This document shows positions 1 through 64,000 of a stretch of DNA of 64,000 nucleotides, piece after piece. A program made the position numbers and the translations under genes. The number at the start of each line of letters is the position of its first letter. Within the stretch, counting starts at the first letter, position 1. Under the pieces are notes generated by a model. It saw only the letters and a program-made list of their open reading frames with translations, did not search any database and was not told where the DNA came from. This DNA comes from Geminocystis sp. NIES-3709 (lineage in GTDB: Bacteria > Cyanobacteriota > Cyanobacteriia > Cyanobacteriales > Cyanobacteriaceae), in NCBI RefSeq assembly GCF_001548115.1, contig NZ_AP014821.1:3785262-3849261 (forward strand), given 5' to 3'.

Positions 1-19
1 AATTTGCTCGCTTTATCTT

Positions 20-43
20 AAAATCATACCTTAATTCAGCAAC
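20..43 (-). repeat. Dispersed repeat end, GTTGCTGAAT type (copy 1)
   Basis: Read on the minus strand this is GTTGCTGAATTAAGGTATGA followed by TTTT. Closely related sequences lie at 8680-8732 and 13633-13657. It looks like the end of a small mobile or palindromic element. The remaining 1-159 leader shows nothing else I can name. Confidence 0.55.
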
Positions 44-159
44 GCCTAATTTCTCTCAAAAACTTTAATCTTCCTGATAGAGTTGATACAAAACCCCAAT
101 TCATGACCTTGATATGCTTAAAATAGTAAATTATTGTAACAAATATAAGCATAAATACT

Positions 160-2763
160 ATGACTTGGTTAGAAACATATCATCAACACGCAGAAGAAAG
201 AGCCAAATTGGGCATTCCCCCCTTACCCCTTAACGCCGAACAAACATCCCATCTGTGCGAAATGTTGCAGAATCCCTCTGAGGGATTAAAAGAAGAATTA
301 ATGATGTTACTCCGTGACAGAATCCCCCCCGGAGTCGATGAAGCATCCTACGTTAAAGCAGGATTTTTAACAGCAGTGGCAAAAGGTGAATTAACCTCTC
401 CTATAATCTCCCCTCAAGGTGCTGTCAGCCTTTTAGGTACAATGATGGGTGGTTACAACGTACAATCTCTCATCAGCTTATTAAAATCCAAAGATAGCAA
501 TGTTGCCCTCGAAGCCGCTAACGCATTAAGCAAAACCCTTTTAGTTTTTGATGCCTTTAACGATGTATTAGAATTATCGGATATTAACCCCTACGCTAAA
601 CAAGTAATTGACGCATGGGCAAATGGTGCATGGTTTATCAGTAAGCCCAAAGTACCTGAATCCATTACCGTGACGGTGTTTAAAGTGTCGGGAGAAACCA
701 ACACCGATGACTTATCTCCTGCCCCCCATGCCACCACTCGCCCGGATATTCCCCTACACGCCCTCGCAATGTTAGAGTCGAGAATGCCAGACGGGTTAGA
801 AACGATCGCCAAATTAAAAGAAAAAGGACACCCTGTGGCTTATGTCGGTGACGTAGTGGGAACAGGTTCTTCTCGTAAGTCTGCAATCAATTCCGTATTA
901 TGGCACATTGGTAATGAAATTCCTTTTGTACCCAATAAGAAGGGGGGCGGTTATGTATTAGGAGGCAAGATTGCACCTATCTTCTTCAACACTGCTGAAG
1001 ATTCTGGGGCGTTACCCATCGAGTGCGATGTCAACAAGCTCAACACTGGGGATGTCATCACCATTTACCCCTATGAGGGCAAAATCACCAACGAAAAGGG
1101 CGAAACCATTACCACCTTTACCCTCAAGCCTGAAACCATTTTAGACGAAGTGAGAGCAGGAGGACGTATTCCCTTATTAATTGGCAGGGCTTTAACCGAT
1201 AAAACCCGTCAAGCATTAGGATTAGAATCTAGTAACTTATTTGTAAGACCTATTGCTCCTGCTGATACTGGTAAAGGGTTTACTTTGGCTCAAAAAATGG
1301 TGGGTAAAGCCTGTGGTGTAGAAGGAATCAGCCCCAGCACTTCCTGCGAACCGATTATGACTACTGTTGGCTCTCAGGATACCACAGGACCAATGACTCG
1401 TGATGAATTAAAAGAATTGGCTTGTTTAGGTTTCAATGCTGACTTAACCTTACAAACCTTCTGTCATACCGCCGCCTATCCCAAACCCGTTGACATCAAA
1501 ACCCACAAAGAATTACCAGATTTCTTCTCAAACAGAGGAGGAGTTGCTTTACGTCCGGGGGATGGTATCATTCACTCGTGGTTAAACCGTATGTTATTGC
1601 CTGATACTGTCGGCACTGGGGGCGATTCCCATACCCGTTTTCCCCTTGGTATTTCTTTCCCCGCAGGTTCAGGTTTAGTGGCATTTGCGGCAGCTTTAGG
1701 AGCTATGCCTTTAGATATGCCTGAGTCGGTGTTAGTCAAATTCACGGGAGAATTGCAACCAGGTGTGACTTTACGAGACATCGTTAACGCTATCCCTTGG
1801 GTAGCAATGCAGGAAGGCAAATTAACCTATGGTAAGGGGGATAAAATTAACGTCTTTAATGGGCGTATCATGGAAATGGAAGGCTTACCCGACTTAAAAG
1901 TTGAACAGGCTTTCGAGTTAACCGACGCTACGGCAGAGCGTTCTTGTTCTGGTAGTACAATTAAACTCAGTGAGGAAACGGTAGCGGAATATTTGCGATC
2001 GAATGTTAGCTTAATGAAGAATATGATTGCACGGGGTTATCAAGATGCTCGTACTTTATTACGCCGTATTGCCAAGATGGAAGAATGGTTAGCGAATCCT
2101 TCTCTCATGTCTGCGGATGAAAATGCCGAATATGCAGATATTATCACCGTCAACTTGAGTGAAATTAAAGAGCCGATCGTCGCGGCTCCCAATGATCCTG
2201 ATAATGTTAAACTTATGAGCGAGTGTGCAGGTGATAAAGTTGACGAAGTGTTTATCGGTTCTTGTATGACAAATATCGGACATTATCGTGCGGCGGCGAA
2301 AATCCTTGAGGGTGCAGGTACTGTTAAAGGGCGTTTATGGGTATGTCCTCCGACTCGCATGGATGAATCACAGTTACGCAATGAAGGGGTTTACGATGTT
2401 TTTGTCGCTTCGGGTGCAAGAACTGAAATGCCGGGGTGTTCTCTGTGTATGGGGAATCAAGCGCGTGTGGAAGATAATGCAACTGTATTTTCTACTTCTA
2501 CCCGTAATTTTAATAACCGTATGGGTAAAGGTGCAAGAGTGTATCTCGGTAGTGCTGAGTTAGCCGCCGTTTGTGCTTTATTGGGCAAAATTCCCACTGT
2601 AGAGGAGTATATGTCGATCGTATCTGAAAAAATCGATCCTTTTAAGGGCGAATTATACCGTTACTTAAACTTCAATGAAATTGATAATTTTGAAGATGAA
2701 GGGCGAGTAATTGCTTTAGAAGATATGCCGAAAATCGAAGACATTTTAGGAATACCAGTATAA
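160..2763 (+). CDS. acnB: Bifunctional aconitate hydratase 2 / 2-methylisocitrate dehydratase
   Basis: Cytosolic TCA-cycle enzyme that isomerises citrate to isocitrate through a [4Fe-4S] cluster. At 867 residues it has the usual AcnB length and the AcnB domain order: an N-terminal HEAT-like helical domain (about 1-160), the swivel domain placed early (about 165-380, with the [17 protein letters not shown] segment), then the catalytic domains. Cluster ligands are visible as Cys in [11 protein letters not shown] (about residue 701) and the pair in [10 protein letters not shown] (about 760 and 763). It is transcribed alone. A hairpin follows the stop within 10 bases, and a degenerate copy of its 3' end lies at 3238-3329. 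The ATG start follows an AT-rich leader and matches the expected N terminus [15 protein letters not shown]. Assignment is very secure. Confidence 0.97.
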
Positions 2764-2769
2764 TTGTAG

Positions 2770-2786
2770 GGTGGGCAATGCCCACC
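2770..2786. repeat. REP-like palindrome downstream of acnB
   Basis: GGTGGGCAATGCCCACC is a perfect 8-bp inverted repeat around one central base. It is followed by ATTATTTTT, so it can also act as an acnB terminator. Near-identical palindromes lie at 3801-3817, 58323-58339 and 59759-59773. Confidence 0.75.
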
Positions 2787-2799
2787 ATTATTTTTAGTT

Positions 2800-2988
2800 A
2801 TGGGAAAAAGTCACTTTAAAAAAGCAATTTTATCTTTACAAACTCGAATTAACGAACATCAAGAAAAAATTAGATTAGAATTAAAGAAAGATTATCCAGA
2901 TCAAGGATTAATGAAACATTAGCAAAAGGAAGTCAAAGCCTTTGAGAAGGGAATTGAACAAGCATTAAAAAGATTGGGGAAAAAATAA
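2800..2988 (+). pseudogene. Small charged protein gene interrupted by an in-frame TAG
   Basis: An ATG opens a 40-codon frame (MGKSHFKKAILSLQTRINEH and onward) ending in TAG at 2920-2922. The same frame continues without interruption for 21 further codons (QKEVKAFEKGIEQALKRLGK, then K) to TAA at 2986-2988. The two halves have the same lysine/glutamate-rich helical character, so this is best read as one 62-codon gene with a nonsense change. A tryptophan codon TGG turned into TAG is the simplest route. Its stop overlaps the next small gene in TAATG. Function is unknown. The compact two-gene layout resembles a toxin-antitoxin or small mobile cassette, but I recognise no domain. A sequencing error or stop readthrough cannot be excluded. 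Confidence 0.55.
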
Positions 2989-3232
2989 TGCAACTAACTG
3001 AAAAAAAAAACATATCAAAAGCTCAACCTTAAACCATTTAATTATTGAGTTAAAGGAAGAATGTCAAACAGTCATTTCTTTAATTAATCAACTAGAAATT
3101 TCAGAATTGAGCGATCGACAAAACGGTAAAATTTTATCAGAATTATTAGTATCTTCTATTTATTTAGATAGTCATTGTAATAAAAATTTTCAAGATTTAA
3201 TTTCCGATGAATTAGAAACTTTGCATGACTAA
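2988..3232 (+). pseudogene. Small helical protein gene with a frameshift at an A10 run
   Basis: The ATG overlaps the preceding stop (TAATG). The frame reads MQLTEKKN and stops after 14 codons. An open frame without its own start then runs from just after a run of ten adenines (3001-3010) to TAA at 3230-3232, reading HIKSSTLNHLIIELKEECQT and onward to DELETLHD. Adding one A to the run joins both parts into a single protein of about 81 residues beginning MQLTEKKKHIKSS. So this is either a one-base deletion in a homopolymer or a slippage site that lets some ribosomes or transcripts restore the frame. No recognised domain. Together with the neighbour at 2800-2988 it forms a damaged, overlapping gene pair. 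Confidence 0.55.
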
Positions 3233-3237
3233 TAATT

Positions 3238-3329
3238 GTCTCCGAGAAAATCGATCTTTCAAAGATGAATTATACTGTTATCTCAATTATCTCAATTTTG
3301 ACAAAATTGCAGATTTTGAGTGTTTTTGA
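3238..3329 (+). pseudogene. Degenerate duplicate of the acnB 3' end
   Basis: The sequence starts VSEKID, as acnB does at about 2620. After a small indel it reads DELYCYLN, then YLNFDKIADFE, which aligns with the acnB segment [18 protein letters not shown] (about 2650-2700). Identity at DNA level looks like about 70 percent over roughly 90 bases, with an indel and an early TGA at 3327-3329. It is a non-functional remnant of a second acnB C terminus, separated from the intact gene by the two broken small genes. This suggests that the small-gene cassette arrived with, or recombined through, a foreign or duplicated acnB end. Confidence 0.7.
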
Positions 3330-3426
3330 TGAGTTGTTTCAATAGACAATATGTCTAAATTTGAAACGCTTTTAGTTAAACGTTATAAGTGAGATGGGTC
3401 TTTGATGGATTCACCTTTGTTTAAGT

Positions 3427-3458
3427 TATCTATAGCGTTTATCTAAATAGTAAGGTAC
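3427..3458 (+). repeat. Short dispersed repeat TATCTATAGC...GGTAC (copy A)
   Basis: A 32-base unit beginning TATCTATAGCGTTT and ending GGTAC. Related copies are at 22370-22400 (interrupted by the IS630 element) and 23696-23726 (inverted). A half copy is near 62692. The rest of 3330-3460 holds no recognisable gene. Confidence 0.5.
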
Positions 3459-3460
3459 AC

Positions 3461-3772
3461 CTATTTCTTAATAGCAATGGGTTTGACTCTGCTCTGGAGT
3501 ACCTCATAAATATAAGAATTGCTATATTTAATTTCAACAACAGCGAAATTGCCATTGCCATCGGTAAAAATTAAATCTCCTAAACCAGAATCTGATCTTC
3601 CAGATTCTACTTCCCATTCATCTTCAACGACAAAAGGATATTTAGGCAGTAATTGGTCACTATTTAGTAATAATTTTTGTTTTAATAAAAATTCATCATT
3701 TTTATCCCAATTACGATTTTTTATGTAAGTACGAATTACTTGATCTCTGTATTTAATTTCATTTATGTTCAT
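3461..3772 (-). CDS. PD-(D/E)XK-type nuclease-like protein, probably truncated
   Basis: 103 residues. The central part carries the pattern SGLGDLIFTDGNGNFAVVEI followed by K: an Asp in GDLIF and a Glu-X-Lys triad (EIK) on the next strand, as in PD-(D/E)XK endonuclease folds. An upstream acidic stretch (VEDEWEVESGRSDSG) fits the fold. The protein ends soon after the EIK strand, where family members usually continue with a basic helix, so the C-terminal part seems lost. It lies convergent with the damaged gene pair and beside the acnB remnant, in a small decayed island between acnB and gltB. Activity is doubtful. Restriction, repair and toxin-like roles all remain possible. Confidence 0.5.
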   Translation of the reverse strand: MNINEIKYRDQVIRTYIKNRNWDKNDEFLLKQKLLLNSDQLLPKYPFVVEDEWEVESGRSDSGLGDLIFTDGNGNFAVVEIKYSNSYIYEVLQSRVKPIAIKK

Positions 3773-3800
3773 ATAATATTAATTAAAATCATATCAAAAA

Positions 3801-3817
3801 GGTGGGCATTGCCCACC
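3801..3817. repeat. REP-like palindrome between the nuclease-like gene and gltB
   Basis: GGTGGGCATTGCCCACC is the same palindrome as at 2770-2786 with one central base changed. It lies 50 bases beyond the gltB stop and may end gltB transcription. Confidence 0.7.
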
Positions 3818-3830
3818 CTACTTTGTTTAA

Positions 3831-3860
3831 CTCTTTGCGACTTTGCGTCTTTGCGTGAGA
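3831..3860. repeat. CTTTGCGTCTTTGCG short repeat
   Basis: Two to three near-tandem units of CTTTGCG(T/A) lie just after the gltB stop codon. The same motif appears at 21357-21386, where it extends the helicase reading frame artificially. Shorter variants are near 59790 and 61144. Confidence 0.5.
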
Positions 3861-3866
3861 AAAACC

Positions 3867-6800
3867 TTAACTTCCTCCGACTCTGGCAACATCTTGGGCG
3901 TTGGCTTCAAAGGCTGCGTTTAAGGCTTCATCCCCTGTTAAACCAGAGTCGATCGCACTTTTTAGCGCCTGTAAAACTCGTTTATAATCTCTTGGCATTA
4001 CCTTAACAAATTTACCAATATTTTCTTCCCAATTAGTAAGAATTTTTTGGGCTTTTTTACTATTAGTAAATTCGGAATGTTTAGTTATTAATTGTTTCAA
4101 TTCGGCAATTTCTGAGGCATCGTCAAGGGTTTCTAAACCTACCATTTCCGTATTGCAATGGGAAGCAAAATCGCCCTTTTCATCGAGGATATAGGCAACT
4201 CCTCCACTCATACCAGCGGCAAAGTTACGCCCTGTTGAGCCAAGAATTACAACTCGTCCTCCTGTCATATATTCGCAACCATGATCGCCTACTCCCTCAA
4301 CGATCGCCGTTACACCAGAGTTACGGACACAGAAACGCTCACCTGCAATACCTGAAATATAGGCTTCGCCACTGGTTGCACCGTAAAGGGCTACGTTACC
4401 CACGATGATATTATCTTCGGCAGGGAAGGTAGATTTTTTGTCAGGATAGACGATGATTTTACCACCGCTTAAGCCTTTACCGATATAGTCGTTAGCATCT
4501 CCTTCTAATTCGAGGGTGACTCCTTTGGGAACAAATGCCCCTAAACTTTGCCCTGCACTACCGATAAAATGCAAATGCACGGTATCTTCGGGTAAGCCTT
4601 CCCAATGTTTTTTAGTAATCTCGTTACCTAAAATTGTACCAACCACACGGTTAATGTTTTTAATGGGTAAAGTCGCTTTAACTTTGTCTCCATTTTCGAT
4701 CGCACCTTTACATAAATCCAGTAAAGTGGTTATATCGAGGGATTGATCTAAACCATGATCTTGTTTAATGGTACAATAACGCCCAACACTAGGATCAACT
4801 TCAGGCTGATAAAGGATCGGAGATATATCAATACCTTTAGCTTTCCAATGATCGATCGCACCTTTAGGTTCTAATACATCAGTACGCCCTATCATCTCAT
4901 CCACTGTGCGGAAGCCTAATTCTGCCATAATTTCCCGCATTTCTTCAGCGATAAACTTCATGAAATTGACGGTATAAGCAGGATCACCTGTAAATTTAGC
5001 ACGAAGATCAGGATTTTGGGTAGCCACACCCACAGGGCAGGTATTGAGATGACACACACGCATCATGATACAGCCTAACGTGACGAGGGGTGCAGTGGCA
5101 AAACCAAATTCTTCAGCACCAAGTAAGGCGGCTACTACCACATCTCGCCCTGTTTTCATTTGTCCATCGGTTTCTACCACGATGCGACTGCGAAGGTTAT
5201 TTAATAAAAGGGTTTGGTGAGTTTCTGCTAATCCTAATTCCCACGGTAGTCCTGCGTGTTTAATAGATGTGCGAGGAGAAGCCCCCGTGCCTCCGTCATA
5301 TCCAGAGATTAAGACTACATCGGCTTTTGCCTTAGCAACTCCAGATGCGATCGTACCTACTCCCACTTCAGACACTAATTTGACATTAATTCTTGCGTCA
5401 CGGTTAGCGTTTTTCAAGTCATGGATTAACTCCGCTAAATCCTCAATGGAGTAAATGTCATGGTGAGGAGGAGGAGAAATTAAACCGACACCGGGGGTAG
5501 AATAACGCACTTTGGCAATCCAAGGATAAACTTTTTTGCCAGGTAATTGTCCACCTTCACCCGGTTTCGCACCCTGTGCCATTTTTATCTGTATCTCTTT
5601 GGCTTGGGAGAGGTATAAGCTATTAACACCAAAACGTCCACTAGCTACCTGTTTGATGGCACTATTTTTCGAGTCTCCTTCTTCATTAGTCCAAGTATAG
5701 CGCTCTGGGTCTTCTCCTCCTTCCCCTGTGTTGGATTTACCGCCGATACGATTCATGGCAATAGCTAAAGATTCGTGAGCTTCTTTGGAAATCGAACCGT
5801 AACTCATCGCCCCCGTTTTAAAGCGCTTCATGATGTTTTCGATCGGCTCAACTTCTTCAAGAGGAATAGACTCCCGTTGTTTAAACTCCAATAAGTCACG
5901 AAGACGGAAATAGTGCTTACCATGATCATTTATCATTTGAGAATACTTCTTAAAGAGTTGATAATCTCCCAGTTGCACTGCTTGTTGTAAGGTGTGGATA
6001 GTTTGGGGATTGAAAAGGTGAGATTCACCATCTTTGCGCCATTGATACTCACCACCAACGTCTAAGGTATGCCCGTTAACTTGTCTTTCAGGGAAAGCGT
6101 GGCTATGACGCATAATTGTTTCCTGGGCGATGACTTTTAAATCAACACCTTGTAAACGAGAAGCGGTACGAGTAAAGTATTTGTCAATGATACTCTGATT
6201 TAAGCCGACAGCCTCGAAAATTTGTGCGCCTCGATAACTTTGGATGGTGGAAATACCAATCTTGGCGGCAATTTTGATCACCCCTTTGGTAACGGATTTG
6301 ATGTAGTTATAAACAGCCGTATCATAATCAACCCCTGTCAATGATTTATCTTCAATCATGTGGTTAAGGGTTTCATAGGCGAGGTAGGGATTGATTGCAC
6401 CGCAACCATAGCCTAACAACAAGGCAAAATGATGTACTTCTTTTGGCTCTGCTGATTCTAAAATTAAGCCTACAAGGGTTCGTGTGCCGTTACGGATGAG
6501 ATGATGATGTAATCCTGCTACTGCTAATAATGCTGGTATGGGTGCGTTGTTAAAGTCCACCCCTCGATCGCTTAAAATCAAGTGGGTGCATCCCTCTTTA
6601 ATTGCTTTATCTACTTGATTGAAAATCGCTTCTAAGGCATCTTCTAAGCCTTTTACTCCATCTTTGGGGTTAAATAGAATTGAAACGGTATGAGCTTTAA
6701 AACCATCACTGTTTAAATTTTTCAGTTTCACCAATTCTTCATTAGTGATGACAGGAGTTTTGAGGGCGATAAGATGGCAACTTTCGGGCTGAGGATTCAG

Positions 6801-8471
6801 TAAATTTCCTTCTCTACCGATGGTAGTTTCGGCGGAGGTAATGATTGCTTCTCTAATAGAGTCGATCGGCGGATTGGTTACTTGGGCGAAAAGTTGTTTA
6901 AAATAGTCGTATAGAAGTTTGGGCTTATCGCTTAACACAGCTAAAGGCGTATCAACACCCATTGCACCTACTGACTCCACACCAGTTTGCGCCATAGGTA
7001 CAAGTAACATCCGCAAGTCTTCAAAGGTATAACCGAAGGCTTGTTGTAAGGGAATTAAATCATCATTACCGCCCTCGCCTAGTGGGAGAGGGGTAGGGGT
7101 TGAGGGTGAGGGCAATTTATCTAAGGTGTATAAATGTTCATCTAGCCATTTTTGGTAAGGCTTTTGGGTGATGATAGGTTGTTTCACTTCCTCATCGGCA
7201 ACGATGCGCCCTGCCTCCATATCCACTAAAAACATTTGTCCGGGTTGTAGCCTTCCTTTCGATTCTACTCTTTCTGGCTCAATGGGCAATACTCCGGCTT
7301 CTGATGCCATGATGACTAATCCATCTTTGGTGACGATGTAGCGTGATGGACGTAAACCGTTACGATCGAGTATAGCGCCAATTTGCTTACCATCGGTAAA
7401 TGCGATCGAAGCAGGGCCATCCCAAGGCTCAATTAAACAAGAGTGATATTGATAGAATGCTTTTTTCTGCGCACTCATAGACTCATGCCCACTCCAAGGC
7501 TCAGGAATCATCATCATTACCGCATGGGGTAACGAGCGCCCACTTAATACCAACATTTCTAAGGCATTATCAAAGATAAGAGAATCACTACCTTCCATGT
7601 TGATAATGGGTTGGATTTTTGCCATATCTTCCCCAAATAACTCCGATTCAAATAAGGCTTGACGAGCGTGCATCCAATTAGTATTACCCCTTAGAGTATT
7701 AATTTCGCCGTTATGGGTGATGTAGCGGTAAGGGTGCGCTCTTTCCCAACTTGGAAATGTGTTTGTACTAAAACGAGAGTGGACTAAAGCTAAAGCGGTT
7801 TGCAACTCAGGGTTATTCAAATCGAGGTAATATTTGCCTACTTGCTCAGGGCGCAACATTCCTTTATAAACAATAGTACGGCTAGAAATGGTGGCTGGAT
7901 ACCAATAAAGATCAATATTACTTGCTTTTATGACTGCGTGCGATCGTTTTCTGATGACAAACAATTTGCGTTCAAAAGCTAGACTATCATTAAGATTAGG
8001 ATTTTTAGCGATGAAAACCTGTTGTACATAAGGCTCACAAATTAACGCACTTTTGCCTAAATCTGAGTTATCTGTAGGCACATCACGCCAACCTAAGACT
8101 TTTTGCCCTTCTTCAGCGACAACTTGCTCAAATAACGCTCTCGCTTTTAATCTCACCTCTTCTTTAGGGGAAGTAAAAATCATACCCACTGCATAGTTAC
8201 CCACTTCAGGCAAAGCAAAACCTAATTTCTCGGCTTCTTTGCTCATAAATTCATGGGGTAACTGCATTAAAATCCCCGCACCATCGCCCGTGTTAGGCTC
8301 TGCACCACAGCCCCCCCGATGATCTAAATTGATTAAAATAGTTAAGGCTTGTTGTACTGTATCATGGGATTTCTTCCCGTATTTATGCACCACGAAACCC
8401 ACACCACAGGCATCGTGTTCATTTTGTGGATCATATAATCCCTGTTTTTCTGGTATTAAACTATAAGTCAT
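3867..8471 (-). CDS. gltB: Glutamate synthase large subunit, NADH-type GltB
   Basis: Makes two glutamates from 2-oxoglutarate and glutamine and closes the GS-GOGAT cycle of nitrogen assimilation. 1534 residues. A 21-residue propeptide precedes the amidotransferase nucleophile Cys22 ([10 protein letters not shown]). The class II glutaminase (about 22-430), central domain, FMN-binding synthase domain ([27 protein letters not shown]) and C-terminal beta-helix domain follow. The 3Fe-4S cysteines are in [16 protein letters not shown]. The sequence fits NAD(P)H-GltB: it reads [15 protein letters not shown] and lacks the extra loop expected before [12 protein letters not shown] in ferredoxin-type GltS/GlsF. 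No gltD lies in the window, so the small subunit must be encoded elsewhere. A repeat-derived insertion near residue 460 ([15 protein letters not shown]) is an oddity. It is a single gene with about 280 bases of upstream region. Confidence 0.9.
7071..7113. repeat. Repeat-derived in-frame insert inside gltB
   Basis: The G-rich stretch of about 42 bases encodes [15 protein letters not shown] on the gltB strand. This proline/glycine string is not expected in the enzyme and looks like a translated intergenic repeat. A comparable insert sits in mfd near 18612-18667. Both keep the reading frame. Confidence 0.5.
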
Positions 8472-8679
8472 GATTGCTTCCTAAAATTTGGTGTTACTGC
8501 TGAAATATAAAGAAAATTTTAAGTCTAGCTCTTTATTTCTTTTTACTCGTTTATCTACACATTATAGGAAGATTTCTCGATCGAACTGTTTTTTTTGTCA
8601 GAAAGTTAATATAAGGTTAAGTTTTTTTAAGTTTGTGGGAAGTTAGGAGATGTCACCAATTAGAACTTAAAATAAGGTT

Positions 8680-8732
8680 GTTGCTGAATAATCACTTTAT
8701 GTATAAATCAAATCATATTTTAATTCAGTAAT
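8680..8732. repeat. Palindromic GTTGCTGAAT element upstream of gltB (copy 2)
   Basis: A 53-base element with inverted ends: GTTGCTGAAT on the left and ATTCAGTAAT on the right, around an AT-rich centre. The right end read in reverse (TTACTGAATTAAAATATGA) matches the copies at 20-43 and 13633-13657. The rest of 8472-8749 is the gltB upstream region, and I could pick no certain promoter in it. Confidence 0.55.
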
Positions 8733-8749
8733 ATAGTATTTTTATCAAT

Positions 8750-10087
8750 TTAATTATTACCTAATCTTTTACGCCATTCTTCATCTATTTTATTTCTTTG
8801 TTCTAGTTGTTGATCTAATAAATCTTTTTCTGTAGAATAAGCGAGATTTTCTTCACTAATAATTGTCTGATTAGCAAATTGTTGTGCATAATTAATTTTT
8901 AACTCTAATTCTTTGCTAGATTTAAGTAAATTCGCTTTTTCTTCCCGTTGATAGTTTCTCTGATTAACTTTATTATTACGATTTTTTAGCCAAAAATAAC
9001 GTATTAAGGGAATAGTTAAATAACTAATACCGTAAGTTAATAATAGAGGATAAAGAAAGTCAACAAATAAAATTAAACCTCCTATTTCTTGGGCTACTTC
9101 TGGAGTTAATAATGAGCCTAATACTAGAGCTAATACTATATTAATTATACCTAAACCGATCGCTAATATTTTTTGACTACTATTGGCTTGACTAAATTGC
9201 CAAAGATTTTCTTTTAGATAAGGAGAAACGGATACTTTTCCTCTTACTTCTGCCTTAACTTGCAACTCAGGAAAATAATAAATGATTTCACCCTTTTCTG
9301 ACACTTCTGGATAACCATTAAAACGAATTAAAGCTGGTAAAATATAACCTTCATCTCTTTCATTATAAATATTAATATTATCTAAATAAGGTGCTAATTG
9401 TTCTGCTATGATTGCACCATTATTATTTTGGATTACTGTGGCTATTTCTCGCCAACGTTTTTCTTCTAAATTAGGATTAGGATTACCGTCACCAAATAGA
9501 AAAGAATAAATTGATTCTAAAAAATTAAGCTCATTTTCTTTAGAATTACTCAATTGTCTTTGATAACGTCTTTGTTGGTAATTAGGGGTAAATATCCAGA
9601 AAATATCAGGAGAAAACCAAAACCGTGGAAAAAACAAAAATCCTCCTCCATTTCTGGAACTTGAGTTATTATCATCATCATTTTTGCTATTAACAGCTAT
9701 TACTATCACCACAATAGCAATAAGCATTAATAAAATAGAAGAAACTAATAAAATTCCGAAGGATATTCTAATTAAATAAAAGATAATTTTCCATGCTTTT
9801 TCTAACCATTTCTGCCAACGTAATTGCCAATATTTATTTCTTAAAATACTACGAAAATTAGAGGGAAATAAATAAGCGATATCTCCTGTTTCTGCAACTT
9901 GTAAATTACCGTTGGTATCTGATGCTAGATTTAATAATTCTTGTTGCACAACTTTAACATCTAATCCTGATTTAGTGGCAACATCTCCGATCGTAACTCG
10001 ATAGTTTAATTCTTCGATCGACTGCATAATAGCAGAATTTGGACTATTCATACTTAAATAATTAGGAATTATAATTTTTATGATCAA
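8750..10087 (-). CDS. Conserved cyanobacterial/plastid-type membrane protein
   Basis: 445 residues. An N-terminal winged-helix-like region (NYRVTIGDVATKSGLDVKVV to about residue 85) resembles small DNA/protein-binding folds. Then come a strong membrane segment (about 105-135, GILLVSSILLMLIAIVVIVI), an Asn/Ser-rich linker with aromatic repeats, a second soluble block, and two hydrophobic segments (about 315-365). A charged coiled-coil tail follows. The N-terminal arrangement recalls a family shared by cyanobacteria and plant chloroplasts (Synechocystis Slr1699 / Arabidopsis At5g03900 type, loosely annotated for iron-sulfur biogenesis). That link is from memory and the function is unproven. The start is uncertain: internal Met at residues 13 and 21 would remove only the leader MIIKIIIPNYLS. 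It is divergent from the secreted protein gene at 10167. Confidence 0.6.
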   Translation of the reverse strand: MIIKIIIPNYLSMNSPNSAIMQSIEELNYRVTIGDVATKSGLDVKVVQQELLNLASDTNGNLQVAETGDIAYLFPSNFRSILRNKYWQLRWQKWLEKAWKIIFYLIRISFGILLVSSILLMLIAIVVIVIAVNSKNDDDNNSSSRNGGGFLFFPRFWFSPDIFWIFTPNYQQRRYQRQLSNSKENELNFLESIYSFLFGDGNPNPNLEEKRWREIATVIQNNNGAIIAEQLAPYLDNINIYNERDEGYILPALIRFNGYPEVSEKGEIIYYFPELQVKAEVRGKVSVSPYLKENLWQFSQANSSQKILAIGLGIINIVLALVLGSLLTPEVAQEIGGLILFVDFLYPLLLTYGISYLTIPLIRYFWLKNRNNKVNQRNYQREEKANLLKSSKELELKINYAQQFANQTIISEENLAYSTEKDLLDQQLEQRNKIDEEWRKRLGNN

Positions 10088-10166
10088 CTATCAATTATCC
10101 TAGAACTTTTTTTGAAAATTTACGTCTAGTCAAGTAGATTTAAAATTATCTGATTAACTATAATAA

Positions 10167-10691
10167 ATGTTTTCTTTAACTCGTTATTCTTTAACACTCT
10201 CTATTTTAATCGCTTTTGTCTTTAATCCCCTTAAAGGTGCGATCGCCTCTGACACAATTATCTTGAAATATAGCTTGTTACGGCAGTCTATTCCTGTAGA
10301 AGATTTAACTATTTTTTGTGAAACAGGAGAAACTTCTTCGGATTTAAGTCATTTTCTTCGATTAGCAAATCAACCATCTGAGAAGGTAAAAAATACCCTT
10401 TGTCGTCAAATTCCTGTTAATGGCGTAATGCTATCAAAAATATTGAATAATCCCTTCGGAGGAGTGGTTTTAGATGTTTTTTCCGAAGTTGTTACAACTC
10501 CCAGTGAAAAAGCTAGTCGTGAATCCTTAAGAGGTGCAGTGATTACATCTGCCTTAAAAGATAATAATATTAGCATTATGGAAGTAGCACAAAACTATCC
10601 TACCACAGAACTTCATATTAATGGCGATCGTCTGATGGAAATTTACAGTCAATTAGAAGGTATTTTGGGAAGTATTCCTTTGCCTAAATAG
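10167..10691 (+). CDS. Secreted DUF1400-domain protein
   Basis: 174 residues with a clear signal peptide (MFSLTRYSLTLSILIAFVFN, cleavage likely after AIAS). The mature part (ILKYSLLRQSIPVEDLTIFC ... LRGAVITSALKDNNISIMEV) has the order of the DUF1400 domain, which in cyanobacteria is usually found in front of an alpha/beta hydrolase. Here the domain stands alone, so no hydrolase activity is expected. Exported to the periplasm or lumen; function unknown. It starts 79 bases from the divergent membrane-protein gene, and heme oxygenase follows 170 bases later on the same strand. Confidence 0.65.
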   Translation: MFSLTRYSLTLSILIAFVFNPLKGAIASDTIILKYSLLRQSIPVEDLTIFCETGETSSDLSHFLRLANQPSEKVKNTLCRQIPVNGVMLSKILNNPFGGVVLDVFSEVVTTPSEKASRESLRGAVITSALKDNNISIMEVAQNYPTTELHINGDRLMEIYSQLEGILGSIPLPK

Positions 10692-10861
10692 AAAGTTATT
10701 GACAAAAAAAACTTAATGTGCGTTATTCGTCGAAGATAAAAATGTAAAAAATCTTAATGTAAAGTGGGCTTAATTCAGTTTAAGGTGAAAAATTAACAAG
10801 AAAAATGTTTTTGTAAATTTTTATAACTAGAGTCTCAGAAAATAAATAAGGATAAAAGAAA

Positions 10862-11593
10862 ATGAGTGTTAATTTAGCCACCATGTTAAAAGAAGGTACA
10901 AAAAAATCCCATTCTATGGCTGAAAATATGGGATTTATTAAGTGCTTCCTTAAAGGAGTTGTTGAGAAAAATTCTTATCGTAAGTTAGCGGCAAATCTTT
11001 ATTTTGTCTATGGTGCCATGGAGGAAGAAATGGAGCGTTTAAAAGATCATCCTCTTGTTAGCAAAATCTATTTTCCGGAGTTAAATCGTGAGTCCAGTTT
11101 AGCAAAAGACCTTCAATTCTATTATGGCAGTAACTGGAAAAATGAAATTTCTATTACTCCTAATGGACAAGCCTACGTCGATCGAATCCATGAAATTGCT
11201 AATACTGCACCTGAATTATTTGCCGCTCATTCCTATACACGTTATTTAGGAGATCTTTCTGGCGGACAAATCTTAAAAAATATTGCAGAAAAAGCCATGA
11301 ATTTGGATGGAGAAGGTACTGCTTTTTATGAATTTGAAACCATCACTGATGAAAAAGCCTTCAAAAATATGTATCGTCAAGCCTTAAATGATTTACCCGT
11401 AGATCAAGAAACTGCCGATCGTATTGTACAAGAAGCTAACGAGGCTTTTGGTATGAACATGAAAATGTTCCAAGAATTAGAAGGTAATTTGGTTATGGCG
11501 ATCGGTAAAATGTTATTTAATAGCTTAACATCTCGTCGTCGTCGTGGCAGTAATGACTCTACTAATAGTGGTGAATTAGCTACCGCCGAATAG
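10862..11593 (+). CDS. ho1: Heme oxygenase (biliverdin-forming, ferredoxin-dependent)
   Basis: Opens heme to biliverdin IX-alpha, CO and iron, using reduced ferredoxin. It is the first step towards phycocyanobilin and phytochrome chromophores. 243 residues, normal for cyanobacterial HO1. The proximal heme ligand is His17 in TKKSHSMAENMGFIKCFLKG, and the distal helix motif is GDLSGGQILKNIAEKAM. The Ser/Thr/Arg-rich C-terminal tail (SRRRRGSNDSTNSGELATAE) is typically variable. An AT-rich 170-base leader precedes the ATG, and AAGGATAAAAGAAA supplies a ribosome site. Iron-linked context follows: the next gene is a Fur-box-controlled porin. Confidence 0.95.
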   Translation: MSVNLATMLKEGTKKSHSMAENMGFIKCFLKGVVEKNSYRKLAANLYFVYGAMEEEMERLKDHPLVSKIYFPELNRESSLAKDLQFYYGSNWKNEISITPNGQAYVDRIHEIANTAPELFAAHSYTRYLGDLSGGQILKNIAEKAMNLDGEGTAFYEFETITDEKAFKNMYRQALNDLPVDQETADRIVQEANEAFGMNMKMFQELEGNLVMAIGKMLFNSLTSRRRRGSNDSTNSGELATAE

Positions 11594-11835
11594 AAATTAA
11601 CTCCATCAAAATAAGGGGATAAAACAAAGAATCGATACCCTTACTCATAATTCAATTAATGAGTTTTTCCATAGAATTATAGTACCTTCTTCAGCAAAAT
11701 TGGGGAAGGTATTGATTTTAAAGCAAACATTTAGACTTATTTTGAATTTTATATTCATGGGATTAGTAATTAAGATATAACAAAAGTAAAGAATATAACA
11801 CCTAACTATTCTTTTGGTTATCCTCCCTCGGAGTA

Positions 11836-11865
11836 TTGAAAAAGATAATCATTATCAAATATAAT
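11836..11865 (+). promoter_or_regulatory. Promoter with embedded Fur box before the porin gene
   Basis: TTGAAA (11836-11841) and TATAAT (11860-11865) are spaced by 18 bases. Between them GAAAAAGATAATCATTATC (11838-11856) matches 17 of 19 bases of the classical Fur consensus GATAATGATAATCATTATC. Iron-loaded Fur bound here would block RNA polymerase, predicting induction of the porin under iron starvation. Confidence 0.8.
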
Positions 11866-11904
11866 ATACTCTCATAACTTAACCTTGTGAGGAGTCAAAC
11901 TATA

Positions 11905-13512
11905 GTGAATAGTAAATTATTAACAACATCTACTTTAATTAGTAGTTTTTTTATATCTTGTTTGGGAGAAATCATACCAAATAAAAGAGTATTTGCTTCT
12001 ACCCCAATCGATATTTTAGAACAAATAGACGAATATCAATTAAACACCCAAAAATCTCAAGTAACCTCTGTTTCTCAGTTAAGGGATGTATCTCCAACAG
12101 ATTGGGCTTTTGAAGCCTTAAGAAGTTTAGTGGAAAGGTATGGTTGTATTGTAGGGTATCCCGATCAAACTTTCAGAGGAAATCGTGCTTTGAGTCGTTA
12201 TGAATTTGCGGCAGGGTTAAATGCTTGTATGCAACAAATGGAGCGTTTAATTGCCGCCAGTGAATCGGTAATGAAAGAAGACATCGAAAAACTAAAACGA
12301 TTAATGGCAGAATTTGAAACAGAATTAGCCACTTTAGGCGCAAGAGTTGATAACCTAGAAGGTAGAGTGGCATTTTTGGAAGATCATCAATTTTCCACTA
12401 CCACCAAGTTAAGTGGAGAAGTTATTTTTGGATTAGCAAGTATCTTCAACGGACAAAAAAACGGCGGTACAGAAAATATAGAACAAGTACCCGTATTAGG
12501 AAATCGTACAAGAATAGAATTAAGTACCAGTTTCACTGGTAAAGACTTACTTTACACTCGTTTAGCTACAGGTAATTTTCCAGATTTTAGTGTACCAGCT
12601 AACACTCAACAAGCTAGTTTAGCATTTGCTCAACCAGATGATAATGACGTAGCAGTAGAAGTATTAAACTATAATTTCCCTCTCAATGATAATATTACTC
12701 TCTGGTTAGAAGGGGCTGGAGGAGCATTTGATGATTTTACTAACACTCTCAGTATTTTAGACGGTGATGGTGGTAGTGGTGCATTATCTAGTTTTGGTAC
12801 TCGTAACTTAGCTTATTATCAAGGAGAAGGAGCTGGTTTAGCCTTAGAAGGTAAATTTGGTCAATTTGGTTGGAGTTTAGGCTATTTAGCCACGGATGCT
12901 AACAGTCCAGAAAAAGGTAACGGTTTATTTAATGGAGCTTACGGTATCTTAGGGCAAGTAGGTTATTATCCTAACGATAAATTTGGGGTAGCTTTTGCTT
13001 ATGGTCAAGGTTACAATACTTTTGGCATTGGTGAAAATACCCGTAGTTTTGCTGAAGTGATTGCCGATAGTCCCATTAACACTTCTCATAATATTTATAC
13101 TTTAACCATGTCATGGCAATTAGCAGAAAAATTTGTATTAGGTGCATGGGGAGGATATTCTAACGTAAGAACTCTTAACTCTTTTTCTGATGGAGATGTG
13201 AATATATCCCGTGGCAGTTCGGATATGTGGTATTGGGCGGCAACCTTAGGCTTTCCCGACTTATTCAAAGAAGGTAATTTAGGGGGAATTATTATTGGGA
13301 TGCAACCTTGGCAAACTAATTCCACTATCAGAAATAATGATGTCAGATTGGATAATGAGGATACTTCTTTTCACATTGAGGCATTTTATGAGTATGCAGT
13401 GACTGACAATATTAAAATTACTCCGGGGGTAGTCGTTGTTACAAATCCTTCTAATGACACCCGTAATGATCCTTTAGTTATTGGTGCATTACGCACTACT
13501 TTCACCTTTTAA
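11905..13512 (+). CDS. SLH-domain OprB-type outer-membrane porin, probable iron-uptake porin
   Basis: Beta-barrel outer-membrane protein. A signal peptide is followed by an S-layer-homology domain (LRDVSPTDWAFEALRSLVER, ending in RYEFAAGLNACMQ), which anchors it to peptidoglycan-linked polymer. A short coiled coil (about 120-165, LKRLMAEFETELATLGARVD) and a carbohydrate-selective OprB-type barrel ending in TTFTF (terminal aromatic, typical of barrels) complete it. The frame opens with GTG at 11887, but the ribosome site AGGAG lies inside that extension, so GTG at 11905 is preferred. The upstream Fur box supports a role in iron or siderophore/inorganic iron passage. Cyanobacterial members of this family are known as iron-stress porins. 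About 535 residues. Confidence 0.85.
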   Translation: MNSKLLTTSTLISSFFISCLGEIIPNKRVFASTPIDILEQIDEYQLNTQKSQVTSVSQLRDVSPTDWAFEALRSLVERYGCIVGYPDQTFRGNRALSRYEFAAGLNACMQQMERLIAASESVMKEDIEKLKRLMAEFETELATLGARVDNLEGRVAFLEDHQFSTTTKLSGEVIFGLASIFNGQKNGGTENIEQVPVLGNRTRIELSTSFTGKDLLYTRLATGNFPDFSVPANTQQASLAFAQPDDNDVAVEVLNYNFPLNDNITLWLEGAGGAFDDFTNTLSILDGDGGSGALSSFGTRNLAYYQGEGAGLALEGKFGQFGWSLGYLATDANSPEKGNGLFNGAYGILGQVGYYPNDKFGVAFAYGQGYNTFGIGENTRSFAEVIADSPINTSHNIYTLTMSWQLAEKFVLGAWGGYSNVRTLNSFSDGDVNISRGSSDMWYWAATLGFPDLFKEGNLGGIIIGMQPWQTNSTIRNNDVRLDNEDTSFHIEAFYEYAVTDNIKITPGVVVVTNPSNDTRNDPLVIGALRTTFTF

Positions 13513-13632
13513 TTAATTAGAAGGGAGGTGCTACTGATTTGAGCTATGAATCTTAATTTTGTAACTTTTTACTAATTTTAAATTACTCAAAAAATAAAGA
13601 ATTTGAGCAACTAAAAAAGTAAGATAAATATA

Positions 13633-13657
13633 GTTTTCATATCTTGATTCAGTAACG
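13633..13657 (-). repeat. GTTRCTGAAT repeat end (copy 3)
   Basis: On the minus strand: GTTACTGAATCAAGATATGA followed by AAAC. It lies directly beyond the broken end of the methyltransferase remnant at 13669, suggesting that the element caused or marks the truncation. Confidence 0.6.
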
Positions 13658-13668
13658 TCAGATATTTA

Positions 13669-13971
13669 TTAAGTACATAATAAACCTAAATCTAATAAAG
13701 ACATTTGTTTTGCTTTTAATGGATATTTTAAAGTATAATCAATATTGAATAATTGACAAAGAAAACCAGCTAATAAAATGTCAAAATTAGGAATAGTTTT
13801 TATATCTATTTCTCTTATATCTCCAGCAGGTATTTCTTCAAAGTTATTAAAATATATTTCTCTAGCATGGGAATCAATTTTTGAACTAAATACACATTGA
13901 AAACCGACTTTTTCAAAACCTAATCTGAATCCTCCAATTCCTGCAAATAAATCAATAAATTTATAACTCAT
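13669..13971 (-). pseudogene. Truncated cytosine-5 DNA methyltransferase fragment
   Basis: 100 residues. The N terminus carries AdoMet motif I (FIDLFAGIGGFRLGFEKVGF) and a normal spacing to motif IV, but the catalytic PCQ loop reads AGFLCQLFNIDY, so the proline before the catalytic Cys is lost. All later motifs (VI, VIII, the target-recognition region, X) are missing, and the tail (LKAKQMSLLDLGLLCT) is unrelated. It is about a quarter of the family length, hence inactive. The frame ends 12 bases before the repeat end at 13633-13657. The intact, clearly different methyltransferase at 14030-15271 lies just upstream on the same strand, so this is a relic of another modification gene and not a fragment of that one. 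Confidence 0.8.
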
Positions 13972-14029
13972 TTTCTAATTCCTCTATAAGTTGATATTAA
14001 CAACTCTTTATAGTTCATTTTTATATTAA

Positions 14030-15271
14030 TTATTTAACAATACTAATCTTTCTTTTTTTAGGAATTATAACATTAAGAATATTCCAATAGCTTGATGCTT
14101 TATCCATGTTATATTCCATAAATTTTAATTCAATTTTTTCTAATTTTCTTATTTCTAATTGGTTAATATCTACTTCTAAAATCTTAATTATTTCGTCTCC
14201 AATGGCTTTAGCTAACATAGGAATAACTGCATTACCAATTTCTCGGAAACCATGCCAAATTGTCTCATGAAATAAAAACCAATCAGGAAATGTATGCAAT
14301 CGAGCTGCCTCCCTTACTGTAATACATCTGGGTTGACTGTAGTGAATTGGACGGGCGGCAGTATATGCCCCTTTGTCTCTGGCAGTTCCTGCTCTTAACG
14401 TATTACATAATCCTGTAGGAGAAAGTTTCAAAAAGCGACTGGTTTTCTCTACATTTCCTTGGGGGGTTAACTGAAAACGCTCTATGGATTTTTCTGTATG
14501 ATTTGAACCTACATGATTATAGATAAAATTATCTCGTTGTCGATGATGACATAATTGATAGATTCCTTGAGAATTTAAGGCAAAATTACGTCTAAATCCT
14601 GAATAATCCAGTTTTTTTGAGTCTATACCTTTATTTTCCCCGATAAACGCTGGAAAAAAAACTAAATCCTTGATGGCACTTTCTACATTATTAAACTCTT
14701 GAGTTTCAAGGGGATAACTAACGGGTTTCACATCATGACGACTACCCATGAGAATTAAGCGTTTTCGTTTTTGAGGAGCACCAAAAAGACTAGCATCAAG
14801 GATTTTAACGGGTTTAGCGATGTGATAACCGATATTCTCAAATTCTGTAATTAATTCTGCTAAAAATTGTTGATGTTTTCCCACTGCAATACCGGGTACA
14901 TTTTCAAAGATAAAATATTTTGGTTTTAAGTCTTTTATTACTCTAAAATATTCAAAAACTAAAGAATTACGAGGATCATCTAGCTGTCTTTTTCCCATTA
15001 AAGAAAAACCTTGACAGGGTGGACCACCTGCGATTAAATCAATATCATTATCAACTCCTTTTTGTTTAAGAATATCCTTTAAATAATCAGTTTTTAAGTT
15101 ATTTATATCTTCACAAATAGTGGTAGTGTAGGAAAAATTAAGATGATGAATTAAGGCGTGAATTGCATCAAATTCTACCGCTAGGGCGACATCAAATCCG
15201 GATGCTTCTAAACCTAAAGACATTCCACCACATCCAGAAAATAAATCGATCGCTATAGGTCTTTTCATCAA
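14030..15271 (-). CDS. DNA (cytosine-5-)-methyltransferase, solitary
   Basis: Transfers methyl from AdoMet to C5 of cytosine within a specific DNA site. 413 residues with all main motifs: I (AIDLFSGCGGMSLGLEASGF), IV with catalytic Cys (GGPPCQGFSLMG), VI (FENVPG), VIII (QKRKRLILMG), a target-recognition region (about 200-300) and X (EIGNAVIPMLAKAIG). No endonuclease gene adjoins it, so it looks like an orphan enzyme. The N terminus and length resemble the solitary cyanobacterial methyltransferase of Synechocystis (Slr0214, M.Ssp6803I) that modifies CGATCG, the core of HIP1 sites that are abundant here. The specificity is an inference. MM at the start leaves the first or second Met as initiator. 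Confidence 0.88.
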   Translation of the reverse strand: MMKRPIAIDLFSGCGGMSLGLEASGFDVALAVEFDAIHALIHHLNFSYTTTICEDINNLKTDYLKDILKQKGVDNDIDLIAGGPPCQGFSLMGKRQLDDPRNSLVFEYFRVIKDLKPKYFIFENVPGIAVGKHQQFLAELITEFENIGYHIAKPVKILDASLFGAPQKRKRLILMGSRHDVKPVSYPLETQEFNNVESAIKDLVFFPAFIGENKGIDSKKLDYSGFRRNFALNSQGIYQLCHHRQRDNFIYNHVGSNHTEKSIERFQLTPQGNVEKTSRFLKLSPTGLCNTLRAGTARDKGAYTAARPIHYSQPRCITVREAARLHTFPDWFLFHETIWHGFREIGNAVIPMLAKAIGDEIIKILEVDINQLEIRKLEKIELKFMEYNMDKASSYWNILNVIIPKKRKISIVK

Positions 15272-15520
15272 TTATACTGAGGAGAATTAAACTGCTATTT
15301 AACTTTAAAGGTAAAGGGTTTTTATTTCAATACTACGCTTATTGTAAAAAATTACAATTTGTCAAACTCATTAATCGTTAATCCTACTTTTTTAAGAATC
15401 TAGTCTAGTAAAAATAGTGAAACAAAGAGGCTCGAAGCAGATATTTATGGAAAGAAACAAATGCCTATAATTGATGTCTAATAAAACAGTAATTTTTTGT
15501 ACATTTTTTTATTTAAACAA

Positions 15521-15787
15521 CTAATTTACATTATAAATATCACGACGATGACCAATTCTATTAATAAAAATTAATTGATTTTCTCTTTCAAACTCATAAA
15601 TAATTCGATAATCTCCTACTCTTAATTTATAAAATCCTGATAATTGCCCTGTTAGAGATATAGGCGTAATTTGTTCAAAATTTTTCGCTAACCACGAAAT
15701 TTTATTTAAAATACGGATTCGCACTACTTGAGTTAAATTATCTAAATCATTAATCGCCTCTTGCTCAAAATTGACAGAATAATTCAT
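15521..15787 (-). CDS. RelE/ParE-family toxin
   Basis: 88 residues with the RelE fold pattern: NYSVNFEQEAINDLDNLTQV (beta-alpha), LTGQLSGFYKLRVGDYRIIY (central strands with the conserved KLRVGDYRIIY signature) and INRIGHRRDIYN (terminal strand with catalytic-type His/Arg). Such toxins cleave mRNA at the ribosome or poison gyrase until bound by an antitoxin. The ATG immediately follows the antitoxin TAA, so the pair is co-translated. Likely autoregulated by the antitoxin complex. Confidence in the family is high; the target is not determined. Confidence 0.88.
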   Translation of the reverse strand: MNYSVNFEQEAINDLDNLTQVVRIRILNKISWLAKNFEQITPISLTGQLSGFYKLRVGDYRIIYEFERENQLIFINRIGHRRDIYNVN

Positions 15788-16003
15788 TTAATTTTCTATT
15801 CCGTACTTTTTATAAACTTCCTCTGATGATATAGTTAATTTAGCTTTTAGTCGTTTATTTCGGATGTCTAATAAACTTTGTTTAAAAGATTCTTTAATTT
15901 CCAAACCATCATCAGGATCACATAAGTATTCATCGAGAATTTCATCAACTGTGTTACGAATAAACTGTTGTAACTGTTCTGTCGTCATTTCTTTTATTTG
16001 CAT
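15788..16003 (-). CDS. Antitoxin of the RelE-type pair
   Basis: Small acidic protein directly before the toxin, with zero spacing. The preferred ATG gives MQIKEMTTEQLQQFIRNTVD and about 71 residues. A longer frame from TTG at 16018 is possible but less likely. It is helical, with a Glu/Asp-rich middle (DEYLCDPDDGLEIKESFKQS) and a basic C terminus (RNKRLKAKLTISSEEVYKKY) suited to wrap the toxin. It resembles short cyanobacterial antitoxins of RelE-like toxins, and no DNA-binding domain is obvious. The role is inferred mainly from position and size. Confidence 0.75.
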   Translation of the reverse strand: MQIKEMTTEQLQQFIRNTVDEILDEYLCDPDDGLEIKESFKQSLLDIRNKRLKAKLTISSEEVYKKYGIEN

Positions 16004-16067
16004 AGTATCTAATTCCAATGAAATATATAGTTGATTATATCAATTAGAACTCAAAACGTTGAAATAC

Positions 16068-19000
16068 TTACTCCGCTACAAGATAATTAAACCAACTGTT
16101 AAGACTATCTAACTGTTGACTGGCTTTCATTGCACCTAAACCTCTGACAATCACCTTATTTTTGCCATAAACAAAACGATTTTGTATATGTTTAGGTAAC
16201 TTAGCATTCAATAATTGCCATGCGGGTTCTTGCATTGGTGTTTCAAGAATAATATTTTGTTTGCCCTCTAATTTTATCCGTGAAAAGCCGATCGATTTTG
16301 CTTTTAATTTCAATTGAGCTACTTGTAATAATTGTTGAGCAGGTTCAGGTATATCTCCATATCTGTCTCGCCAATCTGATTCTATCTGTCTAATTTCCTT
16401 CTCACTAGATATAGTTGCGATCGCACGATAAGCATCCATTTTTTGTTCTAAATCGGGAATATAACGAGTAGGAATTAAAGCGTTGAGTTGTAAATCAACT
16501 TGAGTGTCTTCTACTTGCGGAATTTCCTGTCCTTGAATTTCGTTGATGGCTTCTTTTAACATTTCGGTGTACATTTCAAAACCGATAGCCTCCATTTGCC
16601 CAGATTGCTCTGCACCCAATAAGCTACCAACTCCCCGAATTTCCATGTCACGCATAGCTAAATGATAACCTGATCCGAGTTGCGAAAACTCCTGTAACGC
16701 CCGTAGTCTTTTTCGAGCTACGTCTGATAAAGTCTCATTATCGGGATATAATAGCCAAGCATGAGCCTGTATGCCCGATCGTCCAACTCTTCCTCTAAGC
16801 TGATAAAGTTGAGCTAATCCAAATTTTTGGGAATCTTCAATGATTATGGTGTTAACTCTCGGAATATCCAGTCCTGACTCTACGATCGTCGTACATACTA
16901 ACAAATCTGCCTCACCATTATTAAATGCCAACATGGTAGTTTCTAACTCCCCTTGGTGCATTTGTCCATGAGCAATGGCAATTCTGAGGCTAGGAATCAT
17001 TGCCTGAAGCATTTTTATTACGTCTTCCATGCCTTCGATACGAGGTAAAACGTAGAAAATTTGCCCTCCCCTATCTAATTCATTGCGAATAGCAGTACGA
17101 ATCACCGCCTGATTGAAGGGTAAAATATGGGTTTTGATGGGGCGACGACTAGGAGGAGGAGTGGTAATTAAACTCATTTCTCGCACCCCAGAAATGGACA
17201 TATAAAGAGTACGGGGAATGGGGGTAGCACTGAGGGTTAAAACATCGATCGATGCTTTCATAGCTTTAATTTTTTCTTTTTGATTAACCCCAAATCTTTG
17301 CTCTTCATCTACTACTAATAAACCTAAATCTTTATATTTAATTTTATTGCTTAAAACTCCTTGAGTGCCGACAACAATATCTAATTCTCCTGTTGCTAAT
17401 TTTTGGACAATTTCTTTTTTTTCTGATTCTGTACGGAAACGATTTAATAAGCCGATATTAATAGGATAAGGGGAAAATCTTTCGACTAATGTATGGTAAT
17501 GTTGTTGAGATAAAATTGTGGTAGGAGCGATAAAAACTACTTGTTTATTTCCTGCTGTTACCGCCTTAAAAATTGCTCGAATTGCCACCTCAGTTTTACC
17601 AAAACCCACGTCACCACAAACTAATCTATCCATAGGGCGATCATTTTCCAAATCCTTTTTAACATCGTGAATTGCTTTTAATTGATCTGGTGTTGGTTGG
17701 TAAGGAAAAGAGTCTTCTAATTCTGTTTGCCAAGGAGTATCTTCAGGGTAAGAAAAGCCTTTTAATTCAGCTCTTTTTGCATATAATTGCACTAAGTCAA
17801 AGGCTAATTTTTTAATGGATTTTTTAACTTTATTTTTAACATTTATCCATTCTCTTCCAGACATTTTATTTAACTTTGGTTGTGCTTCTCCTGTATGTCT
17901 ATAGCGAGAAACAAGCTCTAAACTATCGGCGGGAACTCTCAATAAACCATCACTATATTGAATAACTAAATATTCTCTTCCCTCATAAATTTCTAACTCT
18001 AAAAATTGTCCTAATCCATGATATTTATGAACAATAAAATCTTTGGGTCTTAACTTGTCTAAATCAACTTGTTTTGATGCCGCTTGACGACGTTTTCTGA
18101 TATAAGTGGGACTGGCTAAATTATGTTGTCCAAAAAACTCTCGATCGGTAATAATTGCAATACGAAAAGTAGGTAAAATAAAACCTTCTAACTCTGCTTG
18201 TCCTGAGTATTTTAAAGCAACAGAAGTATTTTGACGATGGAGCTTTTCAATCATACTAAAATCAATAGGATTTGGGATAAATTGAGCGAAGCAATCATGC
18301 TCTTGTAATAAAGCAACAGAGCGAGAAGGTTGGGCAGAAATTAACCATTTATTATACTTACTTAAATCAATAGTATTATAAACTTCTTTTTTTCCTCTTA
18401 AAATCTCTGCTAATTTAGCAAATTGATGGGGAGAAACAGGTAAAGTACGGCTCGATAAATTAATAGTAGGTATCTCATTTTCGATAATTTCTAAAGCAAT
18501 TTCTGATAGATAAATTTGAGGATATTTAATCAACTCTAAAGAAGTAGAAAAATCTCGATGAATCTTCGGAATAGCCCCTAAATCCCCAATATTAAGAACT
18601 TGATTTTCTCCTCCAGAATTGGGAGTTGGGGTGCTTGATTCTACCTTCTCCCTATGGGCGAGGGAGTTTTGTAATTGCCATTTTTCTTGGGCTTGTTCTA
18701 CCCAAATTCGACTATGAGCTTGACATTGTTCTACTTCGTCAATAGCAACGATCGAATTATCGGGGAAATAGTCTAAAATCGAGGCGACATGACCATTTTC
18801 ACCATTAAAAGCTAACCCTAAAAAACGAGTCATACCTTCGGGATAAATGCCATTTTCTAAATTTTCTTGCTCAGAAGTGCTAATAAATGGTTTAATAATT
18901 TCTACAATGGGTAAATTCTGACTAATTATACCTTTCCATGTGGTGGGAGTTAGGGTTAATTCATCAATTTTGTCTAAACTTCGTTGGGATACGGGATCAA

Positions 19001-19628
19001 ATTCTCGTAAATTCTCTAATTCATCGCCAAAAAACTCTAATCTCACGGGTAATTCGGCAGATACTGGAAAAATATCGATTAAATCACCTCTTTTACTCCA
19101 TTGTCCTTCGATTTCCACGAGGTTAACTCGATCGTAACCCATCTTTGCTAAAGTTAGCTCTATATTCTTAGTCTCTAACGTCATCGCTTTGTGCAAATTT
19201 AAGCAATAGTCTGCAAACACCGATGGAGGCGGTAAATGAGGTTGTAAGGCTTTTTCTGTGGTAACAATCGCTAAGGGTAAACTTGTAACATCTTGCTTAA
19301 TAAGAGTTGAAAGAGTCTGCATCTGTCCCCAAATCATTTCGGATTCGCCATTAAAAGCCTCATAGGGACTGGCTTCAGTGGTAGGATAGAAAAAAACCTG
19401 TTTATAGCCCATTAACTCAATATTTGCCATGTAACGAGCGGCTTCTTCAATAGTAGCACAAACAATCAGTAAATTTTTTTGTTGAGTTTGAGCAATAGCT
19501 ACGGTAACTAAACCTTTCGGTAAACGAGCAATCCCTTGTAAATTCAGCTTTTTACTAATGTTGAGTTTCTGGATTAATTCTGTAGTTAAAGGTGATTTTG
19601 CGATCGCACGAAGGACAGAGTTGAACAT
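16068..19628 (-). CDS. mfd: Transcription-repair coupling factor Mfd
   Basis: Removes RNA polymerase stalled at DNA lesions and recruits UvrA. 1186 residues, full length. UvrB-like N-terminal domains (about 1-350) are followed by the RNA-polymerase-interacting domain ([22 protein letters not shown] region near 545) and the RecG-like translocase with Walker [21 protein letters not shown] box [21 protein letters not shown] and [10 protein letters not shown]. The TRCF C-terminal domain follows (about 1030-1140). A repeat-derived string ([13 protein letters not shown]) sits in the N-terminal region near residue 330 and is probably a tolerated insertion. Single gene, with the toxin-antitoxin pair downstream. 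Confidence 0.96.
18610..18667. repeat. Repeat-derived in-frame insert inside mfd
   Basis: Bases encoding about [18 protein letters not shown] show the CTCCCTATGGGCGAGGGAG palindromic style of intergenic REP sequences and share the STPTP string with the gltB insert at 7071-7113. The reading frame is preserved. Confidence 0.45.
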
Positions 19629-19782
19629 GAATTAACGATTGATAAAGACAAAGAAACAAACATTACCATATATCATTATAAAGACTAATACTATAGCCAT
19701 AGGCAGAAATTTAAGCTACACCGAAAATAGTGATTTTTTTTACTAATACTAAAATAAAATTATAGTTTTAGAAATTTTACTA

Positions 19783-19799
19783 AAAGGGAGATTCCCTTT
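19783..19799 (-). terminator. Hairpin downstream of the helicase gene
   Basis: AAAGGGA-GAT-TCCCTTT is a perfect 7-bp stem about 65 bases after the helicase stop on the minus strand, followed on that strand by TTAGTAAAAT. The T-tract is weak, so it is a plausible but unproven terminator. The rest of 19629-19865 shows nothing else. Confidence 0.4.
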
Positions 19800-19865
19800 A
19801 AAAACTAAGGTGCAAAAAAGGAATCAAGACATTATTTAAGAGATTTATTGGGTGAAAGTAAACTA

Positions 19866-21347
19866 TTAAAGACCAAAATTTTCTTGTAAAGTGGTAAAAA
19901 TTTCGATCGCATTTTCTGCATTATTAGCTAAAGACGCAAACTCTATAAATCTTTTTAACTCTTTTTTGAGTAAATTACGCTCAATTTCCCATACTTCTCG
20001 CTCTAACATCGGTGGTATGACGATCATATCAAATAAAGTAGCTTCTTTTTTGCCATTATAAGGGCGTAAAATTCTGCCTCGTCGTTGGATAAATTGACGA
20101 GGATTAGTACTACTAGCCAAGATTACGGCATTTTCAATCATGGGAATGTCTATACCTTCATCTAAACAACGAATTGCCACTAATCCCTGTAATTCTCCTG
20201 ATATTAACTGTTTTTTGATTTTTTCTCTTTCTTCTAAAGGTGTTTCAGCCGTGTAGATGTTGACTCGGTAGTTTAATTCTTTTCCTAAAATTCTAGTGAC
20301 AGCTTCTAGTTGTCTTTCATTTTGATTAATATGCCCATCTCCGCAATAAAATAGAGTTGCTTTCATATCTAACCTGTTTTTCATCAATGCTTTTAAAGCG
20401 ATTAATTTATTACTGGCAGTAGCAATTAATCTCGATCGTCTGAGTAATAATGCTTTAAGATTATGGTTATCCTCAAGGTTATTATTTTCGGATAAAGCCC
20501 AACCAATTTTTTTTGTTAATTTAGCATAATGTAGAGCTTCTTTGTCAGTTAATTCGACTAAAATAGGATGGTAATTATATTTTACTAAAGCCTGTTTTTC
20601 TATGGCATTTTTTAGGGTAAATTCTGGTTGTAAAACTTTGCCGAAATAGTTGACTAAAAAGTCGGTGCCATCTTCATCAAAATGTCTTTCAGGAGTAGCA
20701 GATAAAGCTAATCTTAAACCAATATTGTCAGGTAAAGATGATAATAAACGAGGTGATCCTAAATTATGAGCTTCATCTCCCACTATTAAGGTTTTTTCAG
20801 GAAAAAAAGGTAATTGACCTTGAAATCGATCGCTGATAAAAGTAGAATAAGTGGTAATAATAGTTAAAAATTTTTGTTTATTTTGATGAATATTATAAAG
20901 TTGTCGTGATAATTCTCCATGCCAACTATAAGCACTTTCAAAGGCTAAAATTGGTAATAAATTAAATTTTTCTGCTTCTTCTGTCCACTGTAAAACTAGG
21001 TGTCGAAAAGGACAAATAACTAATAAAACTTGTAAATTAATTTGTCGATATAATTCTTCGTTAATAGCTAAAGCTGTGATAGTTTTTCCACTACCTGTAG
21101 CCATTTTTAAAATACCTCGTCCTCGATTTTTTAACCAATTTTCAATAGCCTGTTGTTGATAGTCTCTTAAAATCAAGTTATCAGGAAATTTAGGAATACC
21201 TGTTACATCTTTTTTATAATGATAGATATATTTTTTCTCAGCTAATTTATGATTATATTTATCTCTAAAATTATTAGCTAATTTATGCCAATCAACAGAT
21301 AAAATATTCTCTTTTTCAGTAGATAAAAAACTATGTTGAGATTCCAT
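19866..21347 (-). CDS. SF2 DEAD/DEAH-box helicase (COG1061 type)
   Basis: About 493 residues. The sequence shows the Q-like entry LRDYQQQAIENWLKNRGRGI, Walker A KMATGSGKTITALAI, DEAH box IVGDEAHNLGS, motif III LALSATPERH, and motif VI FIQRRGRILRPYNGKK. This is the SSL2/XPB-like ATP-dependent DNA translocase architecture, without an added nuclease domain. Members of this group occur in DNA repair and in restriction/phosphorothioation-type defence, but no such partner genes lie nearby. The frame can be extended 14 codons upstream to 21389, but that extension (MSLAKTQRRKEF) is a translation of the CTTTGCG repeat, so ATG at 21347 (MESQHSFLSTEKEN) is chosen. Confidence 0.82.
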   Translation of the reverse strand: MESQHSFLSTEKENILSVDWHKLANNFRDKYNHKLAEKKYIYHYKKDVTGIPKFPDNLILRDYQQQAIENWLKNRGRGILKMATGSGKTITALAINEELYRQINLQVLLVICPFRHLVLQWTEEAEKFNLLPILAFESAYSWHGELSRQLYNIHQNKQKFLTIITTYSTFISDRFQGQLPFFPEKTLIVGDEAHNLGSPRLLSSLPDNIGLRLALSATPERHFDEDGTDFLVNYFGKVLQPEFTLKNAIEKQALVKYNYHPILVELTDKEALHYAKLTKKIGWALSENNNLEDNHNLKALLLRRSRLIATASNKLIALKALMKNRLDMKATLFYCGDGHINQNERQLEAVTRILGKELNYRVNIYTAETPLEEREKIKKQLISGELQGLVAIRCLDEGIDIPMIENAVILASSTNPRQFIQRRGRILRPYNGKKEATLFDMIVIPPMLEREVWEIERNLLKKELKRFIEFASLANNAENAIEIFTTLQENFGL

Positions 21348-21356
21348 AAAATAAAA

Positions 21357-21386
21357 TTCTTTGCGTCTTTGCGTCTTTGCGAGAGA
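21357..21386. repeat. CTTTGCGTCTTTGCG repeat before the helicase
   Basis: TTTGCGTCTTTGCGTCTTTG matches the repeat at 3831-3860. It supplies a spurious in-frame N-terminal extension to the helicase. Confidence 0.5.
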
Positions 21387-21452
21387 CAATATTAACTATA
21401 ATATATCAATTGAATCTAAATAATTCATCATCTTAAACTTATTAGAATTTTT

Positions 21453-22133
21453 ATGTCTTTATTTGATAATGTCTTAATTTTAGTCTGCGGTGGTTCAGAA
21501 TTTAAAGCTGTGAATAAAGGATTAAGAACACAAAGTGGCGTACTACGATCAAGTAATCTTAATCATAAAATTCTGAGTTTACCGATAGGAATAAATCCTG
21601 TAAAGAAAAAATTAAAACTATTAAATAATCAAGAAAATATTGTTTTATTAATTGGCTTAGGAGGTAGTTTATCACCTAAATATAAAGTAGGAGACGTCTT
21701 AATTTATGAAAGTTGTAGTTATATAAAAAATCAAGAAAAAATTGCAATAAAAGATTGCGATCAAGAATTAAATAATTGTTTAAAAAATATCTTAAATGTT
21801 CCGATTGTCAAGGGAATTACTACAGATAAGTTAATTAATTCTAGTATAGAAAAAGCAAATCTTAATTTATGGGGTGATGTGGTGGATATGGAAAGTTTCG
21901 CTGTGATGAGTCATTTTAAGTCTGTATCAGTAGTAAGAATTATTAGTGATAATTATGATGATAATTTACCTGACTTAAACAGTGCTATTAATGAAGAAGG
22001 TATACTAGATAATCTAAAAATGTCGATCGTATTTATCAAAGAACCGATTAAAGCATTAACTTTAATTAAAAATGCCCTAATTAGTCTAAAAAAACTGGAG
22101 AAAATAACTAAAAAAATAAGTATTGAGTCTTAA
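21453..22133 (+). CDS. Nucleoside phosphorylase superfamily protein
   Basis: 226 residues. Shows the PNP/UDP-type pattern: a short N-terminal strand, the glycine-rich turn VLLIGLGGSLSPKYKVGDVL, and the C-terminal active-site strand LWGDVVDMESFAVM, where Glu/Ser contact the ribose. A late Asp (IISDNYDDN) would correspond to the base-binding Asp. It probably cleaves a purine nucleoside or a similar N-glycoside; the exact substrate cannot be told. Cyanobacteria often carry such short phosphorylase-like proteins of unknown role. Divergent from the helicase with 105 bases between starts. The Asn/Lys-rich composition matches its AT-rich surroundings. Confidence 0.7.
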   Translation: MSLFDNVLILVCGGSEFKAVNKGLRTQSGVLRSSNLNHKILSLPIGINPVKKKLKLLNNQENIVLLIGLGGSLSPKYKVGDVLIYESCSYIKNQEKIAIKDCDQELNNCLKNILNVPIVKGITTDKLINSSIEKANLNLWGDVVDMESFAVMSHFKSVSVVRIISDNYDDNLPDLNSAINEEGILDNLKMSIVFIKEPIKALTLIKNALISLKKLEKITKKISIES

Positions 22134-22369
22134 GTAAAATATATAGAAATTCTAAATAAGAAATGCAAAATTACTTATTAAAAATCTAACAGATTAAAGG
22201 TTAAATCTTTTGATAACTTTTTAATTTTATGGTTGATTTTCTAATATCAAATTATAATAAATTAAGTTAAAATCTATCTAAGTTTACTGTTAACAATGGA
22301 TAAAAGTTTCTGTCCTTTTTATGAATTTCAAAAAAATGCAATTTTTACGGGTATTAGCTGATCTTACAT

Positions 22370-22400
22370 TATCTATAGCAATTCTCGTTATCATGAGGTA
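22370..22400 (+). repeat. Short dispersed repeat TATCTATAGC...GGTAC (copy B), split by the IS
   Basis: Begins TATCTATAGCA and ends ATGAGGTA at the left IS boundary. The final C lies beyond the IS at 23637. The IS therefore jumped into the TA of GGTAC. The rest of 22134-22369 has no recognisable gene. Confidence 0.6.
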
Positions 22401-22413
22401 AGCTAAGACGCAT

Positions 22414-23571
22414 TTAACTTACATTGATTAATTCACCCTTATTCTTAAATTTTTTACTCCAATTAATTACTAAACCTCCTTCATTTAATAAGTAATTTAC
22501 TGTTTTTTCTAGCTGTTCTTTATTTTCAAAGTTTCTATAAGCTATATATTCCTTTGCCGAATGCCACACTAATTCTATTAAGTTATAATCTGGACTATAT
22601 ACCGGTAAATATTCTAGTCTTATATTCGGTAGATTTTTTTCTATTTTTTCTACTATTTCCTTTTTTTTATGGAAACTTGCGTTGTCTAATATTATGATTA
22701 TTTTCGGACCACATTCTTTAAAATCTTTTTCATCATTTCCCTTACTTACCCATTCATTTTTTATTTCTTCCCATAACTTTTTTAATTGTTCACAAAACGT
22801 TTCTGAATCACCTTTTTTTATTACAAAACATCTTCTTTTTTTATCCGAATATCTTATTCCTCCCATGATATTTACTCTTCCTCTTCTTCTTTCTCCCTTC
22901 ACCTTTTTTCTTTTTCCTTTTTTCGTCCATGTTTTTCTTCTTATCACCCTTAAACTAAAACCACATTCATGAGGGGCTGTGTGGCGAATTTAGTTCGCCA
23001 CTTTAAACGCCCCATCCCAAAACCATACTTGAACTAACTCAGGATTCTCTTTACCTATTTCTATGTAATGTTCTAATTTTTCTTTAAATGCTTTTCTTTG
23101 TTCTTGATTTTGTTTGTCTTCTAAACTATATTTTCCCCAAATATAACTATACTTTTTTCTTTTTAATATCCTCACTACTTGTGATTTGCTTAATTTAATT
23201 CCTGTTTCTTTTTCCAAATGTTCTGATAATCTTTGCCCCGTCCATCGACCAAAATCATATCCAAAATCTTCAGGATTTTTATCAACTACTTCTAATAATC
23301 TTTCAATATATTTATCCGTTGCTTTTGTTTGGTTTCCTTTTCTTCTTTTATCTTGCAATGAATCTACATTATTAGGATTACCATGAACTGCCCAGTAAGC
23401 CACCGTTTTGGGGGAACAACCCAAAAAAACTGCTATTTCTTGATAATTTTTACCATCATTCTCTAATAAAAATATTAAAATTCTTTCCCTGACTTCCGAT
23501 CTCTTTTCTATTTTTAAAGCATCTTGTAGATACTTTCTTTCTTCCTCTGACAAAAAATTTTTAGAAGGCAT
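22414..23571 (-). pseudogene. IS630 transposase interrupted in the catalytic domain
   Basis: The N-terminal piece (22990-23571, MPSKNFLSEEERKYLQDALK) carries the helix-turn-helix (YQEIAVFLGCSPKTVAYWAV) and ends at VWFWDG soon after the first catalytic Asp. The C-terminal piece (22414 to about 22970) resumes at HECGFSLRVIRRKTW and includes the second Asp (IIIILDNASFHKK) and the third acidic residue (YSPDYNLIELVW). The 45-bp insert between them keeps the frame but brings TAA at 22990-22992. Without the insert the join reads WFWDECGFSL, as normal for the family. It is non-functional unless the stop is read through. Confidence 0.9.
22971..23015. repeat. 45-bp palindromic insertion nested in the IS630 transposase
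   Basis: Core hairpin GTGGCGAA-TTTAG-TTCGCCAC (22981-23001) with outer arms GGGGC (22973-22977) and GCCCC (23009-23013). The trinucleotide CAT precedes it (22968-22970) and ends it (23013-23015), consistent with a short target duplication. Its 45-base length equals 15 codons. Confidence 0.8.
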
Positions 23572-23695
23572 AAATCACACCTAAGTTTTATCTTTTCTGA
23601 CTTAAATTATATACCAAATCAATGCGTCTTAGCTTACAAAAATTATCAGTATCGGGGAATAGGGAATAGGCAATGGTAAATTGGATAAAAAAACT

Positions 23696-23726
23696 GTACC
23701 TCATACTTTTAAGAAACGCTATATAC
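23696..23726 (-). repeat. Short dispersed repeat (copy C, inverted)
   Basis: On the minus strand it reads GTATATAGCGTTTCTT and ends ATGAGGTAC, matching copy B across the IS in opposite orientation. Confidence 0.5.
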
Positions 23727-23748
23727 TAATAATTTTATAATAAATATC

Positions 23749-24276
23749 ATGAATCTAAATCTAAGAACTGTTTTTGTTAGTATACTATTTACATCAATGA
23801 TTGTTTTAAATGCCAATGGACAATCGAAAATAGGTGGCGGTTTAATTCATAATTCTCAAGGTACTGCAGGAGGCATTGGTGTAACGGGGAAAAATGGGCA
23901 AGGTGGTTGTTTAGGTGTGGGGAATACCAACCAGGGTGCGATGGGATGTCAAGGTACTTATAATAATAGTGAAACTGGAGCTAATCGTAGCGGTTTTAGT
24001 CGTACAAAATATTCCGAACAGGAATTAAATCATAATTCACAAGGTAGTGGTACTCGTCAAAATGGTTCAACTTTCAATCGATCGACTACAAGTAATTACA
24101 ATATGGAGGAAAAACAAGGAGAGAGACAAGTTAACCGTCAAGGAACAACTGAAAATGGAGAGTATAATTATGATAAAAATGCAACTTATACAGAAGGTAC
24201 TTTTTGTCGTACTGTTAATGGAGAAAGTGGTACTTATCAATACACAAATAGTGGACAATTATCTTGTCAAAATTAG
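23749..24276 (+). CDS. Secreted Gly/Asn/Ser-rich protein of unknown function
   Basis: 175 residues. N-terminal signal peptide (MNLNLRTVFVSILFTSMIVL, cleavage about NANGQS). The mature part is low-complexity: Gly/Asn/Gln-rich with repeated HNSQG (GGGLIHNSQGTAGG and ELNHNSQGSGTRQ), NG and TY/NY motifs, two cysteines in the first half (GGCLGVG, MGCQG) and two near the end (FCRT, LSCQN). This suggests an exported, disulfide-stabilised repetitive surface or matrix protein. I recognise no named family. It starts 112 bases beyond the IS630 element and is convergent with psaJ, a hairpin lying between them. Confidence 0.6.
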   Translation: MNLNLRTVFVSILFTSMIVLNANGQSKIGGGLIHNSQGTAGGIGVTGKNGQGGCLGVGNTNQGAMGCQGTYNNSETGANRSGFSRTKYSEQELNHNSQGSGTRQNGSTFNRSTTSNYNMEEKQGERQVNRQGTTENGEYNYDKNATYTEGTFCRTVNGESGTYQYTNSGQLSCQN

Positions 24277-24291
24277 CAAAAAAAATCAGGC

Positions 24292-24316
24292 ACGATCGAT
24301 CTTTTTTTTCGATCGT
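24292..24316. terminator. Hairpin between the secreted protein gene and psaJ
   Basis: ACGATCGA and TCGATCGT form a perfect 8-bp stem around a T-rich loop of nine bases between convergent genes. It could serve both, but the T-run is in the loop and not after the stem, so termination is uncertain. Confidence 0.4.
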
Positions 24317-24349
24317 AACCTTCAAGTTAATCCATTTTCAATGAAAAAT

Positions 24350-24478
24350 TTAGCCCATCGGGTGGAATAAAAGATCAGGATAAAAACGGTTAAATTCGAT
24401 TAATAAACCTGCAGTGAAAACTAATAAAGCAGTTATTAAAACAGGGGCGGTGGATAAAAAAGTTGTTAAATCTTTCAT
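24350..24478 (-). CDS. psaJ: Photosystem I reaction centre subunit IX (PsaJ)
   Basis: 42 residues, a single membrane helix: [20 protein letters not shown], then [18 protein letters not shown], the latter strongly conserved in PsaJ. It sits in the thylakoid membrane at the PSI periphery next to PsaF and helps hold chlorophylls and PsaF in place. It lies 41 bases downstream of psaF in the usual cyanobacterial psaF-psaJ order and is almost certainly co-transcribed with it. Confidence 0.96.
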
Positions 24479-24519
24479 CAAATTTTCTCCTAATAATTAG
24501 TTAAAATGAGCAACAAAAA

Positions 24520-25026
24520 TTAACGAGGAGAAACGGAAATTTCCGAGTCTTTAACTGTTAATTGACCAGAAGTAAACTCTTGTAAAGCTTGTAAAGGCCA
24601 TAAGAATCCAAATAACATTTTGCTAATAGCGAGAGGTACATCGATGATGATTTCACGCATTTCGGTGTCTTTTTCTTCTCTGATAGCGATAAGATAAGAA
24701 CGACCTACCCAGCCAATCCAACCAGCGATATAAAGGAATAATACGCCGGGGATAATAAAGTCTCCAGCATGGCTTAATCTGCCATCTACTACTAAGTGAG
24801 GATACCCTTCAGGGCCACAAAGAGCTTCAGCATAGCTTTCAGCACGTTTTTGACCAGATTGAGGATCGGAAGTGGTGTTACGGAAACTTTTGGCTTTAGC
24901 TTGAAAAGCCGCAGACTCACTACAAGGAGTTAAGTGAGATAAATCTGCACTAGCAGTAGGAGCAAAATTTGCCCATAAAGACACGGAAAGAGCGAAAGCT
25001 AATACTAAACTAAATATTTTTCCCAT
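24520..25026 (-). CDS. psaF: Photosystem I subunit III (PsaF)
   Basis: Plastocyanin/cytochrome c6-side subunit of PSI. 168 residues. A signal peptide ([20 protein letters not shown], cleavage after SAD-type site) sends the N-terminal domain to the lumen. Two lumenal Cys ([17 protein letters not shown]) can form the known disulfide. The membrane helix is [20 protein letters not shown], and a second hydrophobic segment lies near the C terminus ([20 protein letters not shown]). It heads the psaF-psaJ unit and is divergent from tsaD with 150 bases between. I looked for a clear RpaB/HLR1 site there and did not find a convincing one. Confidence 0.97.
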
Positions 25027-25177
25027 AGAAATTGTTTCCTGTATTTTTATTGAAACAATAAGTTTTTGTTACAAAAAAGAAGCTGAAAAATGGCTTCAAA
25101 TGCGATCTTACTGTGATTAGTAAATGGAGTAAAGTAATAAGAAGAAAATTTATTATTCTTAACAAATTACTTAAATA

Positions 25178-26230
25178 ATGAGTGTAATTTTAGCAGTAGA
25201 AAGCAGTTGTGATGAAACTAGCGTCTCAATCGTAAAAAATCGTAATATTTTATCTAATGTCATCGCTTCACAGATTAAGTTACATGAACAATATGGGGGG
25301 GTTGTACCTGAGTTAGCTTCCCGTCAACATTTAGAAATGGTTAATCCTTGTATTGATAAGGCTTTAGAAGATTCTGGTTTATCTTGGAATCAAATCGATG
25401 CGATCGCCGCCACTGTAACACCCGGTTTAGTCGGATCATTAATAGTGGGAGTAACAGCGGCTAAAACATTAGCTATGGTACATAATAAACCATTTTTAGG
25501 AGTCCATCACTTAGAGGGTCATATTTATGCTAGTTATCTTAATGATCCTGATTTAGAGCCACCTTTTTTGTGTTTATTAGTATCAGGAGGACACACTAGC
25601 TTAATTCATGTTAAAGATAGTGGTATTTATAAGAATATTGGTTCAACTAGAGATGATGCAGTAGGAGAGGCTTTTGATAAGGTAGCACGGTTATTAAATT
25701 TACCTTATCCGGGGGGACCTGTCATTGATAAATTAGCAAAAGAAGGTAATCCAGAGGCTTTTAAACTTCCTGAAGGGAGAGTTTCTTTACCAAATAATCA
25801 AGGTTTTCATCCTTATGATTCTAGTTTTAGTGGGTTAAAAACAGCGATGTTAAGATTAATTACTAAATTAAAAGAGGAAGAAGGTGATAATTTGCCCATT
25901 GCGGATTTATGTGCTAGTTTTCAATTTACTATAGCAAAAGCCTTGACAAAAAGAACAATTCGTGCTTGTTTAGACTTAAATTTGAGAAAAATTGCTGTTG
26001 GTGGTGGTGTGGCCGCTAATAGTGGTTTAAGGCAACATTTACAACAAGAAGCTAATAAATACAATTTACAGGTGTTTTTTCCCCCTCTGACACTTTGTAC
26101 GGATAATGCGGCCATGATTGCTTGTGCCGCTTGTGATCATTTTAATCATGGATTTCGATCGAGCTTGTCATTGGGAGTTGCATCGAGAATGAATATTGAG
26201 GAAGCAAAAAAAATGTATTACTCATCTTGA
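25178..26230 (+). CDS. tsaD: tRNA N6-threonylcarbamoyladenosine transferase TsaD
   Basis: Transfers the threonylcarbamoyl group to A37 of ANN-decoding tRNAs, working with TsaB/TsaE (elsewhere in the genome). 350 residues. ASKHA-fold ATPase with the N-terminal phosphate loop LAVESSCDETSVSIV, the metal-binding HxxxH motif in GVHHLEGHIYAS, the substrate loop LVSGGHTSLI, and GGGVAANSGLR near the C terminus. Full length and essential in most bacteria. Single gene with its own upstream region opposite psaF. Confidence 0.97.
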   Translation: MSVILAVESSCDETSVSIVKNRNILSNVIASQIKLHEQYGGVVPELASRQHLEMVNPCIDKALEDSGLSWNQIDAIAATVTPGLVGSLIVGVTAAKTLAMVHNKPFLGVHHLEGHIYASYLNDPDLEPPFLCLLVSGGHTSLIHVKDSGIYKNIGSTRDDAVGEAFDKVARLLNLPYPGGPVIDKLAKEGNPEAFKLPEGRVSLPNNQGFHPYDSSFSGLKTAMLRLITKLKEEEGDNLPIADLCASFQFTIAKALTKRTIRACLDLNLRKIAVGGGVAANSGLRQHLQQEANKYNLQVFFPPLTLCTDNAAMIACAACDHFNHGFRSSLSLGVASRMNIEEAKKMYYSS

Positions 26231-26357
26231 AATAAAGATGAATTATAGTGTTTAGGTCATAGAAGTCCTTTCGTGAATAAAAATACTATTATGTTATATT
26301 GGAAATTAAAAAGACGAATATTTAAGATCTTTAATATTTTGTGTTTCTAATTAAGAC

Positions 26358-27098
26358 ATGATACAATCACTTCCTTCACCAATAGTTGATGTAGAATCAC
26401 CTGAAAAAGAATGGGAAGAAATGCCTATTCCTGATATTAGTAATCTGATTACAGAAGATGATACCCCTGTGGATAATTTAATTTCAGAAAAACAACAAAG
26501 ACTATTAACAAATTCTCTTTATAGTTCGCTTGTCCGAGATTTTCCTTTTTTAGCCACAGCTAATGTCGGTTTATTTTATGGGGCTAAACGCTCCCCTTTA
26601 GTACCTGATACCCTTCTGAGCTTTAGGGTTAGTATCCCTCAAGATTGGTCACAAAAGCATAATCGTTCTTATTTTCTCTGGAATTTCGGTAAACCTCCAG
26701 AAGTAGCAGTGGAAATTGTCTCTAATAAAGTAGGTAATGAATTAGGTAGCAAATTAACGGATTATGCTGATGCAGGAGTAGCATATTATGTGGTTTTTGA
26801 TCCTCTGCTTTGTCTTGGGGAAAAACCATTATACGTTTATGAATTGAGAGCAACCCAATATTATTTACTTGATGATTATTTTATGCCCAATATTGACTTA
26901 GGCTTAACTCTTTGGGAGGGTAAGTTTGAAGACAAAGAATATACTTGGTTGCGTTGGTGCGATCGTCTTGGCAATATTCTTTTAACGGGGGATGAAAAAG
27001 CTGAACATGAAAGACAACGAGCTGAACAGGAAAGACAACGAGCCGAAAAACTAGCAGATTTTTTAAGATCTCAAGGAATTAATCCCAATGAAATTTAA
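26358..27098 (+). CDS. Uma2-family (DUF820) putative endonuclease
   Basis: 246 residues. A PD-(D/E)XK-like core is seen: SPLVPDTLLSFRVS (the Asp in VPD), PPEVAVEIVSNKVGNELGSK (Glu and later Lys), and YADAGVAYYVVFDP, which is the typical Uma2 signature. The C terminus ends in a Glu/Arg/Gln-rich helical repeat (AEHERQRAEQERQRAEKLAD) and then FLRSQGINPNEI, common in cyanobacterial members. The family is greatly expanded in cyanobacteria, and biological role and substrate are not established. It lies alone, 24 bases before the IS630-related miniature element. Confidence 0.8.
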   Translation: MIQSLPSPIVDVESPEKEWEEMPIPDISNLITEDDTPVDNLISEKQQRLLTNSLYSSLVRDFPFLATANVGLFYGAKRSPLVPDTLLSFRVSIPQDWSQKHNRSYFLWNFGKPPEVAVEIVSNKVGNELGSKLTDYADAGVAYYVVFDPLLCLGEKPLYVYELRATQYYLLDDYFMPNIDLGLTLWEGKFEDKEYTWLRWCDRLGNILLTGDEKAEHERQRAEQERQRAEKLADFLRSQGINPNEI

Positions 27099-27122
27099 AG
27101 TAGTCAAATATATTCTCTGAGA

Positions 27123-27249
27123 TAACCTAAGACGCATTTAACTTGCATATAATTTAATGATAAATAAATAACTCTTTCTCCTTGTCCACCTGTCTTCTTG
27201 TTTCTCTGTATCATTTTTGCTAATAATAAACTACATGAGTTTTAGGTTA
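27123..27249 (+). mobile_element. MITE related to the IS630 element (copy 1)
   Basis: A 127-bp non-coding unit starting TAACCTAAGACGCATTTAAC and ending GAGTTTTAGGTTA, with TA at both ends. The inverted ends share TAACCTAA plus scattered bases. Its outer end matches about 22 bases of the left end of the IS630 element at 22399 with one mismatch (CTAAGACGCATTTAACTT). An inverted copy is at 31942-32063. Confidence 0.8.
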
Positions 27250-27384
27250 ATAAGTAGGGGTTGGTGAAAAAGTCTTCAGATAGAAACCCTTTTGAAAAGA
27301 GAAGATGAGAAGAATAGAGAGTCAATTTTGAAGAAGTGGGTAAACTGTATGAAATGAGGAATTAATGATTAACTCGGTAACGGT

Positions 27385-30300
27385 ATGAGAAATTCTGATT
27401 TTAATGCGAAGAAGTTTCAAATAACTTTGACAAAATATAGTCTTTTTTTAGCCATCCTAACAGGTTCGATCGCTTTATCGGTCATTGTGGGATGGATTTT
27501 TCATGTTGAATCACTCATCAGAATTTCACCGAGTTTAGCCACCATGAAGTTTAATACAGCTTTATGCTTTATCTTGTTGAGTACTTCTAGTTTATTATCT
27601 TACAAATCTTTTGCTTTTCGAGGCTCTCAAAATAAAGTTTTACGATGGTTAATTAATTTCTTTATGGTTATTGTGTTAACTATTGCCATAATGACTTTAA
27701 TTGAGTATATCTTCAAATTAAATTTTGGCATTGATCAATTATTTGTTAAAGATTTTTTTGAAAATACAGGAGGTGTAAATGCGGTAAATGCACCTTTAGG
27801 AAGAATGGGATTTAATACCGCTTTTTGTTTTTTGATATTAGCATTCGTTAAATTATCTCTCAATTTGCCTCGTCCATTATATTTTAGTGCGCACATTCTT
27901 TCTTGTGTAGTTTTTTTAATCGCCTTACTTGCTTTTTTAGGATTAATTTACAACACCGCTTATTTTAATCGTGTTGAGTCTTATACTGACATGGCATTAC
28001 ATACGTCATTAAATTTTATGATCTTCACTATCAGTACTTTGTTTCTTTATCCCCATCGAGGAATAATGAGAATAATTACTAATAATACATTTGGTGGGAC
28101 GATCGCTAGAAATGTTTTACCGATGATTATTATATTATCTCCTCTTCTATGCGGATTAATTCTCATTGGCTATGAACAAGATCTTTATACCGTAGCTATG
28201 GGATTTAATCTTTTATCTATACTATATATCATAACCTTTGGAAGTATACTTTGGAGAAATTCCTATTTTTTAGATCGTATTGACTTTAAACGAAAACAAG
28301 CGGAAAATTTATTGTATAGAAAACAGCAACAATTAATCAAGCAAAATCAATCTTTAGCACAATTAAATCAAGAACTTCAACAAGAAATTAAGAAACGTCA
28401 AAAAGTAGAAAATATCCTGAGAGAAAGTGAGGCTCAATATTTAGCTATTATTGAAGATCAAACGGAGTTAATCTGTCGTTTTCTACCTGATGGTACTCTG
28501 TTATTTGTCAATCAAGCCTACTGTAATTATTATGGAATAAAGCGAGAAAAGGTGATTGGATCTAAATATCTTCCCGTCATTTATCCTGAAGATTTACCAA
28601 AAATAGATCGAATGCTTGATTCTCTTTCTTTAGAAAATCCTGTGGCAACCATTGAACATCGTGCTATTGTTCAAGGAGAAATTCGTTGGATGCAATGGGT
28701 AAATCGGGCAATTTTTGATGAAGAAGGAAATTTTATTGAGTTTCAATCTGTGGGGAGAGATATTCACGATCGAAAACAAGCAGAGATGCAATTGCAACAT
28801 CTTAATGAACAATTACAATCTCTTTTGGACAATGCACCATTATCTATCAGCTTATTTGATGAAAATGGTTGTTATTTAGAAGCTAACAACACTTTATGTA
28901 ATATCCTAAATTTATCATCAAAAAATATTATTGGCAAAACCTTTGAAGATTTATTTCCAGAATCCTTATGTCAGACTTTTAGAGAACGACTAGAAATTTT
29001 AAAAAATACTCTTGAGGCATTAGACATAGAAGATGAAATTATCATTGATAATCAAACTAAAATATTTCGTAGTGTTCTTTTTCCCGTAATGGAAGAAGAT
29101 AATACCGTTAAAATATTCTGGGCGATCGCTTATGATATTACGAAGCAAAAACAAATAGAAGCATCTTTAAAGACGAAAACTGAAGAATTAAATCGCTTCT
29201 TTTCCGTTGCCATTGATTTATTGGCGATCGCTAATACCGATGCTGATTTTTTGCGCTTAAATCGTCAATGGGAAAAAACTCTCGGTTATAGTATCGAAAA
29301 ACTAGAAGGATCTAAATTTTTCGATTATATCCATCCAGAAGACTTGGAAAAAACCGATAATGCCTTATCAATCCTGAAAAATCAACATATTGTTAACAAT
29401 TTTGTTAATCGTTATCGTTGTTATGATGGTTCTTATCGTTGGATTGAGTGGAGTTGTGTTCCAGTGGATAATTTGATTTATGCGGCGGCAAGGGATATTA
29501 CCGATCGTCTCAAATCAGAAAATATTTTAAGACAATATGAACGTATTGTTTCTGCCACCAATGATGCCATCGCTTTAGTTAAGCGTGATTATACCTATCA
29601 AGTAGTTAATCAAAACTATTTAGACTTACATGGAAAATCCTACTCTGAAGTTGTTAATCATCACATTGCCGAAATTTTAGATCCCGAAGTATATATTAAT
29701 GTCGTTCCCAAAGTAGAGTCCTGTTTGTCTGGTGAAACAATTCAGTTTGAGATGTGGAATGAACGGGATAAAAGTAATCCACAATACCTCAGTGTGACTT
29801 ATTCTCCTTCTTTTGAATCAGATCAAACTATCTCAGGAATAGTAGTAAGTATTCGGAATATTACACAATTAAAACAAATTGAACAACAAATAGAAAAATC
29901 ATTACGAGAAAAAGAAGTTTTGCTCAAAGAAATACATCATCGGGTTAAGAATAATTTACAAGTCATCAATAGCTTATTAAATTTGCAATCTCGATCGATA
30001 CAAGATTCTAGCATTCGCCTTAGATTTAAAGAAAGTCAAACTCGTATTCAGTCAATGGCTTTAATCCACGAACACCTTTACCAATCCAATAATCTTTCTG
30101 AAATAAACTTATCTAAATATATTAAAGAATTGATTAATGTTTTATTTAGTTCTTATCAAGTAAGTAATTCAACCATAGAGGTTAAAATCAAAATAGAACA
30201 AAATTTCTTTTTAGATATTGATTCTGCTCTACCCTGTGGTTTAATCATCAATGAATTAATTTCTAATGTGCTTAAATATGCTTTTGATGATAACCAAAAA

Positions 30301-30516
30301 GGAAAACTATTTATTGGACTTAGTTCCGATGATCAAGAAAATTTAATACTTACGATCGCTGATAATGGAAAAGGTTTACCTCCTGAATTAGACTGGGAAA
30401 AAACCACTACTTTAGGATTAAGATTAGTCAAAAATCTCACTAATCAACTGAGAGGAAATATTGTATTGGATAATGAACAAGGAACAAAATGGACAATAAC
30501 TTTAAATTGTTTATAA
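27385..30516 (+). CDS. Membrane-bound multi-PAS sensor histidine kinase
   Basis: 1043 residues. The N-terminal 290 residues hold about eight hydrophobic segments (integral-membrane sensor). After a coiled coil (about 300-345) come four PAS domains (about 345-470, 475-600, 605-720 and 725-840), some with PAC segments such as HRAIVQGEIRWMQWVNRAI. The catalytic part is of the HisKA_2 type with the phosphoacceptor in LLKEIHHRVKNNLQVINSLL, followed by an ATPase domain (NELISNVLKYAF N-box; IADNGKGLP G-box). It probably phosphorylates the REC-PAS-GGDEF protein encoded 49 bases downstream. The signal is unknown. The pair is bracketed by two inverted miniature elements. Confidence 0.88.
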   Translation: MRNSDFNAKKFQITLTKYSLFLAILTGSIALSVIVGWIFHVESLIRISPSLATMKFNTALCFILLSTSSLLSYKSFAFRGSQNKVLRWLINFFMVIVLTIAIMTLIEYIFKLNFGIDQLFVKDFFENTGGVNAVNAPLGRMGFNTAFCFLILAFVKLSLNLPRPLYFSAHILSCVVFLIALLAFLGLIYNTAYFNRVESYTDMALHTSLNFMIFTISTLFLYPHRGIMRIITNNTFGGTIARNVLPMIIILSPLLCGLILIGYEQDLYTVAMGFNLLSILYIITFGSILWRNSYFLDRIDFKRKQAENLLYRKQQQLIKQNQSLAQLNQELQQEIKKRQKVENILRESEAQYLAIIEDQTELICRFLPDGTLLFVNQAYCNYYGIKREKVIGSKYLPVIYPEDLPKIDRMLDSLSLENPVATIEHRAIVQGEIRWMQWVNRAIFDEEGNFIEFQSVGRDIHDRKQAEMQLQHLNEQLQSLLDNAPLSISLFDENGCYLEANNTLCNILNLSSKNIIGKTFEDLFPESLCQTFRERLEILKNTLEALDIEDEIIIDNQTKIFRSVLFPVMEEDNTVKIFWAIAYDITKQKQIEASLKTKTEELNRFFSVAIDLLAIANTDADFLRLNRQWEKTLGYSIEKLEGSKFFDYIHPEDLEKTDNALSILKNQHIVNNFVNRYRCYDGSYRWIEWSCVPVDNLIYAAARDITDRLKSENILRQYERIVSATNDAIALVKRDYTYQVVNQNYLDLHGKSYSEVVNHHIAEILDPEVYINVVPKVESCLSGETIQFEMWNERDKSNPQYLSVTYSPSFESDQTISGIVVSIRNITQLKQIEQQIEKSLREKEVLLKEIHHRVKNNLQVINSLLNLQSRSIQDSSIRLRFKESQTRIQSMALIHEHLYQSNNLSEINLSKYIKELINVLFSSYQVSNSTIEVKIKIEQNFFLDIDSALPCGLIINELISNVLKYAFDDNQKGKLFIGLSSDDQENLILTIADNGKGLPPELDWEKTTTLGLRLVKNLTNQLRGNIVLDNEQGTKWTITLNCL

Positions 30517-30565
30517 TTGAACTATAACAAAGAATAATTTCGCCCACTGATGGAATAGTTTTTTA

Positions 30566-31903
30566 ATGGCAAACAATCGAATGAAAATATTGGTAGTTGA
30601 AGATGAAAGTATTGTTGCCCAAGACTTGCAAATGATTTTAGAAGATTTGGGCTATAATGTGCCTATGTTTGTCGATTCCGGAGAAAAAGCGATCGAAAAA
30701 GCCCTAGAAATTAAACCCAACTTGATCTTAATGGATATAAGATTAATTGGAGAAATGGATGGTATTACAGCGGCACAAAAAATTATTGAAACTTTAGATA
30801 TTCCCATTATTTATTTAACTGCTCACGGAGATGAAAAAACTTTAGAAAGAGCAAAAACAACTCAACCTTTTGGTTATATTATTAAACCTTTTACAGAACA
30901 AGAATTACGCATCGCCGCAGAAATAGCCCTTCATAAGCATCAAATCGATCGAAAATTAAAAGAAAATGCCCAGTGGTTAGCAACAATACTAAATAGTATC
31001 AGTGATGGAGTAATTGTGACAAATAATAATGGTAATGTAACCTTTCTTAATCCTTCCGCAGAGAAAATGACAGGTTGGGTTTTATCTGACGCAGTAAATC
31101 AGTCCATAAACTCGGTTTTTAACGTTATTGATGAGAATACAAAAAATAGTCTTGATTCGGTTTTGATGAATGTGATTAAATCAGGAAAATTGTGTAAACT
31201 CCCCGAACAAACATCTCTAATTAATAAACATGGCATACAAATTCCCATTTCTGACAGTATTTCACCTATTGGCAATACTACACATATTAACACTGTCAAA
31301 GATTTTATGGGAGAATCTTCAGGTACTGTTTTCGTCTTTCGAGATGACACGGAAAGAAGATTAATCAATCAACAATTAAGACATCAAGCCTTTTATGATG
31401 GTTTAACAAATTTAGCAAATCGAGTTTGGTTTACTGAAAGACTTAGTGATGCTATTCAAAGATTTCAACGCAATCGAGAATATCTATTTGCAGTTTTATT
31501 TTTAGATTTAGATAGCTTTAAGATTGTTAATGATACTTTAGGACATTGGACTGGAGATCAATTACTGATTGGCGTGGCAAATCGTTTGTTAAAATTAGTA
31601 CGCCCGATGGATACTGTTGCTCGTTTTGGTGGAGATGAGTTTGCTATTTTATTGGAGAATATTTCTAATATTGAAGAGGTTTGTCATATTGCACAAAGAA
31701 TTCAGAGAGATATAAGTACTTTTTTTATGATTAGGGAAAATAGAGTATTTACAAATATAAGTATAGGTATTGTTTTAAGTTCCATGATTTACGACTCTGT
31801 GGAAAAGGTGATGGAAGATGCTGATATTGCCATGTATCAAGCTAAATCGAAAGGAAAAGGATGTTATGAAATATTTACTAGAAGCGAAACAATTAGGGGT
31901 TAG
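30566..31903 (+). CDS. Response regulator with PAS and diguanylate cyclase domains
   Basis: 445 residues: receiver domain 5-120 with phospho-Asp57 (LILMDIRLIGEMDG) and acidic pocket VEDES; PAS domain about 140-265; GGDEF domain about 275-440 with an intact active site RFGGDEFAILLEN. The product-inhibition I-site RxxD (RPMD) sits five residues before GGDEF. It should make cyclic di-GMP from two GTP when phosphorylated and be feedback-controlled. No EAL domain. It is the second gene of a two-gene unit with the sensor kinase at 27385 and a second MITE follows 38 bases after its stop. Confidence 0.9.
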   Translation: MANNRMKILVVEDESIVAQDLQMILEDLGYNVPMFVDSGEKAIEKALEIKPNLILMDIRLIGEMDGITAAQKIIETLDIPIIYLTAHGDEKTLERAKTTQPFGYIIKPFTEQELRIAAEIALHKHQIDRKLKENAQWLATILNSISDGVIVTNNNGNVTFLNPSAEKMTGWVLSDAVNQSINSVFNVIDENTKNSLDSVLMNVIKSGKLCKLPEQTSLINKHGIQIPISDSISPIGNTTHINTVKDFMGESSGTVFVFRDDTERRLINQQLRHQAFYDGLTNLANRVWFTERLSDAIQRFQRNREYLFAVLFLDLDSFKIVNDTLGHWTGDQLLIGVANRLLKLVRPMDTVARFGGDEFAILLENISNIEEVCHIAQRIQRDISTFFMIRENRVFTNISIGIVLSSMIYDSVEKVMEDADIAMYQAKSKGKGCYEIFTRSETIRG

Positions 31904-31941
31904 GAGTTAGCGATTAGCCTTTTTTCAATTAAAGAATTAAG

Positions 31942-32063
31942 TAAGCTAAAACTCATGTAGTTCACTATCAGCAAAAGTAAGACAGAGAGACAAGAAGACG
32001 GGTGGAGAAGGAGAAAGAGTTATTTATCATTAAATTATATGCAAGTTAAATGCGTCTTAGCTT
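31942..32063 (-). mobile_element. MITE related to the IS630 element (copy 2, inverted)
   Basis: A 122-bp unit that is, in reverse complement, nearly identical to 27123-27249. Here it begins TAAGCTAAAACTCATGTAG and ends AATGCGTCTTAGCTT. The AAGACGCATTTAACTTGC ends of both copies thus face outward. No gene lies in 31904-32220. Confidence 0.8.
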
Positions 32064-32220
32064 GGGAGTTATTTTGTTTTTAAATCGAGAATCATCGAGA
32101 ATCAAGGGGGCTAATTCCTATTCTTAATTCCTAATTCCTAATTCTTAATTGATTGATCTATCGTCATAAATCATTGATAATTGATCCATGATAATAAGCG
32201 ATCGTGTCAATTACATCATG

Positions 32221-33138
32221 ATACAAACCGAATTGAAAAACACTTTAAAATCTGACTTTGATTTAAAAGCCTATTTACAGGAAAAAAAAGAGTTAGTAGA
32301 AAAGGCTTTGGATGAATCTTTGCCCATCGGGAAACCCGAAAAAATCTACGAAGCAATGCGTTATTCTCTCTTAGCAGGGGGAAAAAGATTACGCCCAATT
32401 CTTTGCTTGGCAACAGCAGATTTATTGACAGAAAATGAAATTATGGCGATGCCTACTGCTTGTGCTTTGGAAATGATTCATACCATGTCATTAATTCATG
32501 ATGATTTACCAGCAATGGATAATGACGACTATCGCCGAGGTAGATTAACAAATCACAAGGTTTATGGAGAAGATATAGCGATTTTAGCCGGTGATGGTTT
32601 ATTAGCTTATGCTTTTGAATATGTGGCAGAAAATACAAAAAATATCCCCTCAGAAAGAATTGTTAAGGTGTTAGCTATTTTAGGTAAAGCCGTTGGTGCA
32701 GACGGTTTAGTGGGTGGACAAGTTATGGATTTGGATTGCGAAGGGAAGTTAAATGTTACGGCGGAGACTTTGACTTTCATTCATCGTCGCAAAACTGGAG
32801 CTTTACTAGAGGCTTGTGTTTCTTCTGGAGCGGTGTTAGCGGGTGCATCGTCGGATGATTTGAGTCGTTTGTCAATATATGCTCAAAATATTGGTTTGGC
32901 ATTCCAAATTATTGATGATATTCTCGATGTAACAGCTACCAGTGAGGAATTAGGCAAAACTGCGGGGAAAGATGTTTGCGCCCAAAAAGCGACTTATCCT
33001 AAACTTTGGGGTATAGAAACTTCTCAGAATAAAGCAGAAGAATTAGTAAAAGATGCGATCGCACAATTAACGGTATATGGAAAAAAAGCCTTACCATTAC
33101 AAGCTATTGCAGAATATATTGTTCAGCGTAAAAATTAG
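32221..33138 (+). CDS. crtE: Geranylgeranyl diphosphate synthase
   Basis: Condenses IPP with allylic diphosphates up to GGPP for carotenoids, phytyl chains and quinones. About 305 residues. First Asp-rich motif [20 protein letters not shown], second motif [13 protein letters not shown], and the GGKRLRP and QVMDLDCEG segments are typical of type-II cyanobacterial/plant CrtE. An upstream in-frame ATG at 32188 would add [10 protein letters not shown], but ATG at 32221 ([20 protein letters not shown]) fits the family start. The next gene (DUF212) begins within 10 bases, the common cyanobacterial neighbour. Confidence 0.95.
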
Positions 33139-33147
33139 GTGAAACAA

Positions 33148-33600
33148 ATGCAGGTTTTTATTGAAATATTCACCAATCGTTTAATTGCTATTCCTCTTCT
33201 TGCCTGTATTTTGGCACAAATAATCAAAGTTTCTGTGGACACTATTACTAATCGTAAATTTAGTTTTCGCTACCTTGTTAGTACAGGTGGAATGCCTAGT
33301 TCTCATTCTGCTCTCGTAGGAGCATTGGCGACAGGTGTCGGTCAAATTTTGGGATGGTCTTCTCCTGAATTTGCGATCGCTTCCATATTTGCTGGTATAG
33401 TGATGTATGATGCGGCAGGAGTTCGACAAGCGGCCGGAAAACAAGCTAAAATCTTAAATCAAATAATGGAAGAATTTATTAATAATGAAGATTTAAACGA
33501 GAAAAAATTAAAGGAATTATTAGGTCATACACCTGTTCAAGTAGTAGTCGGTTTACTATTAGGAATTTTAAGTTCAATATTTTTACTTCCTTTATTTTAA
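33148..33600 (+). CDS. DUF212 divergent PAP2-family membrane protein
   Basis: 150 residues with about four hydrophobic segments. The motif STGGMPSSHSALVGALATGV resembles the phosphatase PSGH motif of PAP2 enzymes, and AAGVRQAAGKQAKILNQIME and LGHTPVQVVVGLLLGILSS are typical of the DUF212 family. Probably an integral-membrane phosphatase-like protein, with substrate unknown. A prenyl-phosphate role is suggested only by the tight linkage to crtE, whose stop is 9 bases upstream. A GTG directly after the crtE stop (33139) is an alternative start, and ATG at 33148 is preferred. Confidence 0.82.
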   Translation: MQVFIEIFTNRLIAIPLLACILAQIIKVSVDTITNRKFSFRYLVSTGGMPSSHSALVGALATGVGQILGWSSPEFAIASIFAGIVMYDAAGVRQAAGKQAKILNQIMEEFINNEDLNEKKLKELLGHTPVQVVVGLLLGILSSIFLLPLF

Positions 33601-33711
33601 AAATGGTTATTTAAAGATAAGAGAAATTTTTACTGATATTAAAATTAGTTTTAGCTTAATTAACAATTAAATAAATGACTAAATAAATGACTGTATGATA
33701 TTGATTAATTT

Positions 33712-34077
33712 TTAGTTAATTTCTAGTTTTAACCCGGGTAAAAACTTTTGTAAATTTTTCAAAGATTTTTTTTGCCAAGGGATTTGTTCTGAACCTAAAA
33801 TAATTAATTGTACTCTTTTATTTTTTCGTAAACCAATTACAAATTTTGATAACATACTAATACCAGAACTATTTAAAAAAGATAATTCTTTTAAATCGAT
33901 CGTAATATTTTCTGGATCATTTTCTGTAGTTAATTCTAATAGATCTTTAATAGGAGCATATTCTTGAGGGCCTCCTAAACTTAACTCTCCTGCAAATTTT
34001 ACCGTCATATTTTGAGGATATAATTCTATTAAATAATCATCTCCTTTTACCGTTTGATTTTCCATATTAATCATCAT
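33712..34077 (-). CDS. STAS-domain anti-sigma-factor-antagonist-like protein
   Basis: 121 residues. The STAS fold has the conserved phosphoacceptor loop ITIDLKELSFLNSSGISMLS (Ser-Ser-Gly), followed by a helix and NKRVQLIILGSEQ. Proteins of this type bind an ATPase-type partner unless phosphorylated and are reset by a PP2C/SpoIIE phosphatase. The gene directly upstream (34111-34707) encodes such an ATPase-like protein, and a SpoIIE-type phosphatase lies at 38734, so a complete partner-switching set could exist here. Start: ATG at 34077 or the Met four codons later (MENQTVKGDD). Confidence 0.8.
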   Translation of the reverse strand: MMINMENQTVKGDDYLIELYPQNMTVKFAGELSLGGPQEYAPIKDLLELTTENDPENITIDLKELSFLNSSGISMLSKFVIGLRKNKRVQLIILGSEQIPWQKKSLKNLQKFLPGLKLEIN

Positions 34078-34110
34078 TTAATTATTAACTATAGATCGGG
34101 AATTATAAAC

Positions 34111-34707
34111 TTAAACTTGTATTTGCACCATAGTAGTGACTAGATTAAAATCATAGGAATTAGTAGATTCGATCGTTTCAAACTTCCATCCTATTTTACC
34201 AGAATAATCATTAATTATAGTCAAAAAACCTAAACCAGAACATTCATCTTCAGGCTCATTAGAGGCACTTTTTTCTAATTGTTCAATATAAAGAGATTCC
34301 GTATCTTCAGAAGATAATCTAGCGATAAAATCTTGTAGTTTCTTCATATCATTAGACTTAATACTATTGGTAGCAAAAATTACTGCTATTAAATGATTAT
34401 TTTCTAAAAAATGAACTCCAAATTGAATTTGAGAATTACTATTTTCATCATTATATTTCATCGCATTTTCTAGCAACTCATTAGCCACATAAGAAACGGC
34501 AGATTGACTATCTTTAATGCGTTTTTGTTGTGCCATATCTCCATCATCTAAAGGCAAAAAAGTAGTAAAATAATCAGCTATAAAATAAGCAGATAAACGA
34601 TTATTTCGCCAACGTTTTTTAAGGGGAATAGAGGAAGGAGTAAAAGTCAATTCTAAAGAATCTTTTTCCGGGGGAAATTGTTCAATAAATTCACCAAAAA
34701 TTTGCAT
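34111..34707 (-). CDS. GHKL ATPase-like protein of a partner-switching pair
   Basis: 198 residues. An N-box-like helix AVSYVANELLENAMKYNDEN and a later glycine turn with DECSGLGFLTIINDYSGKIG indicate a histidine-kinase-type ATP-binding fold without any dimerisation or receiver domain. That is the layout of anti-sigma/switch kinases acting on STAS partners. The downstream STAS gene starts 33 bases beyond its stop, so the two are one transcription unit. No sigma factor gene adjoins. It could act on motility, biofilm or carbon control as in the Synechocystis icfG-type system, but that is only an analogy. Confidence 0.7.
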   Translation of the reverse strand: MQIFGEFIEQFPPEKDSLELTFTPSSIPLKKRWRNNRLSAYFIADYFTTFLPLDDGDMAQQKRIKDSQSAVSYVANELLENAMKYNDENSNSQIQFGVHFLENNHLIAVIFATNSIKSNDMKKLQDFIARLSSEDTESLYIEQLEKSASNEPEDECSGLGFLTIINDYSGKIGWKFETIESTNSYDFNLVTTMVQIQV

Positions 34708-34899
34708 CTTACTTATCCTATCGGAGTTTTTTCTATTGTAAATTATTTCGGTTCAACTCGTCATCAGAAAAAAAAATTAGGTGGGATACAAAAATTCAGA
34801 TTTTAAGGAATAAAAAATAAATAGGAAGTGATAAAATTAAACTAAAGCTAATTAATAGATATTTTTATCTAGTACTAATAAAAAAAGTTGCAAATTTTA

Positions 34900-35586
34900 T
34901 TATTTAATTTGACGATAGAAAATAGCTAATTTTTCTGGTTTAATTTGTAAATAATAACCAATAATAATTAATTGATTAATAAGAGTTGTTTTGATGATTC
35001 CTAGTTTATTCCATCTCCTTGATGAAGTAGTTACAGCTGAATCTGTTATATAAATTTTTCCTTTATTTTTAAGTCTTTTAATTAACTCAAAATCTTCCAT
35101 TATCGGTATATCTTTATATCCTCTAATCTTATCAAATAGTTCTTTTTTTAAGAAAATTCCTTGATCTCCATAGGGTAATGATAAATATTTCGATCGAGCA
35201 TTTACAATCATTTCTAAAAACCGAAAAATAGGTTTATTACTATCAATATTTAATTGAAATGCTCCTAAAATAAAATTTTTTTGTTGAACAGTCTTAATAA
35301 TGGTTTCTTGATATTTTGATGGTAAAATAGTATCCCCGTGTAGAAATAATAATATTTCTCCTTGAGCATTTTTTGCCCCTAAATTCATTTGATAGCTACG
35401 ACGTAAAATGGGAGATAAAATAACCTTAAAGCCTTCATTTTTAATTAATTTAACCGTGTTATCTTGACTACCACCATCTACAAAAATAAATTCTATTTCC
35501 GAGTTGTTTTCGAGATTAGGTAATATTTTAATTAAGTTTTTTTCTTCATTAATAACAGGAATAATAATACTAATTTTTATGCACAT
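34900..35586 (-). CDS. Family 2 glycosyltransferase (TIGR04283-like)
   Basis: 228 residues. GT-A fold: ISIIIPVINEEKNLIKILPN at the N terminus, DGGSQDNT nucleotide-binding loop, the FLHGDTILP metal-binding D-x-D equivalent, then LPYGDQGIFLKKELFDKIRG and a late acidic EDFELIKRLKNKG, the signature of this small subgroup. There is only a short hydrophobic C-terminal stretch, so it is cytosolic or membrane-associated. Acceptor and sugar unknown. Single gene, with 192 bases to the ATPase-like gene and 172 bases to trpC. Confidence 0.85.
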   Translation of the reverse strand: MCIKISIIIPVINEEKNLIKILPNLENNSEIEFIFVDGGSQDNTVKLIKNEGFKVILSPILRRSYQMNLGAKNAQGEILLFLHGDTILPSKYQETIIKTVQQKNFILGAFQLNIDSNKPIFRFLEMIVNARSKYLSLPYGDQGIFLKKELFDKIRGYKDIPIMEDFELIKRLKNKGKIYITDSAVTTSSRRWNKLGIIKTTLINQLIIIGYYLQIKPEKLAIFYRQIK

Positions 35587-35758
35587 TCATTAACATTAAA
35601 ATTTAAGAGTTAATTTATTAAAAAAGTATATTTTAAAAATAAGCTGAAACAGATCTAAGTTTACTAAACCTCTTGAAAAATTAAAATTAAATTAGATTTA
35701 ACAAAAGAGATCATGTATTTTAATCACTATGTTTTATTCCCTAAATTTTGCAATAATC

Positions 35759-36646
35759 CTAATGATTATAAAGGTTATTAATTGCAGTTTCTAAGTTATC
35801 TTGTTTAATTAATGATTCTCCAATTAAAACTGCATTTGCTCCAGCACTCTTAACAAAATCAAGATCACTTTTTGTGTATAATCCCGATTCACTAACTACT
35901 GTGATTTTCCTATTTAATAAAGTTTCTTTTCTAGCGGATAAAATATTTTTAGTAGTTTCTAAACTAACCTCAAAATTTTCCAAATTACGGTTATTTATTC
36001 CAATTAATTTTACTTCTTCAATTGATAAAACTCGATCGAGTTCTTCTAGGGTATGAACTTCAATTAAAGCCGTCATTCCTAAACTATGAATAATTTTGAG
36101 AAAATAACGTAAATCAGAGTCTTTTAAAATAGCAGCAATCAATAAAACAGCATCCGCACCATTTAATCTTGCTAAATAAATTTGATAGGGATAAATAATA
36201 AATTCTTTACATAACAAAGGCAGTTTTACCGCAGTTCTTACCTTAGCTAAATTCTCAAAACTACCCTGAAAAAACTCTTTATCGGTTAACACAGATAAAC
36301 AAGATGCACCACCTTTTTCATAGGATTGAGCGATCGAAATAGGATCAAAATCTGGTTTAATAATCCCTTTACTAGGAGATGCTTTTTTTACTTCAGCAAT
36401 TAAAGCTGGTTTTTTTGGCGAATTCTTTAAGGCGTTAAGAAAATCAAGGGGGGAAGAAGATAACTCGGCCACTTTTTTTCTTAAGTCTAACAAAGAAACT
36501 CGATCGCGCATTTTTTCGACTTCTTTTTCTTTATGCCAAACGATCTTTTCTAAAATATTTTGAGGTTCATTTTCAGGTAATTGTATTTGATAACGGAGAC
36601 TTTCCACTGCCACAGTGGGAGATGGTTGTTGACGACGTATTTTCAT
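35759..36646 (-). CDS. trpC: Indole-3-glycerol phosphate synthase
   Basis: Fourth step of tryptophan synthesis: ring closure of CdRP to indole-3-glycerol phosphate. 295 residues, with the roughly 30-residue N-terminal extension usual in cyanobacteria ([20 protein letters not shown]). TIM-barrel motifs: [20 protein letters not shown] with catalytic Lys, [56 protein letters not shown] and NAVLIGESL for the phosphate site. Divergent from efp with 184 bases between starts. No other trp gene lies in the window. Confidence 0.96.
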
Positions 36647-36830
36647 GAATTAATATATAAGTCCTAGTTTAATATCTAAGTTTACTAATGAATAGCATTC
36701 CTATAAACAGCTAACAGCTAATTGTCTTTCGCTACTTGTCATCAGTACCATTTTAAGAGAATATAGTTTAAGTATTTTAACTGAGTATTGAATAAAATTA
36801 CTAAAAAAACCGTTTATAGTCTAAATTTTT

Positions 36831-37388
36831 ATGATTTCTAGTAATGATTTTCGTCCGGGTGTCAGTATTGAATTAGATGGTAATGTCTGGAAAGTTGTCG
36901 AATTTTTGCACGTTAAGCCGGGTAAAGGTTCTGCTTTTGTGCGTACTAAATTGAAAAATGCCCAAAATGGTAACGTGATGGAAAAAACCTTCCGAGCGGG
37001 GGAAACTGTACCTCAAGCTAACCTCGAAAAACGTACCATGCAACACACCTATAAAGAAGGAGATCAATTTGTCTTCATGGACATGGAAACCTTTGAAGAA
37101 GCACGTTTAACCGAAGCTCAAGTGGGCGATCGTTCTAAATATCTCAAAGAAGAAATGGAGGTTAATATTCTTTATTGGAATACCACTGTATTAGATGTTG
37201 AATTACCAACTTCTGTGGTTTTGGAAGTGGTAGAAACAGATCCAGGATTGAAAGGTGATACTGCGACTGGAGGCACAAAACCAGCTATCCTCGAAACGGG
37301 CGCACAAATTATGGTACCTCTATTTATTGTCATCGGCGAAAAAATTAAGGTGGACACCCGTAATGATAGTTATTTAGGTAGAGAGTAA
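36831..37388 (+). CDS. efp: Elongation factor P
   Basis: Ribosomal factor that relieves stalling at polyproline. 185 residues, three beta-barrel domains. The N-terminal domain has the loop [13 protein letters not shown] with the usual modification-site Lys in HVKPGKG. The C-terminal OB domains include [18 protein letters not shown] and the final signature [13 protein letters not shown]. It is followed after 62 bases by accB on the same strand, a pairing conserved in many cyanobacteria. That gap contains a short tandem repeat. Confidence 0.97.
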
Positions 37389-37391
37389 AAT

Positions 37392-37422
37392 AATTATCAA
37401 TTATCAATTATCAATTATCAAT
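37392..37422. repeat. Short tandem repeat (ATTATCA)n
   Basis: About four tandem copies of AATTATC/ATTATCA lie between efp and accB. Typical unstable AT-rich microrepeat, with no coding role. Confidence 0.7.
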
Positions 37423-37450
37423 TCTCTTAATATATATATAGTATTAAAAA

Positions 37451-37948
37451 GTGCCAATAGATTTTAACCAACTACGAGATTTTATCGAAGCGATCGCCAA
37501 AACAGACATCACTGAATTAGCGATAAAAGAAGGAGATTTTGAGTTAACATTGCAAAAAACTAATCCTCATAGTAGCGTACCTATCTATACTATTAGTCCT
37601 CCGCCTTCTATAACTCCTCCGATAACAGAACCTCCCAATGTCCTCGAAAATGGAAATACTCCGAATATCACGATCGATAAACCATCTTCTCCAAAAAAAG
37701 GAGATAACTGGATTGAAATAACATCCCCGATGGTAGGTACATTTTATCGTGCTTCTGCTCCCGGAGAATCTCCTTTTGTAGAAACAGGCGATCGAATTTC
37801 TCATGGTCAAGTAGTCTGTATTATTGAAGCGATGAAACTCATGAATGAAATCGAAGCGGAAACATCAGGACAAGTGATGGAGATTTTGGTGGAAAATGGT
37901 GAACCAGTGGAATATGGACAAACCCTTATGCTAATCGCACCCAATTAG
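37451..37948 (+). CDS. accB: Biotin carboxyl carrier protein of acetyl-CoA carboxylase
   Basis: Carries biotin between the carboxylase and carboxyltransferase parts of acetyl-CoA carboxylase, the first step of fatty-acid synthesis. 165 residues: N-terminal domain ([20 protein letters not shown]), a Pro-rich flexible linker (about 45-85) and the C-terminal biotinyl domain with the lysine in [15 protein letters not shown]. The start codon is GTG (37451), which gives the normal N terminus [10 protein letters not shown]. Second gene after efp. Confidence 0.96.
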
Positions 37949-38036
37949 GCATTACTAAAAAACGAAATAAAGTACCAAAGTTTAGAGTTAGAGATTGCTT
38001 CGTAACCTCATAATCACTGTAAACGTTATTAAATTC

Positions 38037-38657
38037 CTAATTCCTAATAGTTAATTGTTTTCCAATCCAAGCTAAATCGACTAAACCAGTAAAAATTGCG
38101 ATGGCCAGATTAACTCCTCCTTTGGAACTGTCAATGCGAATATGTGCCACAGAAGACTCTTTAAGTCGATTATTTGTCAATTCCTTACGAATAAATCCCG
38201 AAGGAGTGGCAATAATCAAACTAGGTTGAATAGACTGAGATTCCATCAAATCTAGTAGAGTAATCAAGACTCCCGAACTTTGACCAATAATATAAATGGG
38301 AGAGGTATAACGTAGAGAAAGATGTTGTAAAAGCCATGACTTTTTCTGCCGTAAAGAAATAGGGATAGAAATATCTTCTAAACAGTAAATAGGATTAAGA
38401 AAAGTTTGTTGTAATGAGTATAAAATTCCTGTTTGAATTACCGCCGCATCAACAATAATAGGAACTCGATCGTTTAAAGCCTCAACGGAGGATTTTAAAG
38501 CATTTGCAGAAAAATTAACTAAAGAATAATAATTTAAGTCTCCTGTAGCACAAATAACTCGACGAACAATCTCATATTCTGCACAAGAAAAATTCCTATT
38601 TCCTACTTCTTTGTCAATGATTGCCAAATTTTGTGCCGTTAGCAAATTCCATTCCAT
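38037..38657 (-). CDS. cobH: Precorrin-8X methylmutase-like protein (CobH/CbiC family)
   Basis: Family enzymes move a methyl group from C11 to C12 of precorrin-8 to give hydrogenobyrinate/cobyrinate in cobalamin synthesis. 206 residues, full length, with family landmarks VRRVICATGDLNYYSLVNFS, PIIVDAAVIQTGIL and LIIATPSGFIRKELTNNRL. The catalytic His known from CobH (RMVHACG in Pseudomonas denitrificans) aligns with Cys here (RRVICATG), so mechanism or activity may differ. It is a single gene convergent with accB. The alternative is a divergent paralogue with another tetrapyrrole-related role. Confidence 0.8.
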   Translation of the reverse strand: MEWNLLTAQNLAIIDKEVGNRNFSCAEYEIVRRVICATGDLNYYSLVNFSANALKSSVEALNDRVPIIVDAAVIQTGILYSLQQTFLNPIYCLEDISIPISLRQKKSWLLQHLSLRYTSPIYIIGQSSGVLITLLDLMESQSIQPSLIIATPSGFIRKELTNNRLKESSVAHIRIDSSKGGVNLAIAIFTGLVDLAWIGKQLTIRN

Positions 38658-38733
38658 CTTGTTTTTATTAAATGTGAGTAATTTGATTTATTTTTAACAT
38701 CTTGAACTTTTTTGAACAATGAATATTTTTCTT

Positions 38734-41232
38734 CTATTTCTGCTTTAATAATAATAAAGTAATATCATCAGTAATTTTATTTAAACCGATAAATTTTTTG
38801 ACATCATTAATAATAATATCTTTAATACTTTCTATGTCTAAATGCCAATTTTGACTAACTACATTACAAAGTCGATCGATACCATATTGAACTTTATCAA
38901 CATTTCTAGCTTCGGTAATTCCATCAGTATAAAGGACAATTCCATCCCCAGAATTAAGATTAATTAATATATGATCAATAAACTCTGTTATATCATAATC
39001 TAAACCAATAGGTAAACCTAAATCGATCGTGTCAATTAATTCTACTTTTCCTCCTTTTCTCACCAAAATAACTTCTTCATGTTGTCCACTAATACATAGT
39101 TGATTATTTTGATAATTAATAATTGCTAAAGAGAGATTTTTCTCTGATTTCATCCTTTGAATATTGTAATAAATTGCTCGATTAAGAGTATCTAAAAAAG
39201 TGACTGGATTTTTTTCTCCCTGTTGTTTTAAAGTACAAATAGCCGCTTGTATCATTACCATTAACATTCCGCTTTCTAAACCATGGCCTGTTACATCTCC
39301 AATGCCAATAGTGATAACATCATCTAATTCTAAAACGTCATAATAATCTCCTCCTAATTCGTCCATCGGTTCCATATAACCAGCTATATCTAAAGACTTA
39401 ATTTTTTTTAATTCTTCAATTTTAGGTAATATTAATTGTTGCATTTCGTGGAGAATTTTTAACTTACCACTTAATAAGATATTTTCTGAGCATAAACGAG
39501 TATTTAAAAGACTAATTTCTTGATTTGCTTTAGCTAATTCTTGAGTTCTAATTTCGACTATTTTTTCCAGATTTTTCTCTAATAATTTTCTCTCCGTTAT
39601 TTCTGTTTGAATAGATAAATATTGTAAAATTTTACCTCTATCATCTGTTAATGGTACGATCGTAGTGTCAACCCAGTAATAATGATCATTTTTCGCCTTA
39701 TTTTTAATTTCACCTCGCCATACATGGCCATGAGAAATGGTTGACCACATTTTGTCATAAAAATTTTTATTATGGCAACCAGACTTTAATTTATTAGTTT
39801 TTTCTCCAATTAATTCTTGTTCAGAATAACCAGAAATTTCTTTTAATTTTTCATTACAATAAATGATTTTTCCACCCGGATCAGTTAAAGTTACAATGGC
39901 AGATTGATCGATGGCATATTTGAGATTAGAAACGTCTTGTAAAGAAGTATTCAAATTATCAAAAAAAGCCTTTAACATCTCACTCATGTGATTAAAAGAT
40001 TCCGCCAAAATATCCAATTCTTCAATACCTTGTAAAGGAACTTTTTGATTAAATTCTCCTTCCGAAATATTTTGAGATGCTGTTTTTAATTTGATAATTG
40101 GTTGAATAATTAATTTAGAAGTAATTACACCACTAGAAATAGCAAAAATCAACGCAATTACCGATAAACTAATAGTTATTTTTGTATTTTCCTGAATAAA
40201 AGTCATAAAATCTGACTCAGGAATTGCTACCACTGCAAACCAATTAATTCCATAATTATTACTAATATTAACAACTTTAATTAAGAGATTATTTTTATTA
40301 GTAGATAATTGAAATTCCTGAATTTTTATATCATGTTCTGAAAAAACATTTTTTGAGTTTAAAAACTCAATTATTTGTCGAATGTCTATATTTGGATTAT
40401 TAATAGCAGGAGTTAAAAAAAATCTCAGATCTTTATCTTGATTGTTATATTTATTTCTCAAGGAATCAGCAATTAATAAACCATTTCGATCGATAATAAA
40501 AGCAAAACCAGTTTTACCGATTTTTAATTGACTTAAAAAGGAACTTATATCTGTTAAATCTCGATGATTAGTTAAAACACCTAAAAAGTTATTCTTTTCA
40601 TCATAAATTTTTTTACTTGTAAAAGTAATAAGTTGTTGATTAGAAATATCTTTATAAGGTTGAAGCCACTGATTTTGATAATTTTTAAGAGTATTTTGAT
40701 ACCAAAAAAGTTGGCGAGAATCAAAATTAGAATCATCTTGACGGCGTAACAGTTTAATAATATTTCCTTGAGAGTCAACAGAATAAGTTAATAAACTATT
40801 AGACTCATTTCTATCTAAAATTTTTAACTCAAAATCTTGGGAAGATTTTTTGATAATTTCTATATAATTTCCTTGTTTTTCATCAGCAAAAGCAATTTTA
40901 TCAATATTATTCGTCCATTGATATTGAGAAATAAAATAACGTCCTAATAGTGTTAAATCTTGAAATAATAAAGGATCAATAATAACTGCATTTCTATTAA
41001 CTTGATTTAATGCTGTTCCTTCAATAAAATAATTTTCTAAATAATTATCAATTTTATAAGCAATTTCACTGTTTAAATCAGTTGTAATTTCATTTAAAGC
41101 CCTTTTTGCACTACGATAAGATAAATAGGTAACAATAGCTAAAATCGCCAAAATCTGACACAAAAAAGGCCACACTAATAAAGTGCGCAAATTTGTCCGA
41201 GGATAGTTTTTTTTGACGAGTTTCATTAACAT
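38734..41232 (-). CDS. Membrane sensor SpoIIE/PP2C-type serine phosphatase
   Basis: 832 residues. Transmembrane helix at about 20-43, an extracytoplasmic double-Cache-like domain (about 45-335), a second helix (about 345-372), HAMP (IIQPIIKLKTASQNISEGEF), PAS-PAC (about 435-555, YAIDQSAIVTLTDPGGKIIY), a coiled coil, and a C-terminal SpoIIE phosphatase with metal-binding motifs MDELGGDYYDV, IGIGDVTGHGLESGM and GDGIVLYTDGITEARN. It should dephosphorylate an STAS-type protein in response to an external cue. The STAS/ATPase pair at 33712-34707 is the only such candidate nearby. The CobH-like gene follows it, 76 bases downstream on the same strand. Confidence 0.9.
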   Translation of the reverse strand: MLMKLVKKNYPRTNLRTLLVWPFLCQILAILAIVTYLSYRSAKRALNEITTDLNSEIAYKIDNYLENYFIEGTALNQVNRNAVIIDPLLFQDLTLLGRYFISQYQWTNNIDKIAFADEKQGNYIEIIKKSSQDFELKILDRNESNSLLTYSVDSQGNIIKLLRRQDDSNFDSRQLFWYQNTLKNYQNQWLQPYKDISNQQLITFTSKKIYDEKNNFLGVLTNHRDLTDISSFLSQLKIGKTGFAFIIDRNGLLIADSLRNKYNNQDKDLRFFLTPAINNPNIDIRQIIEFLNSKNVFSEHDIKIQEFQLSTNKNNLLIKVVNISNNYGINWFAVVAIPESDFMTFIQENTKITISLSVIALIFAISSGVITSKLIIQPIIKLKTASQNISEGEFNQKVPLQGIEELDILAESFNHMSEMLKAFFDNLNTSLQDVSNLKYAIDQSAIVTLTDPGGKIIYCNEKLKEISGYSEQELIGEKTNKLKSGCHNKNFYDKMWSTISHGHVWRGEIKNKAKNDHYYWVDTTIVPLTDDRGKILQYLSIQTEITERKLLEKNLEKIVEIRTQELAKANQEISLLNTRLCSENILLSGKLKILHEMQQLILPKIEELKKIKSLDIAGYMEPMDELGGDYYDVLELDDVITIGIGDVTGHGLESGMLMVMIQAAICTLKQQGEKNPVTFLDTLNRAIYYNIQRMKSEKNLSLAIINYQNNQLCISGQHEEVILVRKGGKVELIDTIDLGLPIGLDYDITEFIDHILINLNSGDGIVLYTDGITEARNVDKVQYGIDRLCNVVSQNWHLDIESIKDIIINDVKKFIGLNKITDDITLLLLKQK

Positions 41233-41390
41233 TTTAACAATTAATAATTCATTAGGTTTTAGGTGTTGGGTTTTAGAGTTTTAGGAATTAGACGTTAATC
41301 AATAACCTGCATTGAAATTTATTTCAATACTAACAGAGCAAGTGTGCTAAAGTGACTCGATTACTTATTACTATTACTCATTGCTCATGA

Positions 41391-43064
41391 TTAGCTTATC
41401 GCTAATTGTCGAATGGCTTGTAAGGCAACATTAAACAGTTTTTGGGGTTGAAATTCTGGTTGAATTAATGTCCATAATCGTTGTACTTCTTCTGTGTGTA
41501 GTCGATCGTCTTCGATTAAAGCCGTAATTAGTTGCCTACGTAAATAATCCCCTTCCTCAGAAACTAAAAATTGTAATCCTAAACTAGCCGTCGGTAATAA
41601 ATCGAACTGTCGATCAGAACGTGCGATCGCAATCATATTTTCTAATCTTTCCCATTGAAACTTACCATCTTTAAATAAGACTTCAATAAGACGTTTACGC
41701 ATAGCAGGAGATTCTTCCATCAATAAACGACGGGAAACATAAGGAAAAGATACTTCGACAATACGAAAATCAGGATTAAGACTTAAAGCTAAACCCTCCT
41801 GAGTGACTAATGAGCGAATAATTAAAGCGAATTTTGCTGGTACTCTGAAAGGATATTCAAACATCAACTCAGAAAAATCATCAGTGATGGTTTTAAAGTT
41901 GAAATCCCCTACACTTTGTCCAACGGCATTGCCTAAAACTTTCTCTAAGGCAGGTATAATAGGTCTTATATCTGTTTCTGGAGTTAAAAAGCCCAAATTG
42001 ACAAAATCTTTTGCCAAAGCCTCATAATCACGATTTATTAACTGTACAACGGAAGATGCGATCGTTTCTTTAGTCTCTTCTGTTAACTGATCCATCATAC
42101 CAAAATCAATATAAGCCATTCTACCATCTGTCAAAGCAAACAAATTGCCCGGATGAGGATCGGCATGAAAGAAACCATGTTCCAACAACTGTCTTAAACC
42201 AGAAGTGACTCCGACACGGATAATATCGCTAGGATTTAAACCCGCTTTTTTTATCCCTTCTAAATCATTTAATTTGATGCCATTAATCCACTCTAAAGTT
42301 AAAACATTATGGGTACTATAACGCCAATAAATGCAAGGAACTTTTACCTCATCATCACCTAAAAAATTAGTAGCGAATTTCTCAGCATTTCTTCCTTCAT
42401 TTATATAGTCAATTTCTTCAAATAATTTAGTACCAAATTCATCAACAATTAACCCTAAATCATGACCTAAATTTAATGGTAAAAAAGGTGCTACCCAGGC
42501 AGAAGCTAAACGCATTAAATATAAATCAAGGGTAATAACAGGTAATAAATTAGGACGCTGTACCTTAACGGCAACTTCTTCACCCGTGTGTAAAACAGCT
42601 TTATAAACCTGTCCTAAACTAGCCGCCGCAATCGGTTGTGAGGAGATTTCTTTATAGGCATCTTCTACTTCTAAATCTAATTCTTTTTCAATAATATTAA
42701 AAGCAATTTTAGTATCAAAAGGAGGCAATTGATCCTGTAATTTTATTAATTCTTCTAAAAAATCTTTACGAACCAAATCTGGCCGAGTAGATAATGCTTG
42801 ACCAACTTTAATAAATGTCGGCCCTAATTTTGTTAAAATTTTTCTTAATTGTTCTGCTCTTTTTTGCTTGTTATTTTCTTCTTGGTTAAACCATTTATCT
42901 AAGATTAATTGAAGGATGAAAACCCCAAAATAAAAGATAATTTTCAAACTGCGAAATATTGCCAACCAAGGACGATAACGATAATACTGAGCGATCGATC
43001 GAGGGTTATAATGTCTTATAGGTTCAGTATTGCGTTTTTGTGCATCTGATGATGAGTAATTCAC
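41391..43064 (-). CDS. ABC1/AarF/UbiB-family atypical kinase
   Basis: 557 residues. Atypical kinase-like ATPase with the KxGQ motif (GPTFIKVGQALSTRPDLV), the Ala-rich nucleotide loop (PIAAASLGQVYKAVLHTGEE), VKVQRPNLL, FFHADPHPGNLFAL and AYIDFGMMD (metal-binding Asp). Cyanobacterial and plastid members control prenyl-lipid (plastoquinone, tocopherol) metabolism at membranes. The C-terminal helical part here (about 440-557) lacks an obvious membrane helix pair. The start codon is GTG at 43064. Single gene, divergent from the GGDEF-EAL regulator. Confidence 0.88.
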   Translation of the reverse strand: MNYSSSDAQKRNTEPIRHYNPRSIAQYYRYRPWLAIFRSLKIIFYFGVFILQLILDKWFNQEENNKQKRAEQLRKILTKLGPTFIKVGQALSTRPDLVRKDFLEELIKLQDQLPPFDTKIAFNIIEKELDLEVEDAYKEISSQPIAAASLGQVYKAVLHTGEEVAVKVQRPNLLPVITLDLYLMRLASAWVAPFLPLNLGHDLGLIVDEFGTKLFEEIDYINEGRNAEKFATNFLGDDEVKVPCIYWRYSTHNVLTLEWINGIKLNDLEGIKKAGLNPSDIIRVGVTSGLRQLLEHGFFHADPHPGNLFALTDGRMAYIDFGMMDQLTEETKETIASSVVQLINRDYEALAKDFVNLGFLTPETDIRPIIPALEKVLGNAVGQSVGDFNFKTITDDFSELMFEYPFRVPAKFALIIRSLVTQEGLALSLNPDFRIVEVSFPYVSRRLLMEESPAMRKRLIEVLFKDGKFQWERLENMIAIARSDRQFDLLPTASLGLQFLVSEEGDYLRRQLITALIEDDRLHTEEVQRLWTLIQPEFQPQKLFNVALQAIRQLAIS

Positions 43065-43422
43065 GTTTTATTATTCAGTTTTATATAAAAAGATTTTAAA
43101 TAGTTATAACAAAAAAAAGATAATTACAACATTGTCAAATTTTAAAACTCTTGATTTGCAATGGTTTTGATTCTCTCTCTTATCTTATGCTATGGACCTA
43201 ATTATAACTCACCAACACCGTGTTAAAAATATACTATTTACTATAGATCATGATAGAATTAGGTATAGATTCCCATCCATAAAAATATGATAATGGATTG
43301 TGATAAATGATTAGAGCCAGATATTGATGCTATTTTTGGCAAAGAATTAAACACAAAAGATTTTAGAGATTTATGGTTAAGTCCTGATGTATTAATCCAG
43401 TTTTATTGATTATTGGAGATGT
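43065..43422. other. Intergenic region with a possible gene remnant
   Basis: AT-rich spacer between divergent genes. A short frame at about 43313-43410 reads EPDIDAIFGKELNTKDFRDL, then WLSPDVLIQFY and TGA, protein-like in composition but without a start and preceded by a stop. It may be the tail of a lost gene. GGAG at 43415-43418 serves the next gene. No other feature seen. Confidence 0.3.
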
Positions 43423-45597
43423 TTGACTGTGAATAATTTTGCCAACGGTAGTATTTTAATTGTTGACGATGCACCCGATAATCTGCGCCTTCTCCGAGAT
43501 ACTTTACAAGAACAAGGGTATAAAGTTCGTTCCTGCACTACGGGAAGTATGGCTTTAAGAGCTGCGTGTTCAGCCCCAACTGATTTAATTTTACTTGATA
43601 TTAAGTTACCTGACTATGATGGTTATGAAATTTGTCGTCAATTAAAAGCTGATGAGAAAACTGCTCCTATTCCTATCATTTTTTTAAGTGGACTTAGTAA
43701 TACTTTTGATAAAATTCAAGGATTTACCGTTGGTGGGGCCGACTATATCACTAAACCATTTCAAATTGAAGAAGTATTAGCACGGGTGGAAACTCAGTTA
43801 TCTATCCAACGACTGCAACAAAGTCTTGAGGAAAAAAATCTGCATCTTACGGAGGAAATCGAAAAACATAAACTAACCCAAGAAGCCCTTTTTTTTGAAA
43901 AAGAATTAGCTCAGGTAACTCTCAAGTCTATTGGAGATGCTGTAATTACCACTGATGCAAAAGGTTATGTTACTTATCTTAATCCGATCGCTGAATCTCT
44001 TACAGGTTGGAATGAACAAGAAGTTCAGGGATTGCATTTATTTGAAGTTTTTAGAATTGTTAATGAATTTACTAAAAATCCAGTACAAAATTCTATTTTT
44101 GAGGTTTTAGATCAAATTAAAATAGTTAATCGGACTCAAGATACTATTTTGATTAAACGTAATGGCACAGAAATTCCTATTGATGACTCTGCCGCCCCTA
44201 TTCAAGATAATCATGGTAATATCATTGGTGCAGTAATTGTGTTTCGGGATATAACAGAAGTTCGTAATTTCACCAGTCAACTTTCTTGGCAAGCCAGTCA
44301 TGATTTTCTCACAGGTTTAATTAATCGTTCTCAATTTGAAGAAGAACTGGAAATAGCGCTTAATTCTGTCAAAAATGAGCGTCAACATCATGTTTTGTGT
44401 TATTTAGACTTAGATCAATTTAAAGTTATCAATGATACTTGTGGTCATGTGGCTGGAGATGAATTATTGCGTCAAGTAGCAAAAATATTACAAGGACGAA
44501 TTCGTGACAGTGATACTTTAGCACGTTTAGGAGGAGATGAATTTGCTTTTTTATTACATCAATGCTCAGTGGAAAAAGCCATTGAAATAGCGGAAATTTC
44601 TAGGGAAATGATTGAAAAGTTCCGTTTTTCTTGGAATAATAAGACTTTTAATATTGGTGTGAGTATCGGGGTAGTAGCGATCGATTATCATATGAATGAT
44701 AAAAATACTGTTATGGGTATAGCTGATGCTGTTTGTTATGCCGCTAAAGGTAGAGGGCGTAACTGTGTCCAAGTATATCAAGCTAATGATTATGAATTAC
44801 TTAGACAACGCAGAGAAAGACAATGGGTAATCCAAATTCATCAAGCCTTAGAAGAAAATCGTTTTTGTCTCTATTATCAAAAAGTTATTCCCGTTCAACA
44901 GGGTAAGCCCATTTATTATGAAATTTTATTGCGGTTACTAAGTGAAAAAGGTCAATTAGTTGCTCCCGGAGTTTTTATGCCATCAGCAGAACGTTATGAA
45001 TTAATGCCGGCGATCGATCGTTGGGTGATTAGTACTTTTTTAAGTAAATATCACGATTACTATCATCAACATTGTCATCATCATAATTATTCTCATAATT
45101 TATATGCTCTTAATATTTCAGGAGCAAGTATTAACAACGATCATTTTCTGGATTTTTTACAGCAACAATTAGAACAAGCAGAAATACCTATTGATACCAT
45201 TTGTTTTGAAATTACAGAAAGTACAGCGATCGGCAATTTTGACCAAGCTTTGAAGTTAATTAATCAACTCAAACAATTAGGTTGTCGTTTTGCTATTGAT
45301 GATTTTGGCCACGGCATGAACTCTTTTGACTATATTAAACATTTTCCCGTTGATTATTTAAAAATTGATGGTAGTTTTGTCAAAAATCTGGTTAATAGTG
45401 ACATTGATCATGCGATCGTTGAAAGTTTTAATCGTATTGGTCATGTCATGAATTTGCAAACCATAGCGGAGTTTGTGGAAAATAAGGTTATCCTACAAGA
45501 ACTAGAACTGATGGGAATAGATTACCTTCAAGGCTATGAAATTGCCAAACCAGTTCCTTTTGAGTTTGAATATACGATCGAGATTAACAAAAATTAA
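43423..45597 (+). CDS. REC-PAS-GGDEF-EAL cyclic di-GMP regulator
   Basis: 724 residues. Receiver domain 8-125 (phospho-Asp59 in LILLDIKLPDYDG), PAS about 165-285, GGDEF about 295-460 with LARLGGDEFAFLL and the I-site RDSD five residues before, and EAL about 475-720. The EAL motif reads YEILLRL, but the other catalytic residues are present (NISGASINND, FEITEST, FAIDDFGHGMNSF, LKIDGSF, IDYLQGYEIAKPVP). It can therefore be a cyclase, a phosphodiesterase or both. Start: TTG at 43423 or GTG at 43429; GGAG at 43415 does not decide. It precedes the KaiC-like gene by 86 bases on the same strand. Confidence 0.9.
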   Translation: MTVNNFANGSILIVDDAPDNLRLLRDTLQEQGYKVRSCTTGSMALRAACSAPTDLILLDIKLPDYDGYEICRQLKADEKTAPIPIIFLSGLSNTFDKIQGFTVGGADYITKPFQIEEVLARVETQLSIQRLQQSLEEKNLHLTEEIEKHKLTQEALFFEKELAQVTLKSIGDAVITTDAKGYVTYLNPIAESLTGWNEQEVQGLHLFEVFRIVNEFTKNPVQNSIFEVLDQIKIVNRTQDTILIKRNGTEIPIDDSAAPIQDNHGNIIGAVIVFRDITEVRNFTSQLSWQASHDFLTGLINRSQFEEELEIALNSVKNERQHHVLCYLDLDQFKVINDTCGHVAGDELLRQVAKILQGRIRDSDTLARLGGDEFAFLLHQCSVEKAIEIAEISREMIEKFRFSWNNKTFNIGVSIGVVAIDYHMNDKNTVMGIADAVCYAAKGRGRNCVQVYQANDYELLRQRRERQWVIQIHQALEENRFCLYYQKVIPVQQGKPIYYEILLRLLSEKGQLVAPGVFMPSAERYELMPAIDRWVISTFLSKYHDYYHQHCHHHNYSHNLYALNISGASINNDHFLDFLQQQLEQAEIPIDTICFEITESTAIGNFDQALKLINQLKQLGCRFAIDDFGHGMNSFDYIKHFPVDYLKIDGSFVKNLVNSDIDHAIVESFNRIGHVMNLQTIAEFVENKVILQELELMGIDYLQGYEIAKPVPFEFEYTIEINKN

Positions 45598-45734
45598 TGA
45601 AAAAAGACCCCTTTCAACAATAAACAATGAACAATGTACAATTGATAGTTACCTCTCTTTACCGATAGTTTTATGGTTCATCCTTGGTAAAGTATTTAAT
45701 TCATAGTAACCCCAAAACAACATTTCAAAATATT

Positions 45735-47426
45735 ATGGAAGACTACCAAAATCAAGAATTGTCGAAAAGTCCTACAGGAATTCAAGGACTCGATGAAATT
45801 ACGGGAGGCGGTTTACCCAAAGGCAGACCAACTTTAATCTGTGGATCAGCCGGTTGTGGTAAAACTTTATTCGGAGTAGAATTTCTCGTGCGAGGTGCCA
45901 CTTTATATGATGAACCCGGTATTTTAATGACTTTTGAAGAAAGTCCCGCAGAAATAACAGAGAATGTGGCTTCTTTGGGATGGAATTTGAATCAATTAAT
46001 CGCCGAAGGAAAAATGTTAATTGATCATGTCTATATAGATCCTAGTGAAATTCAAGAAACAGGAGAATATGATCTCGAAGCCTTATTTATTCGTCTCGGT
46101 TACGGGATTAAAAAAATCGGTGCTAAACGGGTGATGTTAGATACCATTGAAGTTTTATTTTCTGGCTTATCCAATGCCAATATTGTTCGATTAGAATTAC
46201 GCCGTTTATTTCACTGGTTAAAATCTCAGGGTGTTACCGCTATTATCACTGGTGAGAGAGGAGATAATACTTTAACCCGTCAAGGTTTAGAAGAATATGT
46301 TTCTGACTGTGTAATTAAACTAGAACAAAAAACCGTCGAAGAAATTGCCACCAGAACAGTACAAGTTATTAAATATCGAGGTTCTCGTCACAGCAATAAC
46401 GAATATCCTTTTTTAATAGAAGAAACAGGGGTTTCTGTATTACCCATAACTTCTTTAACCTTAAATCATGAAGTTTCTAACGATCGAATCTCCACAGGAA
46501 TTAAAGCACTAGATGATATGTTTGGTGGGAAAGGTTACTATCGAGGTAGTAGTATTTTAATCACGGGTAAAGCAGGAACAGGAAAATCCACTCTTGCTGG
46601 TCATTTTGCCCAAGCCACCTGTTTACGAGGAGAAAGATGTTTATATTTGGCCACAGAAGAATCACCTCAACAAATTCTCCGTAATATCGCCTCTATCGGA
46701 GTCCATTTATCTACCTATGTGGATCAAGGTTTATTGCAATTTGATGCTGTACGCCCCAGTAATTACAATTTAGAAATGCGCTTGTTCAAAATTCATCGTT
46801 GGGTACAAGAGTTTAAACCAAAAGCAATAATTATTGATCCCATGAGTAACTTAATTTTAATGGGAAGTATGATACAAACTAAAAATTTTGCCATGCGTTT
46901 AATTGATTATCTCAAAAGTAAGCAAATCACCCTCTTATTTACAGATTTAACCCCGGGTGATGTTCAGCAGGAACAAACCGAAATTGGTGTTTCGTCTCTT
47001 ATGGATACTTGGATAGAACTGCAAACTCTTAAAGTTAACGGAGAACGAAATCGTATTCTTTATGTTTTGAAATCGAGGGGAATGAGTCACTCAAACCAAG
47101 TTCGAGAATTTATTATTACCAATGAGGGTGTAAACTTGATAGAAGTTTATTTGGGTGAGGGCAGAGTCTTAACAGGAACAGAACGTATTAATCAAGAATT
47201 ACAGGAACAATTAACTATCAATAAAAGAAAACATAATCTTGAGCTGAAAAAACGACAATTTGAACGGGAGCAACATTTGTTACAAGCTCAAATAACGGCT
47301 TTGCAAATGCAATTATCCAATCAAAATGAAGAATTAGCTTTGATGATCGAAGAAGAAGCAGAACATCAAAAAATGATTCTGGAAAACCGAAAATTTATGA
47401 AAGAATTACGTCATCTCAATCCATAA
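45735..47426 (+). CDS. KaiC-like two-domain RecA-type ATPase (non-canonical)
   Basis: About 563 residues. Two tandem KaiC domains: CI (about 10-240) with Walker A LICGSAGCGKTLFGVEFLVR and catalytic EE in MTFEESP; CII (about 250-480) with ITGKAGTGKSTLAGHF and LATEESP. The segment matching the KaiC phosphosite loop reads TEIGVSSLMDT, so it has hydroxyls at the positions of T426, S431 and T432 (T, S, S). A C-terminal coiled coil (about 485-560, LELKKRQFEREQHLLQAQIT) replaces the canonical A-loop tail that KaiA binds. An upstream ATG at 45684 would add 17 residues; ATG at 45735 (MEDYQNQELSKSPTGIQGLD) fits the family. It is followed by two kaiB-like genes and a hybrid kinase, with no kaiA. Confidence 0.92.
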   Translation: MEDYQNQELSKSPTGIQGLDEITGGGLPKGRPTLICGSAGCGKTLFGVEFLVRGATLYDEPGILMTFEESPAEITENVASLGWNLNQLIAEGKMLIDHVYIDPSEIQETGEYDLEALFIRLGYGIKKIGAKRVMLDTIEVLFSGLSNANIVRLELRRLFHWLKSQGVTAIITGERGDNTLTRQGLEEYVSDCVIKLEQKTVEEIATRTVQVIKYRGSRHSNNEYPFLIEETGVSVLPITSLTLNHEVSNDRISTGIKALDDMFGGKGYYRGSSILITGKAGTGKSTLAGHFAQATCLRGERCLYLATEESPQQILRNIASIGVHLSTYVDQGLLQFDAVRPSNYNLEMRLFKIHRWVQEFKPKAIIIDPMSNLILMGSMIQTKNFAMRLIDYLKSKQITLLFTDLTPGDVQQEQTEIGVSSLMDTWIELQTLKVNGERNRILYVLKSRGMSHSNQVREFIITNEGVNLIEVYLGEGRVLTGTERINQELQEQLTINKRKHNLELKKRQFEREQHLLQAQITALQMQLSNQNEELALMIEEEAEHQKMILENRKFMKELRHLNP

Positions 47427-47449
47427 CAAAAATGTATTAGGAGAAAAAA

Positions 47450-47776
47450 ATGGTAGATAATTTATCAAACACTGAAACCTCAAAAAGTTCTGCAACTTGG
47501 CAACTAAAATTGTATGTAGCTGGACAAACCCCTAAATCTCTGGTTGCTTTTTCTAATTTAAAAAAGATTTGTGAGGAGTATCTTCAAGGAGAATATACTA
47601 TTGAAATTATTGATTTAACTCAACAACCTTCTTTGGCTGGAGATGATGATATTGTTGCTTTACCCACCCTAGTAAGAAAGTTACCATCCCCTATTAAAAA
47701 AATTATTGGGGATTTATCGAATACCGAAAAAGTTTTGGTAGGATTACAAATAGTTTCTTTGACTGGTCAAACATAA
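47450..47776 (+). CDS. KaiB-like protein, first of two
   Basis: 108 residues. After about 15 leader residues it follows the KaiB thioredoxin-like pattern: [60 protein letters not shown] and [10 protein letters not shown]. The cis-proline region and the GDLS-EKVL segment are strongly KaiB-like. It should bind the neighbouring KaiC-like ATPase, 23 bases upstream. It shares the same architecture with the next gene and probably arose by tandem duplication. Confidence 0.92.
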
Positions 47777-47799
47777 GGAAATATATAAATTTAGATAAA

Positions 47800-48150
47800 A
47801 TGATTGAACCAGAAAAATTAAACGAAACTACAACTGATCTATTTGAGCAAAGTCTTTCGGAATTGCCAGAAAAGTGCTATTTACTGCGACTTTATATTGC
47901 AGGAACAACGATGCAATCTCTTAATGCTTTGCAAAACATCAAAAGAATTTGTGAAGAACATCTCAAAGGACGATATGAGTTAGAAGTTATTGACATCTAT
48001 CAAGAAACAGAGTTAATGATCGAGGAAAATATTATTGCTGTCCCTACTTTACTTAAAAAATTACCTTTACCTTTACAAACATTAATAGGCAATTTATCAG
48101 ATACGGAAAAAGTTTTAATTGGTCTTGATCTTCTTCCTAAAAATATTTAA
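47800..48150 (+). CDS. KaiB-like protein, second of two
   Basis: 116 residues with a longer acidic N-terminal leader (MIEPEKLNETTTDLFEQSLS) before the KaiB core: YLLRLYIAGTTMQSLNALQN, VIDIYQETELMIEENIIAVP, TLLKKLPLPLQTLIGNLSDT, EKVLIGLDLLP. It differs from its neighbour at many core positions, so the two paralogues have diverged and may bind different KaiC states or different partners. 23 bases separate it from the first copy. It is followed by a 380-base gap. Confidence 0.92.
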   Translation: MIEPEKLNETTTDLFEQSLSELPEKCYLLRLYIAGTTMQSLNALQNIKRICEEHLKGRYELEVIDIYQETELMIEENIIAVPTLLKKLPLPLQTLIGNLSDTEKVLIGLDLLPKNI

Positions 48151-48517
48151 TTTAGAGATAAAATAATTATTAACGATAGAAAACAGTATTAGGAATTAAT
48201 TTAAAAGGTAGGAGATAGAAGATAGTAGTAATAATTGATTTAAACATTAGTCAAATTGATATTAGATAATTATTTACGCTTATTTAATTCTTTTGTTAAG
48301 GTAAAATGTGCTTATCTACCACTCTTAAACCCTTATTAATAATAAGGTTTCTAACATCGAACTCAGCTGAAGTAGCTTAAACTCAGATGTTGCATCAGTA
48401 CAAAAAAACCAACGAAACAAAACAGGAAAAATTAATTCTTGTCAGTTTTCCCTTTTTCCTTTCGTCACTGAACTGAGAACTTATGATCAAGGTGCAAAAT
48501 CTAAATTAAAAATATAA
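48151..48517. other. 367-base gap before the hybrid kinase
   Basis: No gene found. An imperfect AT-rich inverted repeat lies at about 48327-48350 (AAACCCTTATT / AATAAGGTTT) without a following T-run, so it is not a clear terminator. The gap leaves open whether the kinase shares the kai transcript or has its own promoter. Confidence 0.4.
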
Positions 48518-48529
48518 TTGAGAGGGAAA

Positions 48530-50848
48530 ATGATGAATGATTCAGCAGCAACGATCGAAAATTTACACCAAGAAGTTAAGACTGTACGTCAATCATTAGC
48601 CGATACTCTCGATAAATTAAAAATAGCAGAAGAAACTTTACAAGCAATTCATTCTGGTGAAGTGGATGCGGTAGTGGTTGCCACTAAACAGGGAATGAAA
48701 ATTTTTACCCTCCAAGGAGCAGATCATATTTATCAACGTTTGGTAGAACAAATGGGAGAAGGGGCAGCGACAATTTCCAATGAAGGCTTAATTTTATACA
48801 GTAATCAGAGATTATCAGAACTTTTACATTGTCCTTTAAAAAATGTTATCGGCTCTGAATTACAAAATTTTATTGCTTTAAAGGATCGAAAAGTATTTTC
48901 ATTGCTCTTACAACACCTTCAACCAGAGGAAACTTTCACGATCGAACTATCTTTAATTAGCGCGACAGAAAATAGAGAAGTACCCGTTCAATTATCCCTG
49001 AAACAATTTAACATAGACAAACTTTTAGTTAATAGTATTATTATTACTGATATTACAGAATCGAAAACAAAAGAAGCGACTAAACTTACTCAGATTCTCA
49101 ACAGTGCAATTGTCGTTATTTACAACTTTCGTATTTTTATTGATGGTACTTTAGAAATTGATTCTTGGGGTGGGGGTACAGAAAAAATTTTTGGCTATAG
49201 TTTAGATGTCGTCAAAGGAGATTCAAACTTGATTTGGAGGAATATTTTATCCGAAGATCGAGAAAATGCGATCACCTCATTAATCAAAAATATTCAAAGT
49301 GGTAATTCTGGGGTAATTGAATATCGTTTTTGTCATGGTGATGGCACAACTCATTGGCTTAACTCCAATCATGTCGGACAATGGGATGAAGTTCAAGACT
49401 GTTGGACTGGAATTGACATTATCACTGATATTACCGAAAAAAAACAACTAGAAAAACAGTTCTACCATGCTCAACGGTTAGAGAGCTTAGGAACTTTAGC
49501 CAGTGGCATAGCCCATGATTTTAATAATATTCTTACCCCCATTTTGGGAGTTAGTCAATTATTACCCTTAACATTTCCTAATCTTGATGAAAAAGGACAA
49601 CGATTATTAAATCTTCTTTCTGGTAGTGCTAAACGTGGAGTTGATTTAGTCAAACAAATACTGCTTTTTAGTCGAGCCACAGAAGGGCAATGTGTAGCCT
49701 TACAATTAGGATATGTACTTTTAGAGTTAATCGGTATTGCTCAACAGACATTTCCTAAATCAATCAATATTTCAGCGGAAATCCCTACAAGAGAATTATG
49801 GACAATCTTAGCCGATGCGACTCAAATGCACCAAGTATTTATGAATCTGATGATTAATGCGAGGGATGCTATGTCAGAGGGAGGAAATTTGACTATCATC
49901 GCCGAAAATTATGAATTAAATGAACATGATGCTAACCTCAACTTAGAGGCAAAAGCAGGTTCTTATGTAGTTGTCACGATTGAAGATACAGGTATGGGTA
50001 TTCCTTCAGATTTATTAGAACGAATTTTTGATCCCTTTTTTACCACAAAAGATGTTGGTAAAGGCACAGGATTAGGATTATCAACGGTAACAGGGCTTGT
50101 TAAAAATCATGACGGTTTTGTAAAAGTTTATAGTGAATTGGGCAAAGGTGCAAAATTTCAGGTCTTTTTACCAGCTATAGAAGGAGAAGTGAGCCTAACA
50201 ATCTCAGAAGAAATATTACAAAAAGGTAACGGAGAGTTAATTTTAATTGTTGATGATGAAACATCTATTCAAGAAGTAACCAAAATTTCTTTGGAAAACT
50301 ATAATTACAAAACGATCGTTGCTAATGACGGCATCGAAGCAATTTCTTTTTATGAGAAACATCAACAGGAAATCAGTGTTATCTTAATGGATATGATGAT
50401 GCCTAATTTAGACGGTATTACGGCAATTCGTAGCTTAAAAAAGATTAACCCTCAAGTTAAAATTATTGCAAGTAGCGGACTCATAGCTAACCGTGAATTG
50501 GCTTTAGAAGCTAATGTCAGCACATTTTTGTCGAAACCTTATACCGTTAAACAATTATTGCAAACTTTAACGGAGATAATAGGGGGGAAATTAGAAAATA
50601 TCCATCAAACTTCACTCAAATCGGAAACACATTTTTCAGATCCTGAAATCTTAAAAGAGGCTTTAAGAAATATGCCTCCTGAATGGTTAAAACAAATGTA
50701 CGATGCAACTTATTGTGTTGATGCCGATGTGATGTTGGAATTAATTGCACAAATACCCCCTGAAAAGATAACTTTGGCTAATGCACTGAAAGATTTAGTA
50801 GATGATTTTAATACAGATATTATTATGAATTTAATTGGAGTCTGCTGA
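48530..50848 (+). CDS. PAS-containing hybrid histidine kinase
   Basis: About 772 residues, cytosolic. An N-terminal coiled coil and the segment LQAIHSGEVDAVVV...GMKIFTLQGADHIY, as seen in kinases beside kaiC-like genes, lead to PAS domains (about 85-190 and 195-310), HisKA with the phosphoacceptor in LASGIAHDFNNILTPILGVS, an ATPase domain (LMINARDAMSEG; EDTGMGIP; GTGLGLSTV), a receiver domain (about 575-690, phospho-Asp in VILMDMMMPNLDG) and a C-terminal helical tail. ATG at 48530 follows GAGAGGG. A TTG four codons upstream is unlikely. It probably takes its signal from, or reports through, the Kai-like proteins. Confidence 0.9.
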   Translation: MMNDSAATIENLHQEVKTVRQSLADTLDKLKIAEETLQAIHSGEVDAVVVATKQGMKIFTLQGADHIYQRLVEQMGEGAATISNEGLILYSNQRLSELLHCPLKNVIGSELQNFIALKDRKVFSLLLQHLQPEETFTIELSLISATENREVPVQLSLKQFNIDKLLVNSIIITDITESKTKEATKLTQILNSAIVVIYNFRIFIDGTLEIDSWGGGTEKIFGYSLDVVKGDSNLIWRNILSEDRENAITSLIKNIQSGNSGVIEYRFCHGDGTTHWLNSNHVGQWDEVQDCWTGIDIITDITEKKQLEKQFYHAQRLESLGTLASGIAHDFNNILTPILGVSQLLPLTFPNLDEKGQRLLNLLSGSAKRGVDLVKQILLFSRATEGQCVALQLGYVLLELIGIAQQTFPKSINISAEIPTRELWTILADATQMHQVFMNLMINARDAMSEGGNLTIIAENYELNEHDANLNLEAKAGSYVVVTIEDTGMGIPSDLLERIFDPFFTTKDVGKGTGLGLSTVTGLVKNHDGFVKVYSELGKGAKFQVFLPAIEGEVSLTISEEILQKGNGELILIVDDETSIQEVTKISLENYNYKTIVANDGIEAISFYEKHQQEISVILMDMMMPNLDGITAIRSLKKINPQVKIIASSGLIANRELALEANVSTFLSKPYTVKQLLQTLTEIIGGKLENIHQTSLKSETHFSDPEILKEALRNMPPEWLKQMYDATYCVDADVMLELIAQIPPEKITLANALKDLVDDFNTDIIMNLIGVC

Positions 50849-50985
50849 AAAAATTCTTGGGTGAGGGTGAGAATGAGCAATAAGAAATAGACAATAGTTT
50901 TATCTGTTAATTATTTATTACCAAGAAAATGGGCAAATTCCGTTAAAATGGAGAGTTGTTAATTAAATGAATATTAGAAATTATC

Positions 50986-51186
50986 ATGGAAGTAGGACAA
51001 AAAGTTAAAATTTGTCGTCTCAAAGAAAAAGTAGCTCCTGAAATTATTGAAAAAGCACAACAAGGGCAACAAGGAATTATCAAATCCTTTAAAATGACTG
51101 ATGGTAGTGGTGTGGGTGTATTTGTAGAATTCCCGGATTCTAGTACTAATTGGTTTTTTGAAGATGAAGTACAAGTGGTTAATTAG
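50986..51186 (+). CDS. DUF2862-family small protein
   Basis: 66 residues: MEVGQKVKICRLKEKVAPEI, IIKSFKMTDGSGVGVFVEFP and NWFFEDEVQVVN. This SH3-like small beta protein is common in cyanobacteria. It starts like a KOW/SH3 fold and has the conserved MTDGSGVG and WFFEDE motifs. Function not known. A clear ATG follows after 137 bases from the kinase gene, which contain only low-complexity sequence. Confidence 0.75.
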   Translation: MEVGQKVKICRLKEKVAPEIIEKAQQGQQGIIKSFKMTDGSGVGVFVEFPDSSTNWFFEDEVQVVN

Positions 51187-51266
51187 TAATTAAAAAATAG
51201 AGAAGACAGAAGACAGGTGGACAGATAAACGAGGAGAAATTTAACTATCAACTATCAACAATTAAA

Positions 51267-52367
51267 ATGGTTTTTATTGTCACATTCTTAGGGAAAGGAG
51301 GTATCGGTTGCACAACAACAGCGATCGCCACGGCCAGAAAATATGCTAGTCTGAGTAAAAAAGTGTTATTAGTTGTCCAAGATTCTACTCCATCTGTTTC
51401 TTTAATGATGGGAGTCGAAGTTAAATCAACTATTACCGAGATAAGTTCAAATTTTGACGCAATTCAGCTACAAACCAGTCAATTATTGGAAAATAGCTGG
51501 GAAGAATTGAAAAAATTAGAGGCTAAATATCTACGATCGCCTATACTCAATAATATATTTGCTCAGGAATTAGCATTATTGCCCGGTATGGATGACGCAT
51601 TAGCCTTAAATTATCTTCGAGAACAAGAGCAAACAGGAAAATATGATGTTATTGTCTATGATGGCAAAAGTAGTCTTAACACTCTAAGAATGTTTGGTAT
51701 TCCCGAAACTCTTAGTTGGTATATTCGTCGAGTAAAAAATTTACTGGAAAACTCAGATATTATCAAAGCCTTGTCACCTTTTGTACAACCTGTTACCAGT
51801 GCAGTATTAAATGTTTCGTGGAGTAGTGACAATTTTGCAGATGAACCCACAAATGAAGCTAATCAGATTTTAGATCAAGGAAAAAATGCTATTAATAATC
51901 CTGGTAAGGTAGCCGCTTTTCTGATAACTAATTCTACCCCAGAATCGATCGCCACAGCGAGATATTGGTGGGGCAGTGCGCAACAAATCGGCTTAACAGT
52001 GGGAGGAGTGTTACTTAATCAAAGGGAAATTACTCCTGAAATTGAAAACGCATTCAATCTTTTAACTATTAATTCTATTCCTGATATTTCATCAACAAAT
52101 TTAGGAGAATTATCTTCAGCACTTCCTGATTTTCAGAAACAAGCCTTAAAAGCACCATCTCCATTAACTATTGATACGAATAATAAAGAAGTTAAAATAT
52201 TTTTACCCGGATTTGATAAAAAACAAGTCAAATTAAGTCAATCTGGCCCCGAAATTACGATCTCTGCGGGTGATCAACGTCGTAATATTTTATTACCACC
52301 ACCATTAAAAGGACAATCTGTAAAAGGTGCAAAGTTCCAAGATGCTTATTTGGTAGTAAGTTTATAA
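51267..52367 (+). CDS. ArsA/Get3-like ATPase with C-terminal Hsp20-like domain
   Basis: 366 residues. N-terminal SIMIBI-type P-loop region FLGKGGIGCTTTAIATARKY: the signature lysine is present (GKGG) but the Walker-A lysine before T is Cys, so nucleotide binding or hydrolysis may be altered. Asp of switch I lies in VVQDSTPSV, and VIVYDGKSS matches the Walker-B-like strand. The last 80 residues (EVKIFLPGFDKKQVKLSQSG to the end) form the alpha-crystallin-like domain of bacterial ArsA homologues. Arsenite-pump genes are absent nearby. Known cyanobacterial relatives are usually of unclear function. Single gene. Confidence 0.8.
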   Translation: MVFIVTFLGKGGIGCTTTAIATARKYASLSKKVLLVVQDSTPSVSLMMGVEVKSTITEISSNFDAIQLQTSQLLENSWEELKKLEAKYLRSPILNNIFAQELALLPGMDDALALNYLREQEQTGKYDVIVYDGKSSLNTLRMFGIPETLSWYIRRVKNLLENSDIIKALSPFVQPVTSAVLNVSWSSDNFADEPTNEANQILDQGKNAINNPGKVAAFLITNSTPESIATARYWWGSAQQIGLTVGGVLLNQREITPEIENAFNLLTINSIPDISSTNLGELSSALPDFQKQALKAPSPLTIDTNNKEVKIFLPGFDKKQVKLSQSGPEITISAGDQRRNILLPPPLKGQSVKGAKFQDAYLVVSL

Positions 52368-52582
52368 AAACTGATGATAGATCGTTTTGTTTATCAAGAG
52401 TCTCTAAAACAGAAACTTTTATTAACTTTTTGTAAGTAGGTAAGTATAATTAATTGTGGATTTTATTTAGAGTTAGCCCTTGATAACAATGGGTTTAAAC
52501 TCATTGCCTATTATATACAATTGATCATTGTCAACTGTCCATTCCTTATTCCCTATTTATATAATTTAATTAGGACTATTAT

Positions 52583-53905
52583 ATGACGATCGACTATTCA
52601 TTAATTATCCAAGAATTAAATCCGATTAAAATCATTCAAGAAACGGCGCAAGTTAAAGAACTTTCTTTAGACTACTATTATTTTAGTCCTATTTTAGAAA
52701 AAAAATTACAAGATAAAATAGCAGATTTAATTGTTATTCCTACCAGTGAAGAAGAAGTCTTAAAAGTCGCTCAAATTTGTGTTAAATATCACATACCTTT
52801 AACAGTTAGAGGTGCTGGTACAGGTAATTACGGACAATGTATTCCCCTTAATGGAGGCATTGTTTTAGACATGACTGAAATGAAAAAAATTAAATGGATA
52901 AAATCAGGAATAGCTTGTGTTGAACCCGGAATCAAAATGAGTATTTTAGAAAAAGAAACTAAAAAACAAGGATGGGAATTACGCATGATTCCTTCTACTT
53001 ATAAAATAGCAACTTTGGGAGGATTTATTGGCGGTGGGAGCGGTGGAATTGGATCAATTAATTATGGACAATTAAGAGATAGAGGAAACTTAAATAGAGT
53101 CAGAGTTGTTACTTTAGAAAAAGAACCGAGAATTATTGAATTACAAGGAGATGAAACCCAACAAATTAACCATGCTTATGGTACTAATGGTATTATTACT
53201 GAGTTAGAGATTCCTTTAGCACCTAGTTATAATTGGGTAGAGATAATTGTTATTTTTAAAGATTTTCTTTCCGCTTTAAAATTTGGTCAGACTTTAGCAG
53301 ATAGTGATGGAATAGTTAAAAAACTAATTAGTATTCATGCTAACCCTATTGCTAACTATTTTAATTCTCTTAACTCTTATATTTTAAACGGAGAAGATTG
53401 TGCTTTATTAAGTGTAGATGAAAATTCATTATTTGCTTTACAAAAATTAGTAAAAGAATTTGAAGGAAAAATTACCTATCAAGAGAATTTAGAAAAAAAT
53501 AAGACCTTTAGTTTAATTGAATTTACATGGAATCATACCACTTTTCATGCTCGAAAAATTGAGCCTAATATAACATATCTACAAACGTTTTTTTTCAGTT
53601 TAGAAAAAGTAGAAGAAATGTATAATTATTTTGGTGATGAAGTAATGATGCACATAGAATTTTTAAGGGTAGGAGGAAAAGCTATTCCGGCTGGTTTACA
53701 ATTAGTAAAATATTCCACTGAAGCTAGATTAAATGAAATTATAAAATACCATGAAGATAATGGTGCTTTTATTGCTAATCCCCATACTTATATTTTAGAA
53801 GATGGTGGAAGAAAACACATCGAACCTGAACAACTAAAATTTAAAAAAATGGTTGATCCTTATGGTTTAATGAATCAAGGTAAAATGCGTAGTTGGGAAA
53901 GTTAA
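52583..53905 (+). CDS. FAD-binding (GlcD-type) oxidoreductase
   Basis: 440 residues. A PCMH/VAO-type FAD domain is visible: ADLIVIPTSEEEVLKVAQIC, the FAD loop LTVRGAGTGNYGQCIPLNGG, and LGGFIGGGSGGIGSINYGQL. The C-terminal half carries a substrate-binding cap (about 230-400) ending in EQLKFKKMVDPYGLMNQGKM. It resembles glycolate/lactate or alditol oxidases without the extra FeS or cytochrome subunits. The substrate is unknown. The next gene, an ABC permease, starts three bases after its stop, so they are translationally linked. About 215 bases without genes precede it. Confidence 0.82.
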   Translation: MTIDYSLIIQELNPIKIIQETAQVKELSLDYYYFSPILEKKLQDKIADLIVIPTSEEEVLKVAQICVKYHIPLTVRGAGTGNYGQCIPLNGGIVLDMTEMKKIKWIKSGIACVEPGIKMSILEKETKKQGWELRMIPSTYKIATLGGFIGGGSGGIGSINYGQLRDRGNLNRVRVVTLEKEPRIIELQGDETQQINHAYGTNGIITELEIPLAPSYNWVEIIVIFKDFLSALKFGQTLADSDGIVKKLISIHANPIANYFNSLNSYILNGEDCALLSVDENSLFALQKLVKEFEGKITYQENLEKNKTFSLIEFTWNHTTFHARKIEPNITYLQTFFFSLEKVEEMYNYFGDEVMMHIEFLRVGGKAIPAGLQLVKYSTEARLNEIIKYHEDNGAFIANPHTYILEDGGRKHIEPEQLKFKKMVDPYGLMNQGKMRSWES

Positions 53906-53907
53906 AA

Positions 53908-54738
53908 ATGACTAAAAAAAAGTCGATCGAATATATTATCATCTATTTTTTGTTAGTGGTAATAGCCTTGTCAATGTTATTCCCTTTACTATGGTTATTA
54001 AGTACTTCTTTCAAGTCGGCGGGAGAAGATATTTTTAGTTTTCCACCGCAATTTATTCCAAAACAATTTACTTTTGAAAACTTTAGTTTAGTTTGGCAAA
54101 ATTATCCTTTTGGTCGTTATTTACTTAATAGTACAATTACCGCAGTTTTAACGGTAGTATTAAATTTATTATTTTGTTCCTTAGCCGCTTATCCTTTAGC
54201 AAGACTAGATTTTAAGGGAAAAAATATCATATTTGCTCTAGTAATTGCTACTATTATGATCCCTTTTCAAATAGTAATGATACCTCTTTATATTTTTGCA
54301 GTTCAACTAGGTTTAAGAAACAATTATTTGGGCATAATTCTACCTCAAATTGCTTCGGCTTTTGGGATATTTTTATTGCGACAAGCCTTTCAAGGTGTAC
54401 CTAAAGAATTGGAAGAAGCGGCTAGAATGGATGGCTGTAGTGAACTTGGTATTTGGTGGCATATTATGTTACCTGCGGTTCGTCCTGCTATTATTACTTT
54501 AGCAATTTTTGTATTTATCGGTTCATGGAGTGACTTTTTGTGGCCTTTAATTATTCTCGATCGACCTGAGTATTATACATTGCCTTTAGGAGTAGCTGGT
54601 TTAGCTAGTTCATTGGACTTAAATTGGCGTTTTATCGCCGCAGGTTCAGTAATTTCGATCGTCCCTGTTCTGGTATTATTTTTATCATTACAAAAATATA
54701 TTATTCCCACTTCTGCTAGTAGCGGAGTCAAGGGATAA
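53908..54738 (+). CDS. Carbohydrate ABC transporter permease, MalG type
   Basis: 276 residues with six membrane segments. The conserved cytosolic EAA loop is ELEEAARMDGCSELGIWWHI MLPAVRPA, followed by WSDFLWPLIIL and a final TM segment (VISIVPVLVLFLSLQKYIIP). It corresponds to the second permease of a CUT1 sugar importer. The partner permease (MalF type), the ATPase and the binding protein are not in this window, so it must work with subunits encoded elsewhere, as often found in cyanobacteria. The start used is ATG at 53908 (MTKKKSIEYI), 2 bases after the oxidoreductase stop. An earlier in-frame ATG at 53893 overlaps that gene. Confidence 0.9.
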   Translation: MTKKKSIEYIIIYFLLVVIALSMLFPLLWLLSTSFKSAGEDIFSFPPQFIPKQFTFENFSLVWQNYPFGRYLLNSTITAVLTVVLNLLFCSLAAYPLARLDFKGKNIIFALVIATIMIPFQIVMIPLYIFAVQLGLRNNYLGIILPQIASAFGIFLLRQAFQGVPKELEEAARMDGCSELGIWWHIMLPAVRPAIITLAIFVFIGSWSDFLWPLIILDRPEYYTLPLGVAGLASSLDLNWRFIAAGSVISIVPVLVLFLSLQKYIIPTSASSGVKG

Positions 54739-54798
54739 TTGAGAGTTGAAAGTCAAAAGTTGATAGTTAATCCCTTATTTTAATTACTAATTATTTTT

Positions 54799-55608
54799 AT
54801 GTCTCAATGGTCATATTTGTTAAAAAATATTGGTGTTTGGCAAGGATCATTTACTCAATTTTCTCCTGATGGTGTCTTTGTGAAAAATACTCCTACAGAA
54901 GTTACTTTAGAGAGTTTAAATGAAGATAAAACGATTCGTTTAACTGTTAATCGTCTCGAAGGAGATAATCCTCCTCATGTCAATGAATTTACCTATCTGA
55001 ATCGTAATATTTTCCTTTTTGAAGAAGGACATTTTGCTAAGGGTTCTCAACAGTTTAGTCCATTTTCGATTTTTGGTGCTGAATATGGCTTTTTAATAGA
55101 CGATCGACGTTTAAGAATGGTACAATTGTTTGATAGAGAAAGTAAATTAGAACCAATCACCTTAATTCGAGAGTTTCGGGCAAATGGTAATGGCGTTGAA
55201 CGATCGAGCCTTACGATAGAACAATTAGAAGGAGAATGGCAAGGAGAAGCCTTCAGTTTATATCCAGACTGGCGAAATAGTCAACCTTATCCTACTTATT
55301 TAACTATCAAAAAAGAGGAAAATAAAGTAATTCAGACTTTAAAAACACCAGAATTAAACTTAACTTCTAAGGGAATAATTGAGGGAAATACAATCACTTT
55401 TTCCGAAAATAATCATGATATTAGAGTGTTATTATTACCCGATGGAGCATCTTCTACCACTCCTCTAAAAATAGAAAATCGTCAACACTTTTTTTTAGAA
55501 TGTGGTTGGTTAGTTGAACCTAATTTAAGACTGCGTTTAATTCGTCAATATGATAATGAAGGAAGATGGACTAATGTAACTTTAATTAAAGAGAAAAAAG
55601 TTAACTAA
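54799..55608 (+). CDS. DUF3598-family protein
   Basis: 269 residues, two similar lipocalin-like halves. The first (NIGVWQGSFTQFSPDGVFVK) and second (QLEGEWQGEAFSLYPDWRNS) both start with a W-x-G-x-x-F/A pattern, and both end with RL-R-M/LIRQ. This is the layout of cyanobacterial DUF3598 proteins, sometimes likened to phycobiliprotein-lyase/lipocalin folds. No signal peptide. Function unknown, possibly binding a pigment or lipid. It is 60 bases downstream of the permease and may share its transcript. Confidence 0.75.
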   Translation: MSQWSYLLKNIGVWQGSFTQFSPDGVFVKNTPTEVTLESLNEDKTIRLTVNRLEGDNPPHVNEFTYLNRNIFLFEEGHFAKGSQQFSPFSIFGAEYGFLIDDRRLRMVQLFDRESKLEPITLIREFRANGNGVERSSLTIEQLEGEWQGEAFSLYPDWRNSQPYPTYLTIKKEENKVIQTLKTPELNLTSKGIIEGNTITFSENNHDIRVLLLPDGASSTTPLKIENRQHFFLECGWLVEPNLRLRLIRQYDNEGRWTNVTLIKEKKVN

Positions 55609-55740
55609 ATTTACCTTATGTAAATCAATACGAGATTAGAAATAATTTACTAGCTTTATATAGTGGTTGTCATCTCGACTATAATCGTGGTAGCAATGGC
55701 GTAATGTTACATCAGTCAATTTTCCTTGTTGAATTCATTA

Positions 55741-55760
55741 AAAAACCCCTATTTGGGGCT
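55741..55760 (-). terminator. Terminator of the pilin gene
   Basis: On the minus strand: AGCCCCAAATAGGGGTTTTT. CCCC and GGGG form the stem around a 5-base loop, directly followed by a T-run, about 41 bases after the pilin stop. Confidence 0.8.
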
Positions 55761-55800
55761 GAATTACAAGAAGAAAAAACAAACTATTAAATTAAATTAT

Positions 55801-56331
55801 TTATCTGACAACAACACTGGCGGCAGGACAAGCATCAACAATACCAGAAGGGGTTAAGTTAGTGGGAACAGCTAAAGAATCAGCGATCGCATCACTTTGG
55901 CAAATTACCTGACCATATTGACCGGAAGCATGAGCGATACCACCGGAATAAGCACGGGTACCATCATTAGCCGAATTGGTATTTGCTGGTGCAACAGTTG
56001 CACTAACACCAGAAGAAGCAGCAATACCAAAGTTAGGACCGTTGGTGATATATTCAGTAGGGATAACAACTCCTAAGTTGGCAGTAGTAGTAGCAAATGC
56101 CTGACGCTCGAAGTGATAAGCCTGTTGAGAGCGGTTAACAGTACCAGTTGCATTTTTGATTTCAGTCTCTCTAGCTTTACCAACTTGTCCTAATAAGTTG
56201 GGGAGAGCAACGGCGGCTAATACACCGATAATGATTACTACCACTAATAGTTCAATTAAGGTAAAACCTTCACTGTTAGCTTTTTTGTTGCGGAGGTAGG
56301 ATAAATATTTTAAAGTTACTTCGGGTTTCAT
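55801..56331 (-). CDS. Type IV pilin (PilA-like)
   Basis: 176 residues. The prepilin leader (22 residues) is cut before Phe23 in EGFTLIELLVVVIIIGVLAA, giving the N-methylated Phe with Glu5. The hydrophobic helix continues into LPNLLGQVGKARETEIKNAT. The globular part is Ala/Thr/Asn-rich with a repeated glycine segment and a C-terminal Cys pair (QVICQSD, VDACPAAS), which can form a D-loop disulfide. It is secreted through the type IV pilus system for motility or DNA uptake. Divergent from thrS, with its own terminator downstream. Confidence 0.93.
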   Translation of the reverse strand: MKPEVTLKYLSYLRNKKANSEGFTLIELLVVVIIIGVLAAVALPNLLGQVGKARETEIKNATGTVNRSQQAYHFERQAFATTTANLGVVIPTEYITNGPNFGIAASSGVSATVAPANTNSANDGTRAYSGGIAHASGQYGQVICQSDAIADSLAVPTNLTPSGIVDACPAASVVVR

Positions 56332-56484
56332 AATTTAAACCTATAATTATTATTATCTTATATTACCCAAAATCTAAATAAACCTATCATTTTTAAGATT
56401 TTCTATTGCTGATAATTCTGAAAATAGAGAAAATCAAAGAATCTAAACTGATATTATATTAATTTCTCAACTATATAAAATTTC

Positions 56485-58284
56485 ATGACCACAGAAACCA
56501 TTAAATTACCACGCACGAGCGAATCCGAACATTTAAAGAAAATTCGTCATACCACTTCTCATGTTATGGCGATGGCGGTACAAAAATTATACCCTAATGC
56601 ACAGGTAACGATCGGTCCTTGGACAGAAAACGGATTTTACTATGATTTCGATTTGCCCGAACCTTTAGCAGAGAAAGATTTAAAGGTAATCAAAAAAGAG
56701 ATGACGAAAATTATTAACCGTAAATTACCTGTAATTCGGGAAGTCGTCACGAGAGAAGAAGCCCAAACTCGAATCAAAAATATTAATGAACCTTATAAAT
56801 TAGAGATTTTAGACACGATTAAGGATGATACGATTACAATTTACCATTTAGGGGAAGAATGGTGGGATTTATGCGCCGGCCCTCACGTTGACACTACCGC
56901 AGATTTGAATCCAAAAGCGATCGAGCTTGAAAGTATTGCCGGTGCTTACTGGCGTGGTGACTCTAATAACAAGCAATTACAAAGGCTTTACGGTACAGCA
57001 TGGGAAACTCCTGAACAATTGGCAGAATACAAAAGACGTAAAGAAGAAGCCTTAAAACGAGATCATCGTAAATTAGGAAAAGAATTGGGTTTATTTATTT
57101 TTGCAGATCCCGTTGGTCCTGGTTTGCCATTATGGACACCAAAAGGCACCGTAATTCGCTCAACTTTAGAGGATTTTCTCAAAAAAGAGCAAATGAAACG
57201 GGGTTATCTACAAGTTGTTAGTCCTCACATCGGCAGAGTCGATTTATTTAAGATTTCTGGACATTGGCAAAACTATAAAGAAGATATGTTTCCCATGATG
57301 GCGGATAACGCCGAGGAAGCAGAAAAAGAAGTCGGTTTCGTCTTAAAACCCATGAATTGCCCGTTTCATATTCAAATCTATAAAAGTGAACTACGATCGT
57401 ACCGTGACTTACCCATGCGTTTAGCTGAATTTGGTACAGTGTATCGTTATGAACAATCAGGGGAATTGGGAGGGTTAACAAGAGTTAGAGGCTTTACAGT
57501 GGATGATTCTCACCTCTTTGTAACTCCTGATCAACTCGAATCAGAATTTTTCAGCGTAGTTGACTTAATTTTATCTGTATTCAAAAGCCTACAACTTAAG
57601 AATTTTAAAGCACGTCTAAGTTTTCGAGATCCAGCCTCCGACAAATATATTGGTGGTGATGAAGTGTGGGAAAAAGCCCAAAACGCTATTCGTAACGCTG
57701 TACAACATCTTGATATGGAATACTTTGAAGCGGAAGGAGAAGCGGCATTTTATGGGCCTAAACTCGATTTTATCTTTCAAGATGCTTTAGAAAGAGAATG
57801 GCAATTAGGAACAGTTCAAGTTGACTACAATTTACCAGAAAGATTCGATCTTGAATATACTGCCCCTGATGGTACTCGTCAACGTCCGATTATGATTCAT
57901 CGTGCGCCCTTTGGTTCTTTAGAGCGTCTTATTGGCATTTTAATTGAGGAATATGCGGGGGATTTCCCCTTGTGGTTAGCACCTATTCAAGTGCGTTTAA
58001 TGCCTGTTAACGATGATTTTTCGGGATACTGTGAAGATGTTTGCCAAAAAATGTTACTCGCTGGTATTCGTGCTGAAGTTGATAATAGTAATGAAAGACT
58101 AGGCAAGATGATTCGTAACGGTGAAAAGCAGAAAATCCCTGTTATGGCAGTGGTTGGTGGTAACGAAGTAGAAAATAATACTCTCAATATTCGTACTCGT
58201 GCTTCTGGAGAGTTAGGTGCTATTTCTGTTTCGGAAGTTATCGCTAAAATGACCAATGCGATCGATAATCATGGTAGTTTTTAG
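56485..58284 (+). CDS. thrS: Threonine-tRNA ligase
   Basis: Charges tRNA-Thr. 599 residues. It starts directly with the editing/SAD domain (HTTSHVMAMAVQKLYP, zinc-binding-type HxxxH) and so lacks the N-terminal TGS domain of the E. coli enzyme, normal for many cyanobacterial ThrS. Class II core motifs: GTVYRYEQSGELGGLTRVRG, LKPMNCPFHIQIY with catalytic Cys, YGPKLDFIF and RAPFGSLERLIGILIEEY. A C-terminal anticodon domain ends the protein. Single gene, with a REP-like palindrome downstream. Confidence 0.97.
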   Translation: MTTETIKLPRTSESEHLKKIRHTTSHVMAMAVQKLYPNAQVTIGPWTENGFYYDFDLPEPLAEKDLKVIKKEMTKIINRKLPVIREVVTREEAQTRIKNINEPYKLEILDTIKDDTITIYHLGEEWWDLCAGPHVDTTADLNPKAIELESIAGAYWRGDSNNKQLQRLYGTAWETPEQLAEYKRRKEEALKRDHRKLGKELGLFIFADPVGPGLPLWTPKGTVIRSTLEDFLKKEQMKRGYLQVVSPHIGRVDLFKISGHWQNYKEDMFPMMADNAEEAEKEVGFVLKPMNCPFHIQIYKSELRSYRDLPMRLAEFGTVYRYEQSGELGGLTRVRGFTVDDSHLFVTPDQLESEFFSVVDLILSVFKSLQLKNFKARLSFRDPASDKYIGGDEVWEKAQNAIRNAVQHLDMEYFEAEGEAAFYGPKLDFIFQDALEREWQLGTVQVDYNLPERFDLEYTAPDGTRQRPIMIHRAPFGSLERLIGILIEEYAGDFPLWLAPIQVRLMPVNDDFSGYCEDVCQKMLLAGIRAEVDNSNERLGKMIRNGEKQKIPVMAVVGGNEVENNTLNIRTRASGELGAISVSEVIAKMTNAIDNHGSF

Positions 58285-58322
58285 TTAAAAACAAAAATTT
58301 TTCCTTATAGAAAATAAAAAGA

Positions 58323-58339
58323 GGTGAGCAATGCTCACC
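58323..58339. repeat. REP-like palindrome after thrS
   Basis: GGTGAGCAATGCTCACC: compared with 2770-2786 both stem sides changed together (G to A, C to T), so the pairing is conserved. It probably terminates the convergent thrS and psaL transcripts. Confidence 0.75.
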
Positions 58340-58366
58340 CCATAATTGTTAATTATTAATTAATTA

Positions 58367-58858
58367 CTATGATGACCAAACACCACTAGCTACTTCAATT
58401 AACGGTTTTAAGTGGGGAGTTTGACATAGGAAAAAGGCAAAAAATGCACCACCACAAGCACCTAATAAGAAACCTCCTGCAAATTCACTCCAACCTTCTT
58501 TAGTAGCTAAATCTAGGGGTACGTTAGGAGTTGTAAGGGTTTCAGTAGGTTTACCTACTCCCACAGCACCATAGATAGATAAGCAAATGGTGAGGATGGA
58601 AACTATACCAATAGTGGCTAATAAACCAGCAGTAGGGCCATATTCCGTTAAACGGAGAGGTCCTAATACGGCAAAAGGCCCGTATAATAAATAACCATGA
58701 GCCATACCAACTTCTAACCCACGACGATTAGGGGATAAACCTTGACGGTAGGCAGGAAGGGCATTAATAAAGGCTTTTGTAAAAGCAGATCCATTTACGG
58801 GAGTAGAGAGATTTCCTACTTGAGGATCGTTACCGCAATTAACTACATCAATACTCAT
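58367..58858 (-). CDS. psaL: Photosystem I subunit XI (PsaL)
   Basis: PSI subunit needed for trimer formation. 163 residues. N-terminal stroma part NDPQVGNLSTPVNGSAF, RRGLEVGMAHGYLLYGPFAV with the conserved E-GMAHGY, two or three membrane helices and a C-terminal hydrophobic segment. Divergent from psaI with 184 bases between start codons. AAGGAG precedes the ATG. Confidence 0.97.
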   Translation of the reverse strand: MSIDVVNCGNDPQVGNLSTPVNGSAFTKAFINALPAYRQGLSPNRRGLEVGMAHGYLLYGPFAVLGPLRLTEYGPTAGLLATIGIVSILTICLSIYGAVGVGKPTETLTTPNVPLDLATKEGWSEFAGGFLLGACGGAFFAFFLCQTPHLKPLIEVASGVWSS

Positions 58859-59042
58859 TGCTTTTTATGTAATCTCCTTAAAGTTTTTATCAAAATTTGA
58901 CTATTTTTAGGTTACTTTAACTCGATCGGAGTCGGATCAGAATTTTTTGTTAAGAATCTTTATATTTGATCCTTTTTGGTCTATCTTCACAGTAATATCC
59001 TTTTAGGTTAATTTTATTTTTTAGTATAGGAACATATTAAAC

Positions 59043-59159
59043 ATGATCGGAGATTTTGCTGCATCTTTTCTACCTACTGTCTTCGTTCCCATCGTTGGCT
59101 GGGTTTTCCCTGCGGTAGTTATGGGATTGTTATTTTTACACTTTGAAAGTGAAGCGTAA
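59043..59159 (+). CDS. psaI: Photosystem I subunit VIII (PsaI)
   Basis: 38 residues: [20 protein letters not shown], then [18 protein letters not shown], the conserved PsaI pattern with a single membrane helix. It lies at the PSI trimer interface and supports PsaL. It is divergently oriented to psaL, a common cyanobacterial neighbourhood. The shared 184-base region should contain both promoters. Confidence 0.95.
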
Positions 59160-59287
59160 TAGTACTTTTAACAGTTAACAATTAATCATTACATGAGGAC
59201 AGAAGATAGGGAATAGGAAATAGGCAATAGTTTTGGCAAGGGTGAGACGATCGCTTTTTGCCTTACCCTCACCAAAAGAATCTTAAA

Positions 59288-59689
59288 TTATCCCATCAAA
59301 ATAACGTTATCAATAACGTGAATGACTCCGTTATCGGCTTCAATATCTTGCATAATGACAGTGGCATTTTTCACCTCAAAACCATCGCTACAGTCGATCG
59401 AAATCGGTGATCCTTCAATAGAGATTACAGAATCCATATTTTCTAAATCGGCTTTCATCAATTTTCCTGACACCACATGATAAGTTAAAATTCGAGCTAA
59501 TTGGGGTATATTTTGGAGTAAAGTTGTAATGGTGCCGGGGGGAAGTTTAGCAAAAGCATCGTCAGTGGGTGCAAATACGGTAAATTTACCTTCACTTTTC
59601 AAGACATCAACTAAATTAGCGGCGGTAACGGCGGCAACGAGGGTTTTAAAGTTATCGTTATTAACGGCAATATCGACTATATCTGGCAT
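59288..59689 (-). CDS. cupS: CupS, fasciclin-domain subunit of the NDH-1MS CO2-uptake complex
   Basis: 133 residues. One fasciclin/beta-Ig-h3 domain: [40 protein letters not shown], and the terminal [13 protein letters not shown] (here [16 protein letters not shown]). It lacks a signal peptide, as expected for a cytosolic-side CupS. Position after cupA and downstream of ndhD3/ndhF3 matches the ndhF3-ndhD3-cupA-cupS operon of inducible high-affinity CO2 uptake, which supports this over a generic secreted fasciclin protein. Confidence 0.88.
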
Positions 59690-59758
59690 AATAATGGTAC
59701 TCCTAATGGTAGATTAACATTTAAGAAAATGGGATTAATCATGTGAACTATGGTAATG

Positions 59759-59773
59759 TTGGGCAATGCCCAA
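59759..59773. repeat. REP-like palindrome between cupA and cupS
   Basis: TTGGGCAATGCCCAA shares the core GGGCA-A-TGCCC with the other three palindromes in the window. Confidence 0.65.
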
Positions 59774-59809
59774 GCTACTTAAAATTTTTGTGTCTTTGCA
59801 AGAAAAAGA

Positions 59810-61096
59810 TTAACGATAATTTTGGGATTGAATATCTCTTAATCTTGCCTCTGGGCGCTTGAATCTATCCATTTGCATTTCAAAGAATTGACGATTTTTC
59901 ATTAAATGTTTGGGATTTTCGTCATCAAGAGGATAAAGTAAAGCCGTGCGTAAAGCCTGAATTACTGCTGAGGTTACATTGTACATCGATCGTTGAAAAG
60001 TAATACCAAGCTGAATTAACATATCATCTTCTCCCCGACAGTGTTTTTGATAGTATTCCACAAGATAAGGGGGTAAGAAATGCAACATATCATCCATTAA
60101 AAGAGTGGGGGGGATTCCGGCACTACCCACAGGAAAGACATCTGCATAGAGGATACCATAATGGAAGTCTTTTTGCTCACGGGGTACTTGATTTGCCTGT
60201 GCATTGTAAGATTTTGTACCTCGAAATGGAGATGTGCGATAAAATACTGCTTCTACATAGGGTAAAGCGGCTTCATATAGCCATGTAAAACCCTTTGATT
60301 TGGGGATAATTTCATAACATTTGTCATTAATATATACATGATGATATATTGGTCTTCCTGCGATCGCAAATATGCCATTGACGAGGAAATTCATGGCATC
60401 AGGCACACCTTTAAAACCGCCTTCGTCATAAATATCGGACATCTCGAAGAAAACCGGTGCCATAACTTCCCAGAATAACCCTAAATTAGCATAATAGGAT
60501 AATTGTCTGACTTGCTCTAAAAACATCTCAGGAAATACTTTATACAAGCCTAACATGAGAGGATTGCCTTTAAAGTAGGCTTTGATAGCTACATCTGCAT
60601 TAGCTTTATATTCATCGCTATCGAGATAAGCGTCAAATTTGCCCATACCCATATCTCTACCATGCCATAGCATTGCTCTCATACAAGCCTCAGCAAACTC
60701 CATATTAATTCGATCGTGCAGTAAATGGTGAGCTAATTTTGGCATTTTGCTAGTTTCTCCTTTTTCCATAAAAGTGAGTAACTCAGGATGTGCTGTTGCT
60801 TTACCTCTCCATATTCTTAAATCAGCGCTATCTCCTGCGTAATGGTTGGGCAAATCAAGATACTCTTGAGAGATAAAATATTTAAAAAAGGGTATAGGAT
60901 TGAGAAAAACTCTTTCAGCGATATAAAGTAAATCTCGCCAATAGAAATCCATCGGCACAGCGTAGGCTTTATAAATACCAATAATTTGCATAAGATTTTC
61001 TGGGGTATCTGGTAACATAGAACCACCAGCTTCTAAACGGTGAATAACATCAGCAAATTCGTGAGTAGAAGGGGGAATTTTCGTTTTTGTTTTCAT
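59810..61096 (-). CDS. cupA: CO2 hydration protein CupA (ChpY)
   Basis: 428 residues, soluble part of NDH-1MS, which hydrates CO2 to bicarbonate using reductant at the thylakoid membrane. Conserved features: WRDLLYIAERVFLNPIPFFK, LAHHLLHDRINMEFAEACMR (His/Arg-rich, candidate metal ligands), GRPIYHHVYINDKCYEIIP and VFPVGSAGIPPTLLMDDMLH. It follows ndhD3 by 78 bases and precedes cupS. Operon context makes it CupA and not the constitutive CupB. Start ATG at 61096. Confidence 0.93.
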   Translation of the reverse strand: MKTKTKIPPSTHEFADVIHRLEAGGSMLPDTPENLMQIIGIYKAYAVPMDFYWRDLLYIAERVFLNPIPFFKYFISQEYLDLPNHYAGDSADLRIWRGKATAHPELLTFMEKGETSKMPKLAHHLLHDRINMEFAEACMRAMLWHGRDMGMGKFDAYLDSDEYKANADVAIKAYFKGNPLMLGLYKVFPEMFLEQVRQLSYYANLGLFWEVMAPVFFEMSDIYDEGGFKGVPDAMNFLVNGIFAIAGRPIYHHVYINDKCYEIIPKSKGFTWLYEAALPYVEAVFYRTSPFRGTKSYNAQANQVPREQKDFHYGILYADVFPVGSAGIPPTLLMDDMLHFLPPYLVEYYQKHCRGEDDMLIQLGITFQRSMYNVTSAVIQALRTALLYPLDDENPKHLMKNRQFFEMQMDRFKRPEARLRDIQSQNYR

Positions 61097-61174
61097 GATG
61101 TTTTGGGTTGTAAGATTTTTATTGATTTATTTTTGTTTCTAACAAAGACGCAAAGGCATAAAGAAGTACTAAAG

Positions 61175-62638
61175 CTAAAAAAGGGCGATCGAAATGCTAG
61201 TATTTAGAGTTAGATTCGTCAGAAAAGAAGGTTGTAAACCAAAGAAAATAATCAAAATAGCAAATACGAAGGCAGGAAAACGCTCATAGGAAGCAACTTT
61301 TGGTAAATATCCCTTTTGATTTTCCATTCTGCCAAAAAATACTCTGTTTAAAAGAATCACAAAGTAAACTGCTGTTAAACCAGTTGCAATTAAACAAATG
61401 AGAGTATAAACAGGAAAAATGCTAAAACTCCCCTGAAAAGAAAGAAATTCACCGATAAATCCTACCATACCCGGAATACCAGCACTTGCCATCACGGCTG
61501 TAATCATTAAACCACCGACAAACGGTAAACCACGATAAGGATTCATTAAACCGTGTAACTGAGATAATTCTCTTGTGCCTGTTTTTTCCTCAATGATACC
61601 CACCAAATTAAACAATAATGCCACTATTAAACCGTGAGCAAACATTTGACAAATTGCTCCTGTTATGCTTAAAGATGTACCTGCCGCAGTTGCTAACACC
61701 ACAAAATTGATATGGGCAAGGGAAGCATAGGAGATCATCTTCTTGATGTCAGTCTGAGAAATAGCGACTAATGAACCGTAAATAGCACTAATTACCGCCA
61801 AAATGGCTAAATAAGGTGATATGTCTCCCCAAACGTCAGGAAATAACTGTAACCCGAAACGAATTAAGCCGTAAGTACCAAGTTTTGAGACAATCCCCCC
61901 TAATAACATAGAAACGGGCGTTGATGATTCTGTATAAGCATCAGGCAACCATGTATGTAAAGGAAAAATGGGAATTTTGATGGCAAATCCGATTACGATC
62001 GTTAATAATAGTAAGACTTGTTTAGCCTGGGGTAAGATTCCTGTTGTGATGTCAACAATGTCAAAAGTGTTGCCATCAGTGAGAAAATTTAATCCTAAAA
62101 ATGCTGTTAAAACAAAGATGCCGGAAAAAGCAGTGTACAGTAAGTATTTGATGGCGGCATAACCACTTTTGTCTTTTCCCCATATAGATATTAATAGATA
62201 AATGGGTACAAGTTTGATTTCATATAAAATGAAAAATAACAGAAGATTTTGAGCAATTAATGCACCATTAATACAACTACTTAAAAGTAAGATTAAAATG
62301 CAGTAAAGTTTTGGTTTAGGTAGTTTTTTACCATCAACTTCACTGCTATAGAAACTGAGGGTAATAATCAAACAATTAAGTATAATTAAGGGTAAAGATA
62401 AACCATCAATTCCTATCGTATAATTTAATCCGACAAAGGGCAACCATTCTAAAGATAACTCTGATTGTAAACCTATTTTTGTATGGTCGAAATTAAAGCC
62501 TATTAAAAGGCTGATAATAAAGGTTATACCGCTAAAAATTAGGGCAATATTCTTATTAATATTGCTTTCTTTTTCACTAGGGATAATTCCTATAACGATC
62601 GCTCCAATAATCGGTAATATTAGAAGTAAATTAAGCAT
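61175..62638 (-). CDS. ndhD3: NDH-1 subunit NdhD3 (CO2-uptake form)
   Basis: 487 residues, about 14 membrane helices of the Mrp-antiporter type. Proton-pathway residues are seen in LIAQNLLLFFILYEIKLVPI and ISYASLAHINFVVLATAAG. It pairs with NdhF3 in the CO2-uptake NDH-1MS complex, in a form distinct from respiratory NdhD1/D2. It lies between ndhF3 (167 bases upstream) and cupA (78 bases downstream). The paralogue number is assigned from the neighbours. Confidence 0.92.
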   Translation of the reverse strand: MLNLLLILPIIGAIVIGIIPSEKESNINKNIALIFSGITFIISLLIGFNFDHTKIGLQSELSLEWLPFVGLNYTIGIDGLSLPLIILNCLIITLSFYSSEVDGKKLPKPKLYCILILLLSSCINGALIAQNLLLFFILYEIKLVPIYLLISIWGKDKSGYAAIKYLLYTAFSGIFVLTAFLGLNFLTDGNTFDIVDITTGILPQAKQVLLLLTIVIGFAIKIPIFPLHTWLPDAYTESSTPVSMLLGGIVSKLGTYGLIRFGLQLFPDVWGDISPYLAILAVISAIYGSLVAISQTDIKKMISYASLAHINFVVLATAAGTSLSITGAICQMFAHGLIVALLFNLVGIIEEKTGTRELSQLHGLMNPYRGLPFVGGLMITAVMASAGIPGMVGFIGEFLSFQGSFSIFPVYTLICLIATGLTAVYFVILLNRVFFGRMENQKGYLPKVASYERFPAFVFAILIIFFGLQPSFLTNLTLNTSISIALF

Positions 62639-62805
62639 TGTTCAAGAATTAAAATTTTATTAATTTAATTGAATGTATCTTTTTCTAAATTATCTATAGC
62701 AATCCTAAATTATTTATCTACTTTATAAGCTCATTTTTTTAATAGGGTGGAAGAATTAAAACAAAACTTATTTGTACAATTTATTTAGACTTACTACACT
62801 TATTT

Positions 62806-64000
62806 TTATTGAGTTAAGGTAAATATTATGGCAATAAATATTAATCCTAAAAGAATTGAAAAAATATATAATTGTGATTGTCCAGATGTGCTATATTTAA
62901 GAGCCTGTCCACCAAAAATAGTACTAAAACCCACTAAATTTACTGCACCATCTACTATATATCGATCGAACCAATAAGTTAGTTTTGCCGTAAAATTTAC
63001 TAACGCCACGATCGTGATTTTATAAATATCTTGAATATATAAATCATTGGCGAACAAATTACGAATAACTTCAGGGATAATAGTAATAGTTTGTTCCGTT
63101 GATTTTTTGCCATAAATTAGAATAGCTAATCCGGCACCAATTAAAGTAGATACAGTATAAAAAATACCCAAATTTAACTCTAAATTAATCAGTTTAAATT
63201 GAGCTAAAACTAATGGTAAATGTAAGGTAACACCCATTAAAACCATCATCGGTAATATCATCGCCCACAATACTTCTGGCGATCGAACTGTCATTGGTTT
63301 TACTTCACCTAGAAATACCAGAGCAAAAGTTCTTAATAATGAAAAAACAGTCAAAGCATTAACTAAGAGTAAAACGGCAAATAACCAAGGTTGAGAAGAA
63401 AGCAAATCATCCCCAAGACGAGGAAGAATCCAAAAACCACCAAGAGGAGGAAACCCGACTAATCCAAAAGTACCTACTAAAAAAGAGATACCTGCGAGGG
63501 GGCGACGTTTCCATAAACCTCCCAACTGTGTCAAATCTTGAGTAATGTTACTGATAATAACTGTACCGATACTCATATACAGTAAAGCCATGGCAACGGC
63601 ATAAACCGCTATCAAAAGTAACGCTGTTTTCTCGTGATTTGTGCCAATAGCGATGAATACTAATCCCATATAAGCACTTACAATATAAGATAATACTCGT
63701 TTTATATCCACTTGAGCAATGGCAATTAAAGAGGCTAACACTGCTGTCACCGCACCGATAATAACAACTATCTGCGATACAACTGATGACATTTCTAGCA
63801 CTGGCTGTAACTGGATCAACACATAAGCACCGACAGGAACAACGATCGCATTTCTGAGAATAGAAGCAGGTAAAGGGCCTTCCATCGCTTCATCTAACCA
63901 CAACTGCAAAGGAATTTGGGCACATTTTGCGATCGGTCCAGCAATAAGAGCTAAACAGAGTAAAGTAGAGAAAGTAGCATCAATGGGAGAATTATTTGCC
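62806..64000 (-). CDS. ndhF3: NDH-1 subunit NdhF3, C-terminal part (runs off the window)
   Basis: The open frame continues to the right edge with no start. The visible part begins ANNSPIDATFSTLLCLALIA and includes IAKCAQIPLQLWLDEAMEGP, the hallmark of NuoL/NdhF-type proton-pumping subunits. About 400 residues are visible with many membrane helices and the long C-terminal region, ending GLIFIAIIFTLTQ. It is the first known gene of the ndhF3-ndhD3-cupA-cupS cluster. The likely NdhR/CcmR-controlled promoter lies outside the window. The 5' end is missing. Confidence 0.9.
   Translation of the reverse strand, partial: ANNSPIDATFSTLLCLALIAGPIAKCAQIPLQLWLDEAMEGPLPASILRNAIVVPVGAYVLIQLQPVLEMSSVVSQIVVIIGAVTAVLASLIAIAQVDIKRVLSYIVSAYMGLVFIAIGTNHEKTALLLIAVYAVAMALLYMSIGTVIISNITQDLTQLGGLWKRRPLAGISFLVGTFGLVGFPPLGGFWILPRLGDDLLSSQPWLFAVLLLVNALTVFSLLRTFALVFLGEVKPMTVRSPEVLWAMILPMMVLMGVTLHLPLVLAQFKLINLELNLGIFYTVSTLIGAGLAILIYGKKSTEQTITIIPEVIRNLFANDLYIQDIYKITIVALVNFTAKLTYWFDRYIVDGAVNLVGFSTIFGGQALKYSTSGQSQLYIFSILLGLIFIAIIFTLTQ

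Follow-up and report, generated by a model that had tools for sequence, protein, structure and literature searches.

A kaiC2 locus in Geminocystis with two KaiB families and a kinase N-terminal module that is a candidate receiver of the Kai state

The window, i.e., the whole 64,000-nucleotide stretch of DNA that was analysed, comes from Geminocystis sp. NIES-3709, a cyanobacterium with a 4.43 Mb genome. The locus studied here consists of five open reading frames, all on the + strand, and Pfam assigned to them the domains that an earlier reading of the DNA (the sequence-only reading) had described. The genes and the features between and within them are as follows:

43423-45597, + strand: REC-PAS-GGDEF-EAL protein, an optional neighbour (Pfam EAL 9.7e-64, GGDEF 2.7e-45).
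45684-47426, + strand: kaiC2, a two-domain KaiC with Ser437-Ser438 and a C-terminal extension of coiled-coil type (Pfam KaiC in two stretches, 1.3e-113).
47450-47776, + strand: KaiB-alpha, of the "first" family, in the clade of R. sphaeroides KaiB (Pfam KaiB 8.6e-28, tree).
47800-48150, + strand: KaiB-beta, of the "second" family (Pfam KaiB 2.1e-23, tree).
48205-48366, + strand: short multicopy repeat, in the gap that separates KaiB-beta from the kinase (gap positions 55-216).
48377-48516, + strand: second short multicopy repeat in the same gap (gap positions 227-366).
48518-50848, + strand: hybrid histidine kinase, N-module-PAS-HisKA-HATPase-REC (Pfam PAS-PAS-HisKA-HATPase-REC).
48527-49129, + strand: N-module of the kinase as modelled, with a long helix, a beta-hairpin, a PAS fold and an exit helix (profile, predicted structure).

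Translation of kaiC2 probably starts at ATG 45735 (residue 18), which is the ORF start in two relatives, and that of the kinase at ATG 48530 or 48533, as in its relatives. The 367-nt gap before the kinase is mostly made up of two kinds of short repeat, with 42 matches in the genome including itself. The gap was considered as a conserved operon boundary and rejected, because KaiB and kinase genes abut in two other loci (L040 and L045) and a gap filled by multicopy repeats need not be such a boundary. A promoter and terminator scan gave 36 promoter-like sites, compared with 34.5 expected by chance, and an inverted-repeat search of the gap gave nothing of use.

Two genes upstream of the locus, the opposite strand carries a Cache-HAMP-PAS-SpoIIE phosphatase gene (38734-41232), near ORFs at 33712-34707 that we take to be STAS-like and anti-sigma-like. 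Further upstream, a REC-PAS-GGDEF gene follows a large, presumably PAS-rich and kinase-like ORF (span 27385-31903), possibly as a further kinase-c-di-GMP pair. A transposase-like gene, presumably of IS630 type, is split in two ORFs (22414-23571), of which the 193-residue one has helix-turn-helix domains. At 13669-15271 lie two ORFs that we read as methyltransferase-like: a fragment of 100 residues, of the cytosine type, and a neighbour of 413 residues.

The absence of kaiA noted earlier was borne out for the five genes, none of which was matched by the Pfam KaiA model. Outside the window, the same genome has kaiA-kaiB-kaiC, with KaiA identified by Pfam, and a SasA-like kinase that includes a KaiB domain; it also encodes another KaiC with two domains (506 residues) and a KaiB adjoining a REC-domain protein (loci L002, L003, L006 and L008 for the whole set). 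This last pair resembles kaiA3-kaiB3 by gene order and by the description of the latter in PMC11372060; the Pfam KaiA model matched neither of its members.

Both halves of the KaiC-like protein had been described as having intact Walker motifs and EE pairs, and this was confirmed: Walker A is located at residues 54 and 295, and the EE pairs in TFEESP (83) and ATEESP (323). The Ser-Ser phosphosite at residues 437-438 aligned with the SS of R. sphaeroides KaiC (8dba), which was matched with 599 bits over query residues 26-567, i.e., into its tail, while the match to S. elongatus KaiC (1tf7) scored 336 bits. Judged by its sequence, the protein is KaiC2, because it has the Ser-Ser phosphosites and a C-terminal extension aligning with the R. 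sphaeroides KaiC tail. It has a Walker A motif and a catalytic EE pair in each KaiC domain, two serines at the phosphosite and a ~50-residue C-terminal extension; the Ser-Ser pair and the long tail are described as marks of the KaiC2 clade (PMC10076222, PMC5520375). With Ser-Ser instead of Ser-Thr, and with no KaiA match among the five genes, the locus does not correspond to a canonical KaiABC oscillator.

The tail of R. sphaeroides KaiC is described as a dodecamer-forming coiled coil that joins two hexamers (PMC10076222), and by homology the tail here would be a coiled coil as well. The sequence-only reading had presented this tail as unusual. Its presence is supported by the alignment to 8dba, but it is not special to this locus, as it marks the KaiC2 group according to the same source, and we rejected it as a novelty because it is known from R. 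sphaeroides. The R. sphaeroides system is described as an hourglass that the ATP/ADP ratio drives, in which KaiB binds the CI domain of KaiC (PMC10076222). KaiA-independent autophosphorylation may likewise be a property of this KaiC2, if carried over from R. sphaeroides by homology.

The two small proteins downstream had been read as a tandem pair of diverged KaiB-like proteins. The tandem pair stands, and "KaiB-like" proved too cautious, as both are clear KaiBs by Pfam (96.3 and 82.3 bits, with a cut-off of 27). They are 50% identical over 86 residues, and the best solved-structure match of KaiB-alpha is R. sphaeroides KaiB (8fwj). In a tree of 129 KaiBs, which is based on few columns, includes several long branches and has an unsettled bootstrap, first and second KaiBs formed the two sides of one split with 100/100 support that recurred in 200/200 bootstrap trees. 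The labels first and second needed a single change on this tree, which covers many phyla, archaea included. A recent tandem duplication of kaiB was rejected on the basis of this deep split. R. sphaeroides KaiB was placed among the first KaiBs. Since KaiB1 and KaiB3 of the host genome fell on the second side, the second KaiBs do not necessarily form a clade. In a tree restricted to the host's order, the labels first, second and single together needed 8 changes, and the first KaiBs, four single KaiBs and R. sphaeroides KaiB formed a group with 100/98 support.

Profiles built from KaiBs of the order separated the two families in each of the 65 loci that have exactly two KaiBs, with the first KaiB preferring the first-KaiB profile and the second KaiB the second-KaiB profile; this result is partly circular for the cyanobacterial loci and not for those of other phyla. 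First KaiBs are marked by Gln16, Lys19, Leu46 and Arg66 (at least 91% of 81; S. elongatus numbering) and second KaiBs by Tyr47, Gln48 and Lys66 (at least 91% of 85). The structure model of KaiB-beta (pLDDT 59, 11 sequences) was too low in confidence to tell fold states apart.

The first ~190 residues of the kinase constitute the N-module. In its structure model (pLDDT 88), a helix (residues 4-43) is followed by a hairpin (48-61), a PAS fold that extends to residue 175, and an exit helix; the hairpin was modelled at low confidence (block means 58-74). No Pfam match with E ≤ 0.001 starts before residue 72, and residues 1-192 gave neither a KaiB nor a receiver match in Pfam. The kinase is thus not of SasA type, as it has a PAS fold instead of a KaiB domain. 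All 50 Foldseek matches listed for the model were PAS/LOV proteins or proteins containing such domains.

The sequence-only reading had proposed that the five genes form a joint Kai-phosphorelay unit. A search of 291 genomes of the order located kaiC2 in 36 of them, at 41 places (E ≤ 1e-120), and the 40 places outside the window were fetched with their flanks. Two KaiBs follow kaiC2 at 20 of these 40 places and in the window (21/41), and one KaiB at the other 20. An N-module lies downstream at 19 of the 21 two-KaiB places (18/20 and the window) and, within the fetched flank, at none of the 20 single-KaiB places (Fisher p 9e-10, a value that ignores the relatedness of the genomes). The two tandem loci without an N-module were L042 and L060, the latter with ~2 kb left on its contig. 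Therefore, kaiC2, the two kaiBs and the N-module are not scattered in the relatives examined, and the proposed unit holds for these four genes, which recur together in bacteria and archaea; the case for the c-di-GMP gene is weaker. In one annotated case, kaiC, kaiB, a KaiB family protein and a response regulator are encoded on a Pararhizobium plasmid, where each of the last three genes lies no more than 32 nt from the preceding gene or overlaps it. The four-gene unit looks new.

Such a recurrence could also arise if the genes were merely inherited and transcribed together, with products that do not touch each other and no domain dedicated to coupling. Horizontal transfer fits the patchy spread of kaiC2 (36/291 genomes of the order; in the genus, 3 of the 5 genomes drawn), its 77% identity both to the nearest congener and to another family, and the presence of the Kai gene set on a conjugative plasmid. 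This explanation seems to us very unlikely, because transfer as a set gives no reason for one domain in particular to stay beside kaiB. The homology in kaiC2 loci spans residues 1-186 of the window kinase; in 12 loci of the order the similarity (36-56% identity) stops at residue 183-200, beyond which there are only weaker matches (24-29%) or none, i.e., the beginning of the kinase alone is well conserved and the remainder exchanged.

The linkage of the N-module to kaiB was followed beyond kaiC2. Profile A1 was built from nineteen N-modules; like a second profile, A2, it drew on KaiB-linked genes alone, so that such genes are at an advantage among the strong matches. A1 gave 17 strong matches (E ≤ 1.6e-47; the next were 6.3e-17 or worse) in 15 genomes reached through the loci, one each in 13 genomes and two each in 2. 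Within the order, the N-module was found at 28 places in 27 of 291 genomes (E ≤ 1e-25), and all 28 lie directly after kaiB in the fetched loci (19 tandem loci and 9 elsewhere).

This draw from the order and two further group draws did not require KaiB and are a fairer test than the selected loci described below; they applied a first-look filter and E cut-offs. Among Gammaproteobacteria, drawn as the class of a Pseudomonas genome, KaiB occurs in 15 of 185 genomes and a strong N-module (E ≤ 1.2e-39; next 1.5e-18) in 6. All six begin 23-78 nt after a KaiB domain; in one of them (G370), a degraded case, both matches contain a stop. Two weak matches (L171 and L172), restricted to the PAS part and left out of the six, had no KaiB nearby in the fetched DNA. 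Among Alphaproteobacteria, drawn as the class of a Bradyrhizobium genome and searched with A2, KaiB occurs in 9 of 210 genomes and a strong N-module (E ≤ 1.4e-59; next 9.1e-17) in 3, in each case located 36-74 nt behind a KaiB domain that is the second of a pair. Ten weak matches were left out of this count, and none of them shares a contig with a KaiB found in the draw.

A wider sample was formed by the 79 named loci of one scan with A1, the best 79 of 233 relatives of a KaiB-linked query, a selection that itself favours KaiB linkage. They come from many cyanobacteria, Pseudomonadota, "Deltaproteobacteria", Bacteroidota, Acidobacteriota, Verrucomicrobiota, Planctomycetota, Chloroflexota, a Nitrospiria bin and Syntrophomonadaceae, and among archaea from Methanoculleus, Methanoperedens and a Bathyarchaeote. 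On the same strand, the 1.5 kb upstream contain at least two KaiB ORFs in 66 of these loci, one in six and none in seven; the median distance to the last KaiB domain is 25 nt. Three of the seven loci without an upstream KaiB lie on contigs cut within 405 nt; in L114 and L115, kaiB lies one or two genes further upstream instead of adjoining the N-module. L111, from Methanoculleus sediminis, has two N-module genes for one kaiC-kaiB-kaiB set, the second lying beside the opposite-strand kaiC-kaiB-kaiB-N-module set. L161 carries an N-module with no kai gene in the fetched stretches.

In L167 and L168 (Gammaproteobacteria), the N-module follows one alpha-type KaiB, so KaiB-beta is not always needed. 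Planktothrix-type loci (L103, L108, L110, L112, L113, L118, L174-L181 and L185) keep KaiB and an N-module-PAS-GGDEF protein without kaiC2 in the fetched stretch, in some of them with KaiB-beta as the only KaiB before the N-module; their KaiBs may listen to another KaiC. In G065, KaiB-beta and the N-module lie far from kaiC2 and an alpha-type KaiB. No natural KaiB-N-module fusion was found in three ORF sets. Across 52 loci, the partial distance correlation of the N-module was 0.23 with KaiB-beta (0.09 to 0.33) and 0.005 with KaiB-alpha (-0.10 to 0.18); the values with KaiC were 0.58 for the N-module and 0.42 for KaiB-alpha, and the KaiC alignment is the longest of the set, which by itself raises its correlations. 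We regard KaiB-beta as an adaptor to the N-module as a lead, not a finding.

The proteins headed by the N-module differ in their remaining domains. A profile of the HisKA-HATPase region of the window kinase matched the N-module gene in 50 of the 79 loci; GGDEF-EAL was present in 8 and GGDEF in 6, and 15 had no match in the small profile set. Pfam was applied to nine of these 15 and identified HisKA_2 (L098, L100), HisKA_3 (L136, L145, L148, L163), a sigma-54 activator (L161, L165) and GAF (L116); of the other six, three are cut at the locus edge. Because the outputs behind it vary, we argue from these sequences that the N-module is the input side of output proteins. It could instead act as an input sensor, the PAS domain of the kinase sensing oxygen, redox or another signal and informing KaiC2. 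The N-module does contain a PAS fold, and PMC10931921 reads the PAS kinase adjoining kaiBC in these two species, R. sphaeroides and R. rubrum, as a possible oxygen input. We consider this unlikely, since the same N-module heads GGDEF-EAL and GGDEF proteins, three kinase types and a sigma-54 activator, and such varied enzymes acting back on KaiC would be a less simple arrangement than KaiC acting on them.

The upstream gene had been seen as part of the unit, and the main output could be this GGDEF-EAL protein, driven by phosphotransfer from the kinase. The motifs for this are present: the HDFNN His box in the kinase, the I-site RxxD, GGDEF and EAL-domain motifs (EIL in place of EAL) in the neighbour, and the receiver Asp in both, with meanings that we assume from general knowledge. 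Moreover, a full-length relative of 59-72% identity adjoins kaiC2 in another Geminocystis (G117), in G007 (family f8) and in an uncultured Oscillatoriales (G140), and one of 59% identity does so in two Pseudanabaena, in either orientation. The complete same-strand order of five genes was found in the window, G117, G007 and Pseudanabaena mucicola. However, at least 18 of 291 genomes of the order have a full-length relative (match >900 bits, 3 candidates scored per genome, some contigs cut), and among these 18 it lies beside kaiC2 in 4 (one divergent), is unlinked to kaiC2 in 3, and occurs without a kaiC2 match in 11. Conversely, it was not found beside kaiC2 in 32 of the 36 kaiC2 genomes within the same limits. 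We would expect adjacency in four of the seven genomes with both genes to exceed chance, by impression rather than by calculation. The GGDEF-EAL gene is therefore an optional neighbour and no core part of the unit, and the upstream protein as main output is doubtful. A link from Kai to c-di-GMP is supported in relatives in another form, namely by sequences in which the N-module is fused to GGDEF or GGDEF-EAL (14/79 loci).

Our best reading is that KaiC2, KaiB and the second KaiB gate swappable outputs through the N-module, presumably by binding it. It is fairly likely that the locus encodes a timer or switch built on KaiC2, independent of KaiA and equipped with an output of its own. KaiC2 would autophosphorylate and, by analogy with R. 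sphaeroides, read the ATP/ADP ratio, and KaiB-alpha would bind KaiC2 and favour its dephosphorylation. Coupling would be provided by KaiB-beta and the kinase N-module: the Kai assembly would bind or release the helix-hairpin-PAS module and so gate the kinase, which would phosphorylate its own receiver and perhaps also the REC domain of the adjacent GGDEF-EAL protein. More tentatively, the N-module could be a dedicated receiver of the KaiBC state, an output-domain class unlike SasA and CikA that is carried in bacteria and archaea on kinases, c-di-GMP enzymes and sigma-54 activators; KaiB-alpha might then set KaiC2, and KaiB-beta hand the KaiC2 state to the N-module, in an ancient portable cassette. 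If true, many bacteria and some archaea would share a cassette linking an energy-reading timer to kinases, c-di-GMP or transcription. For the question of how KaiC2-type systems signal, the locus names a candidate domain that is small enough to purify, and the second KaiB offers a separate, testable role.

In the canonical clock, a Kai complex is read by the histidine kinases SasA and CikA, the latter having a pseudo-receiver. SasA has a KaiB-like N-terminal domain, as seen in the genome's own SasA, whereas the kinase described here has the helix-hairpin-PAS N-module. The RtaNt kinases, as described in PMC3164672, have an N-terminal domain weakly similar to REC and SasA and belong to a genome without kaiB, in contrast to the present genome with its kaiB genes. 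The same source reports a histidine kinase or GGDEF/EAL gene immediately downstream of almost all clustered kaiC-kaiB pairs outside cyanobacteria; kaiC and kaiB with a PAS kinase are described in R. palustris (PMC4794148) and Bradyrhizobium (PMC3899966), and PAS kinases adjoin kaiBC in R. rubrum and R. sphaeroides (PMC10931921). The clusters in the first three of these sources share the general neighbourhood of our locus, but are non-cyanobacterial, and their descriptions, as far as covered, name neither two KaiB families nor an N-terminal domain shared in a kaiB-bearing group; the searched portion of the literature gave no account of either. Among the closest known systems is the R. sphaeroides KaiBC hourglass (8dba, 8fwi, 8fwj; PMC10076222), which shares the Ser-Ser KaiC, the long tail and the KaiB-alpha clade and does not need KaiA. 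Its description there, as far as covered, deals with one KaiB and no output protein and mentions neither a histidine kinase nor an operon, whereas the locus here adds a second KaiB family and an N-module output. Synechocystis KaiC2-KaiB2 likewise represents the KaiC2 group in a cyanobacterium with KaiABC (PMC8258377, PMC11372060). There, SasA is reported to interact with KaiC1 alone and with neither KaiC2 nor KaiC3, and the existence of further output elements is suspected (PMC8258377); judged from genomes other than that of Synechocystis, the N-module is a candidate for the KaiC2 output element. Its placement after kaiB suggests how hourglass-type timers pass on their signal.
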